From Thermoanaerobacter pseudethanolicus ATCC 33223 (GTDB lineage: Bacteria; Bacillota; Thermoanaerobacteria; Thermoanaerobacterales; Thermoanaerobacteraceae), in NCBI RefSeq assembly GCF_000019085.1, contig NC_010321.1, forward strand, positions 690,501 through 754,500: a stretch of DNA of 64,000 bases, written 5' to 3'. The translations under genes were made by a program, and so were the position numbers. Below, one piece after another: positions 1-64,000 of the stretch. Every line of letters begins with the position of its first letter. Position 1 is the first letter of the stretch. The notes under the pieces are model-generated. The model did no database searches. It saw nothing but the letters and a program-made list of their open reading frames with translations, and was not told where the DNA came from.

Positions 1-234
1 TTACCGAATCCCGGTCATAGGCCAGGATTTCTCCCAGAGTTTTTAAAAGACAAAGGAGTAGATTGTATAATTTCTGGAGGTATGGGGACCAGTGCTATTG
101 AGCTTTTTAATAGTTATGGAATAGATGTAATAACTGGCGCTGAAGGAAATGTTACAGAAGTGGCAGAGAAGTACATCAATGGTACTTTGATATCTTCTAA
201 CAGTCCTTGTGAAAAACACGAACATCACCATTAA
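1..234 (+). CDS. NifX/NifB-type dinitrogenase iron-molybdenum cofactor family protein (C-terminal part)
   Basis: The reading frame is open from the first base and ends in TAA at 232-234, giving the last 77 residues. The segment with GHRPGFLP, then CIISGGMGTSAIELF, then the GAEGNVTEVAEKY helix, is typical of the small NifX/NafY-like domain (Pfam Nitro_FeMo-Co family). The tail ends CEKHEHHH, a His-rich metal-binding-looking end common in clostridial members. In these bacteria such proteins usually sit with ferredoxin-type P-loop ATPases and metallo-beta-lactamase proteins, not with nitrogenase. Both companion types appear just downstream, one of them only as a remnant. The exact metal-cluster role is unknown. 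The start lies outside the window. Confidence 0.8.
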   Translation, partial: LPNPGHRPGFLPEFLKDKGVDCIISGGMGTSAIELFNSYGIDVITGAEGNVTEVAEKYINGTLISSNSPCEKHEHHH

Positions 235-414
235 AGAAGGGAGGTTGCAACAGTTAAGAATAACAGTACAAAATGGTATAATTTTAATTGACGGATTGCA
301 AATGTTATTAAATATACAAAAAGTTAAAAAGATTACAACATTGACAGAAATACATCATAGCAATAAATCACCTCACTTGTAAAAAGAATTTACATAAAAG
401 AGGTGGTAAAAAAC

Positions 415-1851
415 ATGATAGTAATACAGGCTAAACTCATTTTTCTAAGTCAAGAAGACAAACAAATAGTATTAGACTTAATGAGAAGATGGTCATCCTG
501 CATGAGATATTCATACAAAAGGCTTTTAGAAGGTTATGATAGAAAAACATTAAAAAGAGACCTTCAGGGGACGTTTGACTTAAACTCAAGATATGTAGAT
601 GATGCAATAATGAAAGCAAGAGGTGTATTAAAATCATCTAGACAATTAGACAACAATCCAAAGAAAGTCATCTTTGGAGGAAGAGACTTATTTGGAAAAC
701 TTCAAAAGCGCCATATAAATGGGAAAGAATATCAAAAGCTAAAAACAAAGTGGCAAGAGAAAAGAAAAGGAAATCTCTACTCAAGAGGGGATAAAAGCAA
801 AAAAGGAAATCTCAACACAAGAATAGAAATAAAAGAAAATGGCACTTTCTTAAGGATAAATGTAGGGGAAAGAAAATATGTATATGCCAGAATAGAAGCA
901 GGCTACAAAAAGAATAAGAGCAGAGGAGAACTTCTACAGGAAATTGCCCAATCAAACATACCCTACTCTGTAGAATTAAAACTTAAAAACGGCAGTATAT
1001 ACGCTTATTTTGCTATTGAAGAAGAATATCCGGAAATAAAGATAACAAAAGGAAAAGGGGTTATAGGAATAGATATAAATGCATATCCGTACAACATATC
1101 ATGGGCAGAAACAGATGAAAAAGGGAATCTAATAAACTATGATAAAATGCCAATGACAGAGCTTGCAAGTGGCAGTAAAGACAAAAGAGAATACTTCAGA
1201 TGGCAGTATGCTCATGAGATAGTAAATATAGCAAAAGAAAAAGGAAAAGCAATTGTAATTGAGGGATTAGACATAAAAAACAAAGGTAAAAAAGGAGACT
1301 TTTCAGGGAGAAAATCAAGGAGAATAAGACATAACTTTAGCTATAAATCACTTCTTTCAAAAATAAAAACGCTGGCAAAAAGAGAAGGGATAGAAGTAAT
1401 AGAAGTCAATCCTTCTTATACATCAATAATAGGGATGTTAAAATATTCTCCGCAGTATATGATAACAAAAGATGTAGCAGCAGCCTACGTAATAGCAAGA
1501 AGAGGATTAAAACTGCAAGAAAAAATACCAGACAATTATATAAAGTTTCTCAACGCATTGACTGTAGAAGAATTAGAAGAATTAAAAGAGTACGTAAAGA
1601 AAACAGTCAGGAACAAGCATATAAAGAAAAAGCACATAAGGGAAATAAATAAAGCAATAGAATTTTTACAAAGCCTTGAGAGTGAGCCAGGAAGGGTGCT
1701 AGAACCTCTGGATGGAACAAGTTTTAGTGCCTATAATTTCTGGCGAGTTCTCAAGGTAGCGGTGGTAACGCCACTCTCCCCTGAGAAGGTATCAAGAGAC
1801 TTCTCTGCCCTGAAGGAATTACTAATTCAGGGCAAGTGGAGAGACCTGTAA
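415..1851 (+). CDS. tnpB: TnpB-like RNA-guided nuclease family protein (IS605 OrfB)
   Basis: A protein of 478 residues with a RuvC-like nuclease C-terminal half. The three acidic motifs are visible: GVIGIDIN (Asp at about residue 220), IVIEGLDI (Glu about 283) and TKDVAAAYVIARRG (Asp about 353). TnpB proteins are RNA-guided DNA nucleases of IS605-type elements and ancestors of Cas12. Odd point: the usual Cys4 zinc finger between RuvC-II and RuvC-III is absent; no CxxC pair exists there, only a short NPSYTSIIG linker. About 125 residues of charged sequence follow the last motif, longer than typical. I chose the ATG at 415 because AGGTGG at 401-406 is well spaced from it; an in-frame GTG at 403 is the alternative. 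No TnpA gene is present. Confidence 0.85.
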   Translation: MIVIQAKLIFLSQEDKQIVLDLMRRWSSCMRYSYKRLLEGYDRKTLKRDLQGTFDLNSRYVDDAIMKARGVLKSSRQLDNNPKKVIFGGRDLFGKLQKRHINGKEYQKLKTKWQEKRKGNLYSRGDKSKKGNLNTRIEIKENGTFLRINVGERKYVYARIEAGYKKNKSRGELLQEIAQSNIPYSVELKLKNGSIYAYFAIEEEYPEIKITKGKGVIGIDINAYPYNISWAETDEKGNLINYDKMPMTELASGSKDKREYFRWQYAHEIVNIAKEKGKAIVIEGLDIKNKGKKGDFSGRKSRRIRHNFSYKSLLSKIKTLAKREGIEVIEVNPSYTSIIGMLKYSPQYMITKDVAAAYVIARRGLKLQEKIPDNYIKFLNALTVEELEELKEYVKKTVRNKHIKKKHIREINKAIEFLQSLESEPGRVLEPLDGTSFSAYNFWRVLKVAVVTPLSPEKVSRDFSALKELLIQGKWRDL

Positions 1852-1985
1852 GGGCGTAAGTTCCTGCTTCTTGGGGCAGGGGCTATGGCTTTCCCAAATA
1901 CCGCCTGCTGGGTCTGGGAAAGCCTGAAAGGCGGACTACAAATATCCCAGCTATCTAAACTGTACACTTTTGTACAGTTTGGGTA
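1690..1985 (+). ncRNA. Candidate omegaRNA / right-end RNA scaffold of the TnpB element
   Basis: The stretch overlapping the tnpB 3' end and running past its stop has several strong stems: GCCCTGAA/TTCAGGGC near 1810-1836, CCTGC/GCAGG at 1863-1880, a perfect 10-bp stem at 1887-1896/1915-1924 starting GGCTTTCCCA, a CCGCCT/AGGCGG pairing (1901-1906/1929-1934) that would cross it as a pseudoknot, and the terminal 10-bp hairpin at 1957-1980. Known TnpB omegaRNAs arise from exactly this position, with the guide taken from flanking DNA beyond the right end. Transcription itself cannot be seen from sequence, so this is an inference from position and structure. Confidence 0.5.
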
Positions 1986-2000
1986 ACCAGGAGAGAATAA

Positions 2001-2819
2001 TTGGAAATACAAGTGCTTATAGAAAATGTGGTTTTTAATAAAAATTTTGTAGCAGAACATGGATTATCAATTTTAGTAAAAAAAGATGATAAAGAAGTTT
2101 TGGTGGATACCGGCCAGAGTGAAAACTTTATAAAAAATTGCGGTTTAATGGGTATAGAGGTGGGAAGAATACAAAAAGTGGTTCTCACCCATGGGCATTA
2201 TGACCATATTGGTGGGCTCAAAGGTTTGCTCGAAAAGAATCCCTATGTAAAAATATATGCTCATAAGAGGATTTTAGATAAAAAATATGTATTGAGGAAA
2301 AATGGAAATATAGATGAGATAGGTTTTAACTTAGCAATTTACAATAAATACAAAAATAATTTTGTGCTAATAGAGGAAGATACAGAAGTAGAAAAAGATT
2401 TTTTTGTGATCACAAGCACTGACATAGTTTATGACAATGAATTTACTACTAAGAATTTTTTAATTGAAGAAAAAGGAGAAAAAATAAAGGATAATTTTTT
2501 AGATGAGGTTTTTGTGGTAGTAAAAGAGGAAGATGGAATTAATGTAATTACGGGATGTTCCCATGCAGGTATATTAAATATTTTGGGAACGGCAAAAAGG
2601 CGTTTTGAAGGAAGTTCTCTCAAGTCATTAATTGGAGGTTTTCATTTAAGAGGTATGCCAGAAGAAGAAATCATAGAAATAGCCAAAAAAATAGATAGCT
2701 ATGGAATAAAGAAAATATATACAGGTCATTGCACGGGAATAGACGAATATGGAATCCTAAAATCTGTTTTAAAAGACAAACTATCTTATTTAACTACAAG
2801 TTCTTCTATTGTTGTTTAA
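2001..2819 (+). CDS. MBL-fold metallohydrolase (COG1237-type)
   Basis: A 272-residue metallo-beta-lactamase-fold protein. The metal motif HGHYDHIGG lies near residues 62-70, with downstream ligand positions in GCSHAGILN (about 186) and GGFHLRG (about 212) and a late GHCTG. This layout matches the COG1237 group, which includes archaeal enzymes named for a dihydropterin ribofuranosyl-aminobenzene phosphate synthase step; the bacterial role is not established. The start is TTG at 2001 with GGAGAG (1989-1994) seven bases upstream, and no better ATG exists. The gene begins about 20 bases after the TnpB element's end hairpin. It was probably co-transcribed with the NifX-like gene before the insertion. 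Confidence 0.82.
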   Translation: MEIQVLIENVVFNKNFVAEHGLSILVKKDDKEVLVDTGQSENFIKNCGLMGIEVGRIQKVVLTHGHYDHIGGLKGLLEKNPYVKIYAHKRILDKKYVLRKNGNIDEIGFNLAIYNKYKNNFVLIEEDTEVEKDFFVITSTDIVYDNEFTTKNFLIEEKGEKIKDNFLDEVFVVVKEEDGINVITGCSHAGILNILGTAKRRFEGSSLKSLIGGFHLRGMPEEEIIEIAKKIDSYGIKKIYTGHCTGIDEYGILKSVLKDKLSYLTTSSSIVV

Positions 2820-2836
2820 AAGCCCGTTAAATTTAA

Positions 2837-2932
2837 CATAAGTTAAAAGATGGAATTGCCTATATAGACCCTAAGAAGTGCAGAGACTGTGGCAGATGTA
2901 TTGATATTTGCCCTGTAGGAGCAATTTCATAG
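2837..2932 (+). pseudogene. Ferredoxin-type 4Fe-4S fragment (gene remnant)
   Basis: An open stretch without any start codon encodes DGIAYIDPKKC followed by CxxCxxxC spacing and CPVGAIS, then a TAG stop at 2930-2932. This is a single 4Fe-4S cluster-binding motif as found inserted in MinD-like P-loop ATPases that accompany NifX-like genes. In-frame stops lie directly upstream, so only the motif survives. It suggests that an ATPase or ferredoxin gene was deleted here, leaving this tail before the terminator shared with hydE. Confidence 0.65.
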
Positions 2933-2935
2933 AAA

Positions 2936-2979
2936 AAAGGCTATCGTATATCAATTTAATATTTTTTACGATAGCCTTT
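2936..2979. terminator. Bidirectional terminator between the ferredoxin remnant and hydE
   Basis: A perfect 13-bp stem AAAGGCTATCGTA / TACGATAGCCTTT with an AT-rich loop; T-runs follow on one strand and A-runs on the other. The right arm lies within the last codons of hydE, so it serves the convergent genes on both sides. Confidence 0.8.
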
Positions 2980-3999
2980 ATCTTTTCCAATTGTCCTATT
3001 TTGGGATAAAATAAGCTTTTTGATATTTTCAAGGCTATTTACAGCTTCAGAGGGATTGTCAGGTACTTTTCCAGGATAAAGTTTATATAATTTTTTATAC
3101 TCATCTATACCTATATTTGGCATTATTACATTAGCTCCACACTTTAGTCCTTTAATATAACCTGCTTTGTCTTTAACAGCCAAAGCAGTAGTAGCAGGTA
3201 TGTTAATGTCAGGCAATAGTAGTCTTGATAAAGCTAACATTTTTAATACAATTTCCACATTGCCGCCTTTTTCCCTTTCTAAAGGTGTGTTTTCGCAAGG
3301 TATAAAAGGACCTATTCCTAGCATATCTGCATCTATTTTTTTAAAGAATATGAGGTCTTGTGCCAGCATTTCTAAAGTTTGTCCCGGGAGGCCTACAAGG
3401 CTTCCTGTTCCGACTTCATAACCTAATTCTCTTAAATCCATAAGGCACCTTACGCGATTTTCATAACTCATGCCGGGATGTAATTTTTGATAAAGCTCTT
3501 TGTTTGTAGTTTCAATGCGAAGTAGATATCTATCGGCTCCTGCTTTTTTTAATTCAGCGTAGTCTTTAGTGGAAAGTTCTCCAATACTTAAAGTTACTGC
3601 AATATCTAATTTTTTAATTTCTTCTATTATTTTACATAAAGTAGTTATTTTAAAATATTTATCCTCACCGCTTTGAAGGACTATTGTTTTTAGTCCAACT
3701 GATGCTCCATATTTTACACATTGTAGGATTTCTTCGGGTTCCATTCTGTATCGTTTAATTGTCTTGTTAGGACCTCGAAGGCCACAATAAAAACAAGTGT
3801 TGCTGCAGTAGTTACTGAATTCTATGAGACCTCTTAAATGTACTTCATCTCCTACATATTTTTTTCTAACTCTATCCGCAGCTTGATAAATCTTGGAAGG
3901 GTCTTCTAAAGCTAAAAGCGTTACAAGTTCTTCTTTATCAATGTTGTGATGTGTTTCTAATTTTTCAATTAACGCATCAATATCTTTTTCTTTTATCAT
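2956..3999 (-). CDS. hydE: [FeFe]-hydrogenase maturation radical SAM enzyme HydE
   Basis: A 347-residue radical SAM protein. The cluster motif C-X3-C-X2-C appears as CSNTCFYC (Cys65, 69, 72) within EFSNYCSNTCFYCGLRG, a signature of the HydE/BioB/ThiH-related group. The conserved LQSGED and TGSLVGLPGQT segments fit HydE. HydE works with HydF and HydG to build the H-cluster's dithiomethylamine-containing subcluster in the cytoplasm. Neither partner is in the window, so the maturation genes are dispersed. The ATG at 3999 sits 8 bases after GAGAG; an in-frame GTG at 4008 is less likely. A promoter (TTGATT, 18 bp, TATACT on the minus strand) lies just upstream. PylB-type enzymes are the only serious alternative. 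Confidence 0.88.
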   Translation of the reverse strand: MIKEKDIDALIEKLETHHNIDKEELVTLLALEDPSKIYQAADRVRKKYVGDEVHLRGLIEFSNYCSNTCFYCGLRGPNKTIKRYRMEPEEILQCVKYGASVGLKTIVLQSGEDKYFKITTLCKIIEEIKKLDIAVTLSIGELSTKDYAELKKAGADRYLLRIETTNKELYQKLHPGMSYENRVRCLMDLRELGYEVGTGSLVGLPGQTLEMLAQDLIFFKKIDADMLGIGPFIPCENTPLEREKGGNVEIVLKMLALSRLLLPDINIPATTALAVKDKAGYIKGLKCGANVIMPNIGIDEYKKLYKLYPGKVPDNPSEAVNSLENIKKLILSQNRTIGKDKGYRKKY

Positions 4000-4025
4000 G
4001 AATATCACTCTCTCTTTCCCTAATT

Positions 4026-4055
4026 AGTATAAAACAATTGTTAATAAAAAATCAA
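4026..4055 (-). promoter_or_regulatory. Probable hydE promoter
   Basis: On the minus strand, TTGATT (4050-4055) and TATACT (4026-4031) are separated by 18 bp and lead to hydE. A TTAACAA/TTGTTAA-type half-site lies in the spacer, and two more half-sites lie upstream at 4061-4067 and 4077-4083. Confidence 0.55.
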
Positions 4056-4098
4056 TAAAATTGTTAAACTATTTTCTTAACAAATTTTTGATATTTTA

Positions 4099-4127
4099 TT
4101 GACATAAGTTTATTATAATCCTATAAT
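4099..4127 (+). promoter_or_regulatory. Strong sigma-A promoter of the flavoprotein disulfide reductase gene
   Basis: Perfect consensus TTGACA (4099-4104), 17-bp spacer, TATAAT (4122-4127). Transcription would start near 4134, directly before a palindrome at 4139-4152. Confidence 0.85.
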
Positions 4128-4138
4128 TTACGTAGAGG

Positions 4139-4152
4139 TACCCTACAGGGTA
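4139..4152 (+). promoter_or_regulatory. Palindromic operator candidate (CsoR/CstR-like)
   Basis: The inverted repeat TACCCT-AC-AGGGTA lies just after the predicted transcription start and is followed by a G-run (TAGGGGGTAG). It resembles the C-run/G-run operators of the CsoR/CstR/FrmR repressor family. Such a site would let a copper or persulfide sensor block the promoter. The regulator gene is not in the window, so the assignment is inference. Confidence 0.45.
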
Positions 4153-4196
4153 GGGGGTAGTTTCTAGCAAAATGCAAAATATAGGAGGTAATAGAA

Positions 4197-5540
4197 GTGA
4201 TGGAAACTGATGTTTTGGTCATTGGAGGAAGTGCAGGTGGAATTTTAGCAGCTTTATCTGCTAAAAAAACTTACAAAGATAAGAAAGTAACTGTTGTAAG
4301 AATGGGAGAACGGGTAATGGTTCCTTGCGGTATCCCGTACATTTTTGGAACATTAAAAGACACATCTAAAAATGTTATACCCGATGCAATGCTTACCAAT
4401 GCTGGTATTGATTTAATAATAGATGAAGTTCTTTCAATTGATAGGGAAAACAAGAAAGTTAATGCTAAAAAGAGTGGAGAAATTTCCTACAAAAAACTAA
4501 TTTTAGCGACAGGTTCTTTGCCAATAGTTCCTACTTTTATACCAGGGCATGACTTAGAAAATGTATTTACAATAAAAAAAGACGAAGAATACTTAAAATT
4601 TGTTCAGCAAAAGATTAACGAGGCTCAGGATGTTGTAGTAATTGGCGGTGGATTTATTGGTGTTGAAATGGCAGAGCAGGTGCAACTTCTTGGCAAAAAT
4701 GTAACAATAATTGAGGTTGCTGACAAGCTTTTGTGGCAAGCCTTTGACCATGAATACAGTGATATGGCAGAAGCCACATTAAAAGAACATGGTATAACAA
4801 TAAAAACAAATACAAAAGTTACAAAACTTGTAGGGGATACAAAAGTAAAAGAAGTTGAATTAGATACAGGTGAAAAAATAAAAGCTGACGTTGTCATATT
4901 AGCTATGGGCGTAAAACCAAATACTAAATTAGCTGAAGCTGCAGGTATAAAACTTAATGAAAAAGGAGCAATAACAGTTGATGAATACATGAGAACTAAC
5001 GATCCAGACATATTCGCCGTTGGTGACTGTGCAGAAAAGAAATGCTTCTTTACAAGAAAGAATGTTCCTATACTTCTTGCCTCTACTGCGGCTAATGAGG
5101 CAAAAATTGCAGGTGTAAATGTATTTCAATTAAGATTGGTTAGGGAAAATAAAGGTACAATAAGTGCTTTTTCTACAAAGATATACAATACTGCTTTTGC
5201 TGCTGCAGGTCTTACAGAAACGCAAGCAAAAGCTGAAGGCTTTGATATAGTAATCGGAGAATTTAGCACAATGGACAAACATCCTGGAACTTTGCCTAAT
5301 GCAAAGAGTGTGAAGATAAAATTGATTTTCTCAAGATATTCTGGAGTCATATTAGGAGCTCAAATAGCAGGAGGAGAAAATGTTGGTGAAATGATTAATA
5401 TTTTAAGTCTTGCAATACAAAAAGGAACAACAGCGTCAGAACTAAATACATTCCAAGTGGCGACACATCCACTACTCACATCTTCTCCTGTGTCATACCC
5501 AATAAATTCAGCTGCTTTAGATGCTATGTCAAAGATATGA
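4197..5540 (+). CDS. FAD-dependent pyridine nucleotide-disulfide oxidoreductase (CoA-disulfide reductase/NADH oxidase type)
   Basis: A 447-residue flavoprotein. Rossmann motifs are at the N-terminus (VLVIGGSAGG, residues 6-15) and centre (VVVIGGGFIGVEMAE), with the FAD motif IFAVGDCAE late in the chain. The single redox cysteine in VPCGIPY (Cys44) is the hallmark of CoA-disulfide reductases, NADH oxidases and NADH peroxidases, which use Cys-SOH or Cys-SSCoA instead of a CxxxxC pair. The dimerisation domain ends the protein; there is no rhodanese fusion. GTG 4197 and ATG 4200 are both served by AGGAGG at 4183-4188. It is probably monocistronic, with its own promoter and terminator. The operator candidate would fit a sulfur/persulfide role. 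Which substrate it reduces cannot be told from sequence. Confidence 0.85.
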   Translation: MMETDVLVIGGSAGGILAALSAKKTYKDKKVTVVRMGERVMVPCGIPYIFGTLKDTSKNVIPDAMLTNAGIDLIIDEVLSIDRENKKVNAKKSGEISYKKLILATGSLPIVPTFIPGHDLENVFTIKKDEEYLKFVQQKINEAQDVVVIGGGFIGVEMAEQVQLLGKNVTIIEVADKLLWQAFDHEYSDMAEATLKEHGITIKTNTKVTKLVGDTKVKEVELDTGEKIKADVVILAMGVKPNTKLAEAAGIKLNEKGAITVDEYMRTNDPDIFAVGDCAEKKCFFTRKNVPILLASTAANEAKIAGVNVFQLRLVRENKGTISAFSTKIYNTAFAAAGLTETQAKAEGFDIVIGEFSTMDKHPGTLPNAKSVKIKLIFSRYSGVILGAQIAGGENVGEMINILSLAIQKGTTASELNTFQVATHPLLTSSPVSYPINSAALDAMSKI

Positions 5541-5554
5541 GAATTTTAAGAATT

Positions 5555-5586
5555 AAAAAAACAGGCCAAATTTGGTCTGTTTTTTT
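5555..5586 (+). terminator. Rho-independent terminator after the disulfide reductase gene
   Basis: A-run, ACAGGCCAAA pairing with TTTGGTCTGT (one G-U), then a run of seven T. Confidence 0.85.
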
Positions 5587-5594
5587 AATGCCTA

Positions 5595-5672
5595 TTGTTT
5601 TCGCTATTTTTTCGTGTTATAATTTTTAAAAAAGTAACACCGTATTATACTACTCGTATACATTATACATGG
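5595..5672 (+). promoter_or_regulatory. Promoter and candidate operator of the ABC importer operon
   Basis: TTGTTT (5595-5600), 17 bp, TATAAT (5618-5623). Downstream of the start point are two palindromes, GTATTATAC (5642-5650) and GTATAC (5656-5661), followed by ATTATAC, forming an imperfect larger inverted repeat. The GTATAC core recurs in the perfect palindrome in front of the DUF1847 gene at 9747. Confidence 0.55.
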
Positions 5673-5711
5673 ACCGATAATAGTAAAAATTTATTAATGG
5701 AGGGGTAATTA

Positions 5712-6848
5712 GTGTCAAAACAATTAAAAAAATTTAATGGAATAGTTGCTATTTTGTTAGTGATTGTTATTTCTTTGACAGCTTGTAGTAAAGCTTCACA
5801 AAATCAATCTCAAACTTCTCAAACTTCCAAGGAAACAGTTCAAACAGTTACAGATTTAGTTGGAAGACAGGTAGAGATAAAGACCCCAGTACATAAAGTT
5901 GTAGGGATAGGTCCAGGAGCTTTAAGACTTATAACCTATATAGATGGGATTGATAGAGTCGCAGGAGTAGAAAATATAGAGAAAAAACTTGTAGATGGTA
6001 GAACCTACAATATGATTTTTCAAGAGAAATTAGCTCAACTTCCTACTATTGGACAAGGTGGTCCTGATTCTACAGCAGATGCAGAGAAATTAGTTGAAGT
6101 AAATCCTGACGTTATTTTTGTGATATCTTTGCTCGACAAAGCCAAAGCTGATGACTTGCAGGCCAAAACAGGAATTCCTGTGGTAGTTTTAAGCTATGGC
6201 AAACTCGGGACTTTTGAAGAGGATGTATATACCTCATTAGAGATTATAGGAAAGATTATGGGAAAAGAGGATAGAGCTAAAGAAGTAGTTGACTACATCA
6301 AAGGAATTCAAAAAGATTTACAGGACAGGACAAAGGATATACCAGAGGATAAAAAGCCAACCGTTTATATAGGTGCACTAGGATTTAAAGGTGCACACGG
6401 TATAGAGAGTACACAAGGGAATTATCCGCCTTTTATGGCTGTAAATGCAAAAAATGTAGCTGATACTTTAGGACAAAAAGGAAGTATCATGATAGAAAGA
6501 GAAAAATTATTAGATTGGAATCCTGATATAATATTCATTGATGAAGGGAACTTTGATTTAGTTAAACAAGATTATCAAAAAAATACTGATTTTTATAAAA
6601 GTTTGAAGGCTGTTAAAAATGACAATGTATATGGAATTTTACCTTACAACAATTACACTACAAATATTGACACAGCTTTGGTAGATTCCTATTGGGTTGG
6701 AAAAGTTCTTTATCCAGAAGCATTTAAAGATATCGATCCTGTAGAAAAGGCAAAAGAAATTTATAGTTTGTTTTTTGGAGATTACGGAAAAAATGTGTAT
6801 GACAAAATGGAAGAAGTGTATGGGGGTTTTGAAAAAATTAAGTTTTAG
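5712..6848 (+). CDS. ABC transporter substrate-binding lipoprotein (type II importer, FecB/BtuF/MolA-like)
   Basis: A 378-residue secreted lipoprotein. The signal peptide is hydrophobic and ends in the lipobox LTAC (Cys25). The mature part is a periplasmic-binding-protein fold of the helical-backbone class, beginning with VTDLVGRQVEIKTPVHKVVGIG, a pattern seen in siderophore, haem, B12 and metal binders. It would hold its ligand outside the membrane for the permease and ATPase that follow. Start GTG 5712 with GGAGGGG upstream (5700-5705). A 12-bp hairpin at 6859-6887 separates it from the permease gene and may favour higher production of the binding protein. The ligand is not evident. Gene context (FmdE-like protein) allows molybdate or tungstate as well as iron chelates or corrinoids. 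Confidence 0.82.
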   Translation: MSKQLKKFNGIVAILLVIVISLTACSKASQNQSQTSQTSKETVQTVTDLVGRQVEIKTPVHKVVGIGPGALRLITYIDGIDRVAGVENIEKKLVDGRTYNMIFQEKLAQLPTIGQGGPDSTADAEKLVEVNPDVIFVISLLDKAKADDLQAKTGIPVVVLSYGKLGTFEEDVYTSLEIIGKIMGKEDRAKEVVDYIKGIQKDLQDRTKDIPEDKKPTVYIGALGFKGAHGIESTQGNYPPFMAVNAKNVADTLGQKGSIMIEREKLLDWNPDIIFIDEGNFDLVKQDYQKNTDFYKSLKAVKNDNVYGILPYNNYTTNIDTALVDSYWVGKVLYPEAFKDIDPVEKAKEIYSLFFGDYGKNVYDKMEEVYGGFEKIKF

Positions 6849-6858
6849 AGTATAACAT

Positions 6859-6887
6859 AATTCCTCCGCTTTTCGAGTGGGGGAATT
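6859..6887 (+). terminator. Intercistronic hairpin (attenuator or RNA-stabilising)
   Basis: AATTCCTCCGCT pairs with AGTGGGGGAATT (two wobbles) around the loop TTTCG. There is no T-run, so it more likely limits read-through or protects the upstream mRNA than ends all transcription. Confidence 0.5.
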
Positions 6888-6909
6888 ACAAAGATAAGGG
6901 GATGAAGCT

Positions 6910-7974
6910 TTGAGACAGTCATATATATATACTGTACCGGATAGCTATAATAAATATATCAAAAGAAAAATATTGATTATATTTTTAACAGCTTTGGCTA
7001 CACTTGTACTTGCAGTATATGCTATAAATGCAGGTTCGGCTGGCATTAGTACCTATGATGTCATAAAAACGTTGTTAGGTAAGGGAGAAGAGAGATTTCG
7101 TATCATAGTTTGGAACATTAGGATGCCAAGGGTTTTAACAGCAATTGTAGCAGGAATTGGTCTTTCAGTTGCAGGATGTGTAACACAAAGCATTTTAAGA
7201 AATCCCTTAGCCTCTCCTTTTACTTTAGGTATTTCTCAAGGAGCAGCTTTTGGAGCAGCAGTAGCTATAATTGTGTTTGGTGCAGGTAGTACTGCAAATT
7301 CTGATTCTGTGATTATAAACAATCCTTATTTAGTAGTCTTTTTTGCTTTTTTGGGTTCTATGGGTTCGACAATAGTCGTATTGATGTTGGCAAAAAGTTT
7401 TAGAGTAACTCCTGAGGCTATGGTTTTGGCAGGAGTAGCTTTAGGGTCTTTGTTTTCAGCTGTTACTATGATTTTGCAGTATTTTGCTGATGATGTAAAA
7501 GTGGCTTCTGTAGTTTTTTGGACTTTTGGAGATATAGGAAGGGCATCATGGAAGGATTTAGGTATAATGTCTGTAGTTGTAGGCATTTCTCTGATATATT
7601 TTATGTTTAACAGATGGAACTATAATGCTTTAGACAGTGGAGAAGAAACGGCAAAAGGCCTTGGAGTTGACGTGGAAAGAGTAAGATTATTGGGCATGTT
7701 TGTCTCTTCTTTAATTGCTGCCGTTATTACCTCCTTTGTAGGAATTATAGGCTTTATTGGACTTGTTGGGCCTCACATAATGAGGAGATTAATTGGAGGA
7801 GACCATAGATTTTTAATTCCTGCTTCTTCTGTAATGGGAGGTTTAATACTTTTAGCATCAGACACTTTAGGCAGAACTATTATTTCTCCGGTAGTGTTAC
7901 CTGTGGGAGCTATAACCTCCTTTTTGGGAGCACCGATTTTCCTCTATGTGCTTTCAAGGGGGTATAAGAGATGA
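6910..7974 (+). CDS. ABC transporter permease, FecCD/BtuC family
   Basis: A 354-residue polytopic membrane protein with about nine to ten hydrophobic segments. Family signatures are RMPRVLTAIVAGIGLSVAG near residues 70-90, SPFTLGISQGAAFGAA, and GFIGLVGPHIMRRLIGGDHR before the last two helices. These are typical of BtuC/FecCD permeases that form homodimers for whole-chelate or oxyanion uptake. Start TTG 6910 with AAGGGGATG upstream. It overlaps the ATPase gene by four bases (ATGA), showing translational coupling. Confidence 0.9.
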   Translation: MRQSYIYTVPDSYNKYIKRKILIIFLTALATLVLAVYAINAGSAGISTYDVIKTLLGKGEERFRIIVWNIRMPRVLTAIVAGIGLSVAGCVTQSILRNPLASPFTLGISQGAAFGAAVAIIVFGAGSTANSDSVIINNPYLVVFFAFLGSMGSTIVVLMLAKSFRVTPEAMVLAGVALGSLFSAVTMILQYFADDVKVASVVFWTFGDIGRASWKDLGIMSVVVGISLIYFMFNRWNYNALDSGEETAKGLGVDVERVRLLGMFVSSLIAAVITSFVGIIGFIGLVGPHIMRRLIGGDHRFLIPASSVMGGLILLASDTLGRTIISPVVLPVGAITSFLGAPIFLYVLSRGYKR

Positions 7975-8723
7975 TTTTGGATATAGATGGTATTGAATTC
8001 AGCTATACCAGTGTACCTGTTTTAAAAGATGTTAAATTTACTCTTCAAAGAGGAGAATTACTTTCTATCTTAGGAAACAATGGGGCTGGTAAGTCTACTC
8101 TTTTGAAGTGTATAAATAAAATTTTAAAGCCTCACAAAGGGACGATATATATCGAAAAAGATGAAATTTCAAAACTAAGTAGAATAGAAGTAGCTAAAAG
8201 GATAGGTTATGTGGCTCAAAGGAATGAGAATGGTCGATTTACTGTATTTGATGCGGTACTTTTAGGAAGAAAACCTCATATAAAGTGGGATGTGACTGAA
8301 AGGGATATAAAGATTGTAAATGAGGTATTAAAAAAATTTGACTTAGAAAAGTTATCACTGCGTTATTTAAGTGAGTTAAGTGGAGGAGAATTGCAAAAAG
8401 TGGTCATAGCAAGGGCATTGGCACAGCAACCTATTGTAATGCTTTTGGATGAGCCGACAAATAATTTGGATTTAAAAAACCAAATCGAGGTTTTAAGAAT
8501 TGTGAAAGAGACAGTGAAAGAGCAAAATATAGCAGCAATTGTTATAATCCATGATTTAAATTTGGCACTTAGATTTTCTGATAAATTTTTACTTTTAAAA
8601 GATAACACCATTTTTGCCTATGGTGGAATGGAAGTCATGACGGAGGAAAATATACAAGCTGTTTATGGTATACCTGTTGCAGTAGAAAAATGCCGTAATA
8701 TACCAATAGTTATACCACTCTAA
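7971..8723 (+). CDS. ABC transporter ATPase, FecE/BtuD family
   Basis: A 250-residue nucleotide-binding subunit. Walker A GNNGAGKST is at about 35-43, the signature LSGGELQK at about 137, Walker B VMLLDEPTNNLDLK follows, and the switch histidine lies in IIHDLN. It completes the importer with the two preceding genes. The next genes follow within 25 bases, so one transcript probably covers importer and metabolic genes. Confidence 0.93.
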   Translation: MILDIDGIEFSYTSVPVLKDVKFTLQRGELLSILGNNGAGKSTLLKCINKILKPHKGTIYIEKDEISKLSRIEVAKRIGYVAQRNENGRFTVFDAVLLGRKPHIKWDVTERDIKIVNEVLKKFDLEKLSLRYLSELSGGELQKVVIARALAQQPIVMLLDEPTNNLDLKNQIEVLRIVKETVKEQNIAAIVIIHDLNLALRFSDKFLLLKDNTIFAYGGMEVMTEENIQAVYGIPVAVEKCRNIPIVIPL

Positions 8724-8746
8724 ATTGTAGAAAGGGGTAGTTTAGC

Positions 8747-9163
8747 TTGGATTTAATACCTATAGGAATTGTTCACAGCCCTTATGAAAAAAGAGGAGAT
8801 GCTCCAAAGCAAGGTAGGATGTCGGATAAAGAGGCAGTTTTAAAAATATACCCTGAATTTGTAGATGGGCTTTGTGATATTGAAAGCAAAAAACACATAA
8901 TTGTGCTTTATTGGTGCCATTTAGGAAAACGGGATGTTTTAAAGACAGTTACACCTTGGGGACCAGAGGTAAAAGGGGTTTTTGCTACTCGATCTCCTTC
9001 AAGGCCAAACCCTATTGCTTTTTGTGTTGCCGACCTTGTAAAAGTTGAAGGAAATAAACTTTATGTAAAAGGTGTGGATGCTTTAGATGGAAGTCCTATA
9101 CTGGATATAAAGCCTTATGTTTATGAACTTGACAGTATAAAAGGTCCAGAGGATACATTGTAA
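8747..9163 (+). CDS. TsaA/TrmO-like SAM-dependent methyltransferase family protein
   Basis: A 138-residue single-domain protein. IGIVHSPYEKRGDAPKQG at the start and GVFATRSPSRPNPIAF in the middle are signatures of the TsaA/YaeB (TrmO) fold. E. coli TrmO N6-methylates the t6A base of tRNA-Thr using SAM. Short clostridial copies in transporter operons lack the C-terminal extension, and their substrate is not established. Start TTG 8747 behind AAAGGGG. The stop overlaps the region leading into the FmdE gene. Because of the setting, a role tied to the imported ligand is as likely as tRNA modification. Confidence 0.75.
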   Translation: MDLIPIGIVHSPYEKRGDAPKQGRMSDKEAVLKIYPEFVDGLCDIESKKHIIVLYWCHLGKRDVLKTVTPWGPEVKGVFATRSPSRPNPIAFCVADLVKVEGNKLYVKGVDALDGSPILDIKPYVYELDSIKGPEDTL

Positions 9164-9180
9164 TGTTAGGAGGATGCAAA

Positions 9181-9690
9181 GTGGAAAAAGAATTATGGGA
9201 AAAGTGCGTAGCTTTTCATGGTCACGAATGTCCAGGTCTTGCGATAGGCTTTAGAGCTTGTGAGGCAGCGATCAAAAAACTAAACCTTTCATTTTCCAAA
9301 GATGAAGAGGTAGTCTGTGTGACTGAGAACAACGCTTGTGGTGTTGATGCAGTTCAATATATTACAGGTTGCACTTTTGGGAAAGGAAATCTCATTTACA
9401 GAGATAGAGGCAAGCAGGCTTTTACTTTTTTCAGGCGTGATACTAATGAAGGTATAAGGATAGTGCTAAAAGCTTTTAATCACTCCAATGACAGAAAGAA
9501 ATGGCAAGAATATTTATTGAATGCACCATTAGAAGAAATATTTGATTTTAAAACTCCTACTTATGGTATACCACCAAAGGCAAAAATATACCCTTCAATA
9601 CAATGTGAAATATGCGGCGAATATGCTGCGGAAAACAAGATAAGATTTAAAGAAGGGAAAAAGGTCTGTATAGATTGTTTTGGGGAGTAG
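9181..9690 (+). CDS. FmdE-like protein (formylmethanofuran dehydrogenase subunit E family)
   Basis: A 169-residue protein. The N-terminal FmdE domain shows CVAFHGHECPGLAIGFRAC and the later ENNACGVDAVQYITGCTFGKG motif, both with conserved Cys/His able to bind metal. A C-terminal zinc-ribbon follows (CEICGEY about 142, then CIDCFG). FmdE domains accompany molybdenum/tungsten enzymes in methanogens but are common in fermentative Clostridia without formylmethanofuran dehydrogenase, where function is unknown. I chose GTG 9181 because AGGAGG at 9168-9173 is perfectly spaced; an ATG at 9163 overlapping the previous stop would add six residues. Confidence 0.8.
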   Translation: MEKELWEKCVAFHGHECPGLAIGFRACEAAIKKLNLSFSKDEEVVCVTENNACGVDAVQYITGCTFGKGNLIYRDRGKQAFTFFRRDTNEGIRIVLKAFNHSNDRKKWQEYLLNAPLEEIFDFKTPTYGIPPKAKIYPSIQCEICGEYAAENKIRFKEGKKVCIDCFGE

Positions 9691-9703
9691 GAGGTATATC
9701 CCC

Positions 9704-9732
9704 TTGCAGAAGGGGGAGGGTTATGGTATAAT
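9704..9732 (+). promoter_or_regulatory. Promoter of the DUF1847 gene
   Basis: TTGCAG (9704-9709), 17 bp, TATAAT (9727-9732). The gene therefore has its own start although it follows the transporter operon directly. Confidence 0.7.
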
Positions 9733-9746
9733 TTTTTTAATAAATA

Positions 9747-9763
9747 TTGTATACAGTATACAA
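9747..9763 (+). promoter_or_regulatory. Perfect 17-bp palindromic operator
   Basis: TTGTATAC-A-GTATACAA lies a few bases after the predicted transcription start, between -10 and ribosome site. The symmetry and TGTATACA core suggest a GntR-family or similar dimeric repressor. The same GTATAC core occurs in the leader of the ABC importer operon (5656-5661). Confidence 0.65.
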
Positions 9764-9775
9764 GAGGTGAATAAA

Positions 9776-10378
9776 ATGAAAGCAATTTATACTTGTGGAA
9801 TATGTCCTAAAAAGCCTTGTGCTAAAGGGGAGGCTAATTTCCCGAAAAATTGTCCTACTGTTGAAAGAAGGGATATAGTAGAACAATCAGTAGCAATATA
9901 TAAACAAGATGAAATGGTTCATAAAATAATGAACTTTGCCAATACTCTTCCTAAAAAGAAAAATGGAGAGTTGAGAAGTAGAACTGAGGAAATAATAGAG
10001 TTTATTAAACAGATGGGATTTAAAACTATTGGCGTTGCATTTTGTTATTCTACGAGTAAAGAAGCGAAACAATTTGTAAAATTATTAGAACAATATGATT
10101 TAAAAATTGTTCCTGTTTGCTGTAAAGTCGGTTCTATTGATATAGAAGATATAGACATTCAAAAAGATAAAGAGGGATTTGTTGCTACTTGCAATCCTAT
10201 AACACAGGCAGAGATAATGAACCAAGAAAATACAGAACTCAATGTAGTAATAGGTCTTTGCGTAGGCCATGACATACTTTTTAATAAATATTCTAAAGGG
10301 TTAGTCACAACACTGGTGGCAAAGGACAGAAAATACGCTCATTGTCCTGTAAAAGGATTAGAAGCTGTTAAGGTATAA
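9776..10378 (+). CDS. DUF1847 cysteine-rich metal-binding protein
   Basis: A 200-residue protein with a cysteine-rich N-terminus (CGICPKKPC followed by NCP) and further paired cysteines at VPVCCKVG, CNPITQAE and GLCVGHD, a pattern seen in DUF1847 proteins, described as putative metal-binding. The function is unknown. The ATG at 9776 follows AAGAGGTG at 9762-9769. It has its own promoter and a perfect palindromic operator, and ends at a double terminator. Position after the importer/FmdE genes and the shared GTATAC operator core suggest that it belongs to the same metal or cofactor response. Confidence 0.75.
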   Translation: MKAIYTCGICPKKPCAKGEANFPKNCPTVERRDIVEQSVAIYKQDEMVHKIMNFANTLPKKKNGELRSRTEEIIEFIKQMGFKTIGVAFCYSTSKEAKQFVKLLEQYDLKIVPVCCKVGSIDIEDIDIQKDKEGFVATCNPITQAEIMNQENTELNVVIGLCVGHDILFNKYSKGLVTTLVAKDRKYAHCPVKGLEAVKV

Positions 10379-10403
10379 AAAGGCACGATTTAGTGCCTTT
10401 TTT
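10376..10403 (+). terminator. Terminator after the DUF1847 gene
   Basis: AAAAAGGCAC / GTGCCTTTTT around GATTTA, ending in T-run. Confidence 0.85.
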
Positions 10404-10405
10404 AT

Positions 10406-10449
10406 AATGATTTAAAATAGGCAAAAATAATGGCCTATTTTAAATCATT
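10406..10449. terminator. Second, long hairpin terminator
   Basis: A perfect 17-bp stem (10406-10422 with 10433-10449) followed by TTTTTATATT. It stands in tandem with the preceding terminator and insulates the riboswitch promoter. Confidence 0.7.
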
Positions 10450-10456
10450 TTTTATA

Positions 10457-10485
10457 TTGACAATGCAAGAAAGCAGTGGTATACT
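10457..10485 (+). promoter_or_regulatory. Promoter of the nrdDG riboswitch transcript
   Basis: TTGACA (10457-10462), 17 bp, TATACT (10480-10485), about 55 bases before the aptamer. Confidence 0.8.
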
Positions 10486-10545
10486 ACATGTTGAGGATAT
10501 TAATAAATAATATACTAGATTTTGTGCAAAATAGAATATACACAG

Positions 10546-10813
10546 ATACAGGTGCCCAATTTCAAAGGGAAATTGGGTTAAAAGGGAAGCAGGTGAGAAT
10601 CCTGCACGGTCCCGCCACTGTGATGGTGAGCTCTTTACAAAAAGCCACTGCCTGGCACTTCCTTTTAGGTAAGTGGAGTAAAAAAACAGACAAAGGAACC
10701 ATCACCTTGTCTTCTTGCCTTTTTGGTTTGATTTGTAAAACATTGGGAAATATTGGGTGCCGGGTGGGAAGGCGTAAAGAGCGATGAACCTAAGTCAGGA
10801 GACCTGCCTGTAT
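10546..10813 (+). promoter_or_regulatory. Cobalamin (AdoCbl) riboswitch
   Basis: The conserved cobalamin-aptamer blocks occur in order: AAAAGGGAAGCAGGTGAGAA, then GCACGGTCCCGCCACTGTGA, then GGGAAGGC, then the B12 box AAGTCAGGAGACCTGCC (10793-10809). P1 closes as ATACAGG (10546-10552) with CCTGTAT (10807-10813). The aptamer is about 268 nt, longer than usual, because of an extra arm of roughly 120 nt between the GTGATGGTGAG segment and GGGAAGGC. It precedes a terminator/antiterminator pair and nrdD, so high B12 should switch off the B12-independent reductase. Confidence 0.92.
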
Positions 10814-10829
10814 TTGGATTACACTTGCT

Positions 10830-10906
10830 CTACGGTCGATAGAGGAGGTGAGGTACTTTGTACACCTCTTAACTTGCCGTAGAAGTTAAGGGGTTTAATT
10901 ATTTTT
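10830..10906 (+). terminator. Riboswitch expression platform: antiterminator and terminator
   Basis: Terminator: CCTCTTAACTT (10865-10875) with AAGTTAAGGGG (10883-10893), followed by TTTAATTATTTTT. The competing antiterminator pairs CTACGG (10830-10835) with CCGTAG (10877-10882), and GAGGTG with CACCTC. The two folds are mutually exclusive, as expected for B12-triggered premature termination. Confidence 0.75.
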
Positions 10907-10930
10907 ACAAAAGAATGGAGGCTTAAAATC

Positions 10931-13009
10931 ATGAAAATTGCTATAAAGGTTATAAAAAGAGATGGAAGGGAAGTTGAGTTTGATAAGATAAAGATTGCAA
11001 ATGCTATATACAAAGCTTTTAAAGCAGTGGGAGAAGGGGAATACAAAGATGCCCTTGAAATAGCAGATGAAGTGACAGAGTACGTAGAAAATAATTTAGA
11101 AGGAATAGCCAGTGTAGAGCAGATTCAAGATATTGTAGAGCAATACTTAATAAAGCATGGTTATGCTAAAGCGGCAAAGGCCTATATTTTATACAGAAAA
11201 CAGCATCAAGAGATAAGAGAATTTAAAAAAATGTTTATGGACATTGAAAAAATGGTGGATGAATACATAGGGAAGCAAGATTGGAGAGTAAATGAAAATA
11301 GCAATATGAGTTATTCACTTCAAGGTTTAAATAATCATATCTCCAGTACGATAACAGCTTATTACTGGTTAAACAAAATATATCCTCCAGAAGTTAGAGA
11401 TGCCCATGTAAATGGAGATTTGCACATTCATGACTTAGGCCTTTTATCTGTGTATTGCTGTGGATGGGATTTAAGGGATTTACTGCTTTCTGGATTTACA
11501 GGGGTAGAGGGGAAAGTTCAAAGCAAACCTCCAAAGCACTTTAGGTCCGCTCTTGGACAGATTGTCAATTTTTTCTATACACTTCAAGGGGAAGCAGCCG
11601 GTGCACAAGCTTTTTCTAATTTTGATACCTATTTGGCACCTTTTATATATTACGATAATCTTTCTTACAAAGAGGTTAAGCAAGCTTTACAGGAGTTTAT
11701 ATTTAACATAAATGTTCCAACTAGAGTGGGATTTCAAACTCCTTTTACAAACATAACTATGGATCTTGTGGTACCGGAGATTATGGCAGATGAACCTGTT
11801 ATAATTGGCGGTCAATTGATGGATAAAACGTATAAAGAATTTCAAAAAGAAATGGACATGCTAAATATAGCATTTGCAGAAGTTATGATGGAAGGAGATG
11901 CCAGCGGCAGGATATTTACTTTTCCAATACCCACTTATAATATAACTAAAAATTTTGACTGGGATAGTCCTGTCATAGATAAAATAATGGAAATGACTGC
12001 GAAGTATGGTTTACCTTATTTTAGCAATTTTGTAAATAGTGATTTAGATCCCAATGATGTGCGTAGTATGTGCTGTCGGTTGAGGTTGGACAACAGAGAA
12101 TTAAGAAAGCGTGGGGGCGGGCTTTTTGGAGCGAACCCTCTTACAGGTTCAATAGGAGTTGTAACAATAAATATGCCAAGAATTGGATATTTATCTAAAT
12201 CAAAAGAAGAGTTTTTCCAAAGGTTAGAAAGGCTTATGGATATTGCAAAAACAAGCCTTGAAATAAAGAGAGAAGTTTTAGAGAAAATGACTGAAATGGG
12301 ATTGTATCCTTATTCAAAATTTTACTTAAGAGATATAAAAAAGAGATTTGGATTTTACTGGCAAAACCATTTTAACACGATAGGACTCATTGGAATGAAT
12401 GAAGCACTATTAAATTTCATTGGAGTAAGCATAGCCAGTGAAGAGGGAAGGAAATTTGCACTTGAAGTATTAGATTTTATGAGGCATAAATTAGAACAAT
12501 ATCAATTAGAATCTAATTTCATGTACAATTTAGAAGCCTCCCCTGCAGAAGGAGCTTCCTATAGATTGGCTAAAAAAGATAAAGAATTATTCCCAGATAT
12601 AATAACTGCAGGTAGCGATGTGCCTTACTATACAAATTCCACCCAGCTTCCTGTGGACTTTACTGAAGATATATTTACTGCTTTAGACTTACAAGAAGAG
12701 TTACAAACAAAATACACAGGAGGTACAGTATTTCACGGATTTATTGGAGAGAGTATAAACGATGTTACTACCTGCAAAGCTCTAGTCAAAAAAATAGCTT
12801 ATAATTATAGAATTCCTTATTACACTATAACTCCAACTTTTTCAATCTGTGAAGACCATGGGTATATTTCGGGTGAACATTTTGAATGTCCTTACTGTGG
12901 GAAAGAATGTGAGGTTTACAGCCGCGTAGTGGGATATTATAGGCCAGTAAAGAATTGGAATGAAGGAAAGAAAAAAGAGTTTAAGGACAGAAAGGAATTT
13001 GTTGTATGA
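10931..13009 (+). CDS. nrdD: Anaerobic (class III) ribonucleoside-triphosphate reductase
   Basis: A 692-residue glycyl-radical enzyme that makes deoxynucleotides without oxygen. An N-terminal ATP-cone (about residues 1-95, VIKRDGREVEFD onward) is followed by the ten-stranded barrel domain. The C-terminus has the zinc-ribbon cysteines CEDHGY...CPYCGKEC and the radical-glycine loop RVVGYYRP. ATG 10931 follows GGAGG (10917-10921). It is controlled by the cobalamin riboswitch, so it is the B12-independent alternative to a presumed class II (B12-dependent) reductase elsewhere in the genome. It overlaps nrdG by four bases. Confidence 0.95.
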   Translation: MKIAIKVIKRDGREVEFDKIKIANAIYKAFKAVGEGEYKDALEIADEVTEYVENNLEGIASVEQIQDIVEQYLIKHGYAKAAKAYILYRKQHQEIREFKKMFMDIEKMVDEYIGKQDWRVNENSNMSYSLQGLNNHISSTITAYYWLNKIYPPEVRDAHVNGDLHIHDLGLLSVYCCGWDLRDLLLSGFTGVEGKVQSKPPKHFRSALGQIVNFFYTLQGEAAGAQAFSNFDTYLAPFIYYDNLSYKEVKQALQEFIFNINVPTRVGFQTPFTNITMDLVVPEIMADEPVIIGGQLMDKTYKEFQKEMDMLNIAFAEVMMEGDASGRIFTFPIPTYNITKNFDWDSPVIDKIMEMTAKYGLPYFSNFVNSDLDPNDVRSMCCRLRLDNRELRKRGGGLFGANPLTGSIGVVTINMPRIGYLSKSKEEFFQRLERLMDIAKTSLEIKREVLEKMTEMGLYPYSKFYLRDIKKRFGFYWQNHFNTIGLIGMNEALLNFIGVSIASEEGRKFALEVLDFMRHKLEQYQLESNFMYNLEASPAEGASYRLAKKDKELFPDIITAGSDVPYYTNSTQLPVDFTEDIFTALDLQEELQTKYTGGTVFHGFIGESINDVTTCKALVKKIAYNYRIPYYTITPTFSICEDHGYISGEHFECPYCGKECEVYSRVVGYYRPVKNWNEGKKKEFKDRKEFVV

Positions 13010-13692
13010 TGTACGATTTTATGCTTGTTTCTTTTGCCGATTTCCCAGGAAAAATTGCAGCCACTGTTTTTGTAAGTGGTTGCAATTTTAAGTGTCCTTA
13101 CTGCCATAACTCTTATTTAATTCAAATAAGGGAAGGTATACGGAGTGAAAAGGAGTTTTTTGATTACCTTAAAAAGAGAGCAAATTTAATAGAAGGAGTG
13201 TGTATTACAGGTGGAGAACCTACTCTTTGGAAAGGGCTTAAAGATTTTATAAAAAATATAAAGGACTTAAATTTTGAGGTTAAGCTTGACACTAATGGTT
13301 CAAGACCACAAGTGTTAGAAAATTTATTAGATGAAGGATTGCTCGATTATATAGCTATGGATATAAAAGCGCCAATAGAAAAATATGGCATATTTTTAAA
13401 AAACAAAAAAGAGATAGATAATGTTCAAAAAAGTGTAGAGATAATTAAAAATTCTGATATAGATTACGAATTTAGAACTACTGTAAATGACAAACTACTT
13501 ACTTTAGAAGATTTTGAGGCTTTAGCTGATTGGATTTCTCCTGCGAAAAGGTATACTTTACAAAGGTACAAGTATGCTGAAGGAGTATTGGATAAGGAGA
13601 AAAGTGGAATTCAAGATTGTGATATTAACTTTTTAAAAAAAATAAAAGAAAAACTGAATGGAAATTTTGGAGAAATATTAATAAGAGAATGA
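13006..13692 (+). CDS. nrdG: Anaerobic ribonucleotide reductase activating protein (radical SAM)
   Basis: A 228-residue radical SAM activase. The cluster motif is CNFKCPYC (Cys26, 30, 33) and the glycine-rich CITGGEPTLW motif binds SAM. It reduces SAM to generate the glycyl radical on NrdD. The start overlaps the nrdD stop (ATGA), giving tight coupling under the B12 riboswitch. Confidence 0.93.
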   Translation: MMYDFMLVSFADFPGKIAATVFVSGCNFKCPYCHNSYLIQIREGIRSEKEFFDYLKKRANLIEGVCITGGEPTLWKGLKDFIKNIKDLNFEVKLDTNGSRPQVLENLLDEGLLDYIAMDIKAPIEKYGIFLKNKKEIDNVQKSVEIIKNSDIDYEFRTTVNDKLLTLEDFEALADWISPAKRYTLQRYKYAEGVLDKEKSGIQDCDINFLKKIKEKLNGNFGEILIRE

Positions 13693-13716
13693 GAGAGTCA
13701 CCTCTCTCTTTTTATT
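13689..13716 (+). terminator. Terminator of nrdDG
   Basis: GAGAGAG / CTCTCTC stem followed by TTTTTATTTTT. Confidence 0.8.
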
Positions 13717-13810
13717 TTTCGGAAAAATGAACTTGATAATGGACATAAATTAAAAATGGATTTATGATGTATTTAGAAACATTTGTTTTTCTAGGTAGAG
13801 GGGGAATAGG

Positions 13811-14052
13811 ATGGCTAGCAATATACATATTTCAATAAATACCAGATATTAATTTTGTTGATTTTAGCAATATTTTATTTATTAGTGCATAATGCAGAAA
13901 AGGAAAAATATATTCTATTTTGGGGAAGTGCTTGGGGCCTTGATTTAATAAGATACGCTATGGAATATGCAATAGAATATGGGGATTTGCCTAATACATT
14001 TTTGACACAGGTGATAGTATATGGTTTGCTTGTAATAAGTTCTACTTTATGA
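13811..14052 (+). pseudogene. Remnant of a membrane sensor protein (N-terminal fragment, frameshifted)
   Basis: A good ribosome site (GAGGGGG) precedes ATG 13811, encoding MASNIHISINTRY and then a stop. A frame change near 13848 restores a 65-residue stretch with hydrophobic helix ILILLILAIFYLLVHN, then EKEKYILFWGSAWGLDLIRY and another helix, ending at 14052. This resembles the N-terminal membrane region of clostridial sensor kinases or diguanylate cyclases, but no output domain follows. It is broken at both levels (frameshift and truncation). The resemblance is from memory, so the family call is tentative. Confidence 0.5.
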
Positions 14053-14127
14053 AGGATTGATATTTTTCTTTAAAAAGTATAAAATATTAAAGTAATCGTC
14101 ATTTATTAAACAATAGGGTGTGATAAA

Positions 14128-14484
14128 ATGCCAAGACCTCCAAAATGCAGATGGGTTAGAAGTGAACCAAACGTGACGCATTTTAAACCTGTTGGCGTGC
14201 CTATGTCTATGTTAGATGAAGTTATACTAACAGTAGAGGAATTAGAAGCCATAAGACTTAAAGATTTGGAAGGTTTAGAGCAAGAAGAATGTGCTGAGAT
14301 GATGAAGGTGTCAAGGCCTACGTTTTTTAGAATAATCAATTCAGCTAGACAAAAGGTAGCGGATGCTTTAGTCAATGGCAAGGCGATAAGGGTAGAAGGT
14401 GGCAATTACAGAGTTTATGATGAAGACCAAAGAGGTCATAGAGGCATGCGACATAGACATGGCCAGTGGGGTAGAGAAGATTAA
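14128..14484 (+). CDS. DUF134 (UPF0251) predicted DNA-binding protein
   Basis: A 118-residue protein beginning MPRPPKCRWVRSEPNVTHFKP, the conserved start of DUF134 proteins. A sigma-70-region-4-like helix-turn-helix follows (LTVEELEAIRLKDLEGLEQEECAEMMKVSRPTFFRII split over residues 34-70). The His/Arg-rich tail (RGHRGMRHRHGQW) could bind metal. DUF134 genes usually neighbour NifX-like proteins and P-loop ATPases, the kind of genes seen at the start of this window, but here it stands alone. ATG 14128 with GGGTG upstream. Confidence 0.8.
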   Translation: MPRPPKCRWVRSEPNVTHFKPVGVPMSMLDEVILTVEELEAIRLKDLEGLEQEECAEMMKVSRPTFFRIINSARQKVADALVNGKAIRVEGGNYRVYDEDQRGHRGMRHRHGQWGRED

Positions 14485-14534
14485 AATTCTACTAAAATTT
14501 CATATATTTTTACAAAACCTTTCATTAATTACAA

Positions 14535-14639
14535 GGTGAAACAGCAATGATTTTGGCTTCCCAGGACTGTGTTTATGGCATTATAGCTGTTGCAGATACT
14601 GTAAAAAATGACTCTGCAAAAGCTATTAAAAAGTTACAA
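14535..14639 (+). pseudogene. Fragment of a heavy-metal P-type ATPase
   Basis: In-frame translation gives GETAMILASQDCVYGIIAVADTV and continues KNDSAKAIKKLQ. This matches the stretch of CPx-type (copper/cadmium) ATPases just before the TGDN hinge motif. No start, hinge or membrane part remains, and the sequence then runs out of similarity. It is a deletion remnant between the DUF134 gene and the hydrolase gene. Confidence 0.6.
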
Positions 14640-14739
14640 ACTCATTCTTGTATAGGTATTTCAGTGGCAGTATGGAATGTTCTGTTTTTTTGTTTTATGG
14701 TATAATTTAGGCAAAGAGCCTTTGTGTGGAGGGATTTTT

Positions 14740-15486
14740 ATGAATTTTGATAGTTTTTTGTATAATACCAGACCTTTTCTAAATTACCTTTTTGATTTTT
14801 ACAGCAATCTTGACAATAAGAGTCTCAGCAGTGTTATTTATGACGCTGGTGGGGTTGATAAGGTTTCAATACTGATTGTGGATATGGTAAATGGTTTTTG
14901 CAAAAGTGGTCCATTAGCCAGTCCAAGAGTAGCGGGCATAATAGAACCCATAAAAAATTTAATCAAGGCTTCTTATAGAATGGGCATAAAAAATGTCTTT
15001 TTTATAAATGATTCTCATACTGTAGGTGCAGCAGAATTTGGGGAGTTCCCACAACATTGCGTAAAAGGAAGTTTTGAAAGTGAAATTGTGGATGAATTGA
15101 AGGAAGTAATTGAAGGGGAACCGGTAGTTTTTGAAAAGAATTCTTTAAATGCGTTTTTCGGTGGGGAATTAGAAGGTGGAAATGAATTTTTAAAAAAGAC
15201 TTTGGAAATGATAAAAGAAGGAAAATCTACTTTTATTGTAGTAGGAGATTGCACTGATTTATGCGTTTACCAGACGGCTATGTCTATAAAAATGATTGCA
15301 AATGCCAATAATCTTAAAGTTAATGTAATTGTACCAGAAAATTGTGTCGAGACCTATGACATTTCTGTCAAAACTGCCCAGTCCCTCAAGATAATGCCTC
15401 ATGATGGTGATTTGGTACATACTATGTTTTTGTACCATATGAAATTAAACGGTATAGAAATTGTAAAGGAATTGTTGGAAGAGTAA
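14740..15486 (+). CDS. Isochorismatase-family cysteine hydrolase (nicotinamidase-like)
   Basis: A 248-residue protein with the Asp-Lys-Cys triad of the family: Asp48 in ILIVDMVNGF, Lys133 in VFEKNSLNAF and Cys175 in GDCTDLCVYQTA. The metal-site-like NDSHTVGAAEF and PQHC segments fit nicotinamidases, which convert nicotinamide to nicotinate for NAD salvage. The first 40 residues are an extra N-terminal part. ATG 14740 has GGAGGG at 14728-14733. A TATAAT at 14701 suggests its own promoter. Other amide substrates are possible. Confidence 0.78.
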   Translation: MNFDSFLYNTRPFLNYLFDFYSNLDNKSLSSVIYDAGGVDKVSILIVDMVNGFCKSGPLASPRVAGIIEPIKNLIKASYRMGIKNVFFINDSHTVGAAEFGEFPQHCVKGSFESEIVDELKEVIEGEPVVFEKNSLNAFFGGELEGGNEFLKKTLEMIKEGKSTFIVVGDCTDLCVYQTAMSIKMIANANNLKVNVIVPENCVETYDISVKTAQSLKIMPHDGDLVHTMFLYHMKLNGIEIVKELLEE

Positions 15487-15659
15487 AGAGTAGGATTAGA
15501 TGAATTTGCAAAAATCATTGCCAATATTTATTTTAAAGGCATGCCAAAAAACATAGTGTAAAATTATCGTAGGATTTTTTGGGTGAAAAAAAACAAGAGA
15601 CAACCCCTGTGATAAAATAGATTATGGAAAACAAAACAATACAGAAAGGGGTGTCTCTT

Positions 15660-15779
15660 GTGAAAAAACATATCTTTGAGGATATTATACTACAAAATGC
15701 TCTAAATTTCACTAAGGAAGTAGTAGAAATTTTTGGTGATTTATTAAAGGTTAGTTGTATAATTAAATGCAACAGATAA
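15660..15779 (+). pseudogene. N-terminal piece of the ISLre2 transposase
   Basis: GTG 15660 behind AGAAAGGGG encodes [17 protein letters not shown] and on to EIFGDLL. The frame then enters the inserted IS30 element at 15749 and stops at 15777-15779. An in-frame ATG at 15624 is an alternative start. The remainder of the protein resumes at 17105. Confidence 0.8.
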
Positions 15780-15817
15780 AAGAATAGAAACCATAGTGAA
15801 AATCGTGTATGATATAG

Positions 15818-16895
<1,078 letters not shown>

Positions 16896-16897
<2 letters not shown>

Positions 16898-17013
16898 GCC
16901 CATCCATTATAAAGTTTAGAGCTCGTTCGTGATTTGTCAAGGGGCAGGCTTCGCCTGACTTTAACCCTTGACAAATCACGACCTTCGCTCAACTTGTTAA
17001 CTAAGATGGGCTT
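16896..17013. repeat. Long nested inverted repeat inside the IS30 element
   Basis: The outer arms AAGCCCATC (16896-16904) and GATGGGCTT (17005-17013) enclose a perfect 16-bp stem CGTGATTTGTCAAGGG (16928-16943) with its complement at 16965-16980. That stem is capped by a GCAGGCTTCGCCTG-type minihairpin. It starts at the transposase stop codon. It lacks a T-run directly after the stem, so its role is not simply termination. Confidence 0.75.
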
Positions 17014-17104
17014 AAGGTTATATATGATTTGTTCCAAATCCTATATCTACATGATTTTCATTAGGTGTTGCATTTAATATTGCAATTTATAGTGATTTAT
17101 TAAA

Positions 17105-18419
17105 TAAAGGAATGAATATTACAGAGCTTGCAGCAAGGATAAAGGAACTGACGGACAAACTAGGTAGAGAGGCAATAGAAGCAATTATTGAAGAGTTAGA
17201 TAGGATAATAAAAGAAGATAAGAGAAGGAAAGAAAAATGGGTAGTAGAGAGGAAAGATAAAAAGAGATTAACGACAGTCCTTGGGGATATTGAATATGAG
17301 AGGACATATTACAAATCTAAAGAGGATGGAAGATATACATATTTGGTGGATGATGCATTAGAGATAGGACGGCACGATAGGATAGAAAAGGGAGTAAAAA
17401 TAAAGTTAGTAGAAAACGCAATAGAAGAATCATATGAAATAAGCAGTAAAAAAGCATGTCCAGAGGAGTTAAGTAAACAGACGGTATTAAACGCAATAAG
17501 GGAAATAGGAGAAGTAGAGGTAAAGAGAGAAATAAAAGAGAAGAAAGAAGTAAGGGTATTATACATAGAAGCAGATGAAGACCATGTGCCTTTGCAAGAT
17601 GGCAGCAATGAAACACCGCGATTGATATACATACATGAAGGTAAAGAAGAGAAAAATGGTAGAAATGTACTGAGAAATGTGCATTACAAGGCATACGTAG
17701 GAGAGAAAGCTGAAGACATATGGATAGATGTAGCAAATTACATAGAAGAAAATTACAAGGAAGAGAAGATAGAGAAGATATACATAGCAGGAGATGGAGC
17801 ACCGTGGATAAAAGAGGGATTAGAGTGGATAGCAAAATCAAGGTTTGTGTTAGACAGATATCATTTAAACAAATACGTATTAAAAGCAACATCAAAAGAG
17901 CCAAAGTATAGAGATAAGATATGGAGAGCAATAAATGAAGGGGATAAAGAAGGAGTAAAGAAGGTATTGGATGAGTTAATAAAGGCAGCAGAGGAAGAGA
18001 GAGAAAAAGAGAAGGTAAAAGAGGCCAAGAGGTACATACTAAATAATTGGGAAGGAGTAGAGATATACAGTAAAGACAAAGATGTAATAGGGTGCAGTGC
18101 AGAAGGGCATATAAGTCATGTATTTTCTTCTAGATTAAGTAGGAATCCACTAGGGTGGAGTAGAGAAGGATTAAAGTTAATGGCGAAATTAAGAGTATTT
18201 AGCAAGAACGGAGGAGATTTAAGAGAAATAGAATGGGGTAAGAAAGAGAATATAAATGCAGGGAGCTACAAATTAACAAAGAAGCAAATAAAAGAGGCGG
18301 TAAGGAGAATTAAAACGTCTACAAATGAAAAGATAAATAATATTACAGTTTTAAATATAGGGAAAGTTACACCAATATATAGGATTTTAAGAGCAATAAA
18401 ATATGCGCAAGTTATATAA
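17105..18419 (+). pseudogene. Main part of the ISLre2 (UPF0236) transposase, cut off from its start
   Basis: In frame from the IS30 junction the protein reads [16 protein letters not shown] and continues for about 437 residues to TAA at 18417-18419. The acidic residues in [19 protein letters not shown] and [10 protein letters not shown] are candidate catalytic residues of this family. An internal ATG at 17112 could give a 435-residue product, but it lacks a good ribosome site. Joined to the first piece it would make a full transposase of about 467 residues. Confidence 0.85.
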
Positions 18420-18517
18420 AAAAAATGATAGTTAGAAACCTTGAATTAATAATTTTTAGGGGTTGTCTTTAAAAAATATCCTACAGTATCTTGACACTAT
18501 CGCCAAAAAATTCTATA

Positions 18518-18580
18518 TTGACTTTTTTAAAATTTGGTATATAATATTTTTAAAAGAAAATTAGGACGGATGTCCGAATT
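18518..18580 (+). promoter_or_regulatory. Promoter and palindromic operator of the TetR unit
   Basis: TTGACT (18518-18523), 16 bp, TATAAT (18540-18545). Right after the start point lies the palindrome AATT-A-GGAC-GGAT-GTCC-G-AATT (18559-18580), a typical TetR-family operator shape. It probably mediates autorepression by the regulator encoded downstream. The ISLre2 insertion ends only 17 bases before the -35 box. Confidence 0.75.
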
Positions 18581-18601
18581 AATTTCAAAGGAGAGGTTGC
18601 C

Positions 18602-18700
18602 ATGACAAATTTGATAGAAAAATCTATTAATTTTGGGTTAGGATTATTTGCATTATCGCGAGAGAAAATAGAAAAAATAGTAGAGGAACTTAAGGAGTAA
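18602..18700 (+). CDS. Small 32-residue protein upstream of the TetR gene
   Basis: MTNLIEKSINFGLGLFALSREKIEKIVEELKE, read in two parts as MTNLIEKSINFGLGLF and ALSREKIEKIVEELKE, has GGAGAGG upstream (18590-18596) and lies between the operator and the TetR gene. It resembles the first third of the phasin/PhaF-like helical proteins often found beside such regulators, ending early. It may be a truncated relic that is still translated, or a genuine small amphipathic peptide. Confidence 0.55.
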   Translation: MTNLIEKSINFGLGLFALSREKIEKIVEELKE

Positions 18701-18706
18701 TCCAAT

Positions 18707-19276
18707 ATGGAAGAAAGAAACCAATCACAAAGAATATTAAATGCTGCATATAAATGCATTTCAACTAAAGGCTATGCTAATGTTTCGTTAAGAGATATTG
18801 CAGAGGAAGCTGGTGTTGTATTAAGCCAATTGCATTATTATTTTGGTAGTAAGGAAGGGCTTTTTACAGAGGTAATAAAGATGATGATAGATAAATATTT
18901 AGAAGAAATAAATGAAGCTTTGAGTATAGGAGAAACTGCAAAGGATAAGATGCTATCCTTAGTGAAATTTTTTAAAGACCTGTTAAGTAATAATCCGGGA
19001 CTTTTTAAACTGTTGTACGATTTTACAGGTTTAGCCATGTGGTCCTCTTCTTTTAACAGTTTATTAAAGGATTTATTTAATGATTTATCTAAAATGATTG
19101 AGGAAAAAATTTTAAGTAATAGTGCTTTAGGAGACAATTTTAAAAGTTATTCTCCACGAGCAGTAGCGAGAATGATACTTGGTGCAATGTTTGGTACGGG
19201 AATTCAAGTGATTTTAGATTCTAATGAAAATGAAATTTTGGATGCGTTAAATGCCATACAAATTATTTTTGAGTAA
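18707..19276 (+). CDS. TetR/AcrR-family transcriptional regulator
   Basis: A 189-residue protein with the N-terminal HTH of the family (ILNAAYKCISTKGYANVSLRDIAEEAG split over residues 10-36, then SQLHYYFGSKEGLF). The C-terminal helices form a ligand pocket whose effector is unknown. The gene follows a palindromic operator at 18559 and precedes a patatin-type hydrolase gene by 14 bases. A lipid or fatty acid effector is a reasonable guess, not shown by the sequence. Confidence 0.9.
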   Translation: MEERNQSQRILNAAYKCISTKGYANVSLRDIAEEAGVVLSQLHYYFGSKEGLFTEVIKMMIDKYLEEINEALSIGETAKDKMLSLVKFFKDLLSNNPGLFKLLYDFTGLAMWSSSFNSLLKDLFNDLSKMIEEKILSNSALGDNFKSYSPRAVARMILGAMFGTGIQVILDSNENEILDALNAIQIIFE

Positions 19277-19290
19277 AATGGTGATGGAAA

Positions 19291-20154
19291 ATGAGACCAA
19301 AAGTAGGACTTATACTAGGTGGTGGAGCAGCAAGAGGATATGCGCACTTAGGTATACTAAAAAGATTTGAAGAAGAAAATATTCCTATTGACTTTATAAT
19401 AGGCATAAGTATGGGAGCGATAATAGGAGCAATCTATGCTTCAGGACATAATGTAGACAAACTTATAAGTGATGCAAAAAAGATTAATATGTTAAAATTT
19501 TTAAACTTATTGGATTTTAAAACATCACAAACTGGTTTGGTAAAAGGCGAAAAAATAGAAAAATATTTGCAGGTCTATATAAAAGAAAGATTTGAAGAGC
19601 TTAATATCCCTCTATATATTGTGGCTACGGATATTCACACAGGAAAAGAAGTAGTATTCTCAGAAGGAGACTTGATAAAAGCTATAAGAGCAAGTATTTC
19701 TATTCCTGTCATTTTTGAACCTGTGGAATACAATGGAACCAAGTTAGTTGATGGGTCAATTATTGATTTTGACGCAGTAGGATTAGCAGCTAAATTGGGT
19801 GCAGACATAATTATAGAATGTGATGTGAGCTCTAGCATAGATATGGGAGTTTTTGAAAAAACCTTTTATTCTTTAGCTAATAGTGATAAGTTGCTGCCTC
19901 TAAAAAAATATTTCAATTTAAAAAGGACAGCGCCTGAAATTATATCCATTACAGCTACAACTATGAAGTTATTAAAAGACAGTTCTAACAAAAATTCTGA
20001 AAAAACAGAGAGGGGTAAAAGAGTCTATACAATAAAACCTAATGTTAATAATATTCGCTGGTATAGGTTTGACCAGGCGGGAAAATGCATAAATATGGGA
20101 TTTGAAGCTGCCGATTCTATTGTTTGGAGAATAAAGAGAGAACTGGAAGTATAG
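19291..20154 (+). CDS. Patatin-like phospholipase family protein (RssA/YlbK type)
   Basis: A 287-residue serine hydrolase. The oxyanion loop GGGAARGYAHLG is at residues 10-21, the nucleophile Ser40 lies in GISMG, and Asp154 lies in VDGSI, giving the Ser-Asp dyad. This architecture is typical of bacterial NTE/RssA-like proteins acting on phospholipids or lysophospholipids. No signal peptide is seen, so it is cytoplasmic or peripheral. It is co-transcribed with the TetR regulator. Confidence 0.9.
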   Translation: MRPKVGLILGGGAARGYAHLGILKRFEEENIPIDFIIGISMGAIIGAIYASGHNVDKLISDAKKINMLKFLNLLDFKTSQTGLVKGEKIEKYLQVYIKERFEELNIPLYIVATDIHTGKEVVFSEGDLIKAIRASISIPVIFEPVEYNGTKLVDGSIIDFDAVGLAAKLGADIIIECDVSSSIDMGVFEKTFYSLANSDKLLPLKKYFNLKRTAPEIISITATTMKLLKDSSNKNSEKTERGKRVYTIKPNVNNIRWYRFDQAGKCINMGFEAADSIVWRIKRELEV

Positions 20155-20380
20155 AATAAACAACTCCCATTGATGTGAAAAAAGGAATGGAAAATACTTT
20201 TATAACTTTAAAAATCATATTGAACACCTCATATAATTATATGCTCTAGGTTTTAGCAAAAAACATAGAAAAACGGATATTTTTTTTGCTAAAGGGAGAA
20301 ATACTGAATAAATATAAGGAAAAATTCAAAATATTAGAAGATATGAGGTAATTTCAAGCTATATCCGATTTCTTCCCCTG
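20155..20380. other. Intergenic stretch without recognisable gene
   Basis: AT-rich sequence after the patatin gene. No open frame of interest, no clear terminator stem and no repeat was recognised by eye. It ends at the extended -10 promoter of the structured RNA. Confidence 0.5.
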
Positions 20381-20389
20381 TGGTATAAT
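20381..20389 (+). promoter_or_regulatory. Extended -10 promoter of the structured RNA / zinc-ribbon transcript
   Basis: TGGTATAAT (TGn-TATAAT) at 20381-20389; no good -35 is visible, which is usual for extended -10 promoters. Transcription would begin about 45 bases before the structured RNA's closing stem. Confidence 0.6.
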
Positions 20390-20441
20390 AAAAATTGAAA
20401 TGGAAATCAAAATTTTAAGATTATTTAATGCACAAATCAAA

Positions 20442-20569
20442 AGCTGCTTATACTGGAATAAATTTAATTACAGGAGGTGTGTTGGACACGCCAGAGAAGG
20501 AACAGATGGCAGTCTGTGACTCTGCAGCCCACTAATTCATTGGCGATGCAGTTCATAGTGTAAGCAGCT
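20442..20569 (+). ncRNA. Unassigned structured RNA (closed multi-branch fold)
   Basis: A perfect 9-bp closing stem AGCTGCTTA (20442-20450) / TAAGCAGCT (20561-20569), extendable to 13 bp with one mismatch, encloses three local hairpins: GGTGTG/CACGCC, a composite CAGAG-ACAGA / TCTGT-CTCTG stem, and CACTA/TAGTG. The TAGTG arm can pair either with CACTA or as part of the closing stem, so alternative folds exist. The sequence is much GC-richer than its surroundings and not open for coding. I do not recognise a riboswitch or RNA family. It lies directly in front of a zinc-ribbon gene. Confidence 0.6.
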
Positions 20570-20587
20570 AATTAAGAGGTGATTGCT

Positions 20588-20758
20588 GTGGAATGCCCAA
20601 ATTGCAAAAGTACGAATGTGGGCAAAATAGGGAATAACCTGTATTTTTGCAGGGATTGCAATTGCGAGATAAAGATAAAAAAGTGCACAGCTGTTGTGAG
20701 CATGTATGATTCGGAAGGTTGCATAAGCAAGAGATTTAAAGTTTGTTACAATGCATAA
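20588..20758 (+). CDS. Small zinc-ribbon protein
   Basis: A 56-residue protein starting at GTG 20588 behind AAGAGGTG (20574-20581). The sequence begins VECPNCKSTNVGKIGNN and continues LYFCRDCNCEIKIKK, a classic CxxC...CxxC zinc-ribbon; two more cysteines sit in the tail. It may bind nucleic acid, given its size and its place only 18 bases after a structured RNA. A terminator follows immediately. No family name can be given. Confidence 0.65.
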   Translation: MECPNCKSTNVGKIGNNLYFCRDCNCEIKIKKCTAVVSMYDSEGCISKRFKVCYNA

Positions 20759-20786
20759 AGGAGGGGTAGTCCCCTCTATTTATTTT
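20759..20786 (+). terminator. Terminator of the zinc-ribbon transcript
   Basis: GAGGGG-TAGT-CCCCTC stem (20761-20776) followed by TATTTATTTT. Confidence 0.8.
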
Positions 20787-20904
20787 GTGAAAAAAAAGTG
20801 ATATTATAAAATTGCATATAAAGTTTCATTTTGGAATGAAAACAATATATTATTGATAGACTATAGATGGAGTAGTTAAACTTTAAATTTTGAGGAGTGG
20901 TAGA

Positions 20905-21810
20905 GTGATTGAGATAGTTGACAAATTGAAGGATATCCTTAGAGAAGGGAAATTGTATTTAAACGAGCCCATGAAAAGACACACTTCTTTTAAAATAGGT
21001 GGACCTGCAGATGTGTTAGTTGTACCAAATAATCGTAAAGAATTATTGGAAGTCATATTTTTGTTGAAAGGAGAAAACATTCCTTTTTTTATACTAGGAA
21101 ATGGTACTAATTTATTGGTAAGTGAAAAGGGCATTAGAGGAGTTGTAATAAAATTATCCTCTTTAAGGAATGTAATGGTAGAAGGTAATAGCATAATTGC
21201 TGAAGCGGGAGCCCCTCTTTCCTATATTGCCAATGTGGCACTTGTACATGAACTTGCGGGATTTGAATTTGCTAGCGGGATTCCTGGCACTTTAGGTGGA
21301 GCAATAGTGATGAACGCAGGAGCTTATGGGCCTGAAATGAAGGACGTGGTAGAAAAGGTAGAGGTTTTAGATGAAAAAGGCAATATATTGATTTTATCAA
21401 ACGAAGAAATGAATTTTTCCTATAGACACAGCATTATTCAAGAAAAGGATTGGATTGTTTTAAGAGCATGGCTTAGTTTAACAAAGGGGAAATACGAAGA
21501 AATAAAAAGCAAAATGGAGGAACTAAATGCAAAAAGAAAGGAAAAACAGCCTTTAGAGTATCCCAGTGCCGGAAGTACTTTTAAAAGGCCACCTGGATAT
21601 TATGCTGGAAAATTGATTGAGGAGGCAGGACTTAAAGGTTATTCAATTGGAGGGGCTAAAGTTTCTGAAAAGCATTCGGGATTTATTATAAATACTGGCA
21701 ATGCAACTTTCTACGATGTTTTAAATTTGATTGAACATATACAAAAAGTAGTAAAAGAAAAGTTTGGAGTGGAACTTGTACCAGAAATAAAAATAGTAGG
21801 AGAGAAATAG
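20905..21810 (+). CDS. murB: UDP-N-acetylenolpyruvoylglucosamine reductase
   Basis: A 301-residue FAD enzyme that reduces enolpyruvyl-UDP-GlcNAc to UDP-MurNAc in peptidoglycan synthesis. FAD-binding motifs are visible (FFILGNGTNLLV, GIPGTLGGAIVMNAGAYG), with the catalytic YPSAGSTFKRP segment near residue 210 and the late GLKGYSIGGAKVSEKHSGFIIN split over two motifs. The type II MurB length fits. GTG 20905 is spaced 7 bases after GAGGAG (20892-20897). It leads the murB-PHP-rapZ-yvcK operon; each gene abuts the next. Confidence 0.95.
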   Translation: MIEIVDKLKDILREGKLYLNEPMKRHTSFKIGGPADVLVVPNNRKELLEVIFLLKGENIPFFILGNGTNLLVSEKGIRGVVIKLSSLRNVMVEGNSIIAEAGAPLSYIANVALVHELAGFEFASGIPGTLGGAIVMNAGAYGPEMKDVVEKVEVLDEKGNILILSNEEMNFSYRHSIIQEKDWIVLRAWLSLTKGKYEEIKSKMEELNAKRKEKQPLEYPSAGSTFKRPPGYYAGKLIEEAGLKGYSIGGAKVSEKHSGFIINTGNATFYDVLNLIEHIQKVVKEKFGVELVPEIKIVGEK

Positions 21811-22554
21811 GTGATTAGACAAATGAGAATTTTTGCTGATTATCACACCCATACGGTATACAGCCATGGCAAAGGTACAATAGAGGATAATGTGAAAAGG
21901 GCAATAGAAATTGGACTTGAGGTAATTGCGATTACTGACCATGGACCAGCTCATGTATTTTATGGTTTAAGAAAAAGGGATTTTAAAAAAATGAGGGAGG
22001 AAATAGATAAGATTAATGAAAAATATCCTCAAATTAAAGTGCTGATGGGAGTAGAAGCTAATTTAATCAGCTTAGAAGGAGATATTGATGTTCCAGATGA
22101 ACTTATGAAATATTTAGATATTTTGCTTATGGGATATCATGAAGGAGTTATGCCTAAAGACTTTAGAAGTACTTTACAGCTTTTTGGTAAGAACATGGCA
22201 AGTAAATATTTTATTTCCTTGCGGGAAGAGATGAGAGAAAAAAATACTCAAGCGATGATTAATGCTATAAAAAAGTACAAAATTGACATAATAACACACC
22301 CCGGAGCAAAAGTAGACATTGATACACAAAAGCTTGCAAAGGCAGCAAAAGAGAAAGGAACGGCTCTTGAGATTAATTCTAGTCATGGTTATATGACAGT
22401 TGAATATGTAAAGATAGCCAAAAAAGAGGGGTGCAAATTTGTAATAAACAGCGATGCCCATACGCCTCATAAAGTAGGAGACTTTAAAAGGGGAATAGAA
22501 ATAGCAAAAGAGGCGGGACTAACAGAAGAAGATATAATAAACGCAAAGAGGTGA
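21811..22554 (+). CDS. PHP-domain phosphoesterase family protein
   Basis: A 247-residue PHP protein. Metal-binding motifs: DYHTHTVYSHGKG near residues 10-22, ITDHGPAH, then ITHPGAKVD and NSDAHTPHKVG near the end. The fold is shared by histidinol phosphatases and DNA polymerase PHP domains; the substrate here is not known. It starts directly after the murB stop. It is a frequent member of the rapZ-yvcK neighbourhood in thermophilic Firmicutes, so it probably belongs to the same operon. Confidence 0.87.
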   Translation: MIRQMRIFADYHTHTVYSHGKGTIEDNVKRAIEIGLEVIAITDHGPAHVFYGLRKRDFKKMREEIDKINEKYPQIKVLMGVEANLISLEGDIDVPDELMKYLDILLMGYHEGVMPKDFRSTLQLFGKNMASKYFISLREEMREKNTQAMINAIKKYKIDIITHPGAKVDIDTQKLAKAAKEKGTALEINSSHGYMTVEYVKIAKKEGCKFVINSDAHTPHKVGDFKRGIEIAKEAGLTEEDIINAKR

Positions 22555-22559
22555 TATTT

Positions 22560-23414
22560 ATGAGGTTTGTCATAATAACAGGGCTTTCTGGCGCTGGAAA
22601 AACACAGGCATTAAAAGCGATGGAGGATATGGGCTTTTTTTGTATAGACAATTTTCCACCTGCTCTTCTTCCAAAACTTGCTGACCTTTTTTATCACTCA
22701 AAAAATGTTGATAAGGTAGCCCTTGGTATGGATTTAAGAGGTGGCCAGTTTTTTGAGGACATCTATTCTAGCCTTGAGTTTTTGAAAAAAAACAACTACG
22801 ATTACGAAATAGTTTTTTTGGAAGCTTCTGACGAGGTTTTGATAAAGAGGTTTAAAGAAACCAGAAGAAAACATCCTCTCTCTGAGGAAGGTAGAATAGT
22901 TGATGGAATAAATGAGGAAAGAAAGAGACTTGCAGAAATAAGGAAAATTGCCAATAGCATAATAGATACTTCTAATTTAACTTCTTCCCAGTTAAAAGAG
23001 GAATTGTCTAATATCTTTTTAAAAGGGAAAAAGTTTAAAGGAATCATAATAGATATTATGTCTTTTGGATATAAATATGGAATACCTCTTGATGCTGACC
23101 TTGTATTTGATGTGAGGTTTTTGCCTAATCCTTTTTATATTGAAGAGTTAAGACCTTTAACAGGAAATGATGATAAGGTAAAAGAGTACGTGATGAAGTG
23201 GGAGGAAGCAAAGGAGTTTTTAAAAAAATTAGGGGACATGATTAAATTTTTAATCCCGTATTATATAAGAGAAGGTAAATCTCAACTTGTTATAGCTATT
23301 GGATGCACAGGAGGAAAGCATAGGTCTGTTACTATTGCAAATGCCCTTTATGAGTTTCTAAAAAAAGAAGATTATTCTGTTATTTTGCACCATAGAGATA
23401 TAGGAGAGGAGTAA
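22560..23414 (+). CDS. rapZ: RapZ/YvcJ nucleotide-binding protein
   Basis: A 284-residue P-loop protein. Walker A ITGLSGAGKT is at the N-terminus and DNFPPALLP is the family signature. The C-terminal domain carries IGCTGGKHRSVTIAN, which in E. coli RapZ senses glucosamine-6-phosphate and binds small RNAs; Bacillus YvcJ affects competence. ATG 22560 follows AGAGGTG (an in-frame GTG at 22551 is the alternative). It sits in front of yvcK, as in Bacillus. Confidence 0.95.
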   Translation: MRFVIITGLSGAGKTQALKAMEDMGFFCIDNFPPALLPKLADLFYHSKNVDKVALGMDLRGGQFFEDIYSSLEFLKKNNYDYEIVFLEASDEVLIKRFKETRRKHPLSEEGRIVDGINEERKRLAEIRKIANSIIDTSNLTSSQLKEELSNIFLKGKKFKGIIIDIMSFGYKYGIPLDADLVFDVRFLPNPFYIEELRPLTGNDDKVKEYVMKWEEAKEFLKKLGDMIKFLIPYYIREGKSQLVIAIGCTGGKHRSVTIANALYEFLKKEDYSVILHHRDIGEE

Positions 23415-23415
23415 T

Positions 23416-24390
23416 ATGATTATGAAAAATAATTCTAAAGGAGGACCTCGTATTGTTGCTATTGGTGGAGGTACAGGGCTTTCTACTATGTTGAGGGGGT
23501 TAAAATTTTATACAACTAATATTACTGCGGTAGTTACAGTAGCAGATGATGGCGGTGGCTCGGGAATCCTAAGACAGGATTTAGGGATACTGCCGCCTGG
23601 AGATATAAGAAATTGTATACTGGCTTTAGCAAATACAGAGCCTACAATGGAACAACTTTTGCAGTACAGGTTTACTGAGGGAATGTTAAAAGGACAAAAT
23701 TTTGGGAATTTGTTTTTGGCAGCCATGATAGGTATTTCTAAAAATTTTGAAGAAGCTGTAAAAAAGATGAGTGATGTGCTTGCTGTATCTGGAAAAGTTA
23801 TTCCTGTAACTCTTAATGATGTAAGGCTTGTAGCAGAGCTGGAAAACGGGACTATTATTAAAGGGGAATCGCAAATTCCTGTTGTACAACAAAAAGAAAA
23901 CAGCAAGATAAAGAGGATATATATTGAACCTTCTCATGCAGCGCCTTTTGAAGAAGTGTTAGTGGATATATTAAATGCTGATGCCATTATATTGGGTCCT
24001 GGAAGTTTATATACAAGTGTAATACCTAATCTTTTGGTAGATGGAATGTGTGATGCTATTGAAACCTCCAAAGCGGTTAAAATTTATGTATGTAATATCA
24101 TGACACAGCCAGGAGAGACTTTGGGTTATACTGCTTGTGACCATGTGAAGGCTCTTTTTGAACATGGGCTTAAATCTATAGATTACATTATTGTCAACAA
24201 TGGCGAAATTCCTCATGATTATATGGAGCGCTATATAAAAGACATGTCACAACCTGTTGAATACGATAAAAATCAGTTAGAAAGAATGGGAATTAAAGTA
24301 GTAGAAGAAAATTTAGTAGCTTTAAAAAAGGAATTTATAAGGCATAATGAGCAAAAGCTTGCAGAAGTGATTATAAGCCTATTAGTATAA
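23416..24390 (+). CDS. yvcK: YvcK/CofD-like gluconeogenesis factor
   Basis: A 324-residue protein starting with the nucleotide-sugar binding motif IVAIGGGTGLSTMLRGL and VADDGGGSGILRQDLG. YvcK proteins bind UDP-sugars and are needed for growth on gluconeogenic carbon and normal cell shape in Bacillus. The gene lies one base after rapZ. Its usual follower whiA is found only 13.4 kb later, beyond an alpha-glucan gene block. Confidence 0.94.
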   Translation: MIMKNNSKGGPRIVAIGGGTGLSTMLRGLKFYTTNITAVVTVADDGGGSGILRQDLGILPPGDIRNCILALANTEPTMEQLLQYRFTEGMLKGQNFGNLFLAAMIGISKNFEEAVKKMSDVLAVSGKVIPVTLNDVRLVAELENGTIIKGESQIPVVQQKENSKIKRIYIEPSHAAPFEEVLVDILNADAIILGPGSLYTSVIPNLLVDGMCDAIETSKAVKIYVCNIMTQPGETLGYTACDHVKALFEHGLKSIDYIIVNNGEIPHDYMERYIKDMSQPVEYDKNQLERMGIKVVEENLVALKKEFIRHNEQKLAEVIISLLV

Positions 24391-24427
24391 ATGCAAAATT
24401 TTAGTCTATGTTGTACAAAAAAATATA

Positions 24428-24456
24428 TTGACATTTGTTGAAATAAGATATACAAT
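24428..24456 (+). promoter_or_regulatory. Promoter of the amylase/maltodextrin genes
   Basis: TTGACA (24428-24433), 17 bp, TACAAT (24451-24456). Confidence 0.8.
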
Positions 24457-24472
24457 ATTATTAAAAGCAAGC

Positions 24473-24539
24473 GCAAGCGATTGCAATGAAATTGCAATTG
24501 GGCGCGCTTTTTAAAAATACGTTTCGAGAAAGCGATTGC
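24473..24539 (+). promoter_or_regulatory. Two cre-like / LacI-family operators
   Basis: GCAAGCGATTGC (24473-24484) lies just downstream of the promoter, and GAAAGCGATTGC (24528-24539) lies nearer to the gene. Both fit the catabolite response element pattern except for the first base. A duplicated ATTGCAAT block at 24480-24500 can also form a hairpin. Repression by CcpA or a MalR-type regulator is inferred. Confidence 0.65.
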
Positions 24540-24576
24540 TGTAACATATTGGCAATTACTTGTAAGGGGGAAAGTG

Positions 24577-26157
24577 ATGAGAAAAAATGTAAAGCTATTT
24601 GCGGTGATAATTTTAGTCTTTTCTTTATTGCTGACCAGTTGTGGTGTTAAAGATACCACTTCTAGTAATGTTCCTGAGTCGGATGTAATATATCAGGTTA
24701 TGATAGATAGGTTTTACAATGGGGATAAGTCCAACGATGACCCGGAAGTAAGTAAAGGTATGTTTGACCCAACCTATACCAATTGGAGGATGTATTGGGG
24801 TGGAGATTTAAAAGGTTTGACAGAAAAAATTCCTTATATAAAAGGGATGGGAGTAACAGCTATTTGGATTTCTCCTGTTGTAGACAACATCAACAAACCG
24901 GCAATATATAATGGCGAAATAAATGCACCTTATCACGGATATTGGGCAAGGGACTTTAAAAGAGTAGAAGAACATTTTGGTACATGGGAGGACTTTGACA
25001 ATTTTGTAAAGACTGCTCATGCTAATGGGATAAAAGTTGTACTAGATTTTGCTCCCAATCATACGAGTCCTGCAGATGAAAATAATCCTGACTTTGCTGA
25101 AAACGGTGCACTTTATGACGATGGGAAATTATTGGGAACTTATAGCAATGATGTCAATAAACTTTTTCATCATAATGGTGGAATTACCAACTGGAATAAT
25201 TTAAAGGACTTGCAGGATAAAAATTTGTTTGACCTTGCGGACCTTGATCAAAGTAATCCTATTGTTGACAAGTATTTAAAGGATTCTATCAAGTTATGGT
25301 TTAGTCATGGAATTGATGGGGTAAGGCTAGATGCTGCAAAGCATATGCCTATGGAGTGGGTGAAAAGCTTTGCTAATACTATTTACAGTGTTAAAAAAGA
25401 TGCGCTCCTTTTTGCTGAATGGATGTTAAGTGGTCCTACTGACCCATTGTATGGGTATAACATCCAATTTGCTAATACTACTGGCTTTTCTGTGTTAGAT
25501 TTCATGTTAAACAGGGTTATAAGAGATGTGTTTGGAAAGGGATATGGTTTTGATAGATTGAATGACACAATAGAAGAGACAAACAAGGATTACGATAATC
25601 CTTATAAATTGATTACTTTTATAGACAATCACGACATGCCAAGGTTCCTATCAATTAATTATGATAAGGATAAAATGCATGAAGCTATCGCTTTTATAAT
25701 GACTTCCCGTGGAATTCCAGCTATATACTATGGGACAGAGCAGTATCTTCACAATGATACAAACGGCGGAAATGACCCTTACAACAGACCAATGATGGAA
25801 AAGTTTGATGGGAATACTAAGGCTTATGTTTTAATTAGAGAACTATCAAAATTGCGTAAGGCTACACCGGCATTACAGTATGGGAAGACTGTAGCAAGAT
25901 ATGTTAGCGATGATGTTTATATCTATGAGAGGCAATATGGCAAAGATATAGTTGTAGTTGCAATAAATAAAGGAGAAGAGACTACTGTAAAAAATATAGA
26001 GACTTCTCTTCGAAAAGGCAAATACAGCGATTATTTAAAGGGTTTATTAGAAGGAGTTAATTTAAAAGTTGAAAGAAGAAATAGTGAAAACAACATTTTA
26101 AGTATAACTTTACCTAAAGACAGTGTCAGTATATGGACTAATGTAAGAGTGAAATAA
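24577..26157 (+). CDS. GH13 alpha-amylase-family lipoprotein
   Basis: A 526-residue secreted lipoprotein; the signal peptide ends with LLTSCG. The (beta/alpha)8 barrel has the GH13 motifs DFAPNHTSP, GVRLDAAKHMP (nucleophile Asp252), FAEWM (acid/base Glu281) and FIDNHDMPRF (Asp353), and the C-terminal beta domain ends the protein. The VIYQVMIDRFYNGD start and DAAKH motif place it near cyclodextrin glucanotransferases and CGTase-like amylases, but no starch-binding module follows. Anchored on the cell surface it would make short maltodextrins for the MalEFG importer encoded next. ATG 24577 is preferred to the adjacent GTG 24574 because of spacing to AAGGGGG. Confidence 0.88.
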   Translation: MRKNVKLFAVIILVFSLLLTSCGVKDTTSSNVPESDVIYQVMIDRFYNGDKSNDDPEVSKGMFDPTYTNWRMYWGGDLKGLTEKIPYIKGMGVTAIWISPVVDNINKPAIYNGEINAPYHGYWARDFKRVEEHFGTWEDFDNFVKTAHANGIKVVLDFAPNHTSPADENNPDFAENGALYDDGKLLGTYSNDVNKLFHHNGGITNWNNLKDLQDKNLFDLADLDQSNPIVDKYLKDSIKLWFSHGIDGVRLDAAKHMPMEWVKSFANTIYSVKKDALLFAEWMLSGPTDPLYGYNIQFANTTGFSVLDFMLNRVIRDVFGKGYGFDRLNDTIEETNKDYDNPYKLITFIDNHDMPRFLSINYDKDKMHEAIAFIMTSRGIPAIYYGTEQYLHNDTNGGNDPYNRPMMEKFDGNTKAYVLIRELSKLRKATPALQYGKTVARYVSDDVYIYERQYGKDIVVVAINKGEETTVKNIETSLRKGKYSDYLKGLLEGVNLKVERRNSENNILSITLPKDSVSIWTNVRVK

Positions 26158-26213
26158 GATTTTGGGTTTTTCCCAAAATTATAATAAAATTAAAAATTAA
26201 GAGGAGGATTTGT

Positions 26214-27503
26214 ATGAAGAAGTACACAAAAATAATTGCTTTATTGACTGTGATGGTATTTGCTTTGTCAGCTGCTTTAACAGGTTGTGGTGGCAGCAAA
26301 ATTACAGAAACAGAAGAAAAAGCACAAGTATCTGAAACTGAAACAAATCAAGAGTTAAAACCTGAGCCAGGTGCAAAATTGCTTGTATGGGAAAGTGAAG
26401 GTCCAGAGGGAGAATTCATTCAGTATGCAGCAAAAAAATTTACTGAAAAATATGGTGTTGAAGTAGTATATGAGCCTGTTACTCATACTGATGCACGTGG
26501 AAGATTAGCTACTGATGGCCCTGCAGGCATTGGTGCTGATGTATTTGCGGCACCTCATGACCACACAGGAGAATTAGTAGTTTCAGGTTTAATTCAACCA
26601 AATGATATTTTTGCAGATCGAATTCGAAATGAATTTATGCAGGGAGCAGTAGATGCCGTTTCATATCAAGGCGTTGTATATGGTTATCCAACAGGAATTG
26701 AAACTTATGCACTTTTTTATAACAAGGATTATGTAAAAGAACCACCCAAAACTTATGAAGATCTTATCAAATTTGCTAAAGAATTTAATAATCCTGCAAA
26801 AAATCAATTCGCATTTATGTGGGATGTAGGCAATGCTTATTTTTCTCATAGTTTTATAGCAGGATATGGTGGCTATGTTTTTGGCGATGGAGGAACCAAT
26901 AAGGATGATATAGGTTTAAATTCCAAGGAAGCAGTTGAAGGAGCTAAATTTTTAGTTTCCCTTAAAGAGATTTTACCATTAAAGACTGATGATACCAATT
27001 ATCAAGTTATGGATGGTATGTTCAAGGAAGGAAAGGCTGCTATGATAATTAACGGACCATGGGCAGTAAGAGGTTATCAAGAAGCAGGTGTGAATTTTGG
27101 TATAGCTCCCCTTCCGTTGTTGCCGAATGACAAGCATCCCGCGAGTTTTTCTGGTGTTCGTACTATGTTTGTAAGTGCTTATACTAAGTATCCTAAAGCT
27201 GCAAAATTATTTGCTGATTTTATTACTTCAGAAGAAATGCTACTAAAGCGCTATGAAATTACAAAGCAGATTCCGCCAATGAAGTCGTTAATGGATGCAG
27301 ATATTATTAAAAACGATCCATATGCAGCACCTTTCCTTGAACAGGCACAATTTGCCGTGCCTATGCCTTCAATTCCTCAAATGGGAGTTGTCTGGGAGCC
27401 ATATGCTAGGGCGTTCCAAGTTATGTGGAATGACGGTGTAGATCCGCAAAAAGCATTGGATGAGGCCGTTCAGACAATAAAAGATGCAATTGCCATACAA
27501 TAA
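26214..27503 (+). CDS. malE: Maltose/maltodextrin ABC transporter substrate-binding lipoprotein
   Basis: A 429-residue lipoprotein with signal peptide and lipobox LTGC (Cys25). The CUT1-type binding fold shows LLVWESEGPEGEFIQYA, then VFAAPHDHTGELV and the AMIINGPWAVRGY motif typical of MalE. It captures maltodextrins (possibly cyclodextrins) outside the membrane. ATG 26214 behind GAGGAGG. An 18-bp hairpin after the stop separates it from malF and probably ensures excess binding protein. Confidence 0.92.
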   Translation: MKKYTKIIALLTVMVFALSAALTGCGGSKITETEEKAQVSETETNQELKPEPGAKLLVWESEGPEGEFIQYAAKKFTEKYGVEVVYEPVTHTDARGRLATDGPAGIGADVFAAPHDHTGELVVSGLIQPNDIFADRIRNEFMQGAVDAVSYQGVVYGYPTGIETYALFYNKDYVKEPPKTYEDLIKFAKEFNNPAKNQFAFMWDVGNAYFSHSFIAGYGGYVFGDGGTNKDDIGLNSKEAVEGAKFLVSLKEILPLKTDDTNYQVMDGMFKEGKAAMIINGPWAVRGYQEAGVNFGIAPLPLLPNDKHPASFSGVRTMFVSAYTKYPKAAKLFADFITSEEMLLKRYEITKQIPPMKSLMDADIIKNDPYAAPFLEQAQFAVPMPSIPQMGVVWEPYARAFQVMWNDGVDPQKALDEAVQTIKDAIAIQ

Positions 27504-27509
27504 TTTTTT

Positions 27510-27549
27510 AAAGATCTAGTCATTTGCAATTGCGAATGGCTAGATCTTT
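27510..27549 (+). terminator. Hairpin between malE and malF
   Basis: An 18-bp stem (27510-27527 / 27532-27549, two G-U pairs) with loop AATT, followed by a short T-rich stretch. It can act as partial terminator and 3' protector of malE mRNA. Confidence 0.75.
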
Positions 27550-27572
27550 TTAGAAAAATTGGAGGGACCAGT

Positions 27573-28862
27573 ATGAAAAGATCTAAAAGAGCGGCGTTAC
27601 TTTCTATATTGTTTATGGGACTCGGACAATTATACAATCGTGAAATTGCTAAAGGGATTTTATTTGCTATTGTTAATATCATTGTTCTCATTAATATTCC
27701 GTATTTTCGCTATGCTTATTGGGGGCTTATAACATTAGGGGAACAGCCTTTACACTATGTAAATGGGATTGCAGAGGGAGACCATTCTATATTTTTATTG
27801 ATACAAGGGATTATAGCTGTTTTAGTTACATTATTGATTATACTTATCTATGTATTAAATATTATAGATGCTTTTAAAACAGGAGAAGCGATAGAACAAG
27901 GGGAAAAACCGATGGGTATAGTAAAGTTTGTAAGATATGTTTCTCATAAATATTTCCCTTATCTTTCCTTAAGTCCAGCATTTGTTTTAATATTGTTTTT
28001 TACTTTATTGCCAATTTTATTTACTATTTCCATTGCCTTTACTAATTATTCTGCTCCTAATCATTTGCCTCCCAGGAACTTGGTAGATTGGGTTGGGGTT
28101 ACAAATTTTAAAAATTTACTAAATTTAAAAATATGGAAAAATACTTTTATTGGAGTAGGAATATGGACTATTATTTGGGCTTTACTGGCTTCATTAACTA
28201 GTTATTTCGGTGGGTTGTTGTTGGCTTTATTAGTTAATTCTGGAGATGTTCAACTAAAAAAGTTTTGGAGAACAATCTATATTTTACCTTATGCAATACC
28301 TGGTTTTATTTCGATTTTAACTATGAGATTGATGTTTACAGGGTTAGGTCCAGTCAATAATTTTTTAGTAAAACTTGGGTTTGAACGTATGCCGTGGCTT
28401 ACAAATCCTACAATGGCGAAAGTTGTTCTCATTTTAGTAAATATCTGGCTTGGAGCTCCGTATTTTATGGCTCTAATGTCAGGAACTTTAACTAATATTC
28501 CTGGTGATTTATATGAAGCTGCAGATATAGATGGAGCTACTCCATATCAAAAATTCCGAAAAATTACTTTGCCGTTGGTATTGCACGCTACAATGCCTTT
28601 ATTAATTTTGAGTTTCACACATAATTTTAACAATTTTACAATGATATATCTCTTGACTAGTGGTGGGCCTGCAAATCCTGCATATAGATATGCGGGACAC
28701 ACAGATATTTTAATTTCTTGGATTTACAAATTAACTTTGGAACAAAATCAATATAATATGGCTGCTGTTATATCAATTATTATGTTTATTGTTGTCGCAA
28801 CTATTTCTGCTTTCACCTTTAGTAGGACAAAGTCCTTTAGGGAGGAGGACTTAATACAATGA
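27573..28862 (+). CDS. malF: Maltodextrin ABC transporter permease MalF
   Basis: A 429-residue membrane protein. An unusual extra N-terminal region with three hydrophobic segments (residues 1-110) precedes the six-helix permease core. The EAA loop EAADIDGATPYQKFRKITLP (about residues 310-330) contacts the ATPase. ATG 27573 behind GGAGGG. It overlaps malG by four bases. No MalK-type ATPase is encoded in the window, so a shared ATPase elsewhere must drive it. Confidence 0.92.
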   Translation: MKRSKRAALLSILFMGLGQLYNREIAKGILFAIVNIIVLINIPYFRYAYWGLITLGEQPLHYVNGIAEGDHSIFLLIQGIIAVLVTLLIILIYVLNIIDAFKTGEAIEQGEKPMGIVKFVRYVSHKYFPYLSLSPAFVLILFFTLLPILFTISIAFTNYSAPNHLPPRNLVDWVGVTNFKNLLNLKIWKNTFIGVGIWTIIWALLASLTSYFGGLLLALLVNSGDVQLKKFWRTIYILPYAIPGFISILTMRLMFTGLGPVNNFLVKLGFERMPWLTNPTMAKVVLILVNIWLGAPYFMALMSGTLTNIPGDLYEAADIDGATPYQKFRKITLPLVLHATMPLLILSFTHNFNNFTMIYLLTSGGPANPAYRYAGHTDILISWIYKLTLEQNQYNMAAVISIIMFIVVATISAFTFSRTKSFREEDLIQ

Positions 28863-29749
28863 GAAAAAAGCTTGTTGGAGGATTGGGTGAGTCAAATATG
28901 GGAAACAAAAAGAAAAAAAATACTTTCTTAGATTTTATACGCAAAATGATTATTTATATACTTCTTATAACTCTTTCTTTTATTGTAATAATTCCTATAA
29001 TTTGGATAATTGGTTCTTCTCTTAACCCAGGAGATACTTTGTTTAGTTCTACATTAATTCCTAAAAATCCTAGCTTAGTTCATTATAAGACTTTACTTAC
29101 TAATTCTGATTTTCCTTTATGGTATAAGAATACACTTAAAATTGCAACAGCTAATATGATTGTGTCGGTATTTTTATCTACAAGCACTGCCTATGTTTTT
29201 TCTCGATATCGATTTATGGGTAGGAAGTCCATGCTAATGACAATATTGGTACTTCAAATGTTTCCAAGCTTTTTAGCTATGACTGCTATTTATGTATTAT
29301 TACTACAACTAGGGTTACTGGATACTCATCTTGGATTAATTCTTGTTTATGCTACTGGCCAAATACCTTATAATACCTGGGTGGCAAAAGGGTATTTTGA
29401 CGGGATTCCCCGCAGTATGGACGAAGCCGCAAAAATTGACGGAGCATCCAACTTTACAATATTTTATAAAATTATTTTACCCCTAGCAAAACCCATTATT
29501 ACCTTCATAGCTTTAACCAACTTTACTGGACCATGGATGGATTTTGTGCTACCGAAATTAATTCTTCGCAGTGCTGACAAAAAAACCCTGGCAATGGGAT
29601 TATATGACATGGCCGTCCACCAACACAATACAAAATTTACTCTTTTTGCAGCCGGAGCCGTATTGGTAGCTATTCCTATTACTTTGTTGTTTGTCTACCT
29701 CCAGAAACATATTGTGGAGGGACTAACAAAGGGAGCAGTAAAAATCTAA
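28859..29749 (+). CDS. malG: Maltodextrin ABC transporter permease MalG (mosaic gene)
   Basis: A 296-residue inner-membrane permease with the EAA loop DEAAKIDGASNFTIFYKI (about 185-203) and the family's C-terminal FVYLQKHIVEGLTKGAVK. It pairs with MalF. Base composition changes inside the gene: the first half (to about 29340) is very AT-rich like its neighbours, while the second half is visibly richer in G and C. A second, native-looking malG tail lies at 32506-32553 after the CGTase gene. This points to a recombination that replaced the 3' half together with downstream DNA. Confidence 0.88.
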   Translation: MRKKLVGGLGESNMGNKKKKNTFLDFIRKMIIYILLITLSFIVIIPIIWIIGSSLNPGDTLFSSTLIPKNPSLVHYKTLLTNSDFPLWYKNTLKIATANMIVSVFLSTSTAYVFSRYRFMGRKSMLMTILVLQMFPSFLAMTAIYVLLLQLGLLDTHLGLILVYATGQIPYNTWVAKGYFDGIPRSMDEAAKIDGASNFTIFYKIILPLAKPIITFIALTNFTGPWMDFVLPKLILRSADKKTLAMGLYDMAVHQHNTKFTLFAAGAVLVAIPITLLFVYLQKHIVEGLTKGAVKI

Positions 29750-29996
29750 AAATACTTGGGAACAGGTTGAAAACTATCATAAAAAATGAAGTAGTAGTCT
29801 ATAGCATAAATAGGTTCTACAAGTAGAAGCTAGAGCGTCTGAGACATTGTCAAAGCTATATAGCAATGAAATCAGAAGATACTCTAAAAATTAATATAAG
29901 GCTAAATACCCATAAAAGTTGATTGGCGTAGCTGTTGCTTGCTGAAGAATGTTTTATTAATTTATTAAAGTAAATATTGAAATAGGGGGATAACCT
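29750..29996 (+). other. Intergenic leader between malG and the CGTase-like gene
   Basis: About 250 bases with no usable open frame and no strong hairpin or repeat recognised. It belongs to the block that looks transferred together with the CGTase-like gene. Confidence 0.4.
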
Positions 29997-32270
29997 GTGG
30001 CTGCTTTAATTAAGAAAAAAAGATTAAGTGTTTTAGTGGCTGTGATAATACTGCTGGCTTTCTCTTTCAATCTTCAGCCGGTTACTGTCGAAGCCACGAG
30101 TACTGGAGGATTAGGTCCTGTAACGCCAAAGGATACCATTTATCAAATTATTACAGATCGGTTTTATGATGGTGATCCATCAAACAATATTCCTCCAGGT
30201 TTCGATCCTACACTTTTTGACGGAACAGGAAGTGACTTGAAGCTGTATCAGGGAGGCGATTGGAAGGGAATTATTGAGAAAATTCCTTATTTAAAGGAAA
30301 TGGGCATTACAGCAGTTTGGATTTCTGCTCCTTATGCCAATCGTGATACGGTGATTGAAGATTATCATCCGGACGGCAGCGTCGACAGGTGGACCAGTTT
30401 TCACGGATATCATGCTAGAAACTATTTTGCTACTAATAAACATTTCGGAGAAATGCAGGATTTTATTGCACTGCGAGATGCTCTCCACAGTAACGGAATA
30501 AAACTGGTTATTGACTTTGTATCCAATCATAGTAGTAGGTGGCAAAATCCTACATTAAACTATCAGCCGGAAGATGGAAGATTGTACGAACCTGACAAAG
30601 ATGAAAATGGAAACTACGTATTTGACAGCAATGGGAATCCGGTGGATTATAACGGAGACGGAATAGTTGAAAATCTATTGGCTGATCCTCACAATGATAT
30701 TCATGGTTTTTTCCACGGGTTAGGGGATCGAGGAGATGATAATACCAGATTTGGGTATCGCCATAAGGATTTGGGTTCGCTGGCGGATTATTCCCAGGAG
30801 AATTCCGTGGTGGTGGAATATCTAGAAAAAGCTGCAATATTCTGGAAATCAAAAGGTATAGATGGTATACGTCATGACGCAACTCTTCATATGAATCCAG
30901 CTTTTGTTCAAGGGTTTAAAGATGCGATTGATTCTGCACCAGGGGGGCCTATTACTCATTTTGGAGAATTTTTTATCGGACGTCCAGATCCTAAATATGA
31001 AGAATATCGTACCTTCCCTGATCGAACTGGGGTTAATAATTTAGATTTTGAATACTATCGTGCAGCGACCAATACTTTTGGTTATTTTTCTGAAACCATG
31101 AAAGACTTTGGTGAAATGATGATAAAAACCAGTAACGATTATATTTATGAAAATCAAGCGGTTACCTTTATCGATAATCATGATGTAACCCGGTTTAGGT
31201 ATATACAGCCAAATGACAAACCTTATCATGCAGCGTTGGCAGTCTTGATGACATCCCGTGGGACACCTAATATATACTATGGTACCGAACAGTACTTATA
31301 TCCTGCAGATGCCAGTGATATTGCCGGAAGAATGTTCATGCAGACATCAACTTCCTTTGATCAAACCACAACAGCTTATAAGCTGATTCGCAAACTTTCC
31401 GATTTGAGAAGAAGCAATGAAGCTGTTGCCTACGGTACGACAGAAATACTTTACAGTACAGATGATGTATTAGTCTTCAAACGGCAATTTTATGACAAGC
31501 AAGTAATTGTTGCCGTAAATCGACAACCCGATAGAAGTTTTGCTGTACCGGATTTAAAAACTACACTGCCTGTAGGAACCTATCAGGACGTACTAGAGGG
31601 ATTACTATACGGAAAATCCATGACGGTGGTGGAGGAAAATGGTCAGCATAAGATTAAAGGCTTTACCCTATCGGGAGGAGAAGTAAACGTTTGGGCCTAT
31701 AATCCTTCACTGGGGACAGAAATTCCAAGGATAGGCAATGTCATTTCTACAATGGGTCGTCCAGGTAATCTAGTTTATATTTATGGTACTGGTCTTGGAG
31801 GAAATGTAACGGTTAAATTTGATACAACACCGGCTCAAGTGGTGTCCAACAGTGATGAAATGATTACTGCCGTTGTTCCCAATACGCCGGGGATTAAGAG
31901 CATTACAGTAATAAAGGGAAACTATACCAGTAATTCTTTCCGCTATCATGTGTTATCTGGTGATCTGGTTCAGGTAATAGTTAAAGTAAATGCATCAACG
32001 GAATGGGGACAAAATATTCATATTGTTGGGAACTTGCCAGAACTAGGAGGCTGGGATCCTGCCATGTCGACAGAAGCAATGATGTGTCCCAATTATCCTG
32101 AATGGTTCCTGCCAGTAAGTGTTCCAATGGGAACAACCTTTGAGTTTAAGTTTATTAAAAAAGACAGTAATGGAAATGTTATATGGGAAAGTGGTGAAAA
32201 TCGTATCTTTACTTCTCCCAATACGTCTACTGGAACCGTTGATACACCGGTATACAATTGGAGGTATTGA
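29997..32270 (+). CDS. Secreted cyclodextrin glucanotransferase-like GH13 enzyme with starch-binding domain
   Basis: A 757-residue secreted protein with signal peptide (cleavage near TVEATS). Domains in order: GH13 catalytic barrel (about 40-490) with GIRHDATLHM (Asp294), FGEFF (Glu324) and FIDNHDVTRF (Asp396); an IPT/TIG-like domain (about 575-650, IPRIGNVISTMGRPGNLVYI); and a C-terminal CBM20 starch-binding domain (about 655-757, containing WGQNIHIVGNLPELGGWDP). This A-B-C-D-E order is that of CGTases. Unusual: the region-II motif reads HDATLH where CGTases have VDAVKH, so acceptor-site lysine is lost and product specificity may differ. It is also longer than usual CGTases. GTG 29997 behind AGGGGG. 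The G+C content looks higher than that of its neighbours, suggesting transfer. Confidence 0.85.
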   Translation: MAALIKKKRLSVLVAVIILLAFSFNLQPVTVEATSTGGLGPVTPKDTIYQIITDRFYDGDPSNNIPPGFDPTLFDGTGSDLKLYQGGDWKGIIEKIPYLKEMGITAVWISAPYANRDTVIEDYHPDGSVDRWTSFHGYHARNYFATNKHFGEMQDFIALRDALHSNGIKLVIDFVSNHSSRWQNPTLNYQPEDGRLYEPDKDENGNYVFDSNGNPVDYNGDGIVENLLADPHNDIHGFFHGLGDRGDDNTRFGYRHKDLGSLADYSQENSVVVEYLEKAAIFWKSKGIDGIRHDATLHMNPAFVQGFKDAIDSAPGGPITHFGEFFIGRPDPKYEEYRTFPDRTGVNNLDFEYYRAATNTFGYFSETMKDFGEMMIKTSNDYIYENQAVTFIDNHDVTRFRYIQPNDKPYHAALAVLMTSRGTPNIYYGTEQYLYPADASDIAGRMFMQTSTSFDQTTTAYKLIRKLSDLRRSNEAVAYGTTEILYSTDDVLVFKRQFYDKQVIVAVNRQPDRSFAVPDLKTTLPVGTYQDVLEGLLYGKSMTVVEENGQHKIKGFTLSGGEVNVWAYNPSLGTEIPRIGNVISTMGRPGNLVYIYGTGLGGNVTVKFDTTPAQVVSNSDEMITAVVPNTPGIKSITVIKGNYTSNSFRYHVLSGDLVQVIVKVNASTEWGQNIHIVGNLPELGGWDPAMSTEAMMCPNYPEWFLPVSVPMGTTFEFKFIKKDSNGNVIWESGENRIFTSPNTSTGTVDTPVYNWRY

Positions 32271-32277
32271 AAAAAGG

Positions 32278-32304
32278 AAGAAATTGAGTTTCAGCTCAAT
32301 TACT
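32278..32304 (+). terminator. Hairpin after the CGTase-like gene
   Basis: AATTGAG-TTTCAG-CTCAATT with flanking GAAG/CTTC pairing; the T-rich tail is weak (ACTTCATTT). Confidence 0.5.
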
Positions 32305-32505
32305 TCATTTATCATCGGTTATTTGTTCTTCAAAAAAAGCAGCATGGATGGGGAAAAGGAAAGTTTGTCAGGTTTTAGTTTGATTAATCTATCATAGTTA
32401 CACTGGGTCCTCAGAAACTTATACAGATTATGGGTTTTCCAATGTTTTTTTAATTTTATTTGATCGGTATGGTAAATCACTTCTTCCAGTAAAATTTTAG
32501 GTTCT
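32305..32505. other. Gene-free stretch
   Basis: No open frame or structure recognised; degenerate sequence between the CGTase hairpin and the malG tail remnant. Confidence 0.4.
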
Positions 32506-32553
32506 GAGAGATACTTGCAAGCTGGTCTTGCAGCAGGTGCAGTAAAAGGATAA
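32506..32553 (+). pseudogene. Remnant of the original malG 3' end
   Basis: The frame reads ERYLQAGLAAGAVKG and TAA, which matches the conserved C-terminus of MalG permeases (compare YLQKHIVEGLTKGAVK at the end of the intact malG, 2.8 kb upstream). It is followed by a terminator, as an operon end should be. It marks where the native malG once ended. Confidence 0.7.
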
Positions 32554-32582
32554 AAAATTGTTACACATGGAACAATTTGTAA

Positions 32583-32608
32583 ATACCGGATTATTTCCGG
32601 TATTTTTA
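32583..32608 (+). terminator. Terminator after the malG remnant
   Basis: ATACCGG-ATTATTT-CCGGTAT followed by TTTTATTTT. Confidence 0.8.
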
Positions 32609-32675
32609 TTTTGTATATAAATAAAAATTTATGGCAAGAATAAATATGTATTTGCTTTTAAAGGAGGTGTCAAAA

Positions 32676-33665
32676 ATGAGTAAGACTGTAGGAATACCCA
32701 AAGGACTTTTATATTACGATTTTTATCCAATGTGGAAGACTTTTTTTGAAGGTGTGGGATCAAAAGTAGTGGTTTCTCAGGATACAAATAAAAAAATTCT
32801 TGATGAAGGAGTAAAAAACTGTGTTGAAGATGCTTGTCTTCCTGTAAAAACTTATGTAGGACATGTGATAAATTTAAAAGAAAAAAACGTTGATTATATA
32901 TTTATTCCGAGGGTTGTAAGTGTAGAAAGAAAAAAATACCTTTGTTCAAAGTTTTTGGGACTGCCAGATTTTATAAAAAGCTTAATTGGTGATTTACCAC
33001 CTATTATAGATATTGAGATTAATTATTATAAAAATAATGATAAATTTACTCAAAATGAATTTATAAAAATTGGCAGGATGTTTGGGAAGACTAAAGACCA
33101 ATCTTTAAAAGCCTATTTTAAGGCTACCCACCAACAAAAAAAGTTCGAGAGTTTGTTGAAAGAAGGTCTTACCAATTTAGAAGCTTTAAAAGTTTGGGAA
33201 GGAAAGAATTTGGTAAAAGAAGAAAGTAATTATGACCTTAAAATAGCCGTCATTGCTCATCCTTATGATATTATGGATGAATACATAAGTATGGGGATTA
33301 TTGAAAAGTTAAAAAACATGGGAGCGCAAGTTTATACCATGGAAATGTTAGAGAGAGATTTAATATTAGAAGGAGTGTCAATGCTTTCAAAAGAAATGTT
33401 TTGGAACTATGAAAGAGATATTTTGGGAGCGGGATTGTATTTTTTAAAACAAAAGAATGTAGATGGGGTAATTATGGTTTCTGCTTTTGGTTGTGGACCT
33501 AATTCTATGACAGAGGAATTGTTGGAGAGGATTTATAAAAGAGAGAAGGAGGTACCTTTTATGTTGATTACAATTGATGAACATTCGGGGGAAGCTGGCA
33601 TTATGACGAGGTTGGAGGCTTTTACAGACCTTTTAAGATTTAATAAAAAGGCGGTGATGGTATGA
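32676..33665 (+). CDS. Acyl-CoA dehydratase activase-related protein (COG3580/DUF2229)
   Basis: A 329-residue protein starting TVGIPKGLLYYDFYPMWKTFF, the DUF2229 signature. Conserved cysteines lie in NCVEDACLPVK and AFGCGPNS, and the end carries IDEHSGEAGIMTRLEAF. Such proteins are homologous to parts of 2-hydroxyacyl-CoA dehydratase systems and may bind an iron-sulfur cluster; the substrate is unknown. ATG 32676 follows AAGGAGGTG (32661-32669). It overlaps the next gene by four bases. No ATPase activase is nearby. Confidence 0.78.
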   Translation: MSKTVGIPKGLLYYDFYPMWKTFFEGVGSKVVVSQDTNKKILDEGVKNCVEDACLPVKTYVGHVINLKEKNVDYIFIPRVVSVERKKYLCSKFLGLPDFIKSLIGDLPPIIDIEINYYKNNDKFTQNEFIKIGRMFGKTKDQSLKAYFKATHQQKKFESLLKEGLTNLEALKVWEGKNLVKEESNYDLKIAVIAHPYDIMDEYISMGIIEKLKNMGAQVYTMEMLERDLILEGVSMLSKEMFWNYERDILGAGLYFLKQKNVDGVIMVSAFGCGPNSMTEELLERIYKREKEVPFMLITIDEHSGEAGIMTRLEAFTDLLRFNKKAVMV

Positions 33666-34738
33666 AAATTACTTATCCTCACATGGGTTCTTTAAATATG
33701 ATTTTAAAGACGATGTTTGAAGGAATTGGGGTAGAAGTGATAGACCCACCACCTTCTACTAATAAAACTTTGACCTTAGGAGTTAGAAATTCTCATGAAT
33801 TTGCATGTTTACCCTTTAAAATCAATGTCGGAAATTTTATTGAGGCTCTTGATAAGGGAGCAGATACGATTATAATGTTAGGGGGAATTGGGCCCTGCAG
33901 ATTTGGGTATTACGGTCAGGTGCAGAGAGAGATATTAAAAGATTTGGGCTATGACTTTAAAATGATAATTGTTGATCCACCCCATGGCAGGTTGATAGAC
34001 TTTTTAAAAGAATTAGCTTCATATTTTCCTAATGTAGATGGAAAAATAGCTTTAAAATCTTTTGTATTTGCAGTGAAAAAAATGATAGCGGCTGATAAAT
34101 TAGAAAAGTTTTTATTAAAATACAGAGCCCATGAAGATAACCCAGGTGTAACTACAAAAATATACGAAGAATATATGAAAAAGCTAGAAAAAGCTCAAAA
34201 TGGTAAAGAAGTGGACAAAATAGTATCAGAGGCCATGAAAAAAATAAAGGAAAATGCAAATGTACGGAGGAAAATACAGCTTAAAGTAGCACTAGTGGGA
34301 GAAATTTATATGCTCCTAGAACCCTTTACTAATATGGATATCAGCAAATCTTTAAATGAATTGGGGGTAGAAGTTACAAAAACAGAATATCTTTCAGATT
34401 ATTTAATTAACAGTGCTTTTAAATTGCCTCAAAGAATGGAGTTTAAGAAAAACGCAAGAGGATATTTAGAAAGAGATATAGGAGGACATGGGCTCAACAC
34501 TGTTGCAAATACCGTAAAATATGCTAAACTAAATTATGATGGCGTGATTCACATACTTCCATTTACCTGCACCCCTGAAATAGTAGCTCAAGGAATAATT
34601 GCAAAAATTAGCCGAGATTACAATATTCCAGTGATGTCTTTAGTATATGATGAAAACACTGGACAAGCAGGTTACCAAACCCGTTTGGAAGCTTTTGTGG
34701 ATCTTTTGTATAGAAAAAGGATGGAGGTAGTTTGCTGA
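33662..34738 (+). CDS. Acyl-CoA dehydratase-related protein (COG3581)
   Basis: A 358-residue protein, coupled to the previous gene. It shares the fold: SHEFACLPFKINVGNF, GGIGPCRFGYYG and PFTCTPEI give the cysteine positions, and DENTGQAGYQTRLEAFVDL mirrors the end of its partner. The pair probably forms a two-subunit iron-sulfur protein of unknown activity. In many Clostridia the same two genes follow a BadF/BcrA-type ATPase, which is absent here. Confidence 0.75.
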   Translation: MKITYPHMGSLNMILKTMFEGIGVEVIDPPPSTNKTLTLGVRNSHEFACLPFKINVGNFIEALDKGADTIIMLGGIGPCRFGYYGQVQREILKDLGYDFKMIIVDPPHGRLIDFLKELASYFPNVDGKIALKSFVFAVKKMIAADKLEKFLLKYRAHEDNPGVTTKIYEEYMKKLEKAQNGKEVDKIVSEAMKKIKENANVRRKIQLKVALVGEIYMLLEPFTNMDISKSLNELGVEVTKTEYLSDYLINSAFKLPQRMEFKKNARGYLERDIGGHGLNTVANTVKYAKLNYDGVIHILPFTCTPEIVAQGIIAKISRDYNIPVMSLVYDENTGQAGYQTRLEAFVDLLYRKRMEVVC

Positions 34739-34837
34739 AATCATCCTTTTAATTTTTATTTTTCCGAAAATAATGAAGGAAAAATGTATTTTGTGTGGAA
34801 TATATAATAAGTGGATGGTTAGTAAGGGGTGATAGGT

Positions 34838-35638
34838 ATGAAGGAATTGGGAGAATTTTTAAAAAGTGAAAGAATTAAAATGGGATTGACTCTTGAAGAA
34901 ATTCAAGAAATAACTAAAATACGGATACGCTATTTGAAAGCTATTGAAGATGGAGATTTTAGCGTAATGCCTGCACTTGTATATGCTAAGGGCTTTGTAA
35001 AAAGTTACGCTGAGGCCTTAGGGTTAGATGGCAATGAGTTGGTAAAAAAGTATGAGTATTTGTTTCAGGAGAAAGAGGAGGAAGCCATACCTAATATAGA
35101 GACCACATCTTACAAAAAAGAGAGAAGAGATTTTTCACAATTTTTTTTGACTTTAAAAAAAGCAGTAATTGTTGTTTTAATAATAGGTATTATAGGATAC
35201 GGTTTTTACTATTTTCTAATTCAAGTTAAAAAAGGACTTGCACCAATTCCACAACAAAATCAAAGTGAAGCTTCAACAATTTCGGAAGACAAAACAAATC
35301 TTCCACAGGAAAGCAATGTTTCTCAACCTATAGTAAAGACGTCGATTGAAAAAGTAGCAGAGACTTCTAAAAAAATAGAATATAAAGTTGTTCCCTTTGG
35401 AGAAAGTTATAAAGTAGAAATAAGCGTACCTGGCGAAAAATGTTGGTTTAGTGTAAAAGTAGATGGAAATGTCGTTTATGAAGGCCTTATGACAAAGGAT
35501 ATGTCTAAAATTTTTGATGTAAAAGATAGTATTACTATATTGATGGGATATCCGCCAGCTGTTAAAATAACTGTAGACGGTGAGGAGCTACCAACAGTAC
35601 ATACACCATCACCGGTTACTATAAATATTCATCCATAG
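34838..35638 (+). CDS. RodZ-like helix-turn-helix membrane protein
   Basis: A 266-residue protein. An N-terminal Xre-type HTH (LGEFLKSERIKMGLTLEEIQ, then RYLKAIEDGDF) is followed by a charged linker, one transmembrane helix (AVIVVLIIGIIGYGFYYF, about residues 110-128) and a C-terminal DUF4115-like beta domain. This is the RodZ/YmfM layout that links the MreB cytoskeleton to cell shape. ATG 34838 behind AAGGGGTG; GTG 34829 is the alternative. It is located between the dehydratase-like pair and cyclomaltodextrinase. Confidence 0.85.
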   Translation: MKELGEFLKSERIKMGLTLEEIQEITKIRIRYLKAIEDGDFSVMPALVYAKGFVKSYAEALGLDGNELVKKYEYLFQEKEEEAIPNIETTSYKKERRDFSQFFLTLKKAVIVVLIIGIIGYGFYYFLIQVKKGLAPIPQQNQSEASTISEDKTNLPQESNVSQPIVKTSIEKVAETSKKIEYKVVPFGESYKVEISVPGEKCWFSVKVDGNVVYEGLMTKDMSKIFDVKDSITILMGYPPAVKITVDGEELPTVHTPSPVTINIHP

Positions 35639-35652
35639 AAAGGAGAAAAAAG

Positions 35653-37377
35653 ATGATAAAAGAAGCTATATTCCATAAAAGCGATGTGCCTTACGCATAT
35701 CCACTGAATGAAAATCAATTAAAGATAGTACTAAGGACTGCTGTATTTGATGTAGATAGGGTGTATGTTTTATACAAAGACAGATACGATTGGCTGGGAA
35801 AATTCAAAATAAAACCAATGGTATTAACTCATACCAACGAGTTATTTGATTATTATGAGACTACTTTAGAGCTTAATAAAAAATTTGTGTATTTTTTCTA
35901 TTTGGTATCTGATGGGGGCGAGAAGTTATATTATACAGAAGCAGGATTTTACAAAAAAAGGCCAGAAAATCATTTTTGGGGATTTTTCCATTACCCGTAT
36001 ATAGGAGAAAAGGATGTCTTTTTTGCTCCAGAGTGGACAAGCGATTGCATGGTGTATCAGATATTTCCTGAAAGGTTTAATAACGGTGATAAATCAAATG
36101 ACCCTGAAAATGTAAAGCCCTGGGGTGAAAAACCTACTGCAGATTCTTTCTTTGGAGGAGATTTGCAAGGAATAATAGATAAAATAGATTATTTAAAGGA
36201 TTTGGGTATAAATGCCATTTATTTAACCCCCATATTTTTATCGCATTCCACCCACAAATATGATACTACTGATTATTATACAATTGACCCCCACTTTGGT
36301 GATACGCAAAAAGCGAGAGAACTTGTGCAAAAATGTCATGACAATGGCATAAAAGTTATATTTGATGCCGTTTTTAATCACTGCGGATATGACTTTTTTG
36401 CATTTCAGGATGTTATTAAAAATGGTAAAAAATCAAAATACTGGGATTGGTTTAATATATACGAATGGCCAATTAAAACTCATCCAAAACCTTCCTATGA
36501 AGCTTTTGCAGATACTGTATGGAGAATGCCAAAACTTATGACAAAAAATCCAGAAGTACAGAAGTATTTATTGGAAGTAGCGGAATATTGGATTAAAGAA
36601 GTGGACATAGACGGCTGGAGGCTGGATGTTGCTAATGAGATAGACCACCATTTTTGGAGAAAGTTTAGAGAAGTTGTAAAGGCAGCTAAACCGGAGGCCA
36701 TAATTGTAGGAGAGGTTTGGCATGATGCTTCTCCTTGGCTTAGAGGGGATCAGTTTGACAGTGTAATGAACTATCCTTTTAGAAATGCGGTTGTGGACTT
36801 TTTTGCAAAAAGGAAAATAAGTGCTTCTCGCTTTAATACAATGATTACAGAGCAACTTATGAGGCATATGGATAGTGTAAATAGGGTTATGTTTAATTTA
36901 ATAGGAAGTCATGATACTGAGAGGTTTTTGACTTTAGCTAATGGCATGGTTGCGAGAATGAAGTTAGCATTAGTGTTTCAATTTACCTTTGTTGGAATCC
37001 CATATATTTACTATGGGGACGAGGTAGGAATGGTGGGAGATTATGACCCTGATTGCAGAAGATGCATGATATGGGAGGAGGAAAAGCAAAATAAAAGTAT
37101 TTTTAATTTCTATAAAAAGTTGATTTCTATAAGGAGAGAAAATGAGGAGCTCAAATACGGAAGTTTCTGTACTTTATATGCTATAGGAAGAGTGTTTGCT
37201 TTTAAGAGGGAATACAAAGGTAAATCAATAATTGTTGTACTAAATAACAGTAGCAAGCAGGAAGTGATATTTTTGAATGAAGTAGAAGGAAAAGAAGATA
37301 TTTTAAAGATGAAGGAATTAAAAAGAAGTGGAAATCTCCTTTACTTGCAACCTAACTCTGCCTATATTTTAAAGTAA
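35653..37377 (+). CDS. Cyclomaltodextrinase / neopullulanase (intracellular GH13)
   Basis: A 574-residue cytoplasmic enzyme without signal peptide. An N-terminal CBM34-like domain (about 1-120) precedes the GH13 barrel: DAVFNHCG, GWRLDVANEI (nucleophile Asp325), VGEVWHD (Glu354) and IGSHDTERF (Asp421), with the subfamily motif MPKLM. Length, residue spacing and N-domain match cyclomaltodextrinase, maltogenic amylase and neopullulanase, which open cyclodextrins and trim maltodextrins. It would act on sugar brought in by MalEFG. It starts 14 bases after the RodZ-like gene and ends at a strong terminator. Confidence 0.93.
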   Translation: MIKEAIFHKSDVPYAYPLNENQLKIVLRTAVFDVDRVYVLYKDRYDWLGKFKIKPMVLTHTNELFDYYETTLELNKKFVYFFYLVSDGGEKLYYTEAGFYKKRPENHFWGFFHYPYIGEKDVFFAPEWTSDCMVYQIFPERFNNGDKSNDPENVKPWGEKPTADSFFGGDLQGIIDKIDYLKDLGINAIYLTPIFLSHSTHKYDTTDYYTIDPHFGDTQKARELVQKCHDNGIKVIFDAVFNHCGYDFFAFQDVIKNGKKSKYWDWFNIYEWPIKTHPKPSYEAFADTVWRMPKLMTKNPEVQKYLLEVAEYWIKEVDIDGWRLDVANEIDHHFWRKFREVVKAAKPEAIIVGEVWHDASPWLRGDQFDSVMNYPFRNAVVDFFAKRKISASRFNTMITEQLMRHMDSVNRVMFNLIGSHDTERFLTLANGMVARMKLALVFQFTFVGIPYIYYGDEVGMVGDYDPDCRRCMIWEEEKQNKSIFNFYKKLISIRRENEELKYGSFCTLYAIGRVFAFKREYKGKSIIVVLNNSSKQEVIFLNEVEGKEDILKMKELKRSGNLLYLQPNSAYILK

Positions 37378-37411
37378 CCAATCTGAGTTTAAGTGAATAA
37401 TATGAAGATAG

Positions 37412-37450
37412 AAAAATATAGGGGAATTAAAATTCCCCTATATTTTTTAA
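37412..37450. terminator. Terminator after cyclomaltodextrinase
   Basis: A near-perfect inverted repeat built on ATATAGGGGAATT and AATTCCCCTATAT with A-runs and T-runs at its sides. Confidence 0.9.
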
Positions 37451-37469
37451 AAAAAACAGGGGTGATGGT

Positions 37470-37703
37470 ATGAAAGATACATCCCGCTATGGCAGAGATT
37501 ATCAATATTATAAGGATTATGAGAGATTATATGGAAGTTACGACATTACAAAGCTTATCACATTAAAAAAATTAGTTGAAGCAAGTGAATATGAAGAGTG
37601 GAAAGATTACAAAGAGTTCAAGGAATGGTGTAATTCTGAAGAAAGACATAATTGGAAAAATTCACCTAAATATATTGAATGGGAAAAGAAAAAATTATTG
37701 TAG
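37470..37703 (+). CDS. Hypothetical small aromatic-rich protein
   Basis: A 77-residue soluble protein, ATG 37470 behind GGGGTG. It is very rich in Tyr, Trp, Lys and Glu, with a repeated pattern EYEEWKDYKEFKEWCNSEE suggesting an amphipathic helix. It lies between two terminators, so it is monocistronic. I recognise no family and assign no function. Confidence 0.6.
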   Translation: MKDTSRYGRDYQYYKDYERLYGSYDITKLITLKKLVEASEYEEWKDYKEFKEWCNSEERHNWKNSPKYIEWEKKKLL

Positions 37704-37719
37704 TTTGCTATAAACTTAT

Positions 37720-37762
37720 AAACCCCTTTTTGTTCATTTGTTTTTTAAAGGGGTTTTTTTTT
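37720..37762 (+). terminator. Terminator before whiA
   Basis: AACCCCTTT / AAAGGGGTT stem with a loop of 17, followed by a long T-run. Confidence 0.85.
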
Positions 37763-37809
37763 TGAAATAATGTAGTATAATAAAGATAAGCCTATTGAGG
37801 TGATGCTTT

Positions 37810-38766
37810 ATGTCATTTTCTTCAGATACAAAAGACGAATTGGCAAGGATTTATCCTGAAGAGGAAGAAAGTAAAATAGCAGAGTTAGCTGCTTTGATTA
37901 GGACGATAGGCAGCATTTCAATGTATGGCAATGGAAAAATTTCTTTGACCTTTACTACAGAAAATGCTTCTGTGGCGAGATTAGTTTTTAAGTTAATAAA
38001 AGATTTATTTGGAATAATTCCTGAGACAATGGTAAGAAGAGGTAGATATCTAAAAAAAACCTTAAGCTACCTTATCTTTGTACCTGATACAAAAATTGCA
38101 GAAGAAATTTTAGGTAAAGTTAAGATATTGAATTATGAGAAAGGTCATATAAAATTAAATTATGGGATAGACCAAAAGATTGTAAAAAACAGTAAAGCAA
38201 AAAAAGCTTATTTAAGAGGAGCTTTTTTAGGGGGTGGTTCAATAAGCGATCCTGAAAAAGCTTATCATATGGAGTTTATTACTCATAATTTAGAACACGG
38301 GAAAGATTTAAGTAAATTGATAAATTCTTTTGACTTAAATTCAAAGGTTATTGCAAGAAAAAATAATTATGTAGTATACTTAAAAGAAGGAGAGCAAATT
38401 GTTGATGTTTTAAATATAATGGGGGCCCACAGTGCTCTTTTGAACTTGGAAAATATACGAGTATACAAAGAAATGAGAAACAATGTAAATAGAATTGTAA
38501 ATTGTGAAACTGCAAATTTGACAAAAACTATTAATGCATCTTTAAGGCAAATAGAGAGTATAAATTACATTAAAGAGACAGTAGGACTTGATTATTTGCC
38601 GCCTAATTTGAAAGAGGTGGCGGAACTCAGGATTAATTATCCTGATCTGAGCTTAAAAGAATTAGGACAAATGCTAGTTCCTCCTGTCGGTAAGTCAGGA
38701 GTGAATCATAGACTTAGGAAAATTGAAGAAATTTCAAAGAAATTGAAAGAGAGGAGAGTTCAATAA
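37810..38766 (+). CDS. whiA: Sporulation/cell-division transcription factor WhiA (YvcL)
   Basis: A 318-residue protein starting [13 protein letters not shown]. The N-terminal part is a degenerate LAGLIDADG homing-endonuclease fold ([21 protein letters not shown]), and the C-terminal part is an HTH ([20 protein letters not shown], then [12 protein letters not shown]). WhiA acts in sporulation in actinomycetes and in chromosome segregation and division in Bacillus. Normally it follows yvcK directly; here an alpha-glucan block lies between them. Its stop overlaps the HPr start. Confidence 0.95.
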
Positions 38767-39032
38767 TGAAAGAAGTTACGATTGAAATTAAAAATAAGAC
38801 GGGGCTTCATGCAAGACCTGCAGCATTATTTGTACAAACTGCTAGCAAATTTTCCTCACAAATATGGGTAGAGAAGGATAACAAAAAAGTAAATGCCAAA
38901 AGTATAATGGGAATTATGTCTCTTGGAGTTTCACAAGGCAATGTTGTCAAATTGAGTGCCGAAGGAGACGACGAAGAGGCTGCTATAAAAGCATTGGTCG
39001 ACCTTATTGAATCAAAATTCGGTGAGGAGTAA
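38766..39032 (+). CDS. ptsH: HPr-family phosphocarrier protein
   Basis: An 88-residue HPr. His15 lies in GLHARPAA and the regulatory Ser46 in [10 protein letters not shown]. It can therefore carry PTS phosphate and be phosphorylated on serine to act as co-repressor with CcpA. In Bacillus this locus position (after whiA) is held by Crh, which has lost His15. Here the histidine is kept, so a full HPr occupies the crh position. It overlaps whiA by one base. Confidence 0.93.
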
Positions 39033-39034
39033 AC

Positions 39035-39064
39035 AAAAAAGGTTTCTTTTTAGAAACCTTTTTT
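39035..39064 (+). terminator. Terminator after HPr
   Basis: AAAAAAGGTTTCT / AGAAACCTTTTTT hairpin with TTTT loop. Confidence 0.9.
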
Positions 39065-39082
39065 GTATAAAGGATGATAGTT

Positions 39083-40390
39083 ATGAAAAAAAATGAAATT
39101 GTATTGGAATATATAAAAAATTTACCTGAAGGTACAAAAATTTCAGTAAGAGGTCTTGCACAGGCTTTACATATAAGTGAAGGTACTGCTTACAAAGCTA
39201 TAAAGGATGCAGAAAATTTAATGCTTGTGACTACGATTCCAAGAGTGGGAACTATAAGAAGGAAACAAAAAGATCCATTTTTTGACCGTCTTACTTATGA
39301 GGTTATTACAGATGTAGTAGAAGGGACAGTATTAGGCGGCCATGGTGGAATGGGGATGGAACTTCACAAGTTTCTAATTGGAGCCATGACCATTGATGAA
39401 ATGGTGAAGTACATAACTCCAGGGGACCTTGTAATTTTGGGAAATAGAGAAGATGCGCAGGAAGCGGCTTTGAAAGCAGGGGCAGCAGTGATGATTACAG
39501 GAGGTTTTGATACGTTACCTCACATAAAAGAACTGGCGGATAAGCTTTCATTGCCGCTTATATCTACTTCTTATGACACTTTTACTGTAGCGACTCTTAT
39601 AAACAAGGCGATCAATGAAAGTATGACACGAAAAAAGATTTTGTACGTCAGCGACGTAATGACATATAATCCAATCTATATGACGCCTCAACAAACAGTA
39701 AAAGATTGGAAAAAATTATATACAGAGACTAAACATACCAGATATCCCGTTGTTGATTCTAAAGGGATGTTAGTCGGTATGGTAACTTCAAGAGATGTTG
39801 CCACTGCATCGGATGATGATAAAATTGGGAGTATTATGACTCCTAACCCTGTATTTGTAACGGATACTACTACGCTCTCTTATGCAGCCCATCTGATGAT
39901 ATGGTGGAATGTAGAGATACTACCTGTGACTCGTGGCAGAGAATTGATAGGACTCATAAGCAGGGAAGATGTAATTAAGGCCCTACATTATACGACAAAA
40001 CAGCCCCAGATTAGTGAAGCTATTCAAGATACAATTTTTAAAGATTTTGATATGGAAAAAATAGAAAATGGAGTAAAATTTAAAGGTAAGATTCCTTCGA
40101 TGATGATTAACCAATTTGGTACAGTAAGTAGCAGTGCCTTGATGATGTTAATGTGTGAATCTGGTATTTTTGCTATAACGCAGAATAAAAGATATGATGC
40201 AGTTTTGGATAATTTCTCAATTTATTTTATAAAACCCATGCGCACAGAAGAAGTAATAGAAGTTTTCGCAAAAATAATAGAGGTTAGTAATAATTTTAGT
40301 AAGTTGGAAATTCAAATCATTCATGAAAAAGAAGAAATTGCAAAGGCGTTGATGTCTGTCAGGCTTTCTAAAAGAATAAAGATGGCTTAG
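39083..40390 (+). CDS. YtoI-like regulator (HTH, DRTGG, two CBS, hotdog domains)
   Basis: A 435-residue multidomain protein: an N-terminal HTH (RGLAQALHISEGTAYKAI), a DRTGG domain (about 70-185), two CBS repeats (VSDVMTYNPIYMTP and IGSIMTPNPVFV, about 190-310), and a C-terminal hotdog-fold thioesterase-like domain. The combination equals Bacillus YtoI. CBS and DRTGG domains usually bind adenine nucleotides, so energy sensing is likely; the target genes are unknown. ATG 39083 behind AAAGGA; ATG 39074 is possible. dnaE follows 10 bases after its stop. Confidence 0.87.
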   Translation: MKKNEIVLEYIKNLPEGTKISVRGLAQALHISEGTAYKAIKDAENLMLVTTIPRVGTIRRKQKDPFFDRLTYEVITDVVEGTVLGGHGGMGMELHKFLIGAMTIDEMVKYITPGDLVILGNREDAQEAALKAGAAVMITGGFDTLPHIKELADKLSLPLISTSYDTFTVATLINKAINESMTRKKILYVSDVMTYNPIYMTPQQTVKDWKKLYTETKHTRYPVVDSKGMLVGMVTSRDVATASDDDKIGSIMTPNPVFVTDTTTLSYAAHLMIWWNVEILPVTRGRELIGLISREDVIKALHYTTKQPQISEAIQDTIFKDFDMEKIENGVKFKGKIPSMMINQFGTVSSSALMMLMCESGIFAITQNKRYDAVLDNFSIYFIKPMRTEEVIEVFAKIIEVSNNFSKLEIQIIHEKEEIAKALMSVRLSKRIKMA

Positions 40391-40400
40391 GTGATATATT

Positions 40401-43400
40401 ATGTTTGTCCATTTACACGTTCATTCTGAATACAGTTTACTTGACGGTTCTTGCAGAATCAAGGATTTGATTGCTAAAACTAAAGAGTTAAACATGAAAG
40501 CCATAGCTATTACAGACCATGGAGTGATGTATGGCGTAATAGATTTTTATAAAGAAGCCGTAGCACAAGGAATAAAACCTATTATAGGCTGTGAAATTTA
40601 TGTAGCCCCTCGAAGCATGCAGGATAGAGAATATGGGATTGATAATGAAAATTATCACTTGGTGTTACTGGCAAAAGATATGACAGGGTATAAAAATTTA
40701 ATGAAGATAGTGACTGTGGCTTCAATTGAGGGCTTTTATTATAAACCGCGAGTTGACAGAGAGTTTTTAAAAGAGCACAGTGAGGGGCTAATCGCTTTAA
40801 GTGCTTGCCTTGCAGGAGAAGTTCCTTCTTATATCTTAAGAGGTGAGTATGAAAAAGCGAAAGAGGCAGCACTTTTTTACGATTCTATTTTTGGACGAGG
40901 GAATTTTTATTTAGAACTGCAGGACCATGGAATTTTAGAACAGCAAAAGGTAAATAAAGAGCTTATAAGACTATCCAAAGAGACAGGAATACCTTTAGTT
41001 GCTACTAATGATGTACACTATCTTGAAAAAAAAGACGCAAAAGCTCATGAAGTGCTTTTGTGCATTCAAACAGGGAAGACAATTGATGATGAAGATCGCA
41101 TGTCTTTTCCAACTGATGAATTTTATTTAAAATCTCCAGAAGAGATGGAGAATCTTTTTTCTTGTTGTAAAGAGGCCATTGAAAATACTGAGAAGATTGC
41201 AGACATGTGCAATGTAGAATTTGAGTTTAATAAGACGAAATTGCCCAAATACGATTTGCCAGAAGGCGTTGATTCCTGTGAATATTTGAGAAATTTATGT
41301 TATGAAGGATTGTACAAGAGGTACAAAAATCCAGGCAAAGAAGTGATTGAAAGATTAGATTACGAACTTTCTGTGATAAAGCAAATGGGATATGTGGATT
41401 ATTTCCTCATAGTGTGGGACTTTATAAAGTTTGCAAAAGACAACGGGATTATGACGGGACCAGGAAGAGGTTCTGCGGCAGGTAGTTTGGTAGCCTATAC
41501 GTTGGGAATAACTAACATAGATCCTATAAAATACAACCTTCTTTTTGAGAGGTTTTTAAACCCTGAGAGGGTCAGCATGCCTGATATTGATTCAGACTTT
41601 TGTTATGAGAGAAGACAAGAAGTAATTGATTACGTTGTAAAAAAATATGGTAAGGACAATGTGGCTCAAATTATAACTTTTGGTACAATGGCGGCGAGAG
41701 CGGTTATAAGGGATGTAGGAAGGGCTTTAAATTATCCCTATGCAGAGGTAGATACAATAGCTAAAATGATTCCTTTTGAATTGGGAATGACTATTGATAA
41801 AGCTTTATCTTTAAACCCTGAACTTAAAGCGCGATACGAAAATGAAGAAAAAGTAAAACAGCTTATTGATATTTCCAGGTCTTTAGAAGGCCTTCCTAGA
41901 CATGCCTCTACTCATGCTGCGGGAGTAGTAATATCAAAAGAACCCCTTGTCAACTACGTGCCACTGCAAAAAAATGAGGATTCCATAGTGACCCAATTTC
42001 CGATGACCACCCTTGAAGAGTTAGGACTTTTGAAGATGGACTTTTTGGGACTGAGAACTTTGACGGTTATAAGGGATACAATTGAAATGGTAAAAAAGAA
42101 CAAGGGTGTGATTATAGACTTTGATTCTATGGGGTACGATGACCTTAAAGTTTATGAACTTATATCAAAAGGGGAAACAGAAGGAGTTTTTCAATTAGAG
42201 TCTCCAGGAATGAAACAGTTTATGACAGAATTAAAGCCTAAAAACCTTGAGGACATAATAGCAGGAATTTCTCTCTATCGCCCCGGACCTATGGACCAAA
42301 TTCCAAGATATCTTGCAAATAGAAATCACCCAGAGAGTATAGTCTATGACCATCCTCTTTTAAAGCCAATTTTAGACGTAACTTATGGCTGCATGGTGTA
42401 TCAGGAGCAAGTTATGCAAATTGTAAGAGATGTCGCTGGTTACTCTTTAGGCAGGTCTGACTTGGTAAGACGAGCTATGGCTAAAAAGAAAATGGATGTA
42501 ATGGAACAAGAAAGAAAGAATTTTATCTATGGGATAGTTGATGAAGAGGGAAATGTGATAGTTCCAGGGGCTTTAAGAAATGGATTAGACGAGGTAACTG
42601 CTAATAAACTTTTTGACGAAATGCTAGATTTTGCAAACTATGCTTTTAATAAATCTCATGCTGCGGCTTATGCTGTTATAGCTTATCAGACTGCATATTT
42701 GAAAAGGTATTATCCTGTAGAATTTATGGCAGCTCTTTTAAACAGTTTTGTAGATAACTTGGACAAGATTGCTTTTTATGTTCAGGTGTGTAAAAAAATG
42801 GGTATAAAAGTGCTACCGCCAGATATAAATGAGAGTGATTCATATTTTACAGTGGTAGAGGATAAAATAAGGTTTGGCCTTAGTGCAGTAAAAAATGTTG
42901 GTTTAAATATGACAATGGAAATCGTAAGTGAAAGAGAAAGAAATGGGAAATTTAAATCTGTAGTCGACTTTTTTGAGAGGATGCAGGACAGTCAATTAAA
43001 TAAAAAAGCAGTGGAAAGCTTAATTAAAGCAGGAGCTTTTAGTTCTTTTGGAGTGCGGCGTTCTCAACTTCTATCAGTATATGACAAATTAATGGAAAAT
43101 ATAAAGAAAAATAGAAATAATAATTTAAATGGGCAGATTTCTTTATTTGGAGAAGTAGAACAAAGTCATGGGGTGGAATTTGAATTTCCTGATTTAGAAG
43201 AATTTCCTAAAAACAGATTGTTGTCCATGGAAAAAGAAACTTTAGGCCTTTATATAAGTGGGCATCCTCTAGAAGAATACATGGAGGATATTCCTAAAAT
43301 TACTAATGCCACTACTTTGGATTTTAAAGTTAGCGAAGAGGAAATGTTTCAGCCTAAATTGCAAGATAACCAAGAAGTAGTGATAGCAGGAGTTATAGCT

Positions 43401-43838
43401 ACAAAAAAAATTAAATTTACCAAAAATAACAATATGATGGCTTTTGTCACAATTGAGGACTTATATGGTACTGTAGAAGTAATAGTATTTCCAACTGTAT
43501 ATGAAAAGTATTCCAGTATAATAAAAGAAGACAACCCGGTTGTAGTGAGAGGAAAGGTTAGTTTAAAGGAAGAGGAAGAGCCTAAGATTTTATGCGATGA
43601 AATTAAGCTGTTGTCACAAGCGATAGTGAAAAAACTTTATCTTAATTTGCAGGATTCTACAAAGATTGAGATTGTTAAACAAATATTACGTAAAAATCCT
43701 GGTAATATGCCAGTAGTTTTAAAGCTTAATAGTAAAAAATTATTGGCGGCTAATAGAGACTTGTGGGTAAATGGAAGTAAGGAATTAATTAAACAACTGT
43801 ATGTTGTTTTAGGAGAGGAAAATGTCAAAGTAATTTGA
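40401..43838 (+). CDS. dnaE: DNA polymerase III alpha subunit (DnaE type)
   Basis: A 1145-residue C-family replicative polymerase. The N-terminal PHP domain begins FVHLHVHSEYSLLDG, the catalytic palm has GPGRGSAAGSLVAY and the metal aspartates in PDIDSDF (about residue 396), the helix-hairpin-helix part follows, and a C-terminal OB-fold contains VVIAGVIATKKIKFTK. There is no built-in exonuclease, as expected for DnaE in contrast to PolC. Firmicutes usually have both. Confidence 0.95.
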   Translation: MFVHLHVHSEYSLLDGSCRIKDLIAKTKELNMKAIAITDHGVMYGVIDFYKEAVAQGIKPIIGCEIYVAPRSMQDREYGIDNENYHLVLLAKDMTGYKNLMKIVTVASIEGFYYKPRVDREFLKEHSEGLIALSACLAGEVPSYILRGEYEKAKEAALFYDSIFGRGNFYLELQDHGILEQQKVNKELIRLSKETGIPLVATNDVHYLEKKDAKAHEVLLCIQTGKTIDDEDRMSFPTDEFYLKSPEEMENLFSCCKEAIENTEKIADMCNVEFEFNKTKLPKYDLPEGVDSCEYLRNLCYEGLYKRYKNPGKEVIERLDYELSVIKQMGYVDYFLIVWDFIKFAKDNGIMTGPGRGSAAGSLVAYTLGITNIDPIKYNLLFERFLNPERVSMPDIDSDFCYERRQEVIDYVVKKYGKDNVAQIITFGTMAARAVIRDVGRALNYPYAEVDTIAKMIPFELGMTIDKALSLNPELKARYENEEKVKQLIDISRSLEGLPRHASTHAAGVVISKEPLVNYVPLQKNEDSIVTQFPMTTLEELGLLKMDFLGLRTLTVIRDTIEMVKKNKGVIIDFDSMGYDDLKVYELISKGETEGVFQLESPGMKQFMTELKPKNLEDIIAGISLYRPGPMDQIPRYLANRNHPESIVYDHPLLKPILDVTYGCMVYQEQVMQIVRDVAGYSLGRSDLVRRAMAKKKMDVMEQERKNFIYGIVDEEGNVIVPGALRNGLDEVTANKLFDEMLDFANYAFNKSHAAAYAVIAYQTAYLKRYYPVEFMAALLNSFVDNLDKIAFYVQVCKKMGIKVLPPDINESDSYFTVVEDKIRFGLSAVKNVGLNMTMEIVSERERNGKFKSVVDFFERMQDSQLNKKAVESLIKAGAFSSFGVRRSQLLSVYDKLMENIKKNRNNNLNGQISLFGEVEQSHGVEFEFPDLEEFPKNRLLSMEKETLGLYISGHPLEEYMEDIPKITNATTLDFKVSEEEMFQPKLQDNQEVVIAGVIATKKIKFTKNNNMMAFVTIEDLYGTVEVIVFPTVYEKYSSIIKEDNPVVVRGKVSLKEEEEPKILCDEIKLLSQAIVKKLYLNLQDSTKIEIVKQILRKNPGNMPVVLKLNSKKLLAANRDLWVNGSKELIKQLYVVLGEENVKVI

Positions 43839-43921
43839 AATAAGCATTTGCAAATTTTTGAGTTGATAACTGCAAAAAAATAGATTAAAATATAATTTAG
43901 AAATACTAAGGAGGCCGTTTT

Positions 43922-44119
43922 ATGTGGACGGTAATATACATGGCACAAGATATGGAGACAGCAGAAAAGGTCAAAGACGTTTTAACAAAAGAAGGTTTTT
44001 TGGTAAAATTGCGTCCACTTAATAAAAAAATAGACAAAAAAGGTTCTTATTGTGAGGTTTTAGTTCCAAAAGCAGAAGCTCAAGATGCGCAAAGCATTAT
44101 TATTGAGTATGGCTTATAA
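43922..44119 (+). CDS. Small conserved protein between dnaE and pfkA (DUF2007-like)
   Basis: A 65-residue protein, ATG 43922 behind AAGGAGG. It starts MWTVIYMAQDMETAEKVKDV and has a beta-alpha-beta pattern similar to putative signal-transducing DUF2007 domains. The position between dnaE and pfkA recurs in Clostridia. Its function is unknown. Confidence 0.65.
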   Translation: MWTVIYMAQDMETAEKVKDVLTKEGFLVKLRPLNKKIDKKGSYCEVLVPKAEAQDAQSIIIEYGL

Positions 44120-44195
44120 TTTTTTGCCCGAAAGGGCTGCTTTAACGAAAATGGGACAAGTAAAGTCCATGTGGGATAAAATGAGGAGGTAAAGT

Positions 44196-45161
44196 ATGAA
44201 AACAATTGGTATACTTACGAGTGGTGGAGATGCACCAGGGATGAACGCAGCTATAAGGGCTGTGGTGAGGACAGGAATTTATTATGGGCTTAAAGTAAAA
44301 GGTATTATGAGGGGATATGCAGGCTTAGTAGAGGATGAAGTTATTGACTTAAATCTTTCTTCAGTAGGAGATATATTGCAAAAAGGCGGTACTATTTTGA
44401 GAACTGCTAGATGTGAAGAATTTAAGAAAAAAGAGGTGCGCAAAAAAGCTTACGAAACCCTTCAAAAACATGGAATAGAAGGTCTCGTTGTAATTGGAGG
44501 AGATGGCTCTTTTAGAGGAGCACAGCTTTTGAGTGAAGAATGGAATGTAAATACAATTGGAATTCCAGGTACAATTGACAATGACATACCTTGTACAGAT
44601 TATACAATAGGTTTTGATACAGCTTGTAATACTGTTATTGATGCAATAAATAAAATAAGGGATACTGCTACTTCCCATGAGAGAGCAAATATAATAGAAG
44701 TGATGGGAAGAAATGCGGGTTACATTGCTTTGTATGCTGGTCTAGCTGGTGGAGCGGAGATGATTATACTTCCTGAAGTGGAATGGAGCATCGATGAACT
44801 TTGCGATAAAATTACTTACGGGATAAAGAGAGGAAAGCTTCATCATATAATTGTCCTTGCAGAAGGAGTTATGAGCGCTCCAGAACTAGCGAAAATGATT
44901 AAAGAAAGGCTACCAAAATTGGACTTAAGGTATACTATTTTGGGGCACATTCAAAGAGGTGGAGCTCCTACAGTGATGGATAGGGTATTGGCAAGCCAAA
45001 TGGGAGCAAGAGCAGTGGAGTTGCTTTTAGAAAATAAAACCAAGAGGATAATAAGTATACGAAACAATCAAATTGTAGACGATGATATAGATGAAGCCCT
45101 TTCCATGAAAAAGGAGTTTAACAGAAAACTTTATGAGCTCAGCAAGATATTGTCTATATAA
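44196..45161 (+). CDS. pfkA: ATP-dependent 6-phosphofructokinase
   Basis: A 321-residue enzyme that commits fructose-6-phosphate to glycolysis. The motifs [29 protein letters not shown] (ATP site; Gly at the position marking ATP- rather than PPi-dependence) and PGTIDNDI (catalytic Asp) are present. It directly precedes pyk by 22 bases, forming the usual Firmicutes pfkA-pyk operon. Confidence 0.96.
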
Positions 45162-45183
45162 ATAAATTTTAGGGAGTGAAGGT

Positions 45184-46935
<1,752 letters not shown>

Positions 46936-46939
46936 ATAA

Positions 46940-46969
46940 GACAAGATTTTCTCTTGTCTTTGTTTTTTT
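46940..46969 (+). terminator. Terminator after pyk
   Basis: GACAAGA / TCTTGTC stem, then a T-rich tail. Confidence 0.8.
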
Positions 46970-46986
46970 AAGGAGTGATTTAAATT

Positions 46987-47403
46987 ATGCATGTATGGGA
47001 TGCCGAGGTAAGGGCTCGATACGGAGAAACGGACAAAATGGGTATAGTTTACTATTCTAATTATTTTAACTGGTTTGAAATTGGCAGGACAGAGTTTTTT
47101 CGCTCTTTAGGGATGTCCTATAGAAGTTTAGAAGAAAAAAATGTAATGCTACCTGTGATTGACGCACAGTGTAGATATTTTTCTTCTGCTTTGTACGATG
47201 ACCTTATAATAATACGTACTCGATTAGAATTTGTTAAAGGAACCCGTCTTAAATTTTTATATGATATAATGCGAAAAGAGGATAACAAACTTTTAGCACA
47301 AGGTTATACAGAGCATCCCTTTACAAATCTTGAAAAAAAGCCTATCAATTTAAAAAAAGTCATGCCAGAAGTTTATGAAATGCTTGCAAAATGCTGTGAT
47401 TAA
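46987..47403 (+). CDS. YbgC/FadM-type acyl-CoA thioesterase
   Basis: A 138-residue hotdog-fold protein. The motif RYGETDKMGIVYYSNYFNWFE near residues 9-29, with the active-site Asp in TDKMG, defines the 4-hydroxybenzoyl-CoA thioesterase/YbgC group. The acyl substrate is not evident. ATG 46987 behind AAGGAGTG. Confidence 0.85.
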   Translation: MHVWDAEVRARYGETDKMGIVYYSNYFNWFEIGRTEFFRSLGMSYRSLEEKNVMLPVIDAQCRYFSSALYDDLIIIRTRLEFVKGTRLKFLYDIMRKEDNKLLAQGYTEHPFTNLEKKPINLKKVMPEVYEMLAKCCD

Positions 47404-47475
47404 AATTTATAAAAAATGGTATAAAATACTATAAAAATGAGTTATAATAAATAATAGGGTAACCGATTTTTTCTC

Positions 47476-47500
47476 AATACACTTTCTAAGTGTATTTTTT
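47476..47500 (+). terminator. Terminator after the thioesterase gene
   Basis: AATACACTT-TCT-AAGTGTATT followed by TTTTTC. Confidence 0.85.
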
Positions 47501-47515
47501 CTTTTTTATTCATAA

Positions 47516-47525
47516 CAAACGTTTG
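47516..47525. promoter_or_regulatory. cre-like palindrome upstream of rlmD
   Basis: The perfect palindrome CAAACGTTTG, within a longer cre-like word when read on the minus strand (TGCAAACGTTTGTT, one mismatch). It lies before the rlmD -10 box (TATAAT at 47569). Carbon control of a tRNA/rRNA methylase is unexpected, so the site may be chance. Confidence 0.4.
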
Positions 47526-47603
47526 CACAAATTTATGAAAACCCCTATATTTTTTTGCTATATAACGGTATAATAATTATGGGAAAAAGGAGGCGTTTTT
47601 GAA

Positions 47604-48986
47604 TTGCACGACATAAAAGTAGGGGAAAAATACGAGGTATATATTGACAATATGGCCCATGAAGGCCAAGGAGTTGGAAGAATTGAAGGAGTGGCTGTCT
47701 TTGTAGAAGGAGCATTGACAGGAGAGAGGGTCGTTGCACAAATAGATAAAATTTCTAAAAATTACGTTATAGGTCATGTAGTAGAAATATTGGAAAAGTC
47801 CCGTGATAGAGTAGAACCTTTATGTCCTTATGCAGATAAGTGCGGTGGCTGTTCTTTACAGCATTTAAGCTACGAAGGGCAGTTAAAATATAAAACACAA
47901 AAAGTCAAAGACAATTTAGAGAGAATAGGCAAAGTGTATACTAGAGTCCACGATACCATAGGTATGGAAAAGCCTCAGCGGTATAGAAATAAAGCACAAT
48001 TTCCAGTTGGAATGGTTGAAGGGAAAGCTGCTGTTACAGGTTTTTACGCTCCTCGCTCTCATGACATTGTGCCTGTGGAAAGTTGTATGATACAGCATGA
48101 GATTAGTGATGAGATTGCTAGGATTGTAAGGAATTGGATTAGAAAATACAACATATCTGTATATGACGAAAAAACAGGAAAAGGTCTGATAAGGCATATT
48201 GCCACAAGAGTTGCTTTTAAAACTGGGGAAGTTATGGCTGTTATTGTGATTAATGGAAAGGACATACCATATAAAAAACAACTGATTGATGCTTTAAAAG
48301 AAGAGATAAGGGGGCTTAAAAGTGTAGTAATAAATATTAATACCAAAAAAACTAATGTGATTATGGGGGAGGAAAATATAACTATTTACGGAAGCGATAA
48401 TATTATTGACTATATAAAAGACATAAAATTTGAAATATCCCCTTTGTCATTTTTTCAGGTAAATCCTGTTCAAACAGAAGTCTTATACGGAAAAGCCCTT
48501 GAATATGCTGATTTAAAAGGTGAGGAGACTGTAATAGATGTGTATTGTGGTATAGGGACTATATCTTTGTTTGCAGCACAAAAGGCAGCCTTTGTCTATG
48601 GTATTGAGGCTGTCCACCAAGCAGTGGAAGACGCAAAGAGAAATGCTTACATAAATGGCATTAAAAACGTAGAATTTATTTCAGGGGATGCGGAAAAAGT
48701 AATGCCTGAGTTAGTTGATAAAGGAGTCAAAGCAGATGTAGTTATAATGGATCCTCCAAGAAAGGGCTGTGATACATCTGTTTTAGAAGCAGTTATAAAA
48801 ATGAATCCGAAAAAAATTGTATACGTCTCTTGCAATCCTTCCACATTAGCACGGGATTTAAGATACCTTGAGGACAATGGATACAAAACGATGGAAGTTC
48901 AGCCTGTTGATATGTTTCCTTATACGTATCATGTGGAAAGTGTGGCGTTGGCGTTGCGTTCAATTTTTAAAGACCTATCAAATTAA
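47604..48986 (+). CDS. rlmD: 23S rRNA (uracil-5-)-methyltransferase, RumA/RlmD type
   Basis: A 460-residue SAM-dependent RNA methylase. The N-terminal TRAM domain (about 1-60) is followed by iron-sulfur cysteines (CPYADKCGGCSLQHLSY), a Rossmann methylase core (VIDVYCGIGTISLF) and the catalytic motifs DPPRKGCD and VSCNPSTLARDL. Members methylate U1939 or U747 of 23S rRNA, or tRNA U54; sequence alone does not fix which. The start is TTG 47604 behind AAAGGAGG (47586-47593). Confidence 0.9.
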   Translation: MHDIKVGEKYEVYIDNMAHEGQGVGRIEGVAVFVEGALTGERVVAQIDKISKNYVIGHVVEILEKSRDRVEPLCPYADKCGGCSLQHLSYEGQLKYKTQKVKDNLERIGKVYTRVHDTIGMEKPQRYRNKAQFPVGMVEGKAAVTGFYAPRSHDIVPVESCMIQHEISDEIARIVRNWIRKYNISVYDEKTGKGLIRHIATRVAFKTGEVMAVIVINGKDIPYKKQLIDALKEEIRGLKSVVININTKKTNVIMGEENITIYGSDNIIDYIKDIKFEISPLSFFQVNPVQTEVLYGKALEYADLKGEETVIDVYCGIGTISLFAAQKAAFVYGIEAVHQAVEDAKRNAYINGIKNVEFISGDAEKVMPELVDKGVKADVVIMDPPRKGCDTSVLEAVIKMNPKKIVYVSCNPSTLARDLRYLEDNGYKTMEVQPVDMFPYTYHVESVALALRSIFKDLSN

Positions 48987-49019
48987 TGGAGGGTATTAAC
49001 CCCTCACATTAATTTGATA
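48976..49019. terminator. Bidirectional terminator between rlmD and the DUF2892 gene
   Basis: A perfect 13-bp stem TATCAAATTAATG / CATTAATTTGATA, with inner GAGGG/CCCTC, between convergent genes; A/T runs at both sides. Confidence 0.85.
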
Positions 49020-49081
49020 AAAAATTATACACCATTGACTGATTTAAAATTTAAAACTAAGATATTACATAAAGAAAATTT

Positions 49082-49276
49082 TTATTTTTTTGTTGAACAT
49101 GTATTAATGCCAAATAAGGCATATAATGGGCAGAAACCAAAAGCAGCTGTTAATATTGGCACAAGTCCTATTAATCCCAAAAATCTTAGGTTACTATGAA
49201 CTAAAAACAACAGACTCAACAAAGCTATTCCTATTATATATCTGATTATTTTATCAATTTTTCCAACATTTTTCAT
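49082..49276 (-). CDS. DUF2892-family small membrane protein
   Basis: A 64-residue protein with an NVGKIDKIIRYIIGIALLSL start typical of DUF2892, two hydrophobic helices and a Cys in FGFCPLYALFGINTC. Such proteins are often attached to or near rhodaneses. ATG 49276 behind GAGGAGG. It follows a truncated Crp-type gene, with which it likely formed a unit. Confidence 0.8.
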   Translation of the reverse strand: MKNVGKIDKIIRYIIGIALLSLLFLVHSNLRFLGLIGLVPILTAAFGFCPLYALFGINTCSTKK

Positions 49277-49354
49277 TTTTATAACCTCCTCAATTTATTT
49301 TTCCTATCTTGATATCTATTATACAAGACTATAAAATTTAATTCAGTGACAAAG

Positions 49355-49588
49355 TCACATTAGAGTTATTTCCTTTCCTTCAGGAGAAAGTTTATATACT
49401 CTTACTACTCCATTTATAACAAAAACTATGTCGGTACAGTAATCTCCTTCTTCTAAAAGTTTTTCTCCATTTTTCAACTTGATAATTTTGATGATTTTCA
49501 TAAAATTGTCTAACTTATTTTTATCCTTTAGGTTTTTAATAAAAGGGAATTTATTTTTGATTTCATGGATTAAGCCATCGTCAATCAT
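49355..49588 (-). pseudogene. Truncated Crp/Fnr-family regulator (N-terminal part only)
   Basis: A 77-residue stretch with the beginning of a cyclic-nucleotide-binding-like sensor domain: IIKLKNGEKLLEEGDYCTDIVFVINGVVRVYK (read as IIKLKNGEKLLEEGD and CTDIVFVINGVVRVYK) and SPEGKEITLM, then a stop. The rest of the beta roll and the C-terminal HTH are missing. ATG 49588 has a good GGAGGAAAG site, so the fragment may still be translated. The family call is firm, function as a regulator unlikely. Confidence 0.75.
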
Positions 49589-49635
49589 TTTCTTTCCTCC
49601 AGTTGATTTTATAAAATGCTTAAATGGTGATAAAA

Positions 49636-49676
49636 AGGTGCAGTAAAGCGTATTAAAAATCTTTTACTGCACCTTT
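49636..49676. terminator. Terminator of the MATE gene
   Basis: The inverted repeat GGTGCAGTAAA / TTTTACTGCACC overlaps the last codons of the MATE gene, with T-runs in the minus direction. Confidence 0.75.
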
Positions 49677-51005
49677 CAATTTGTTTATTTCTTTTCTAAA
49701 GTATAGATACATTGTACTTCCTTCAAAAGCCCATTGGATAGCTGTTACAAACCATACATATACAACTCCTAACTTTAAAATGTAGATGACTACGTACATA
49801 AGAGGAAGTCTTATAAACCAGCTGGATATTGTAGAGATAATAAAGGGAATCTTTGTATTTCCACTTCCTTTAAGGCCACCTCCATAAACCATGCCAACTG
49901 CCATAAAAGGTTGTTCAATAGAGGCTACCATAAGGCAGAGAATTCCTACTGCAATTACATCAGCATCTTTTATAAAAGCTCTCATAAAAAGATGAGGTAT
50001 TGTAAGAAATAGTATAGACATTGTACCCATAATAGCTACAGCGAATAATGCTGCAATATTTGTATATCTTTTTGCACTTTCAAAGTCTTTTGCGCCAACC
50101 ATTTGACCTGCCATTGTGGTTGCAGCCACTGCAAAACCCCATCCTGGCATAAAGGAGATAGATTCAATCGTAGTTGCAATTTGATTCGCTGCAAAAGCTA
50201 CAGTTCCAAGGTGCATTATCATGAATATTGAAATAAGTCGACTTATGTCAAAGGCAGCTTCTTGAAGAGAAGCAGGAAAAGCAAGTTTTAGTATATTTAC
50301 AATTATTTGTTTATCAAAGTTTACTATATCATGAAGCTCAATATTTAATATTTTTTGGCTGAAGTAATATGACATTATAAATATAAAGCCAGTGATTTGT
50401 GCTATAGTAGTAGCAATTGCAGAACCTTTTGCACCTAAAGCAGGAAAGCCTAATTTTCCAAATATTAAAATCCAATCCAATAAAATATTAATAAATATGA
50501 TTATACTTGCTCCTATCATAGGTGTTTTTGTATTTCCTTGTGCTCTTAAAATTGTGTTTAATACATTCATAAACATATTAAAGAAAATACCTATTGATGC
50601 AAATTTTACGTATATTTTGCCTAAGAAAAGCACATTACCAGTAGCACCTGCTATTATTAAAAAATACTCTGCAAAAGTAAAAAGTATTAAAGAAATAAAT
50701 AAAGCAACAATAAATCCTAAAAAAATTCCTTGAGATGCGTATTTTTCAGCAGCTTCAAAATCTTTCGCTCCTATACTGCGGGCGACATAAGAAGTTATTC
50801 CTATAGAGATTCCCATTGCAATAAAAATATTAGAGAAGGTATATATAATTTCTGAAGCAAGACCTACAGCGCTGACACTGTCTTTACCGCCAAATTGCCC
50901 CACCATCATCGTATCGACTACCCACACAACCATGTATAAAAGCATTTCTCCAACTGCAGGTAGTGCTAAATTAAGTATTTCTTTTATTTCTTTTTTAGTT
51001 GCCAT
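49653..51005 (-). CDS. MATE-family multidrug efflux transporter
   Basis: A 450-residue, 12-helix membrane protein. MATE features: ILNLALPAVGEMLLYMVVWVVD start (split by a helix break), GGKDSVSAVGLASEI, and the symmetric second half with a GWGFAVAATTMAGQMVGAKD motif. It exports cationic drugs or metabolites using Na+ or H+. The ATG at 51005 has AGGAGGTG (complement of 51010-51017); a longer frame upstream is unlikely. Substrate unknown. Confidence 0.92.
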   Translation of the reverse strand: MATKKEIKEILNLALPAVGEMLLYMVVWVVDTMMVGQFGGKDSVSAVGLASEIIYTFSNIFIAMGISIGITSYVARSIGAKDFEAAEKYASQGIFLGFIVALFISLILFTFAEYFLIIAGATGNVLFLGKIYVKFASIGIFFNMFMNVLNTILRAQGNTKTPMIGASIIIFINILLDWILIFGKLGFPALGAKGSAIATTIAQITGFIFIMSYYFSQKILNIELHDIVNFDKQIIVNILKLAFPASLQEAAFDISRLISIFMIMHLGTVAFAANQIATTIESISFMPGWGFAVAATTMAGQMVGAKDFESAKRYTNIAALFAVAIMGTMSILFLTIPHLFMRAFIKDADVIAVGILCLMVASIEQPFMAVGMVYGGGLKGSGNTKIPFIISTISSWFIRLPLMYVVIYILKLGVVYVWFVTAIQWAFEGSTMYLYFRKEINKLKGAVKDF

Positions 51006-51221
51006 ATAACACCTCCTGTTTGTTGAGGAATTGGCGGTGGGCAAGTCATTTTACATCTAGCTTATTTACATGAAAGGAATCGTACTACTAATAGTATTAT
51101 AGCACAACAGGAAAAAAGAAAGTAATGGAGTCGGAAGAATATAAATTTTTCTCTTCACTTTATCAGTTCAATTTGATAAAATATGTACTATACATAAAAA
51201 AGGTATAAAGGGGGATGCATT

Positions 51222-52784
51222 GTGAGGAACATACGGATATACGACACAACATTAAGAGACGGAGTTCAAGGACAAGGTATATCTTTTACTGTAGAAGACA
51301 AATTAAAGATAGTTAAGGTTCTTGATGAGTTTGGTGTAGCCTATATTGAGGCAGGTAATCCTGGGTCTAATCCTAAAGATATTGAATTTTTTGAAAGAGT
51401 TAAAAGTATTAAATTAAAAAATGCTAAATTAATCGCTTTTGGCAGCACAAGAAGAGCAAATACAACTACCAAAGAGGATGCTAATGTGATTTCTCTTTTA
51501 AATGCTGACACAGAGGTAGTAACTATTTTTGGCAAGTCATGGGATTTTCAAGTTACAGAAATTTTGAAAACCACTTTAGAAGAAAACTTAAAAATGATTT
51601 ATGATACAGTAAAGTTTTTTAAAGACAAAGGTAAGTCAGTTATATTTGATGCAGAGCATTTTTTTGATGGTTACAAACAAAATCCAGAGTATGCTTTAAA
51701 GACATTAGAAGTAGCATTAGAGGCGGGAGTAGACAGTGTTTGTTTGTGTGATACAAAAGGTGGAGCTTTTCCGATGGAAGTTTATGATATAACAAAAACT
51801 GTTGTAGATAAATTTAATACGGAAGTAGGAATACATTGTCACAATGATAACGGAATGGCTGTTGCAGATTCTATAATGGCAGTACAAGCAGGGGCAATAC
51901 AGCTGCAGGGTACAATAAATGGCTATGGGGAAAGGTGTGGCAATGCGAATTTATGTACCTTGATACCGAATTTGCAATTACTTATGGGATATAAATGTGT
52001 GCCTGATGAAAATCTAAAACAATTGACTCATTTAGCCAGATTTGTAAGTGAAATTGCAAATGTCACTTACGATGAAAGGGCGCCTTATGTTGGGAAAAAT
52101 GCTTTTTCCCACAAAGCGGGGATGCATGCTGATGCTGTAAATAAAAATACTTATTCTTATGAACTGATTGACCCTTCTTTAGTGGGAAATAGTAGGACCT
52201 TTTTGATTTCTGAAGTTGCAGGCAGAGGAACAGTGCTAAATGCCATAAATGAAATAGATCCAACTATTACAAAGGATTCTCCTGAAACAAAGTTAATTTT
52301 AGATAAATTAAAAGAAATGGAGTATTTAGGGTATCAATATGAAAATGCAGGAGGTTCTTTAGAACTTTTGATAAGAAAGGTTCTTGGAAAATATAAACCA
52401 GCATTTAATTTAAAAGAGTTCAAAGTTATTGTAAATGAGCCTTCTGTAAATAGTGTTAATTCTTCAGCACTTATAAAAGTGGAAGTCGATAGTATAGAGG
52501 AGATAGCTGCAGCTGAGGGAGATGGGCCAGTACATGCTCTTGATAATGCTGTAAGAAGAGTACTGGAGAGATTTTACCCACAGATAAAAGAAATGAGGTT
52601 GACAGATTATAAAGTGAGGGTTTTGGATTCTAATTCTGCAACTGCTGCTAAAGTTAGAGTTATAATAGAGTCGACAGACGGAAAAGATTCATGGAGCACA
52701 ATTGGGGTTTCTACAGATATTATTGAGGCCAGTTGGAGAGCCCTTGTTGATTCAATAGAGTACAAACTTAACAAAGAAAGTTAA
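51222..52784 (+). CDS. cimA: Citramalate synthase
   Basis: A 520-residue acyltransferase of the isopropylmalate/homocitrate synthase group. The N-terminal TIM barrel starts IRIYDTTLRDGVQGQGI (metal Asp in TTLRDG) and has the GIHCHNDNGMAVADS histidine motif; the C-terminal regulatory domain follows (about 390-520). The pattern FDAEHFFDGYKQNP is typical of the CimA class (acetyl-CoA + pyruvate to citramalate), the threonine-independent route to isoleucine. GTG 51222 behind AAAGGGGG. It is monocistronic with its own terminator. Confidence 0.9.
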   Translation: MRNIRIYDTTLRDGVQGQGISFTVEDKLKIVKVLDEFGVAYIEAGNPGSNPKDIEFFERVKSIKLKNAKLIAFGSTRRANTTTKEDANVISLLNADTEVVTIFGKSWDFQVTEILKTTLEENLKMIYDTVKFFKDKGKSVIFDAEHFFDGYKQNPEYALKTLEVALEAGVDSVCLCDTKGGAFPMEVYDITKTVVDKFNTEVGIHCHNDNGMAVADSIMAVQAGAIQLQGTINGYGERCGNANLCTLIPNLQLLMGYKCVPDENLKQLTHLARFVSEIANVTYDERAPYVGKNAFSHKAGMHADAVNKNTYSYELIDPSLVGNSRTFLISEVAGRGTVLNAINEIDPTITKDSPETKLILDKLKEMEYLGYQYENAGGSLELLIRKVLGKYKPAFNLKEFKVIVNEPSVNSVNSSALIKVEVDSIEEIAAAEGDGPVHALDNAVRRVLERFYPQIKEMRLTDYKVRVLDSNSATAAKVRVIIESTDGKDSWSTIGVSTDIIEASWRALVDSIEYKLNKES

Positions 52785-52794
52785 TTCAAAAGCG

Positions 52795-52859
52795 GAGAAA
52801 TTGACATGAATTGTCATTGATGTTAAAGTAAAAATGAACATGTCAATTTCTCTTTTTTT
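52795..52859 (+). terminator. Long-stem terminator after cimA
   Basis: A perfect 14-bp stem GAGAAATTGACATG (52795-52808) / CATGTCAATTTCTC (52839-52852) with a 30-base loop, then TTTTTTT. Confidence 0.85.
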
Positions 52860-52875
52860 GAAAGGAGAAATTTGA

Positions 52876-53814
52876 ATGATAATAAGTGCAAGCAGGAGAA
52901 CGGATATTCCGGCTTTTTACAGCGATTGGTTTTTTAAAAGAATTGAGGAAGGCTATGTTTTGGTGAGGAATCCTTTTAATTTTCATCAAGTCAGTAAAGT
53001 TTCTTTAAAGAAAGATGCAGTAGATGGCATTGTGTTTTGGACAAAAAATCCAGAAAAAATGATACCGAAATTGCATTTGATAGAGGACTATGCTTATTAT
53101 TTTTTATTTACTTTAAATCCCTATGATAAAAGAATAGAGAGGAATGTGCCAGAAAAATCACATATAATTGAAGTTTTTAAAAAGCTGTCTAGCAAAATAG
53201 GGAAAGAGAGGGTAATTTGGCGTTATGACCCTATTATTTTAATTCCCGAATTTGATATAGAATACCATGTAAAAAGCTTTAAGGAAATAATGTCTGAACT
53301 TTATGGATATACATCAAAATGTATAATCAGTTTTGTGACTCTTTATCCTAAAGTTTACAAGACTTTGGAAAAAATAGGGGCTTATGAGATAAACAAGGAA
53401 CAGAAGTTAGAAATTGCATATAGATTTTATGAAATAGCGAAAGAGCACTCAATTAAACTTGAGACTTGTGCAGAAGAATTGGATTTATCGCCCTATGGTA
53501 TAGAGCATGCGAGATGTATAGATAAAACTTTAATAGAAGAGCTTTCAGGTAAAAAACTCAATATAGGAAAGGATAAGAATCAAAGGAAGTTTTGTGGTTG
53601 TGATGAAAGTATAGATATTGGTGCCTATGATACTTGTCTACATGGCTGTATTTATTGCTACGCAAACAGTAGTATCAGTACTATAAAAAGAAATACAAAG
53701 CAGTACAATGTAAATTCTCCTTTGTTGTGTAGCAAATTGACAGAAGAGGATGTAATAAAAGAAAGGGAAGTTAAATCTTGTGCTGTTTGGCAAACTTCAA
53801 TTTTTGATAGATAA
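52876..53814 (+). CDS. DUF1848 protein with C-terminal iron-sulfur-type cysteine motif
   Basis: A 312-residue protein starting MIISASRRTDIPAFYSDWF, the DUF1848 signature. The C-terminus has a dense cysteine pattern: FCGCDESIDIGAYDTCLHGC followed by IYCYANSS. The CxxxCxxC-like spacing and CYAN ending recall DNA photolyase-type radical SAM proteins (SplB-like), although here the motif is at the far end of the chain. ATG 52876 behind AAAGGAG. Function unknown. Monocistronic. Confidence 0.8.
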   Translation: MIISASRRTDIPAFYSDWFFKRIEEGYVLVRNPFNFHQVSKVSLKKDAVDGIVFWTKNPEKMIPKLHLIEDYAYYFLFTLNPYDKRIERNVPEKSHIIEVFKKLSSKIGKERVIWRYDPIILIPEFDIEYHVKSFKEIMSELYGYTSKCIISFVTLYPKVYKTLEKIGAYEINKEQKLEIAYRFYEIAKEHSIKLETCAEELDLSPYGIEHARCIDKTLIEELSGKKLNIGKDKNQRKFCGCDESIDIGAYDTCLHGCIYCYANSSISTIKRNTKQYNVNSPLLCSKLTEEDVIKEREVKSCAVWQTSIFDR

Positions 53815-53886
53815 AAAATCTGTCTATGTGGAAAAGTTTTCTTGACTGTAGTATAATTGAATTATGAAATATTTGGAGGTGTTATT

Positions 53887-54666
53887 ATGCAAAAGGCTGT
53901 TGAAATTACATATAACGGCAAAACTTTAAGAGGAATGATGCATTTGCCTGATGATGTTAAGGGTAAAGTGCCTATGGTAATAATGTTTCACGGTTTTACA
54001 GGCAATAAAGTAGAGTCTCACTTTATTTTTGTGAAGATGTCAAGAGCTTTAGAAAAAGTAGGTATTGGGAGTGTAAGGTTTGACTTTTATGGTTCTGGAG
54101 AAAGTGATGGGGACTTTAGTGAAATGACATTTAGCAGTGAATTGGAAGATGCAAGACAAATTTTAAAGTTTGTGAAAGAGCAACCTACGACTGACCCTGA
54201 GAGAATAGGACTACTTGGTTTGAGTATGGGAGGAGCTATTGCAGGGATTGTAGCAAGGGAATATAAAGATGAAATAAAGGCGTTGGTGCTATGGGCTCCA
54301 GCTTTTAATATGCCTGAGCTTATAATGCACGAAAGTGTAAAGCAATACGGAGCTATTATGGAACAATTGGGCTTTGTAGACATAGGAGGACATAAACTGA
54401 GTAAAGATTTTGTTGAGGATATTTCAAAATTAAATATATTTGAGCTGTCAAAAGGATACGATAAAAAAGTGCTTATAGTTCATGGGACAAATGATGAAGC
54501 GGTTGAATATAAAGTTTCTGATAGAATCTTAAAAGAGGTTTATGGGGATAACGCTACAAGAGTGACAATCGAAAATGCAGACCATACTTTTAAGAGTTTA
54601 GAATGGGAGAAAAAGGCGATTGAGGAGTCAGTAGAGTTTTTCAAAAAGGAATTGTTAAAGGGATAG
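53887..54666 (+). CDS. Alpha/beta hydrolase (esterase-like)
   Basis: A 259-residue serine hydrolase. The oxyanion region MFHGFTGNK, nucleophile motif GLSMGG (about residue 113) and late Asp/His (GTNDEAVEY, NADHTF) form the triad. Similar proteins are cinnamoyl or acetyl-xylan-type esterases. ATG 53887 follows GGAGGT at 53875-53880. No signal peptide, so it acts in the cytoplasm on small esters. Confidence 0.9.
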   Translation: MQKAVEITYNGKTLRGMMHLPDDVKGKVPMVIMFHGFTGNKVESHFIFVKMSRALEKVGIGSVRFDFYGSGESDGDFSEMTFSSELEDARQILKFVKEQPTTDPERIGLLGLSMGGAIAGIVAREYKDEIKALVLWAPAFNMPELIMHESVKQYGAIMEQLGFVDIGGHKLSKDFVEDISKLNIFELSKGYDKKVLIVHGTNDEAVEYKVSDRILKEVYGDNATRVTIENADHTFKSLEWEKKAIEESVEFFKKELLKG

Positions 54667-54689
54667 CTCCATCGCTATCCCTTATTTTT
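54658..54689. terminator. Bidirectional terminator between the hydrolase and pepT
   Basis: AAGGGATAGC-TCCATC-GCTATCCCTT followed by ATTTTTC; between convergent genes. Confidence 0.85.
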
Positions 54690-55908
54690 CTGCGTAAAGC
54701 TCAATTATTTTTATTATAACTTCGACTGCTTTTTCCATTGCATATGTCGGTATAAATTCATATTTACCGTGAAAATTATGCCCTCCTGTGAATAAATTAG
54801 GTGTTGGAAGCCCCATATAGCTTAATCTTGCTCCATCAGTGCCTCCTCTTATAGGCACTATTTTAGGTTCCACTCCTACTAATTTCATTGCTTCTAATGC
54901 TGTATCGACTATGTGCATATGCTTTTCAATTATTTCTCTCATATTGTAATACTGGTCTTTAAGTTCAAGCTCTAGTGTGCCTTCACCATATTTTTTATTT
55001 AATGTTTCTACAATGCTTTTTAGGTATTCTTTTTTATCTAAAAAAGTTTGTTTATTAAAATCTCTGATAATATAATACATTTTAGTTTGTTCTACATTGC
55101 CTTCAAAATTGTTCAAATGATAAAAACCTTCATATCCTTCAGTATGGGCAGGAGTTTCATGTTCAGGTAACATATTTTGGAGTTCTATTCCAATCAAAAT
55201 GGAGTTTTTCATCTTGCCTTTTGCTGTTCCAGGATGCACATTTCTGCCATTAATTTTGATTTTAGCACTGGCAGCATTGAAATTTTCGTATTCTATTTCT
55301 CCAATTCCACCGCCATCTACAGTATAAGCAAAATCACAATTAAATTTTTTTACATCAAATTTGTCTACACCCCTACCAATTTCTTCATCAGGTGTGAAGG
55401 CTACTTTTATATTGCCATGCTTTATTTCAGGATGATTTATTAAATATTCCATAGCTGTTATTATTTCTGCAATTCCTGCTTTATCATCAGCTCCCAAAAG
55501 AGTTGTTCCGTCTGTGGTGATTAAAGTTTTTCCTATGTAATTTTTAAGCTCTGGAAATTCAGTAGGAGATAATACTATGTTTTTTTCTTTGTTTAAGATT
55601 ATATCTTTGCCATCATAATTTTCTATTATCTGAGGCTTTACGTCTTTGCCGCACATGTCAGGACTTGTGTCCATATGAGCTATAAATCCTATTGTAGGGA
55701 GTTTTTTGTCAGTATTTGAAGGAAGTAAAGCCGTAACATAACCGTTTTCATCTACATTTACCTCTTTAAGGCCTATTTCTTCAAGCTCATTTGCTAATTC
55801 TTTTGCAAATATTACTTGTCCCTCAGTGCTGGGATAAGTTGTTGAGTTTTCATCCGATGTTGTATGATATTTTACATATTTTAAAAATCTCTCCACTACT
55901 TTTGACAT
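54682..55908 (-). CDS. pepT: Peptidase T (tripeptide aminopeptidase)
   Basis: A 408-residue M20 zinc peptidase. Motifs: [12 protein letters not shown] (first zinc His/Asp), [11 protein letters not shown], and [14 protein letters not shown] with the catalytic Glu. It releases N-terminal residues from tripeptides in the cytoplasm. The start ATG 55908 is placed by AGAGGG seven bases upstream. The gene begins only 19 bases after the nitroreductase gene, so the two form an operon. Confidence 0.93.
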
Positions 55909-55926
55909 ATTATAACCCTCTTTCAT

Positions 55927-56424
55927 TTAAAATTTTTCCCAATGTAAAACTTCAGATAAAGCTTTTTTATATTTTGGTTGTGGCTCTTCTGCGGGATATC
56001 CTAATGATATAATAGAAATCATTCTTAAGTTGTCAGGAATGTTGAGGTATTCGTTTATTTCTTTTTCATAGGTTCTGTTATACCCAGCTACCCAACAGGA
56101 ACCTATGCCGTAGGCAGTAGCTGCGAGTAATATATTTTCTGTTGCTGCTGAACCATCTTCTAAGTGATGTCTGTTATTTTTATCGCAGTAGACGATGACA
56201 CAAGCTCCTGCATCTTTAATAAATTTCCCATATGTAGCTTTTTCTGCTATGAATTTAAGTCTTTCTTTGTCTGTTATAACGACGAAATGCCAAGGCTGTG
56301 CGTTATTTCCACTGGGAGCAAGCCTTGCGCAGTCTATTATGTCTTCTAATATTTCTTTTGGAATAGGTTTATCTATGTATTTCCTTATACTTCTTCTCTT
56401 TTTTAAAGCCTCTAATGCCTCCAT
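55927..56424 (-). CDS. Nitroreductase-family flavoprotein
   Basis: A 165-residue FMN protein with KKRRSIRKYIDKPIP at the N-terminus and ARLAPSGNNAQPWHFVV, both FMN-binding signatures, and GIGSCWVAGYN later on. The short length marks a minimal nitroreductase. Physiological substrate unknown. ATG 56424 behind AGGAGGTG. Confidence 0.88.
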   Translation of the reverse strand: MEALEALKKRRSIRKYIDKPIPKEILEDIIDCARLAPSGNNAQPWHFVVITDKERLKFIAEKATYGKFIKDAGACVIVYCDKNNRHHLEDGSAATENILLAATAYGIGSCWVAGYNRTYEKEINEYLNIPDNLRMISIISLGYPAEEPQPKYKKALSEVLHWEKF

Positions 56425-56603
56425 AACTTTTGCACCTCCTCTTTATATTATATCCCATAAAGTAAAAATTCCAAAAAGATTGACAAAAATTTATGGGTAT
56501 GTAAAAATAAAGCTAAGTAAACTTATACATACTTTTGAAAAACTTGAACAACATAGATTTATGGTATAAAATAAGTATGTAAATAAGGAATGGAGGTTTA
56601 CAT

Positions 56604-57959
56604 ATGAAGAAATTGATAGGTTTTGATTATTCAAAAGCTCTACAATTTGTAAGTCAAAAAGAAATTGAATATATGGAAAAGCATGCAAAATTATCTCTTG
56701 ATATGGTGCTTAGTAAAAATGCTCAAGGAAATGACTTTTTAGGATGGGTGAGTCTTCCCAAAAACTATGATAAGGCAGAGTTTGAACGCATTAAAAAAGC
56801 AGCAGAGAAGATTCAATCAGATTCTGATGTGCTTGTAGTAATAGGTATAGGTGGGTCTTATTTAGGGGCAAGAGCGGCAATTGAAATGCTTTCTCATTCC
56901 TTCTATAATTTGTTGCCAAAAGGCAAGAGGAATATGCCGGAGATTTATTTTGCTGGAAACAGCATAAGCTCTACATATTTAAGTGATTTATTTGAACTTA
57001 TAGAGGACAAAGATGTATCAATAAATGTGATTTCTAAATCTGGTACTACCACAGAACCGGCAATAGCTTTTAGAGTTTTTAGAGATTTTCTTGAGAGAAA
57101 ATATGGAAAAGAAGGGGCTAAATCGAGAATATATGTGACAACAGATAGAGCGAAAGGAGCTTTAAAAAAATTAGCTGATGAAGAAGGATATGAAACATTT
57201 GTGATTCCTGACGATGTTGGAGGAAGATACTCAGTTTTGACAGCTGTAGGCCTTCTACCAATAGCAGTAGCAGGCATTAGCATAGACGATATGATGCAGG
57301 GAGCTTTTGATGCTTCAACAGTCTATACCAAAGATAACCTTAATGAAAATATCAGCATGCAGTATGCAATTTTGAGAAATATTTTGTACAGAAAAGGCAA
57401 AGCTATAGAAATACTTGTAAATTATGAGCCAAAGCTTCACTATTTCTCTGAATGGTGGAAACAGCTTTTTGGAGAAAGTGAAGGTAAAGACAATAAGGGA
57501 ATTTATCCTGCTTCAGTAGATTTTACGACAGATTTACACTCAATGGGGCAGTTTATACAAGAGGGAAGCAGAAATATTTTTGAAACAGTTTTAAATGTTG
57601 AAAAACCTGTTAAAGATATAGTTATAAATGAAGACAAGGACAATATAGATGGGCTTAACTTTTTAGCAGGAAAAACTATAGATTTTGTCAATAAAAAGGC
57701 TTTTGAAGGTACATTATTGGCTCATACAGATGGGAATGTTCCTAACCTTGTAGTAAATATCCCTGAAATATCAGCTTACTATTTTGGCAATCTGGTCTAC
57801 TTCTTTGAAATGGCTTGTGCTATAAGCGGATATATAAATGGGGTTAATCCATTTGACCAACCAGGAGTAGAGGCTTACAAGAAAAACATGTTTGCACTTT
57901 TAGGAAAACCAGGATATGAAAAAGAAAAAGAATTGTTAGAAAAAAGATTGGGAAAATAA
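56604..57959 (+). CDS. pgi: Glucose-6-phosphate isomerase
   Basis: A 451-residue enzyme interconverting glucose-6-phosphate and fructose-6-phosphate. Motifs: [53 protein letters not shown], and the late [19 protein letters not shown]. The short bacterial form fits Firmicutes. With glgP convergent downstream it links glycogen/maltodextrin phosphorolysis (via phosphoglucomutase elsewhere) to glycolysis. Confidence 0.96.
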
Positions 57960-57962
57960 ATT

Positions 57963-57990
57963 AAAGGCCGGACAATTGCGCGGCCTTTTT
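57963..57990. terminator. Terminator between pgi and glgP
   Basis: AAAGGCCG / CGGCCTTT stem with T-run; between convergent genes. Confidence 0.85.
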
Positions 57991-58004
57991 AAATAGGGGT
58001 TGAC

Positions 58005-59630
58005 TTATTTTTTTGTGTACATTAAATCGTAGTATTCTTTTAACATTCTATTAGCTGAGAAAGCTTCATAAGTCGTCCTTATACTTTCTCTCATCATGTT
58101 TTCCCATTTCGCTTTATCATTGTAGTAGGTTGGAACTACTTTATTTAAAAGGACGTCATAGAGTGCTTCAAGGTCGTGTTTGTCTAATTCTTCTATATTG
58201 TCAGACTCAAAACCATCCCCAAATTGCCAGCCATTTACTCCGTCTATACAAGCTTCTGCCCACCATCCATCTAAAATACTTAAATTTAACACTCCGTTCA
58301 TGGCGGCTTTCATGCCGGAGGTACCACTGGCCTCTAATGGTCTTCTTGGATTGTTTAACCACACATCAGTGCCTCGAGTAAGCATTTTTCCTATTGTCAT
58401 ATCGTAATCTTCTAAGAATACTACGCTTTCAGGATATTTCTTTGTCATCTCTATTAATTTTGCGACAATTTTTTTACCCACGTCATCTAATGGATGACCT
58501 TTTCCTGAAAACACCATTTGAATTTTTTTAGACCTTAGATAATCACCTATGACTTCGTCATTTGTAAATATAAGGTCGCTTCTTTTGTAAGGAGCAGCTC
58601 TCCTTGAAAAACCTATCAAAAGCTTGTCAGCGTCTAATTTAACTCCTGTCCTTTGATATACAAAATCAATTAATTCTTGTTTTAAAATATTATGAGTTTC
58701 TAAAAGTCCTTCACCTTTGTTGTAGGCTTCTATTATCCTTTTATCTACCCAAGTGTTTCTGTCAATTCCGTTTGTTATTGAAATTATAGGAGCCTTGTTG
58801 TCAACATGTTGCCACATTTTGTTTGCAGTTTGACCGTGAAGTTTTGAGACACCGTTTGCAATACGAGAAAGTCTCAAACCTGCGACTGTCATATTAAAAG
58901 GAACACCACCAATTTGAGCCATTTGCTCAATTGAAAGGCCATTGTTTGCACCCATGTACATGAGAAGTTCTAAATCGTGAGATTCGTTTCCTTCTTTAAC
59001 AGGGGTATGGGTTGTAAATACTACTTCTTCCCTTGTGGCTTTCCACGCCTCTTCAAAACTCATATTTTGATTTTCCATTTTCTCTCTTATAAGCTCAATG
59101 GCTGCTAATACTGCATGCCCTTCGTTAAAATGATAAACATCAACATCAATTCCCAAAGCTCTTAAAGCTCTTACTCCGCCAATGCCTAATACTATTTCCT
59201 GTGCAACTCTTTCTTCACCAAACCATCCATAAAGTTGACCTGTTATCCATCTGTCCCCATTTTCTGGTATATCTGTGTCAAGCAAATACAGAGGAGCATT
59301 GTCAAAGTTGTCTATCAACCATACTTTGCAATACACATTTCTATTTCTTATTTTTACTTTTACCTTTACTCCAGTGTCCTTTAAAAAGTCGTACTTACGT
59401 GTGTAATTGCGATAGGCATCATAGGGGTATCCGTCTTCACCGATATGTTGTTCTGTATAACCTTGTTTCCACAGTATGCCTATTCCTACTAAAGGCATAC
59501 CTAACTCTTTTGCAGCTTTTAGATGGTCTCCTGCTAAAATGCCTAAGCCACCTGCATATAGTTTGAAATCTGACTGTAAGCCATATTCCATGCAGAAATA
59601 GGCTACTCTTGGTAATTTTTCATTACCCAT
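58005..59630 (-). CDS. glgP: Alpha-glucan phosphorylase (short type)
   Basis: A 541-residue GT35 phosphorylase releasing glucose-1-phosphate from maltodextrin or glycogen. The N-terminus has RVAYFCMEYGL and GGLGILAGDHLKAA; the active-site/PLP region shows SGTSGMKAAMNG near residue 445. This is the short prokaryotic type. ATG 59630 has GAGGAGG upstream. A promoter with a cre-like palindrome over its -35 box lies in front, indicating carbon catabolite control together with the amylase genes. Confidence 0.9.
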   Translation of the reverse strand: MGNEKLPRVAYFCMEYGLQSDFKLYAGGLGILAGDHLKAAKELGMPLVGIGILWKQGYTEQHIGEDGYPYDAYRNYTRKYDFLKDTGVKVKVKIRNRNVYCKVWLIDNFDNAPLYLLDTDIPENGDRWITGQLYGWFGEERVAQEIVLGIGGVRALRALGIDVDVYHFNEGHAVLAAIELIREKMENQNMSFEEAWKATREEVVFTTHTPVKEGNESHDLELLMYMGANNGLSIEQMAQIGGVPFNMTVAGLRLSRIANGVSKLHGQTANKMWQHVDNKAPIISITNGIDRNTWVDKRIIEAYNKGEGLLETHNILKQELIDFVYQRTGVKLDADKLLIGFSRRAAPYKRSDLIFTNDEVIGDYLRSKKIQMVFSGKGHPLDDVGKKIVAKLIEMTKKYPESVVFLEDYDMTIGKMLTRGTDVWLNNPRRPLEASGTSGMKAAMNGVLNLSILDGWWAEACIDGVNGWQFGDGFESDNIEELDKHDLEALYDVLLNKVVPTYYNDKAKWENMMRESIRTTYEAFSANRMLKEYYDLMYTKK

Positions 59631-59663
59631 ATTAAACCTCCTCATTTTCCAAGTGTTAAGTAT

Positions 59664-59701
59664 ATTATAATATTAAAAAAATCATTATGCAAGTGTTTGC
59701 A
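59664..59701 (-). promoter_or_regulatory. glgP promoter with overlapping cre-like operator
   Basis: On the minus strand TTGCAT (59687-59692), 17 bp, TATAAT (59664-59669). The inverted repeat TGCAA-ACAC-TTGCA (59688-59701) covers the -35 box, so a bound CcpA/LacI-type protein would block the polymerase. Confidence 0.65.
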
Positions 59702-59732
59702 CAAGTATTAAAAATAAAAACAGTGTTATTGC

Positions 59733-59930
59733 TCAATAATTTTTATATCTATGTACGGGCCACTCAGTGAATGCTAATACTAAAAGCATTATAAAATTCA
59801 CAATAGGTATAAACATCAAAAGACCATATGCTCCTCCATAACCAGTTTTATCAAAAATTTTCCACCAGATTAAACCGTAAAGTATAATTGATCCAATAGA
59901 AAGGATACCAAAAATAAGAGATGAGAACAT
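59733..59930 (-). CDS. Small two-helix membrane protein
   Basis: A 65-residue protein starting MFSSLIFGILSIGSIILYGL with a second helix LLMFIPIVNFIMLLVLAF and the motif WWKIFDKTGYGGAYG between them. The helix-WKIF.K.G..G.....P..N pattern resembles a small family of DUF5684-like membrane proteins. ATG 59930 behind GAAAGGAATG. Function unknown. Confidence 0.65.
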   Translation of the reverse strand: MFSSLIFGILSIGSIILYGLIWWKIFDKTGYGGAYGLLMFIPIVNFIMLLVLAFTEWPVHRYKNY

Positions 59931-60063
59931 TCAAAACATTCCTTTCTCGAAAATTTATATTCTTTACAATTATAGTATAGCAAATAACATAAAAAATTTA
60001 CAGATTTATTTTAAAAAAGTTAAAAGCCTGCAAAATCTTTAGAGAGGGACAAAAAAATTTCTA

Positions 60064-60092
60064 TTGACATAGGAGTTAATCCATAGTATCAT
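60064..60092 (+). promoter_or_regulatory. Promoter of the metF-metH riboswitch transcript
   Basis: TTGACA (60064-60069), 17 bp, TATCAT (60087-60092). Confidence 0.75.
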
Positions 60093-60129
60093 ATAGCTTA
60101 AATAGTTTAACAATTTAATACTTTAAAAT

Positions 60130-60234
60130 CTCTTATCGAGAGTGGTGGAGGGACTGGCCCGATGAAACCCGGCAACCGGCATTTTATATGCGTCTTGGTG
60201 CCAATTCCAGCAGCGTTTCGCTGAAAGATGAGAG
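60130..60234 (+). promoter_or_regulatory. SAM-I (S-box) riboswitch
   Basis: P1 CTCTTATC / GATGAGAG closes an aptamer with the conserved AGAGTGGTGGAGGGACTGGC and GATGAAACCCGGCAACC blocks and the downstream GGTGCCAATTCC kink region. High SAM should stabilise this fold and end transcription at the following hairpin. Confidence 0.97.
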
Positions 60235-60243
60235 AGTTTTGGT

Positions 60244-60277
60244 GTCTCTTCTTTTGGCGAAGAGACTTTTTTATTTT
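60244..60277 (+). terminator. Riboswitch terminator before metF
   Basis: GTCTCTTC-TTTTGGC-GAAGAGAC followed by TTTTTTATTTTT. Confidence 0.9.
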
Positions 60278-60297
60278 TAAAAATGGAGGCGATGTAG

Positions 60298-61209
60298 ATG
60301 TTGAAAAATGAAAATTTGTGTACTAAACTTAAGAAAAGGAAGTTTGTTGTGACAGCAGAAATTTCTACGCCAAAAGGGGTAGATATAACGAAAACTATTG
60401 AAGAAGCGAGAAAATTAAAAGGCATTGTAGATGCCTTAAATATAACGGACTGTCCTATGGCGAATATGCGGATGAGTCCTATAGCAGTCGCTCACCTTTT
60501 ACAAGACCACTTAAACATTGAAGCTATTTTTCATTTGACCTGTAGAGACAGAAATCTGATAGGCCTTCAGTCAGAGCTCTTAGGAGCTTATGCGTTAGGT
60601 GTGAGAAACATACTAGCCTTGACAGGAGATGAACCTTCCCGTGGAGATACTCCTCAGGCTAAAGGGGTATATGATGTAGATTCTGTTGGGCTTTTAAAGA
60701 TTATCAGTGCTTTTAATAGAGGTTATGATTACAATGGAAATAAATTAGATTCCCCAACAGAATTTTGCGCCGGTACGACTGCAAATCCAAATGATTTAAG
60801 GGATGAAGCACTAGAGAAGCTTAAAGTTAAGATAGAGGCAGGGGCAGAATTTATTCAAACACAACCGGTTTATGATGAGGAAATTTTATTTAAGTTTATT
60901 GAAAAGATTAAAAATTTCAATGTACCACTTTTGATAGGCATATTACCTCTTAAAAGCTATAAAATGGCAGTCAATTTAAATGAAAAAGTGCCAGGTATAG
61001 ATATTCCAGAAAAAGTTTTAGAAAGGCTAAAGGATGGAGGAAGAGAAGAGGGAATAAACATAGCTGTAGAGTTTATAAAGCGGATACGCAGTGAAGTTGC
61101 AGGAATTCACATTATGCCTTTAGGGAGTACAAATGTTGTGTTAGAAATAATTTCAAGAGTCGATGATTTAGTCTGTGATTTTGCAGAAAATAACGTACAG
61201 ATGAATTAA
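60298..61209 (+). CDS. metF: Methylenetetrahydrofolate reductase
   Basis: A 303-residue TIM-barrel flavoprotein making 5-methyl-THF. Conserved pieces: VVTAEISTPKGVDITKT (catalytic Glu in TAEI), HLTCRDRN, LALTGDEPSRGD and QTQPVYDEE. ATG 60298 is spaced 8 bases after GGAGG. Under S-box control and followed after 13 bases by metH, it supplies the methyl donor for methionine synthesis. Confidence 0.94.
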   Translation: MLKNENLCTKLKKRKFVVTAEISTPKGVDITKTIEEARKLKGIVDALNITDCPMANMRMSPIAVAHLLQDHLNIEAIFHLTCRDRNLIGLQSELLGAYALGVRNILALTGDEPSRGDTPQAKGVYDVDSVGLLKIISAFNRGYDYNGNKLDSPTEFCAGTTANPNDLRDEALEKLKVKIEAGAEFIQTQPVYDEEILFKFIEKIKNFNVPLLIGILPLKSYKMAVNLNEKVPGIDIPEKVLERLKDGGREEGINIAVEFIKRIRSEVAGIHIMPLGSTNVVLEIISRVDDLVCDFAENNVQMN

Positions 61210-61222
61210 ATGGAGGTTAAAA

Positions 61223-63646
61223 ATGTTAGACATTTTTAAAGAACTTTCAAATAGAGTGATTGTTTTTGATGGAGCAATGGGGACACAACTTCAAGAGAGG
61301 GGTTTAAAAACTGGAGAGTGTCCCGAATATATGAATATAACCCATCCAGAAGTAGTATTTGATATCCACAGGTCCTATATAGAAGCAGGAGCGGATGTGA
61401 TTGAGACAAATACCTTTGGCGCTAACAGGATAAAATTAGCAAAATATGGACTGGAAAATGAGGTTTTCAATATTGTCACTCAGGCTGTCAAAATTGCCAA
61501 AGAAGCTTCCAAAGATAAACCTGTGGCACTTTCTATAGGACCTATTGGAGAACTTTTGACCCCTTATGGAGACATGACTTTTGACGAAGCTTATGATGTT
61601 TTTAAAGAAGTAGTTATAGCTGCAGAAAGAGCGGGAGCAGATATTGTTTTAATTGAAACAATGTCAGATATGCTGGAGGCAAAAGCTGCCATTCTTGCTG
61701 CTAAAGAGAATTCAAACATGAAAGTTATATGTACAATGACTTTTCAAGAAGATGGAAGGACTCTCATGGGGTCAGACCCTATAACTGTAGTAGTTAGTTT
61801 ACAAGGGTTAGGATTAGATGCCATTGGCGTTAACTGCTCGACAGGCCCCGATAAAATGGTAAGTGTAGTGGAAAAAATGTCTCAAGTTTCTCGCATACCT
61901 ATTATTGCACAACCTAATGCAGGTATGCCTGTCATTCGCGACGGCAAAACAGTTTACGACTTAAAACCAGAAGAATTTGCTAGTTTCTTTCCTTTACTTG
62001 TTGAAAAAGGCGCTTCTATAGTGGGAGGGTGCTGCGGTACTACTCCTCACTATATAAAACTTGTTAAAAAAGCTGTAAAAGATTTAAAGCCAAAAGTCAA
62101 AGTCAACAAATTTACAGCTGTAGCTTCCAATACAAAAACAGTTTTCATAGGTGAAAATTATCTTTTAAGGGTTATAGGGGAACGTATAAATCCTACTGGA
62201 AAAAAGAAGTTAAGTGAGGCTTTTTTGGCGGGAAATGTGAGTTTAGCAGTAGAGGAAGCTATAAAACAGCAAAAATGCGGAGCGGAAATATTGGATGTAA
62301 ATGTGGGAGTTCCTGGGGTAAACGAAGAAGAATTACTTCCTAAAGTAGTTTCTGAAATACAAAATGTGGTAGACATTCCTCTTCAAATAGATAGCACTAA
62401 TATTAAAGCTGTAGAAAAAGCTATAAGAATTTTAAGAGGTAGACCCATAATCAACTCTGTAAGTGCAAAAGAGGAAAGTTTAAAAGAAGTGCTTCCTATT
62501 GTCAAAAAATACGGAGCTTGTGTTGTAGGACTTACTGTAGGAGATAAAGGGCTTCCCAAAGATAGGCATGAAAGAATTGAAAATGCGAAAAAAATTATAA
62601 AAAAAGCGGAAGAGTATGGCATACCTAAAGAGGACATATTGATAGATTGTATTGTGCTGACGGTTTCTTCTGAGCAGGAGGCTGCAATTGAGACTTTAGA
62701 AGCGATAAAATTGGCTAAAGAAGAGTTAGGAGTAAATACTGTTGTGGGACTTAGCAATGTTTCCTTTGGTTTACCTGAAAGAAGGTTGATAAACTCTACT
62801 TTTTTAGCAATGGCAGCATCTTATGGGCTTACTACTGCTATTATAAATCCCTGCGATGAAGCCATGATGGACACTTTGAGGGCTTCAATGGTTTTACTAA
62901 ACAAAGATAAAGGGAGTGTAAATTATCTAAAAATATATGGTAACAGGCAAAAAGAGGAAGGTAAAGAAAAAGAACAGCAAAAAATTCAGGAAGAAGATTT
63001 AAAGTCAAAGTTCTATATCCAAATTTTAGAAGGTAAAAAATCAGGAGTAGAAGATATAGTAAAAAATATTTTGGAGGAGGAAGTTCAACCTCTTTCTATA
63101 GTTGATAACATAATAATTCCTGCCTTAAAAGAAGTGGGAGATAGATATGAAAAAGGCATATATTTCTTGCCACAACTTTTGAGCTCTGCAGAAGTGGTGC
63201 AAAGCGCTTTTAAGATAATAAAAGAAAAGCTTCCAAAAGGTTCAGTATCTAAAGGCAAAATAATACTTGCTACAGTTGAAGGAGATGTACATGATATAGG
63301 AAAAAATATAGTAAAAGTTTTGCTTGAAAACTATGGATATGATGTAATTGACTTAGGAAAAGATGTCAAAGGAGAAGTGATATTAGAGGAAGTAAAGCGA
63401 ACAGGGGCACCGTTAGTAGGTCTAAGTGCTTTGATGACGACAACTTTGTTTAATATGGAGAAAATTATCAAACTGCTTAAAGCAAATACTGATGTGAAAA
63501 TAATGGTAGGCGGGGCTGTTTTGACTGAGGAATATGCCTATAAGATTGGAGCAGATTATTACGGAAAAACGGCTCAAGATGCAGTTAAAATTGCTGATAA
63601 GTTTTTCTTAAAAAATGCTCTTTTATGTAAAACTTGTGGTATTTAA
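61223..63646 (+). CDS. metH: Cobalamin-dependent methionine synthase, short form without reactivation domain
   Basis: An 807-residue protein. Domains in order: homocysteine-binding (1-290, zinc cysteines in GVNCSTGP and GGCCGTTP), pterin-binding (about 315-570, GERINPTGKKKL), a cobalamin cap, and the B12-binding domain (about 670-800) with the axial histidine in GDVHDIGKN. The C-terminal AdoMet-dependent reactivation domain of E. coli-type MetH (1227 residues) is missing, so reductive reactivation must come from another protein. It shares the S-box transcript with metF. Confidence 0.93.
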   Translation: MLDIFKELSNRVIVFDGAMGTQLQERGLKTGECPEYMNITHPEVVFDIHRSYIEAGADVIETNTFGANRIKLAKYGLENEVFNIVTQAVKIAKEASKDKPVALSIGPIGELLTPYGDMTFDEAYDVFKEVVIAAERAGADIVLIETMSDMLEAKAAILAAKENSNMKVICTMTFQEDGRTLMGSDPITVVVSLQGLGLDAIGVNCSTGPDKMVSVVEKMSQVSRIPIIAQPNAGMPVIRDGKTVYDLKPEEFASFFPLLVEKGASIVGGCCGTTPHYIKLVKKAVKDLKPKVKVNKFTAVASNTKTVFIGENYLLRVIGERINPTGKKKLSEAFLAGNVSLAVEEAIKQQKCGAEILDVNVGVPGVNEEELLPKVVSEIQNVVDIPLQIDSTNIKAVEKAIRILRGRPIINSVSAKEESLKEVLPIVKKYGACVVGLTVGDKGLPKDRHERIENAKKIIKKAEEYGIPKEDILIDCIVLTVSSEQEAAIETLEAIKLAKEELGVNTVVGLSNVSFGLPERRLINSTFLAMAASYGLTTAIINPCDEAMMDTLRASMVLLNKDKGSVNYLKIYGNRQKEEGKEKEQQKIQEEDLKSKFYIQILEGKKSGVEDIVKNILEEEVQPLSIVDNIIIPALKEVGDRYEKGIYFLPQLLSSAEVVQSAFKIIKEKLPKGSVSKGKIILATVEGDVHDIGKNIVKVLLENYGYDVIDLGKDVKGEVILEEVKRTGAPLVGLSALMTTTLFNMEKIIKLLKANTDVKIMVGGAVLTEEYAYKIGADYYGKTAQDAVKIADKFFLKNALLCKTCGI

Positions 63647-63659
63647 AGGTGGTGTAGAG

Positions 63660-64000
63660 GTGTCAGTAGAAGCGGTGAAAGAGTTTTTTAAAGAGAAAGG
63701 ATATGATATTAAAATAAAAATTTTTGAAGATACAAGCACTGTGGAAAAAGCAGCTAAATCTTTAGGGGTAACTCCTGGGGAAATAGCAAAGTCTATGCTT
63801 TTTAGATTAAAAGATAAATATATTATGAATATAACAGCAGGGGATAGAAAAATAGACAATAAAAAATTTAAAGATACTTTTAAAACAAAAGCAAAAATGG
63901 CATCCCCAGAAGAAGTGTTAGAAGTTACAGGGCATCCTGTTGGTGGCGTTTGTCCTTATGGGCTGAAAAATCCGATTGAAGTATATTATGATGTGTCTTT
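63660..64000 (+). CDS. YbaK/EbsC-type aminoacyl-tRNA deacylase (N-terminal part, cut by window end)
   Basis: GTG 63660 opens a frame continuing past the window (113 residues seen). The pattern STVEKAAKSLGVTPGEIAKSMLF and GHPVGGVCPYGLKNP is typical of YbaK/ProX domains that hydrolyse mischarged tRNA. The gene lies 13 bases after metH, so it may share its transcript, but it has no obvious link to methionine synthesis. The C-terminus is outside the window. Confidence 0.82.
   Translation, partial: MSVEAVKEFFKEKGYDIKIKIFEDTSTVEKAAKSLGVTPGEIAKSMLFRLKDKYIMNITAGDRKIDNKKFKDTFKTKAKMASPEEVLEVTGHPVGGVCPYGLKNPIEVYYDVS

Follow-up and report, generated by a model that had tools for sequence, protein, structure and literature searches.

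A probable in-place exchange of the sugar ABC-importer operon at the thm locus of Thermoanaerobacter pseudethanolicus ATCC 33223

At the thm locus of T. pseudethanolicus ATCC 33223, a malG gene that changes base composition midway is followed by a G+C-rich CGTase-like gene and by a second malG end, which raises the question of which of these parts belong to the resident operon and how they came to stand in one row. The initial annotation proposed that incoming DNA had recombined within native malG, bringing a foreign 3' half together with the CGTase-like gene and pushing the native end 2.8 kb downstream. The window analysed here (64,000 nucleotides of contig NC_010321.1, positions 690,501 to 754,500, forward strand) leads us to a different answer: it is highly probable that a sugar ABC-importer operon was replaced in place by a related foreign one, with the native flanks and a 14-codon stub being kept. 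The parts of the window that bear on this are as follows.

24574-26157, plus strand: thmA, the three-domain (ABC) CGTase of the resident thm cluster (1046 bits to PDB 6wni over the whole length; colinear in 9 of 9 congeners)
26214-26299, plus strand: native malE 5' end, i.e., lipoprotein signal peptide and start of the linker (the alignment of the congeners' native malE stops at 26298-26301)
26300-26359, plus strand: left native/foreign seam, within malE (native similarity ends at about 26299; similarity to L042 and L147 begins at 26360)
26360-27503, plus strand: foreign mature part of malE, a solute-binding protein (PF13416/PF01547; best solved relative 2zyk, a solute-binding protein)
27573-28862, plus strand: foreign malF, a permease (PF00528; 42% identical to native, 86% to L042; dS 1.39 against L042)
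28859-29323, plus strand: foreign malG 5' part, rich in A+T and with strong divergence from L042 (pS 0.749 in 28950-29320; GC3 21.9; N half of the protein 83% identical to L042 and 34-38% to native)
29324-29749, plus strand: foreign malG 3' part, from a younger, T. thermocopriae-like source (dS 0.30; C half of the protein 97% identical to L042 and 40-41% to native)
29809-29932, no strand assigned: relic in the malG-CGTase spacer that resembles noncoding terminal DNA of an IS110-family element (126 bp matching, at 80%, a stretch of L159 that precedes an IS110 transposase)
29997-32270, plus strand: five-domain CGTase-like GH13 enzyme of 757 amino acids (PF00128, PF22026, TIG, CBM_20; 94% identical to L042 in amino acids)
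32305-32506, no strand assigned: right end of the foreign segment (similarity to L042 and L147 ends at 32304; present in L040 too, up to 32439, where that contig ends)
32507-32553, plus strand: stub of the lost native malG, its last 14 codons (32509-32550) and stop (DNA identity running into the native flank; C-terminus the same as in native MalG)
32507-33621, plus strand: native-type DNA (stub, terminator and DUF2229 gene), an allele unlike that of the nearest relative, G001 (L140)
32581-32605, plus strand: terminator-like hairpin of native malG (z -3.9 for 32552-32620; conserved in congeners)
35653-37377, plus strand: resident cyclomaltodextrinase-like (CDase) gene (PF02903 and PF00128; colinear in congeners)

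We take 6wni to be CldA, the protein of PMC8760340. The order thmA-malE-malF-malG-DUF2229 is found at the locus in eight of the nine sampled congeners, the ninth (G005) being without malEFG, and the native flanks are colinear over approx. 20560-26299 in all nine, from 32507 on in eight and from 32581 in G005. The same resident order is retained on either side in the window, and everything from about malE codon 29 (26300-26359) up to the 14 codons left of native malG (32509-32553) is foreign, i.e., malE-malF-malG and the CGTase-like gene. MalE, MalF, and MalG are 40, 42, and 39% identical to their native counterparts vs. 85, 86, and 91% identical to those of L042, a T. thermocopriae-type copy. 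No native-like malG above 35% identity was found elsewhere in the strain's own genome (the next best stands at 35%), compared with 39-41% for the congeners' native malG at the locus. The features of in situ xenologous operon displacement, namely kept flanks, homologous replacers of another lineage and a native copy lost save for remnants, are all present. Trees were built for malG only (34 of 35 rows, nat_L146 being left out for a broken frame), and malE, malF, and the CGTase-like gene were compared by identities; in trees and identities, both malG halves have the T. thermocopriae-type copy as their sister and fall outside the native clade. Because both are only 34-41% identical to native and have this sister, the mature part of native malE, native malF and native malG have all been replaced, and recombination within native malG, with neither half native, is the part of the initial annotation that has to be given up. 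The native/foreign seam lies in malE, approx. 3 kb upstream of its proposed place, so that the native/foreign chimera is malE, in which a native lipoprotein signal precedes a foreign binding domain.

At the other end, 32509-32550 encodes RYLQAGLAAGAVKG and is closed by a TAA stop at 32551-32553. Native MalG ends in these same 14 residues in six of the seven native proteins compared (the six congeners are identical), and the native MalG end of L150, from another genus of the family, differs from it by one residue. The identity of 32507-32680 to the native malG 3' end and the DNA downstream of it is 95-97% in five full-length matches, and the stub region up to 32640 gives E values of 1e-56 to 1e-59 per genome. 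Since this identity runs on into the native flank, the stub is what remains of the native malG 3' end. The second malG C-terminal piece that had been recognised after the CGTase-like gene, with its alignment to malG and its terminator, is real. It is indeed a native tail left behind, but it does not complete the malG that now stands upstream with its 5' half, because native malG was replaced and the left seam is in malE. No further native malG upstream of approx. 32507 (32271-32506) rose above dinucleotide shuffles in nine comparisons, and the stub is therefore delimited to 14 codons. A match seen by eye (LGPQKLIQ vs. LGLQRFIQ) was considered as additional native malG and rejected, being equalled by 32 to 166 of 200 shuffles.

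The break within malG is nonetheless genuine. G+C rises from 29.4% (GC3 21.2%) in 28859-29338 to 39.4% (GC3 35.8%) in 29339-29749, whereas it is flat across both halves in L042 (37.3 and 37.7%). Compared with L042, the change point falls at 29,324 (lnLR 20.7; reached by 0 of 2000 permutations), 16 bases from the 29,340 initially assigned, and comes from one comparison lineage, L042 and L147 being 99.6% identical. Third-position mismatches to the T. thermocopriae copy number 66 of 130 to the left of 29,324 and 21 of 141 to the right, and pS against L042 is 0.75 in the 5' half vs. 0.25 in the 3' half. L042 was chosen for this and other codon work because G007's own module copy has broken frames in the draft. 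Against it, dS is 0.90 for malE, 1.39 for malF and saturated for the malG 5' part vs. 0.17-0.36 for the malG 3' part and the CGTase-like gene. The malG 3' half travels with the CGTase-like gene, as had been proposed at the outset. For nine resident genes, dS against T. thermocopriae, computed from tblastn first pieces only, is similar, at 0.16-0.47. On these substitution patterns, the foreign malG joins two sources at 29,324, the left older and A+T-rich and the right younger and continuing into the CGTase-like gene; the right-hand source has diverged from the T. thermocopriae module approximately as much as ordinary genes of both species.

The CGTase-like gene itself has 40.1% G+C and a GC3 of 31.7%, the latter higher than in any of the 29 other plus-strand ORFs of the window (mean 26.1, sd 3.1, maximum 30.8), and its reported G+C richness relative to its surroundings thus holds. 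Its product carries the full CGTase domain set (A/B/C, TIG as D and CBM20 as E) and an Asp/Glu/Asp catalytic triad, with IRHDA, FGEF, and DNHD aligned with true CGTases. Cyclization, according to PMC8760340, needs a central aromatic Tyr or Phe. At this position, the protein has Gly (KDLGSLAD), whereas ThmA, L154, L155, L165, and L166 have Phe or Tyr and L163 and L164 have Ala; at two other compared sites, it has Asp (Trp in ThmA; the stretch is gapped and the residue less sure) and Phe, respectively. Because Gly replaces the central aromatic residue, the enzyme probably makes no cyclodextrins. A plasmid search with the enzyme matched 367 records; identity never exceeded 60%, and no record covered 80% of the query at a single location.

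A module with 85-91% identical MalE/MalF/MalG is present in T. thermocopriae at another locus, between mntR and mntH, which are adjacent in six of six congeners where both were found. Its insertion point is at the mntR terminator, where comparison with empty sites shows an overlap of 18-20 bp. This module is preceded by a 255-bp piece of the yvcK/thmA boundary. L042 (G409) was considered as a copy outside Thermoanaerobacter and discarded, as 8610 bp of this contig, mntR and mntH among them, match T. thermocopriae at 99.6% identity, and for this reason it is probably misbinned in its MAG. Another MAG contig, L040, repeats 26352-32439 at 99.85%, and no donor with the whole arrangement was found among the sequences compared.

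Comparison with G001 gives the transfer tract a clear right edge at 33,621: there are 38 mismatches in 1114 positions up to this point and 3 in 2280 thereafter (0 of 300 permutations). The left break, at 24,487, is confounded. The thmA of G001 is only 0.1% different from that of T. thermocopriae in 24470-25399 and was itself swapped; the break is therefore at least partly G001's own, and its initial reading as the left boundary of the most recent transfer was rejected. The thmA of the window contains a private divergent segment (25400-25800), 15.5-18.2% different from all eight congeners compared.

Several other histories could be proposed for this locus. A single crossover in native malG, which would have brought the foreign 3' half and the CGTase-like gene and displaced the native end by 2.8 kb, would explain three features that are real, namely the break in the middle of malG, the cargo on its right side and the native tail; however, with a malG 5' half far closer to L042 than to native, native similarity already over in malE and both MalF and mature MalE foreign, it is very improbable. 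A malG devoid of internal recombination, in which the left and right parts of one module evolved at unequal rates or drifted in composition, is unlikely. Both halves formally have the same nearest relative, a finding that the initial annotation had named as one that would contradict its reading, and GC3 of malF and the malG 5' part is 36 and 40 in L042 vs. 24 and 22 in the window, so that the contrast could be enhanced by drift or by swaps in opposite directions. Yet the halves differ strongly in age (by pS, threefold higher on the left), and the change is abrupt, at third positions, inside a gene without a noted domain border and unmatched in the permutations.

Arrival by transposition of an IS110-type or similar element, rather than by homologous recombination, is an equally improbable course. 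The IS110-like relic at 29809-29932 and the overlap at the T. thermocopriae insertion site are in its favour; however, the relic is internal to the module and absent from the short spacer of L042, the module shows no transposase ORF, and the left and right seams each fall within homologous genes of one operon, the malE frame being intact. Neither terminal repeats nor a target duplication were seen at 26300-26359/32507. It is hard to believe that the module is instead ancestral in Thermoanaerobacter and was replaced in other species: it occurs in two species of the genus, but at different loci, the native malG-DUF2229 order reaches another genus of the family (L150) and the window has kept a native malG stub. 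Least credible of all is an assembly or strain-mixture artefact. Although the L040 contig has Ns and an odd left end, it repeats the module almost exactly, the module ORFs are intact, and the genome forms a single contig of 2,362,816 bases.

For replacement of the operon in place, the best mechanism would be uptake of relatives' DNA followed by homologous recombination, a type of event already known in Thermoanaerobacter. Natural transformation may have brought in DNA of relatives, followed by at least two recombination steps, the two events being compatible with either order; the last step would have drawn on a donor already carrying the module inside its thm locus, with the right edge near 33,621. 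The outcome is a chimeric malE, a foreign malF, a mosaic malG, an added secreted CGTase-like amylase and the old malG stub and terminator. The new genes would depend on the leader and signal peptide of the resident operon. Outside the cell, the CGTase-like enzyme could cut starch; the new MalEFG could import what is released, for use by the CDase and glucosidases already resident; a role of the CDase in breaking down imported cyclodextrins is described in PMC8760340.

It is tempting, albeit doubtful, to regard the thm locus of Thermoanaerobacter as a plug-in site at which importer and secreted-enzyme genes are repeatedly exchanged between species. Possible signs are the module swap in the window, the private thmA piece, the T. 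thermocopriae-like thmA of G001, the loss of malEFG in G005 and the module at mntR-mntH in T. thermocopriae behind its yvcK/thmA piece. The constant parts would then, equally tentatively, be the flanks, the promoter region, the malE signal peptide and the downstream CDase. If exchange does recur, the congeners form a natural swap set for testing the co-adaptation of importer and enzyme.

Operon swaps are usually inferred from trees. Here, because both seams are physically preserved, the swap can be followed at single-base resolution: of the old operon there remain the leader and signal peptide in front and the final 14 codons of malG at the far end, and the working parts between them have been exchanged. 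This illustrates how a thermophile of biofuel interest could alter its starch uptake via DNA from relatives. Two labels also need correction, as the "CGTase-like" gene probably does not encode a cyclodextrin-forming enzyme and the importer in the thm cluster published for this lineage is non-native.

Our literature search found no report of this operon swap, and related cases are known. According to PMC9834392, 13 of 17 Thermoanaerobacterales strains are competent, and in a CO-adapted strain of T. kivui, a native stretch of approx. 15 kb that included an operon gave way to 11 kb from the congener X514, the incoming DNA carrying an ABC sugar importer and recombining homologously in syntenic flanks. 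The genus and the exchange of an operon with an ABC sugar importer between syntenic flanks are the same here; however, the T. kivui case is a laboratory transfer from one known donor, whereas the module in the window, itself a mosaic, shares only approx. 40% protein identity with its predecessor, brings along a secreted enzyme and left a stub behind. T. pseudethanolicus ATCC 33223 is among the carriers of the thm/cld/thb clusters for starch use via cyclodextrins (PMC8760340), and the window indeed contains a thm cluster with the three-domain CGTase ThmA, an MdxEFG-type importer and CDase. The main text of that paper treats thm as three-domain clusters, to which the window adds a second, five-domain GH13 enzyme and foreign EFG genes. 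In situ displacement in mosaic operons such as repABC (PMC2783167) likewise reportedly places foreign homologues within a kept operon order, but the seams in the window are inside genes and both are preserved. Finally, whole maltose/maltodextrin transporter operons have reportedly moved between thermophiles (PMC2246101); those are gains inferred from trees, whereas the window holds a replacement with physical seams.

The window (G000:C1:690501-754500, from a genome that forms a single contig of 2,362,816 bases) contains the thm cluster of PMC8760340, the text of which lists T. pseudethanolicus ATCC 33223 among the thm carriers; T. thermocopriae JCM 7501 (contig L041, G007:C30) is among its nearest relatives. 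According to domain annotation, the neighbourhood comprises a three-domain CGTase, a MalEFG-type importer, two DUF2229 genes, RodZ, and a CDase-like gene. Cobalamin and SAM riboswitches are also present in the window, at 10533-10825 and 60130-60234. The features relevant here are as follows:

24574-26157, + strand, thmA, three-domain CGTase gene (full-length match to PDB 6wni, 1046 bits)
29997-32270, + strand, CGTase-like gene
32507-32553, stub of native malG
L142 15217-15495 and 863; L143 15452-15664; L148 15263-15542; L144 15181-15392 and 3873 (congener loci), MITE-like repeat

Nine Thermoanaerobacter congeners (G001-G009) were compared at the thm locus; in every one, colinearity with the window extends from approx. 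20.56 kb to 26298-26301. In eight of them, a native malEFG of approx. 3 kb comes next, followed by DNA that matches the window from 32507 or 32509. Because these eight congeners have native malEFG and the malG-DUF2229 order also occurs in another genus (L150), native malEFG is the ancestral state at this locus. The ninth, G005, is without malEFG, and a short repeat-like piece links malE codon ~29 to the terminator. A MITE-like short repeat with inverted ends (AAGGAGATATTTTGCA...TGCAAAATATCTCCTT), the arm starts of which are ~195-265 bp apart, lies directly past native malG in three congeners and also at the G005 deletion join; its exact arms are absent from the window. In G006 (G006:C1:1632131-1632811), native malG is matched only from residue 68 in a 241-aa frame and may be start-truncated.

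In the window, a maltodextrin-type importer operon has been replaced in place, with an added enzyme and a native stub left behind; this replacement is real, well preserved, and ordinary in kind. The initial annotation, which had foreign DNA recombining within native malG, described the features correctly but misplaced the seam, as native similarity already ends in malE at ~26299 and similarity to the module of T. thermocopriae begins at 26360. The window malE is thus chimeric, joining a resident lipoprotein signal (MKKYTKIIALLTVMVFALSAALTGCGGSK) to a foreign binding domain. MalE, MalF, and MalG are 40, 42, and 39% identical to the native proteins and 85, 86, and 91% identical to those of L042, a contig binned in G409 that carries the module, and no second malG more than 35% identical was found elsewhere in the G000 genome. 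Past the enzyme gene, the window remains similar to L042 only up to 32304. For 32305-32506, no source was found except a MAG contig (L040) that shares it up to the contig end at 32439, and its similarity to malG is not above that of shuffles. The second malG C-terminal piece noticed initially proved to be the native end: it encodes RYLQAGLAAGAVKG-stop, its 14 residues are identical to native MalG in all six congeners of the protein set, and the match continues through the terminator and the DUF2229 gene at 95-97% DNA identity (five full-length matches). L040 (950-1371), which bears the label Bacillales bacterium UBA6259, matches the module of the window at 99.85%, but its Ns fall exactly on the malE seam and most of thmA is absent; it is probably a strain mixture. 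The spacer between malG and the CGTase-like gene (29809-29932) holds a relic of an IS110-family noncoding end, a 46-bp piece of which also occurs at G000:C1:666546. In some IS110 elements, the noncoding end carries the bridge RNA.

At a level of at least 90%, the enzyme occurs only in G000 and T. thermocopriae (G007) among 37 genomes of the class, and in one further genome, G409, among 398 genomes of the phylum; the G409 contig with the module is almost certainly T. thermocopriae-type. At its thm locus (L146), T. thermocopriae itself keeps native malEFG, and the foreign module lies on another contig (L147), between mntR and mntH. Since these two genes are adjacent in all six congener loci in which both were found (L187-L192), the module there is an insertion. 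The insertion point lies in the terminator region of mntR (L042 604-623 and 7238-7257; L147), and comparison with empty sites gives an 18-20 bp overlap resembling a partly duplicated hairpin. Before the inserted malE comes a second copy, 255 bp long, of the end of yvcK and the region upstream of thmA; its identity to the own copies of six congeners and to the window's is 86-89%, as if the module had once been placed behind the yvcK/thmA-upstream promoter.

The change of composition midway through malG is genuine (G+C from 29.4 to 39.4%, GC3 from 21 to 36) and coincides with a change in divergence. Identity to L042 per 100 bases is 66-78% in 28800-29299 and 89-96% in 29300-29699, and third-position mismatches amount to 66/130 before 29,324 and 21/141 after it. 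This change point (lnLR 20.7; no permutation of 2000 as high) is also picked by a scan over malE-malG (0/500 permutations). Against L042, dS is 0.90 for malE (from 26360), 1.39 for malF, and 0.30 for the malG 3' part, the 5' part being saturated (pS 0.75); the enzyme gene, by thirds, gives 0.17-0.36. Nine resident genes give 0.16-0.47 between the window and T. thermocopriae, and the right part of the module, with similar values, thus dates from the species split or from a transfer of that age; the left part is much older. GC3 is 22-24 in the window's malE, malF, and malG 5' part and 34.5 in its malG 3' part, compared with 31-40 throughout malEFG of L042, a contrast which suggests that the window copy, rather than L042, is the recombinant. 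When the malG halves were placed in separate trees of 34 proteins, both paired with L042 (support 100/99 and 99/98) and native malG formed its own group (100/100 and 100/99); thus, the check proposed with the initial annotation gives one nearest relative for both halves, yet the depth differs, with amino-acid identities of 83% for the 5' half and 97% for the 3' half.

The CGTase-like gene is indeed richer in G+C than its surroundings, its GC3 of 31.7 being higher than in any of the 29 other + strand ORFs for which it was measured (mean 26.1, sd 3.1, maximum 30.8). Its product has GH13 catalytic, C, TIG, and CBM20 domains, and its best solved relatives are CGTases (424-458 bits). According to the text of PMC8760340, a central Tyr/Phe and a hydrophobic pair separate CGTases from alpha-amylases. 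The central residue here is Gly (KDLGSLAD) rather than Tyr/Phe, and the first partner of the pair aligns to Asp, so the enzyme lacks a defining CGTase feature. Gly is likewise central in L042, and Ala in L163 and L164, both distantly related; Phe/Tyr occupies this position in ThmA and in four CGTases of relatives, or the same motif is present in L166. The protein would thus work like a secreted starch-acting GH13 enzyme, and cyclization is unlikely.

Between the window and its nearest genome, G001 (locus L140), the counts of differing sites are 2/1920 for 22550-24469 and 3/2271 for 33630-35900, compared with 38/1114 for 32507-33621 (change point 33,621; 0/300 permutations), and thmA is heavily different. 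In 32507-33629, G001 is 1.0-1.2% from congener loci L148 and L149 and the window 3.4-4.0% from both; therefore, the window is the recombinant there. The thmA genes of G001 and T. thermocopriae (L140 vs. L146) are 0.1% apart in 24470-25399 and 0.1-0.2% in 24470-25800, and that of G001 was swapped separately. The left flank, unlike thmA, is 5.6% apart between the two. A divergent piece particular to the window lies at 25400-25800, 15.5-18.2% from all eight congeners compared. The locus is thus a patchwork from several allelic exchanges. Both seams (26300-26359 and 32507) are likely to have arisen in an earlier host and to have been carried over with flanking homologous DNA.

No report of this operon swap was found in the open-licence literature, and PMC8760340 nowhere uses horizontal, gene transfer, synteny, or thermocopriae in its text. 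A comparable event is described in the text of PMC9834392, in which uptake of strain X514 DNA by T. kivui replaced approx. 15 kb of native DNA with 11 kb including an ABC sugar importer, and competence is reported in 13 of 17 Thermoanaerobacterales strains. Because of this precedent and the breadth of competence, natural transformation would be the most economical route for the replacement at thm.
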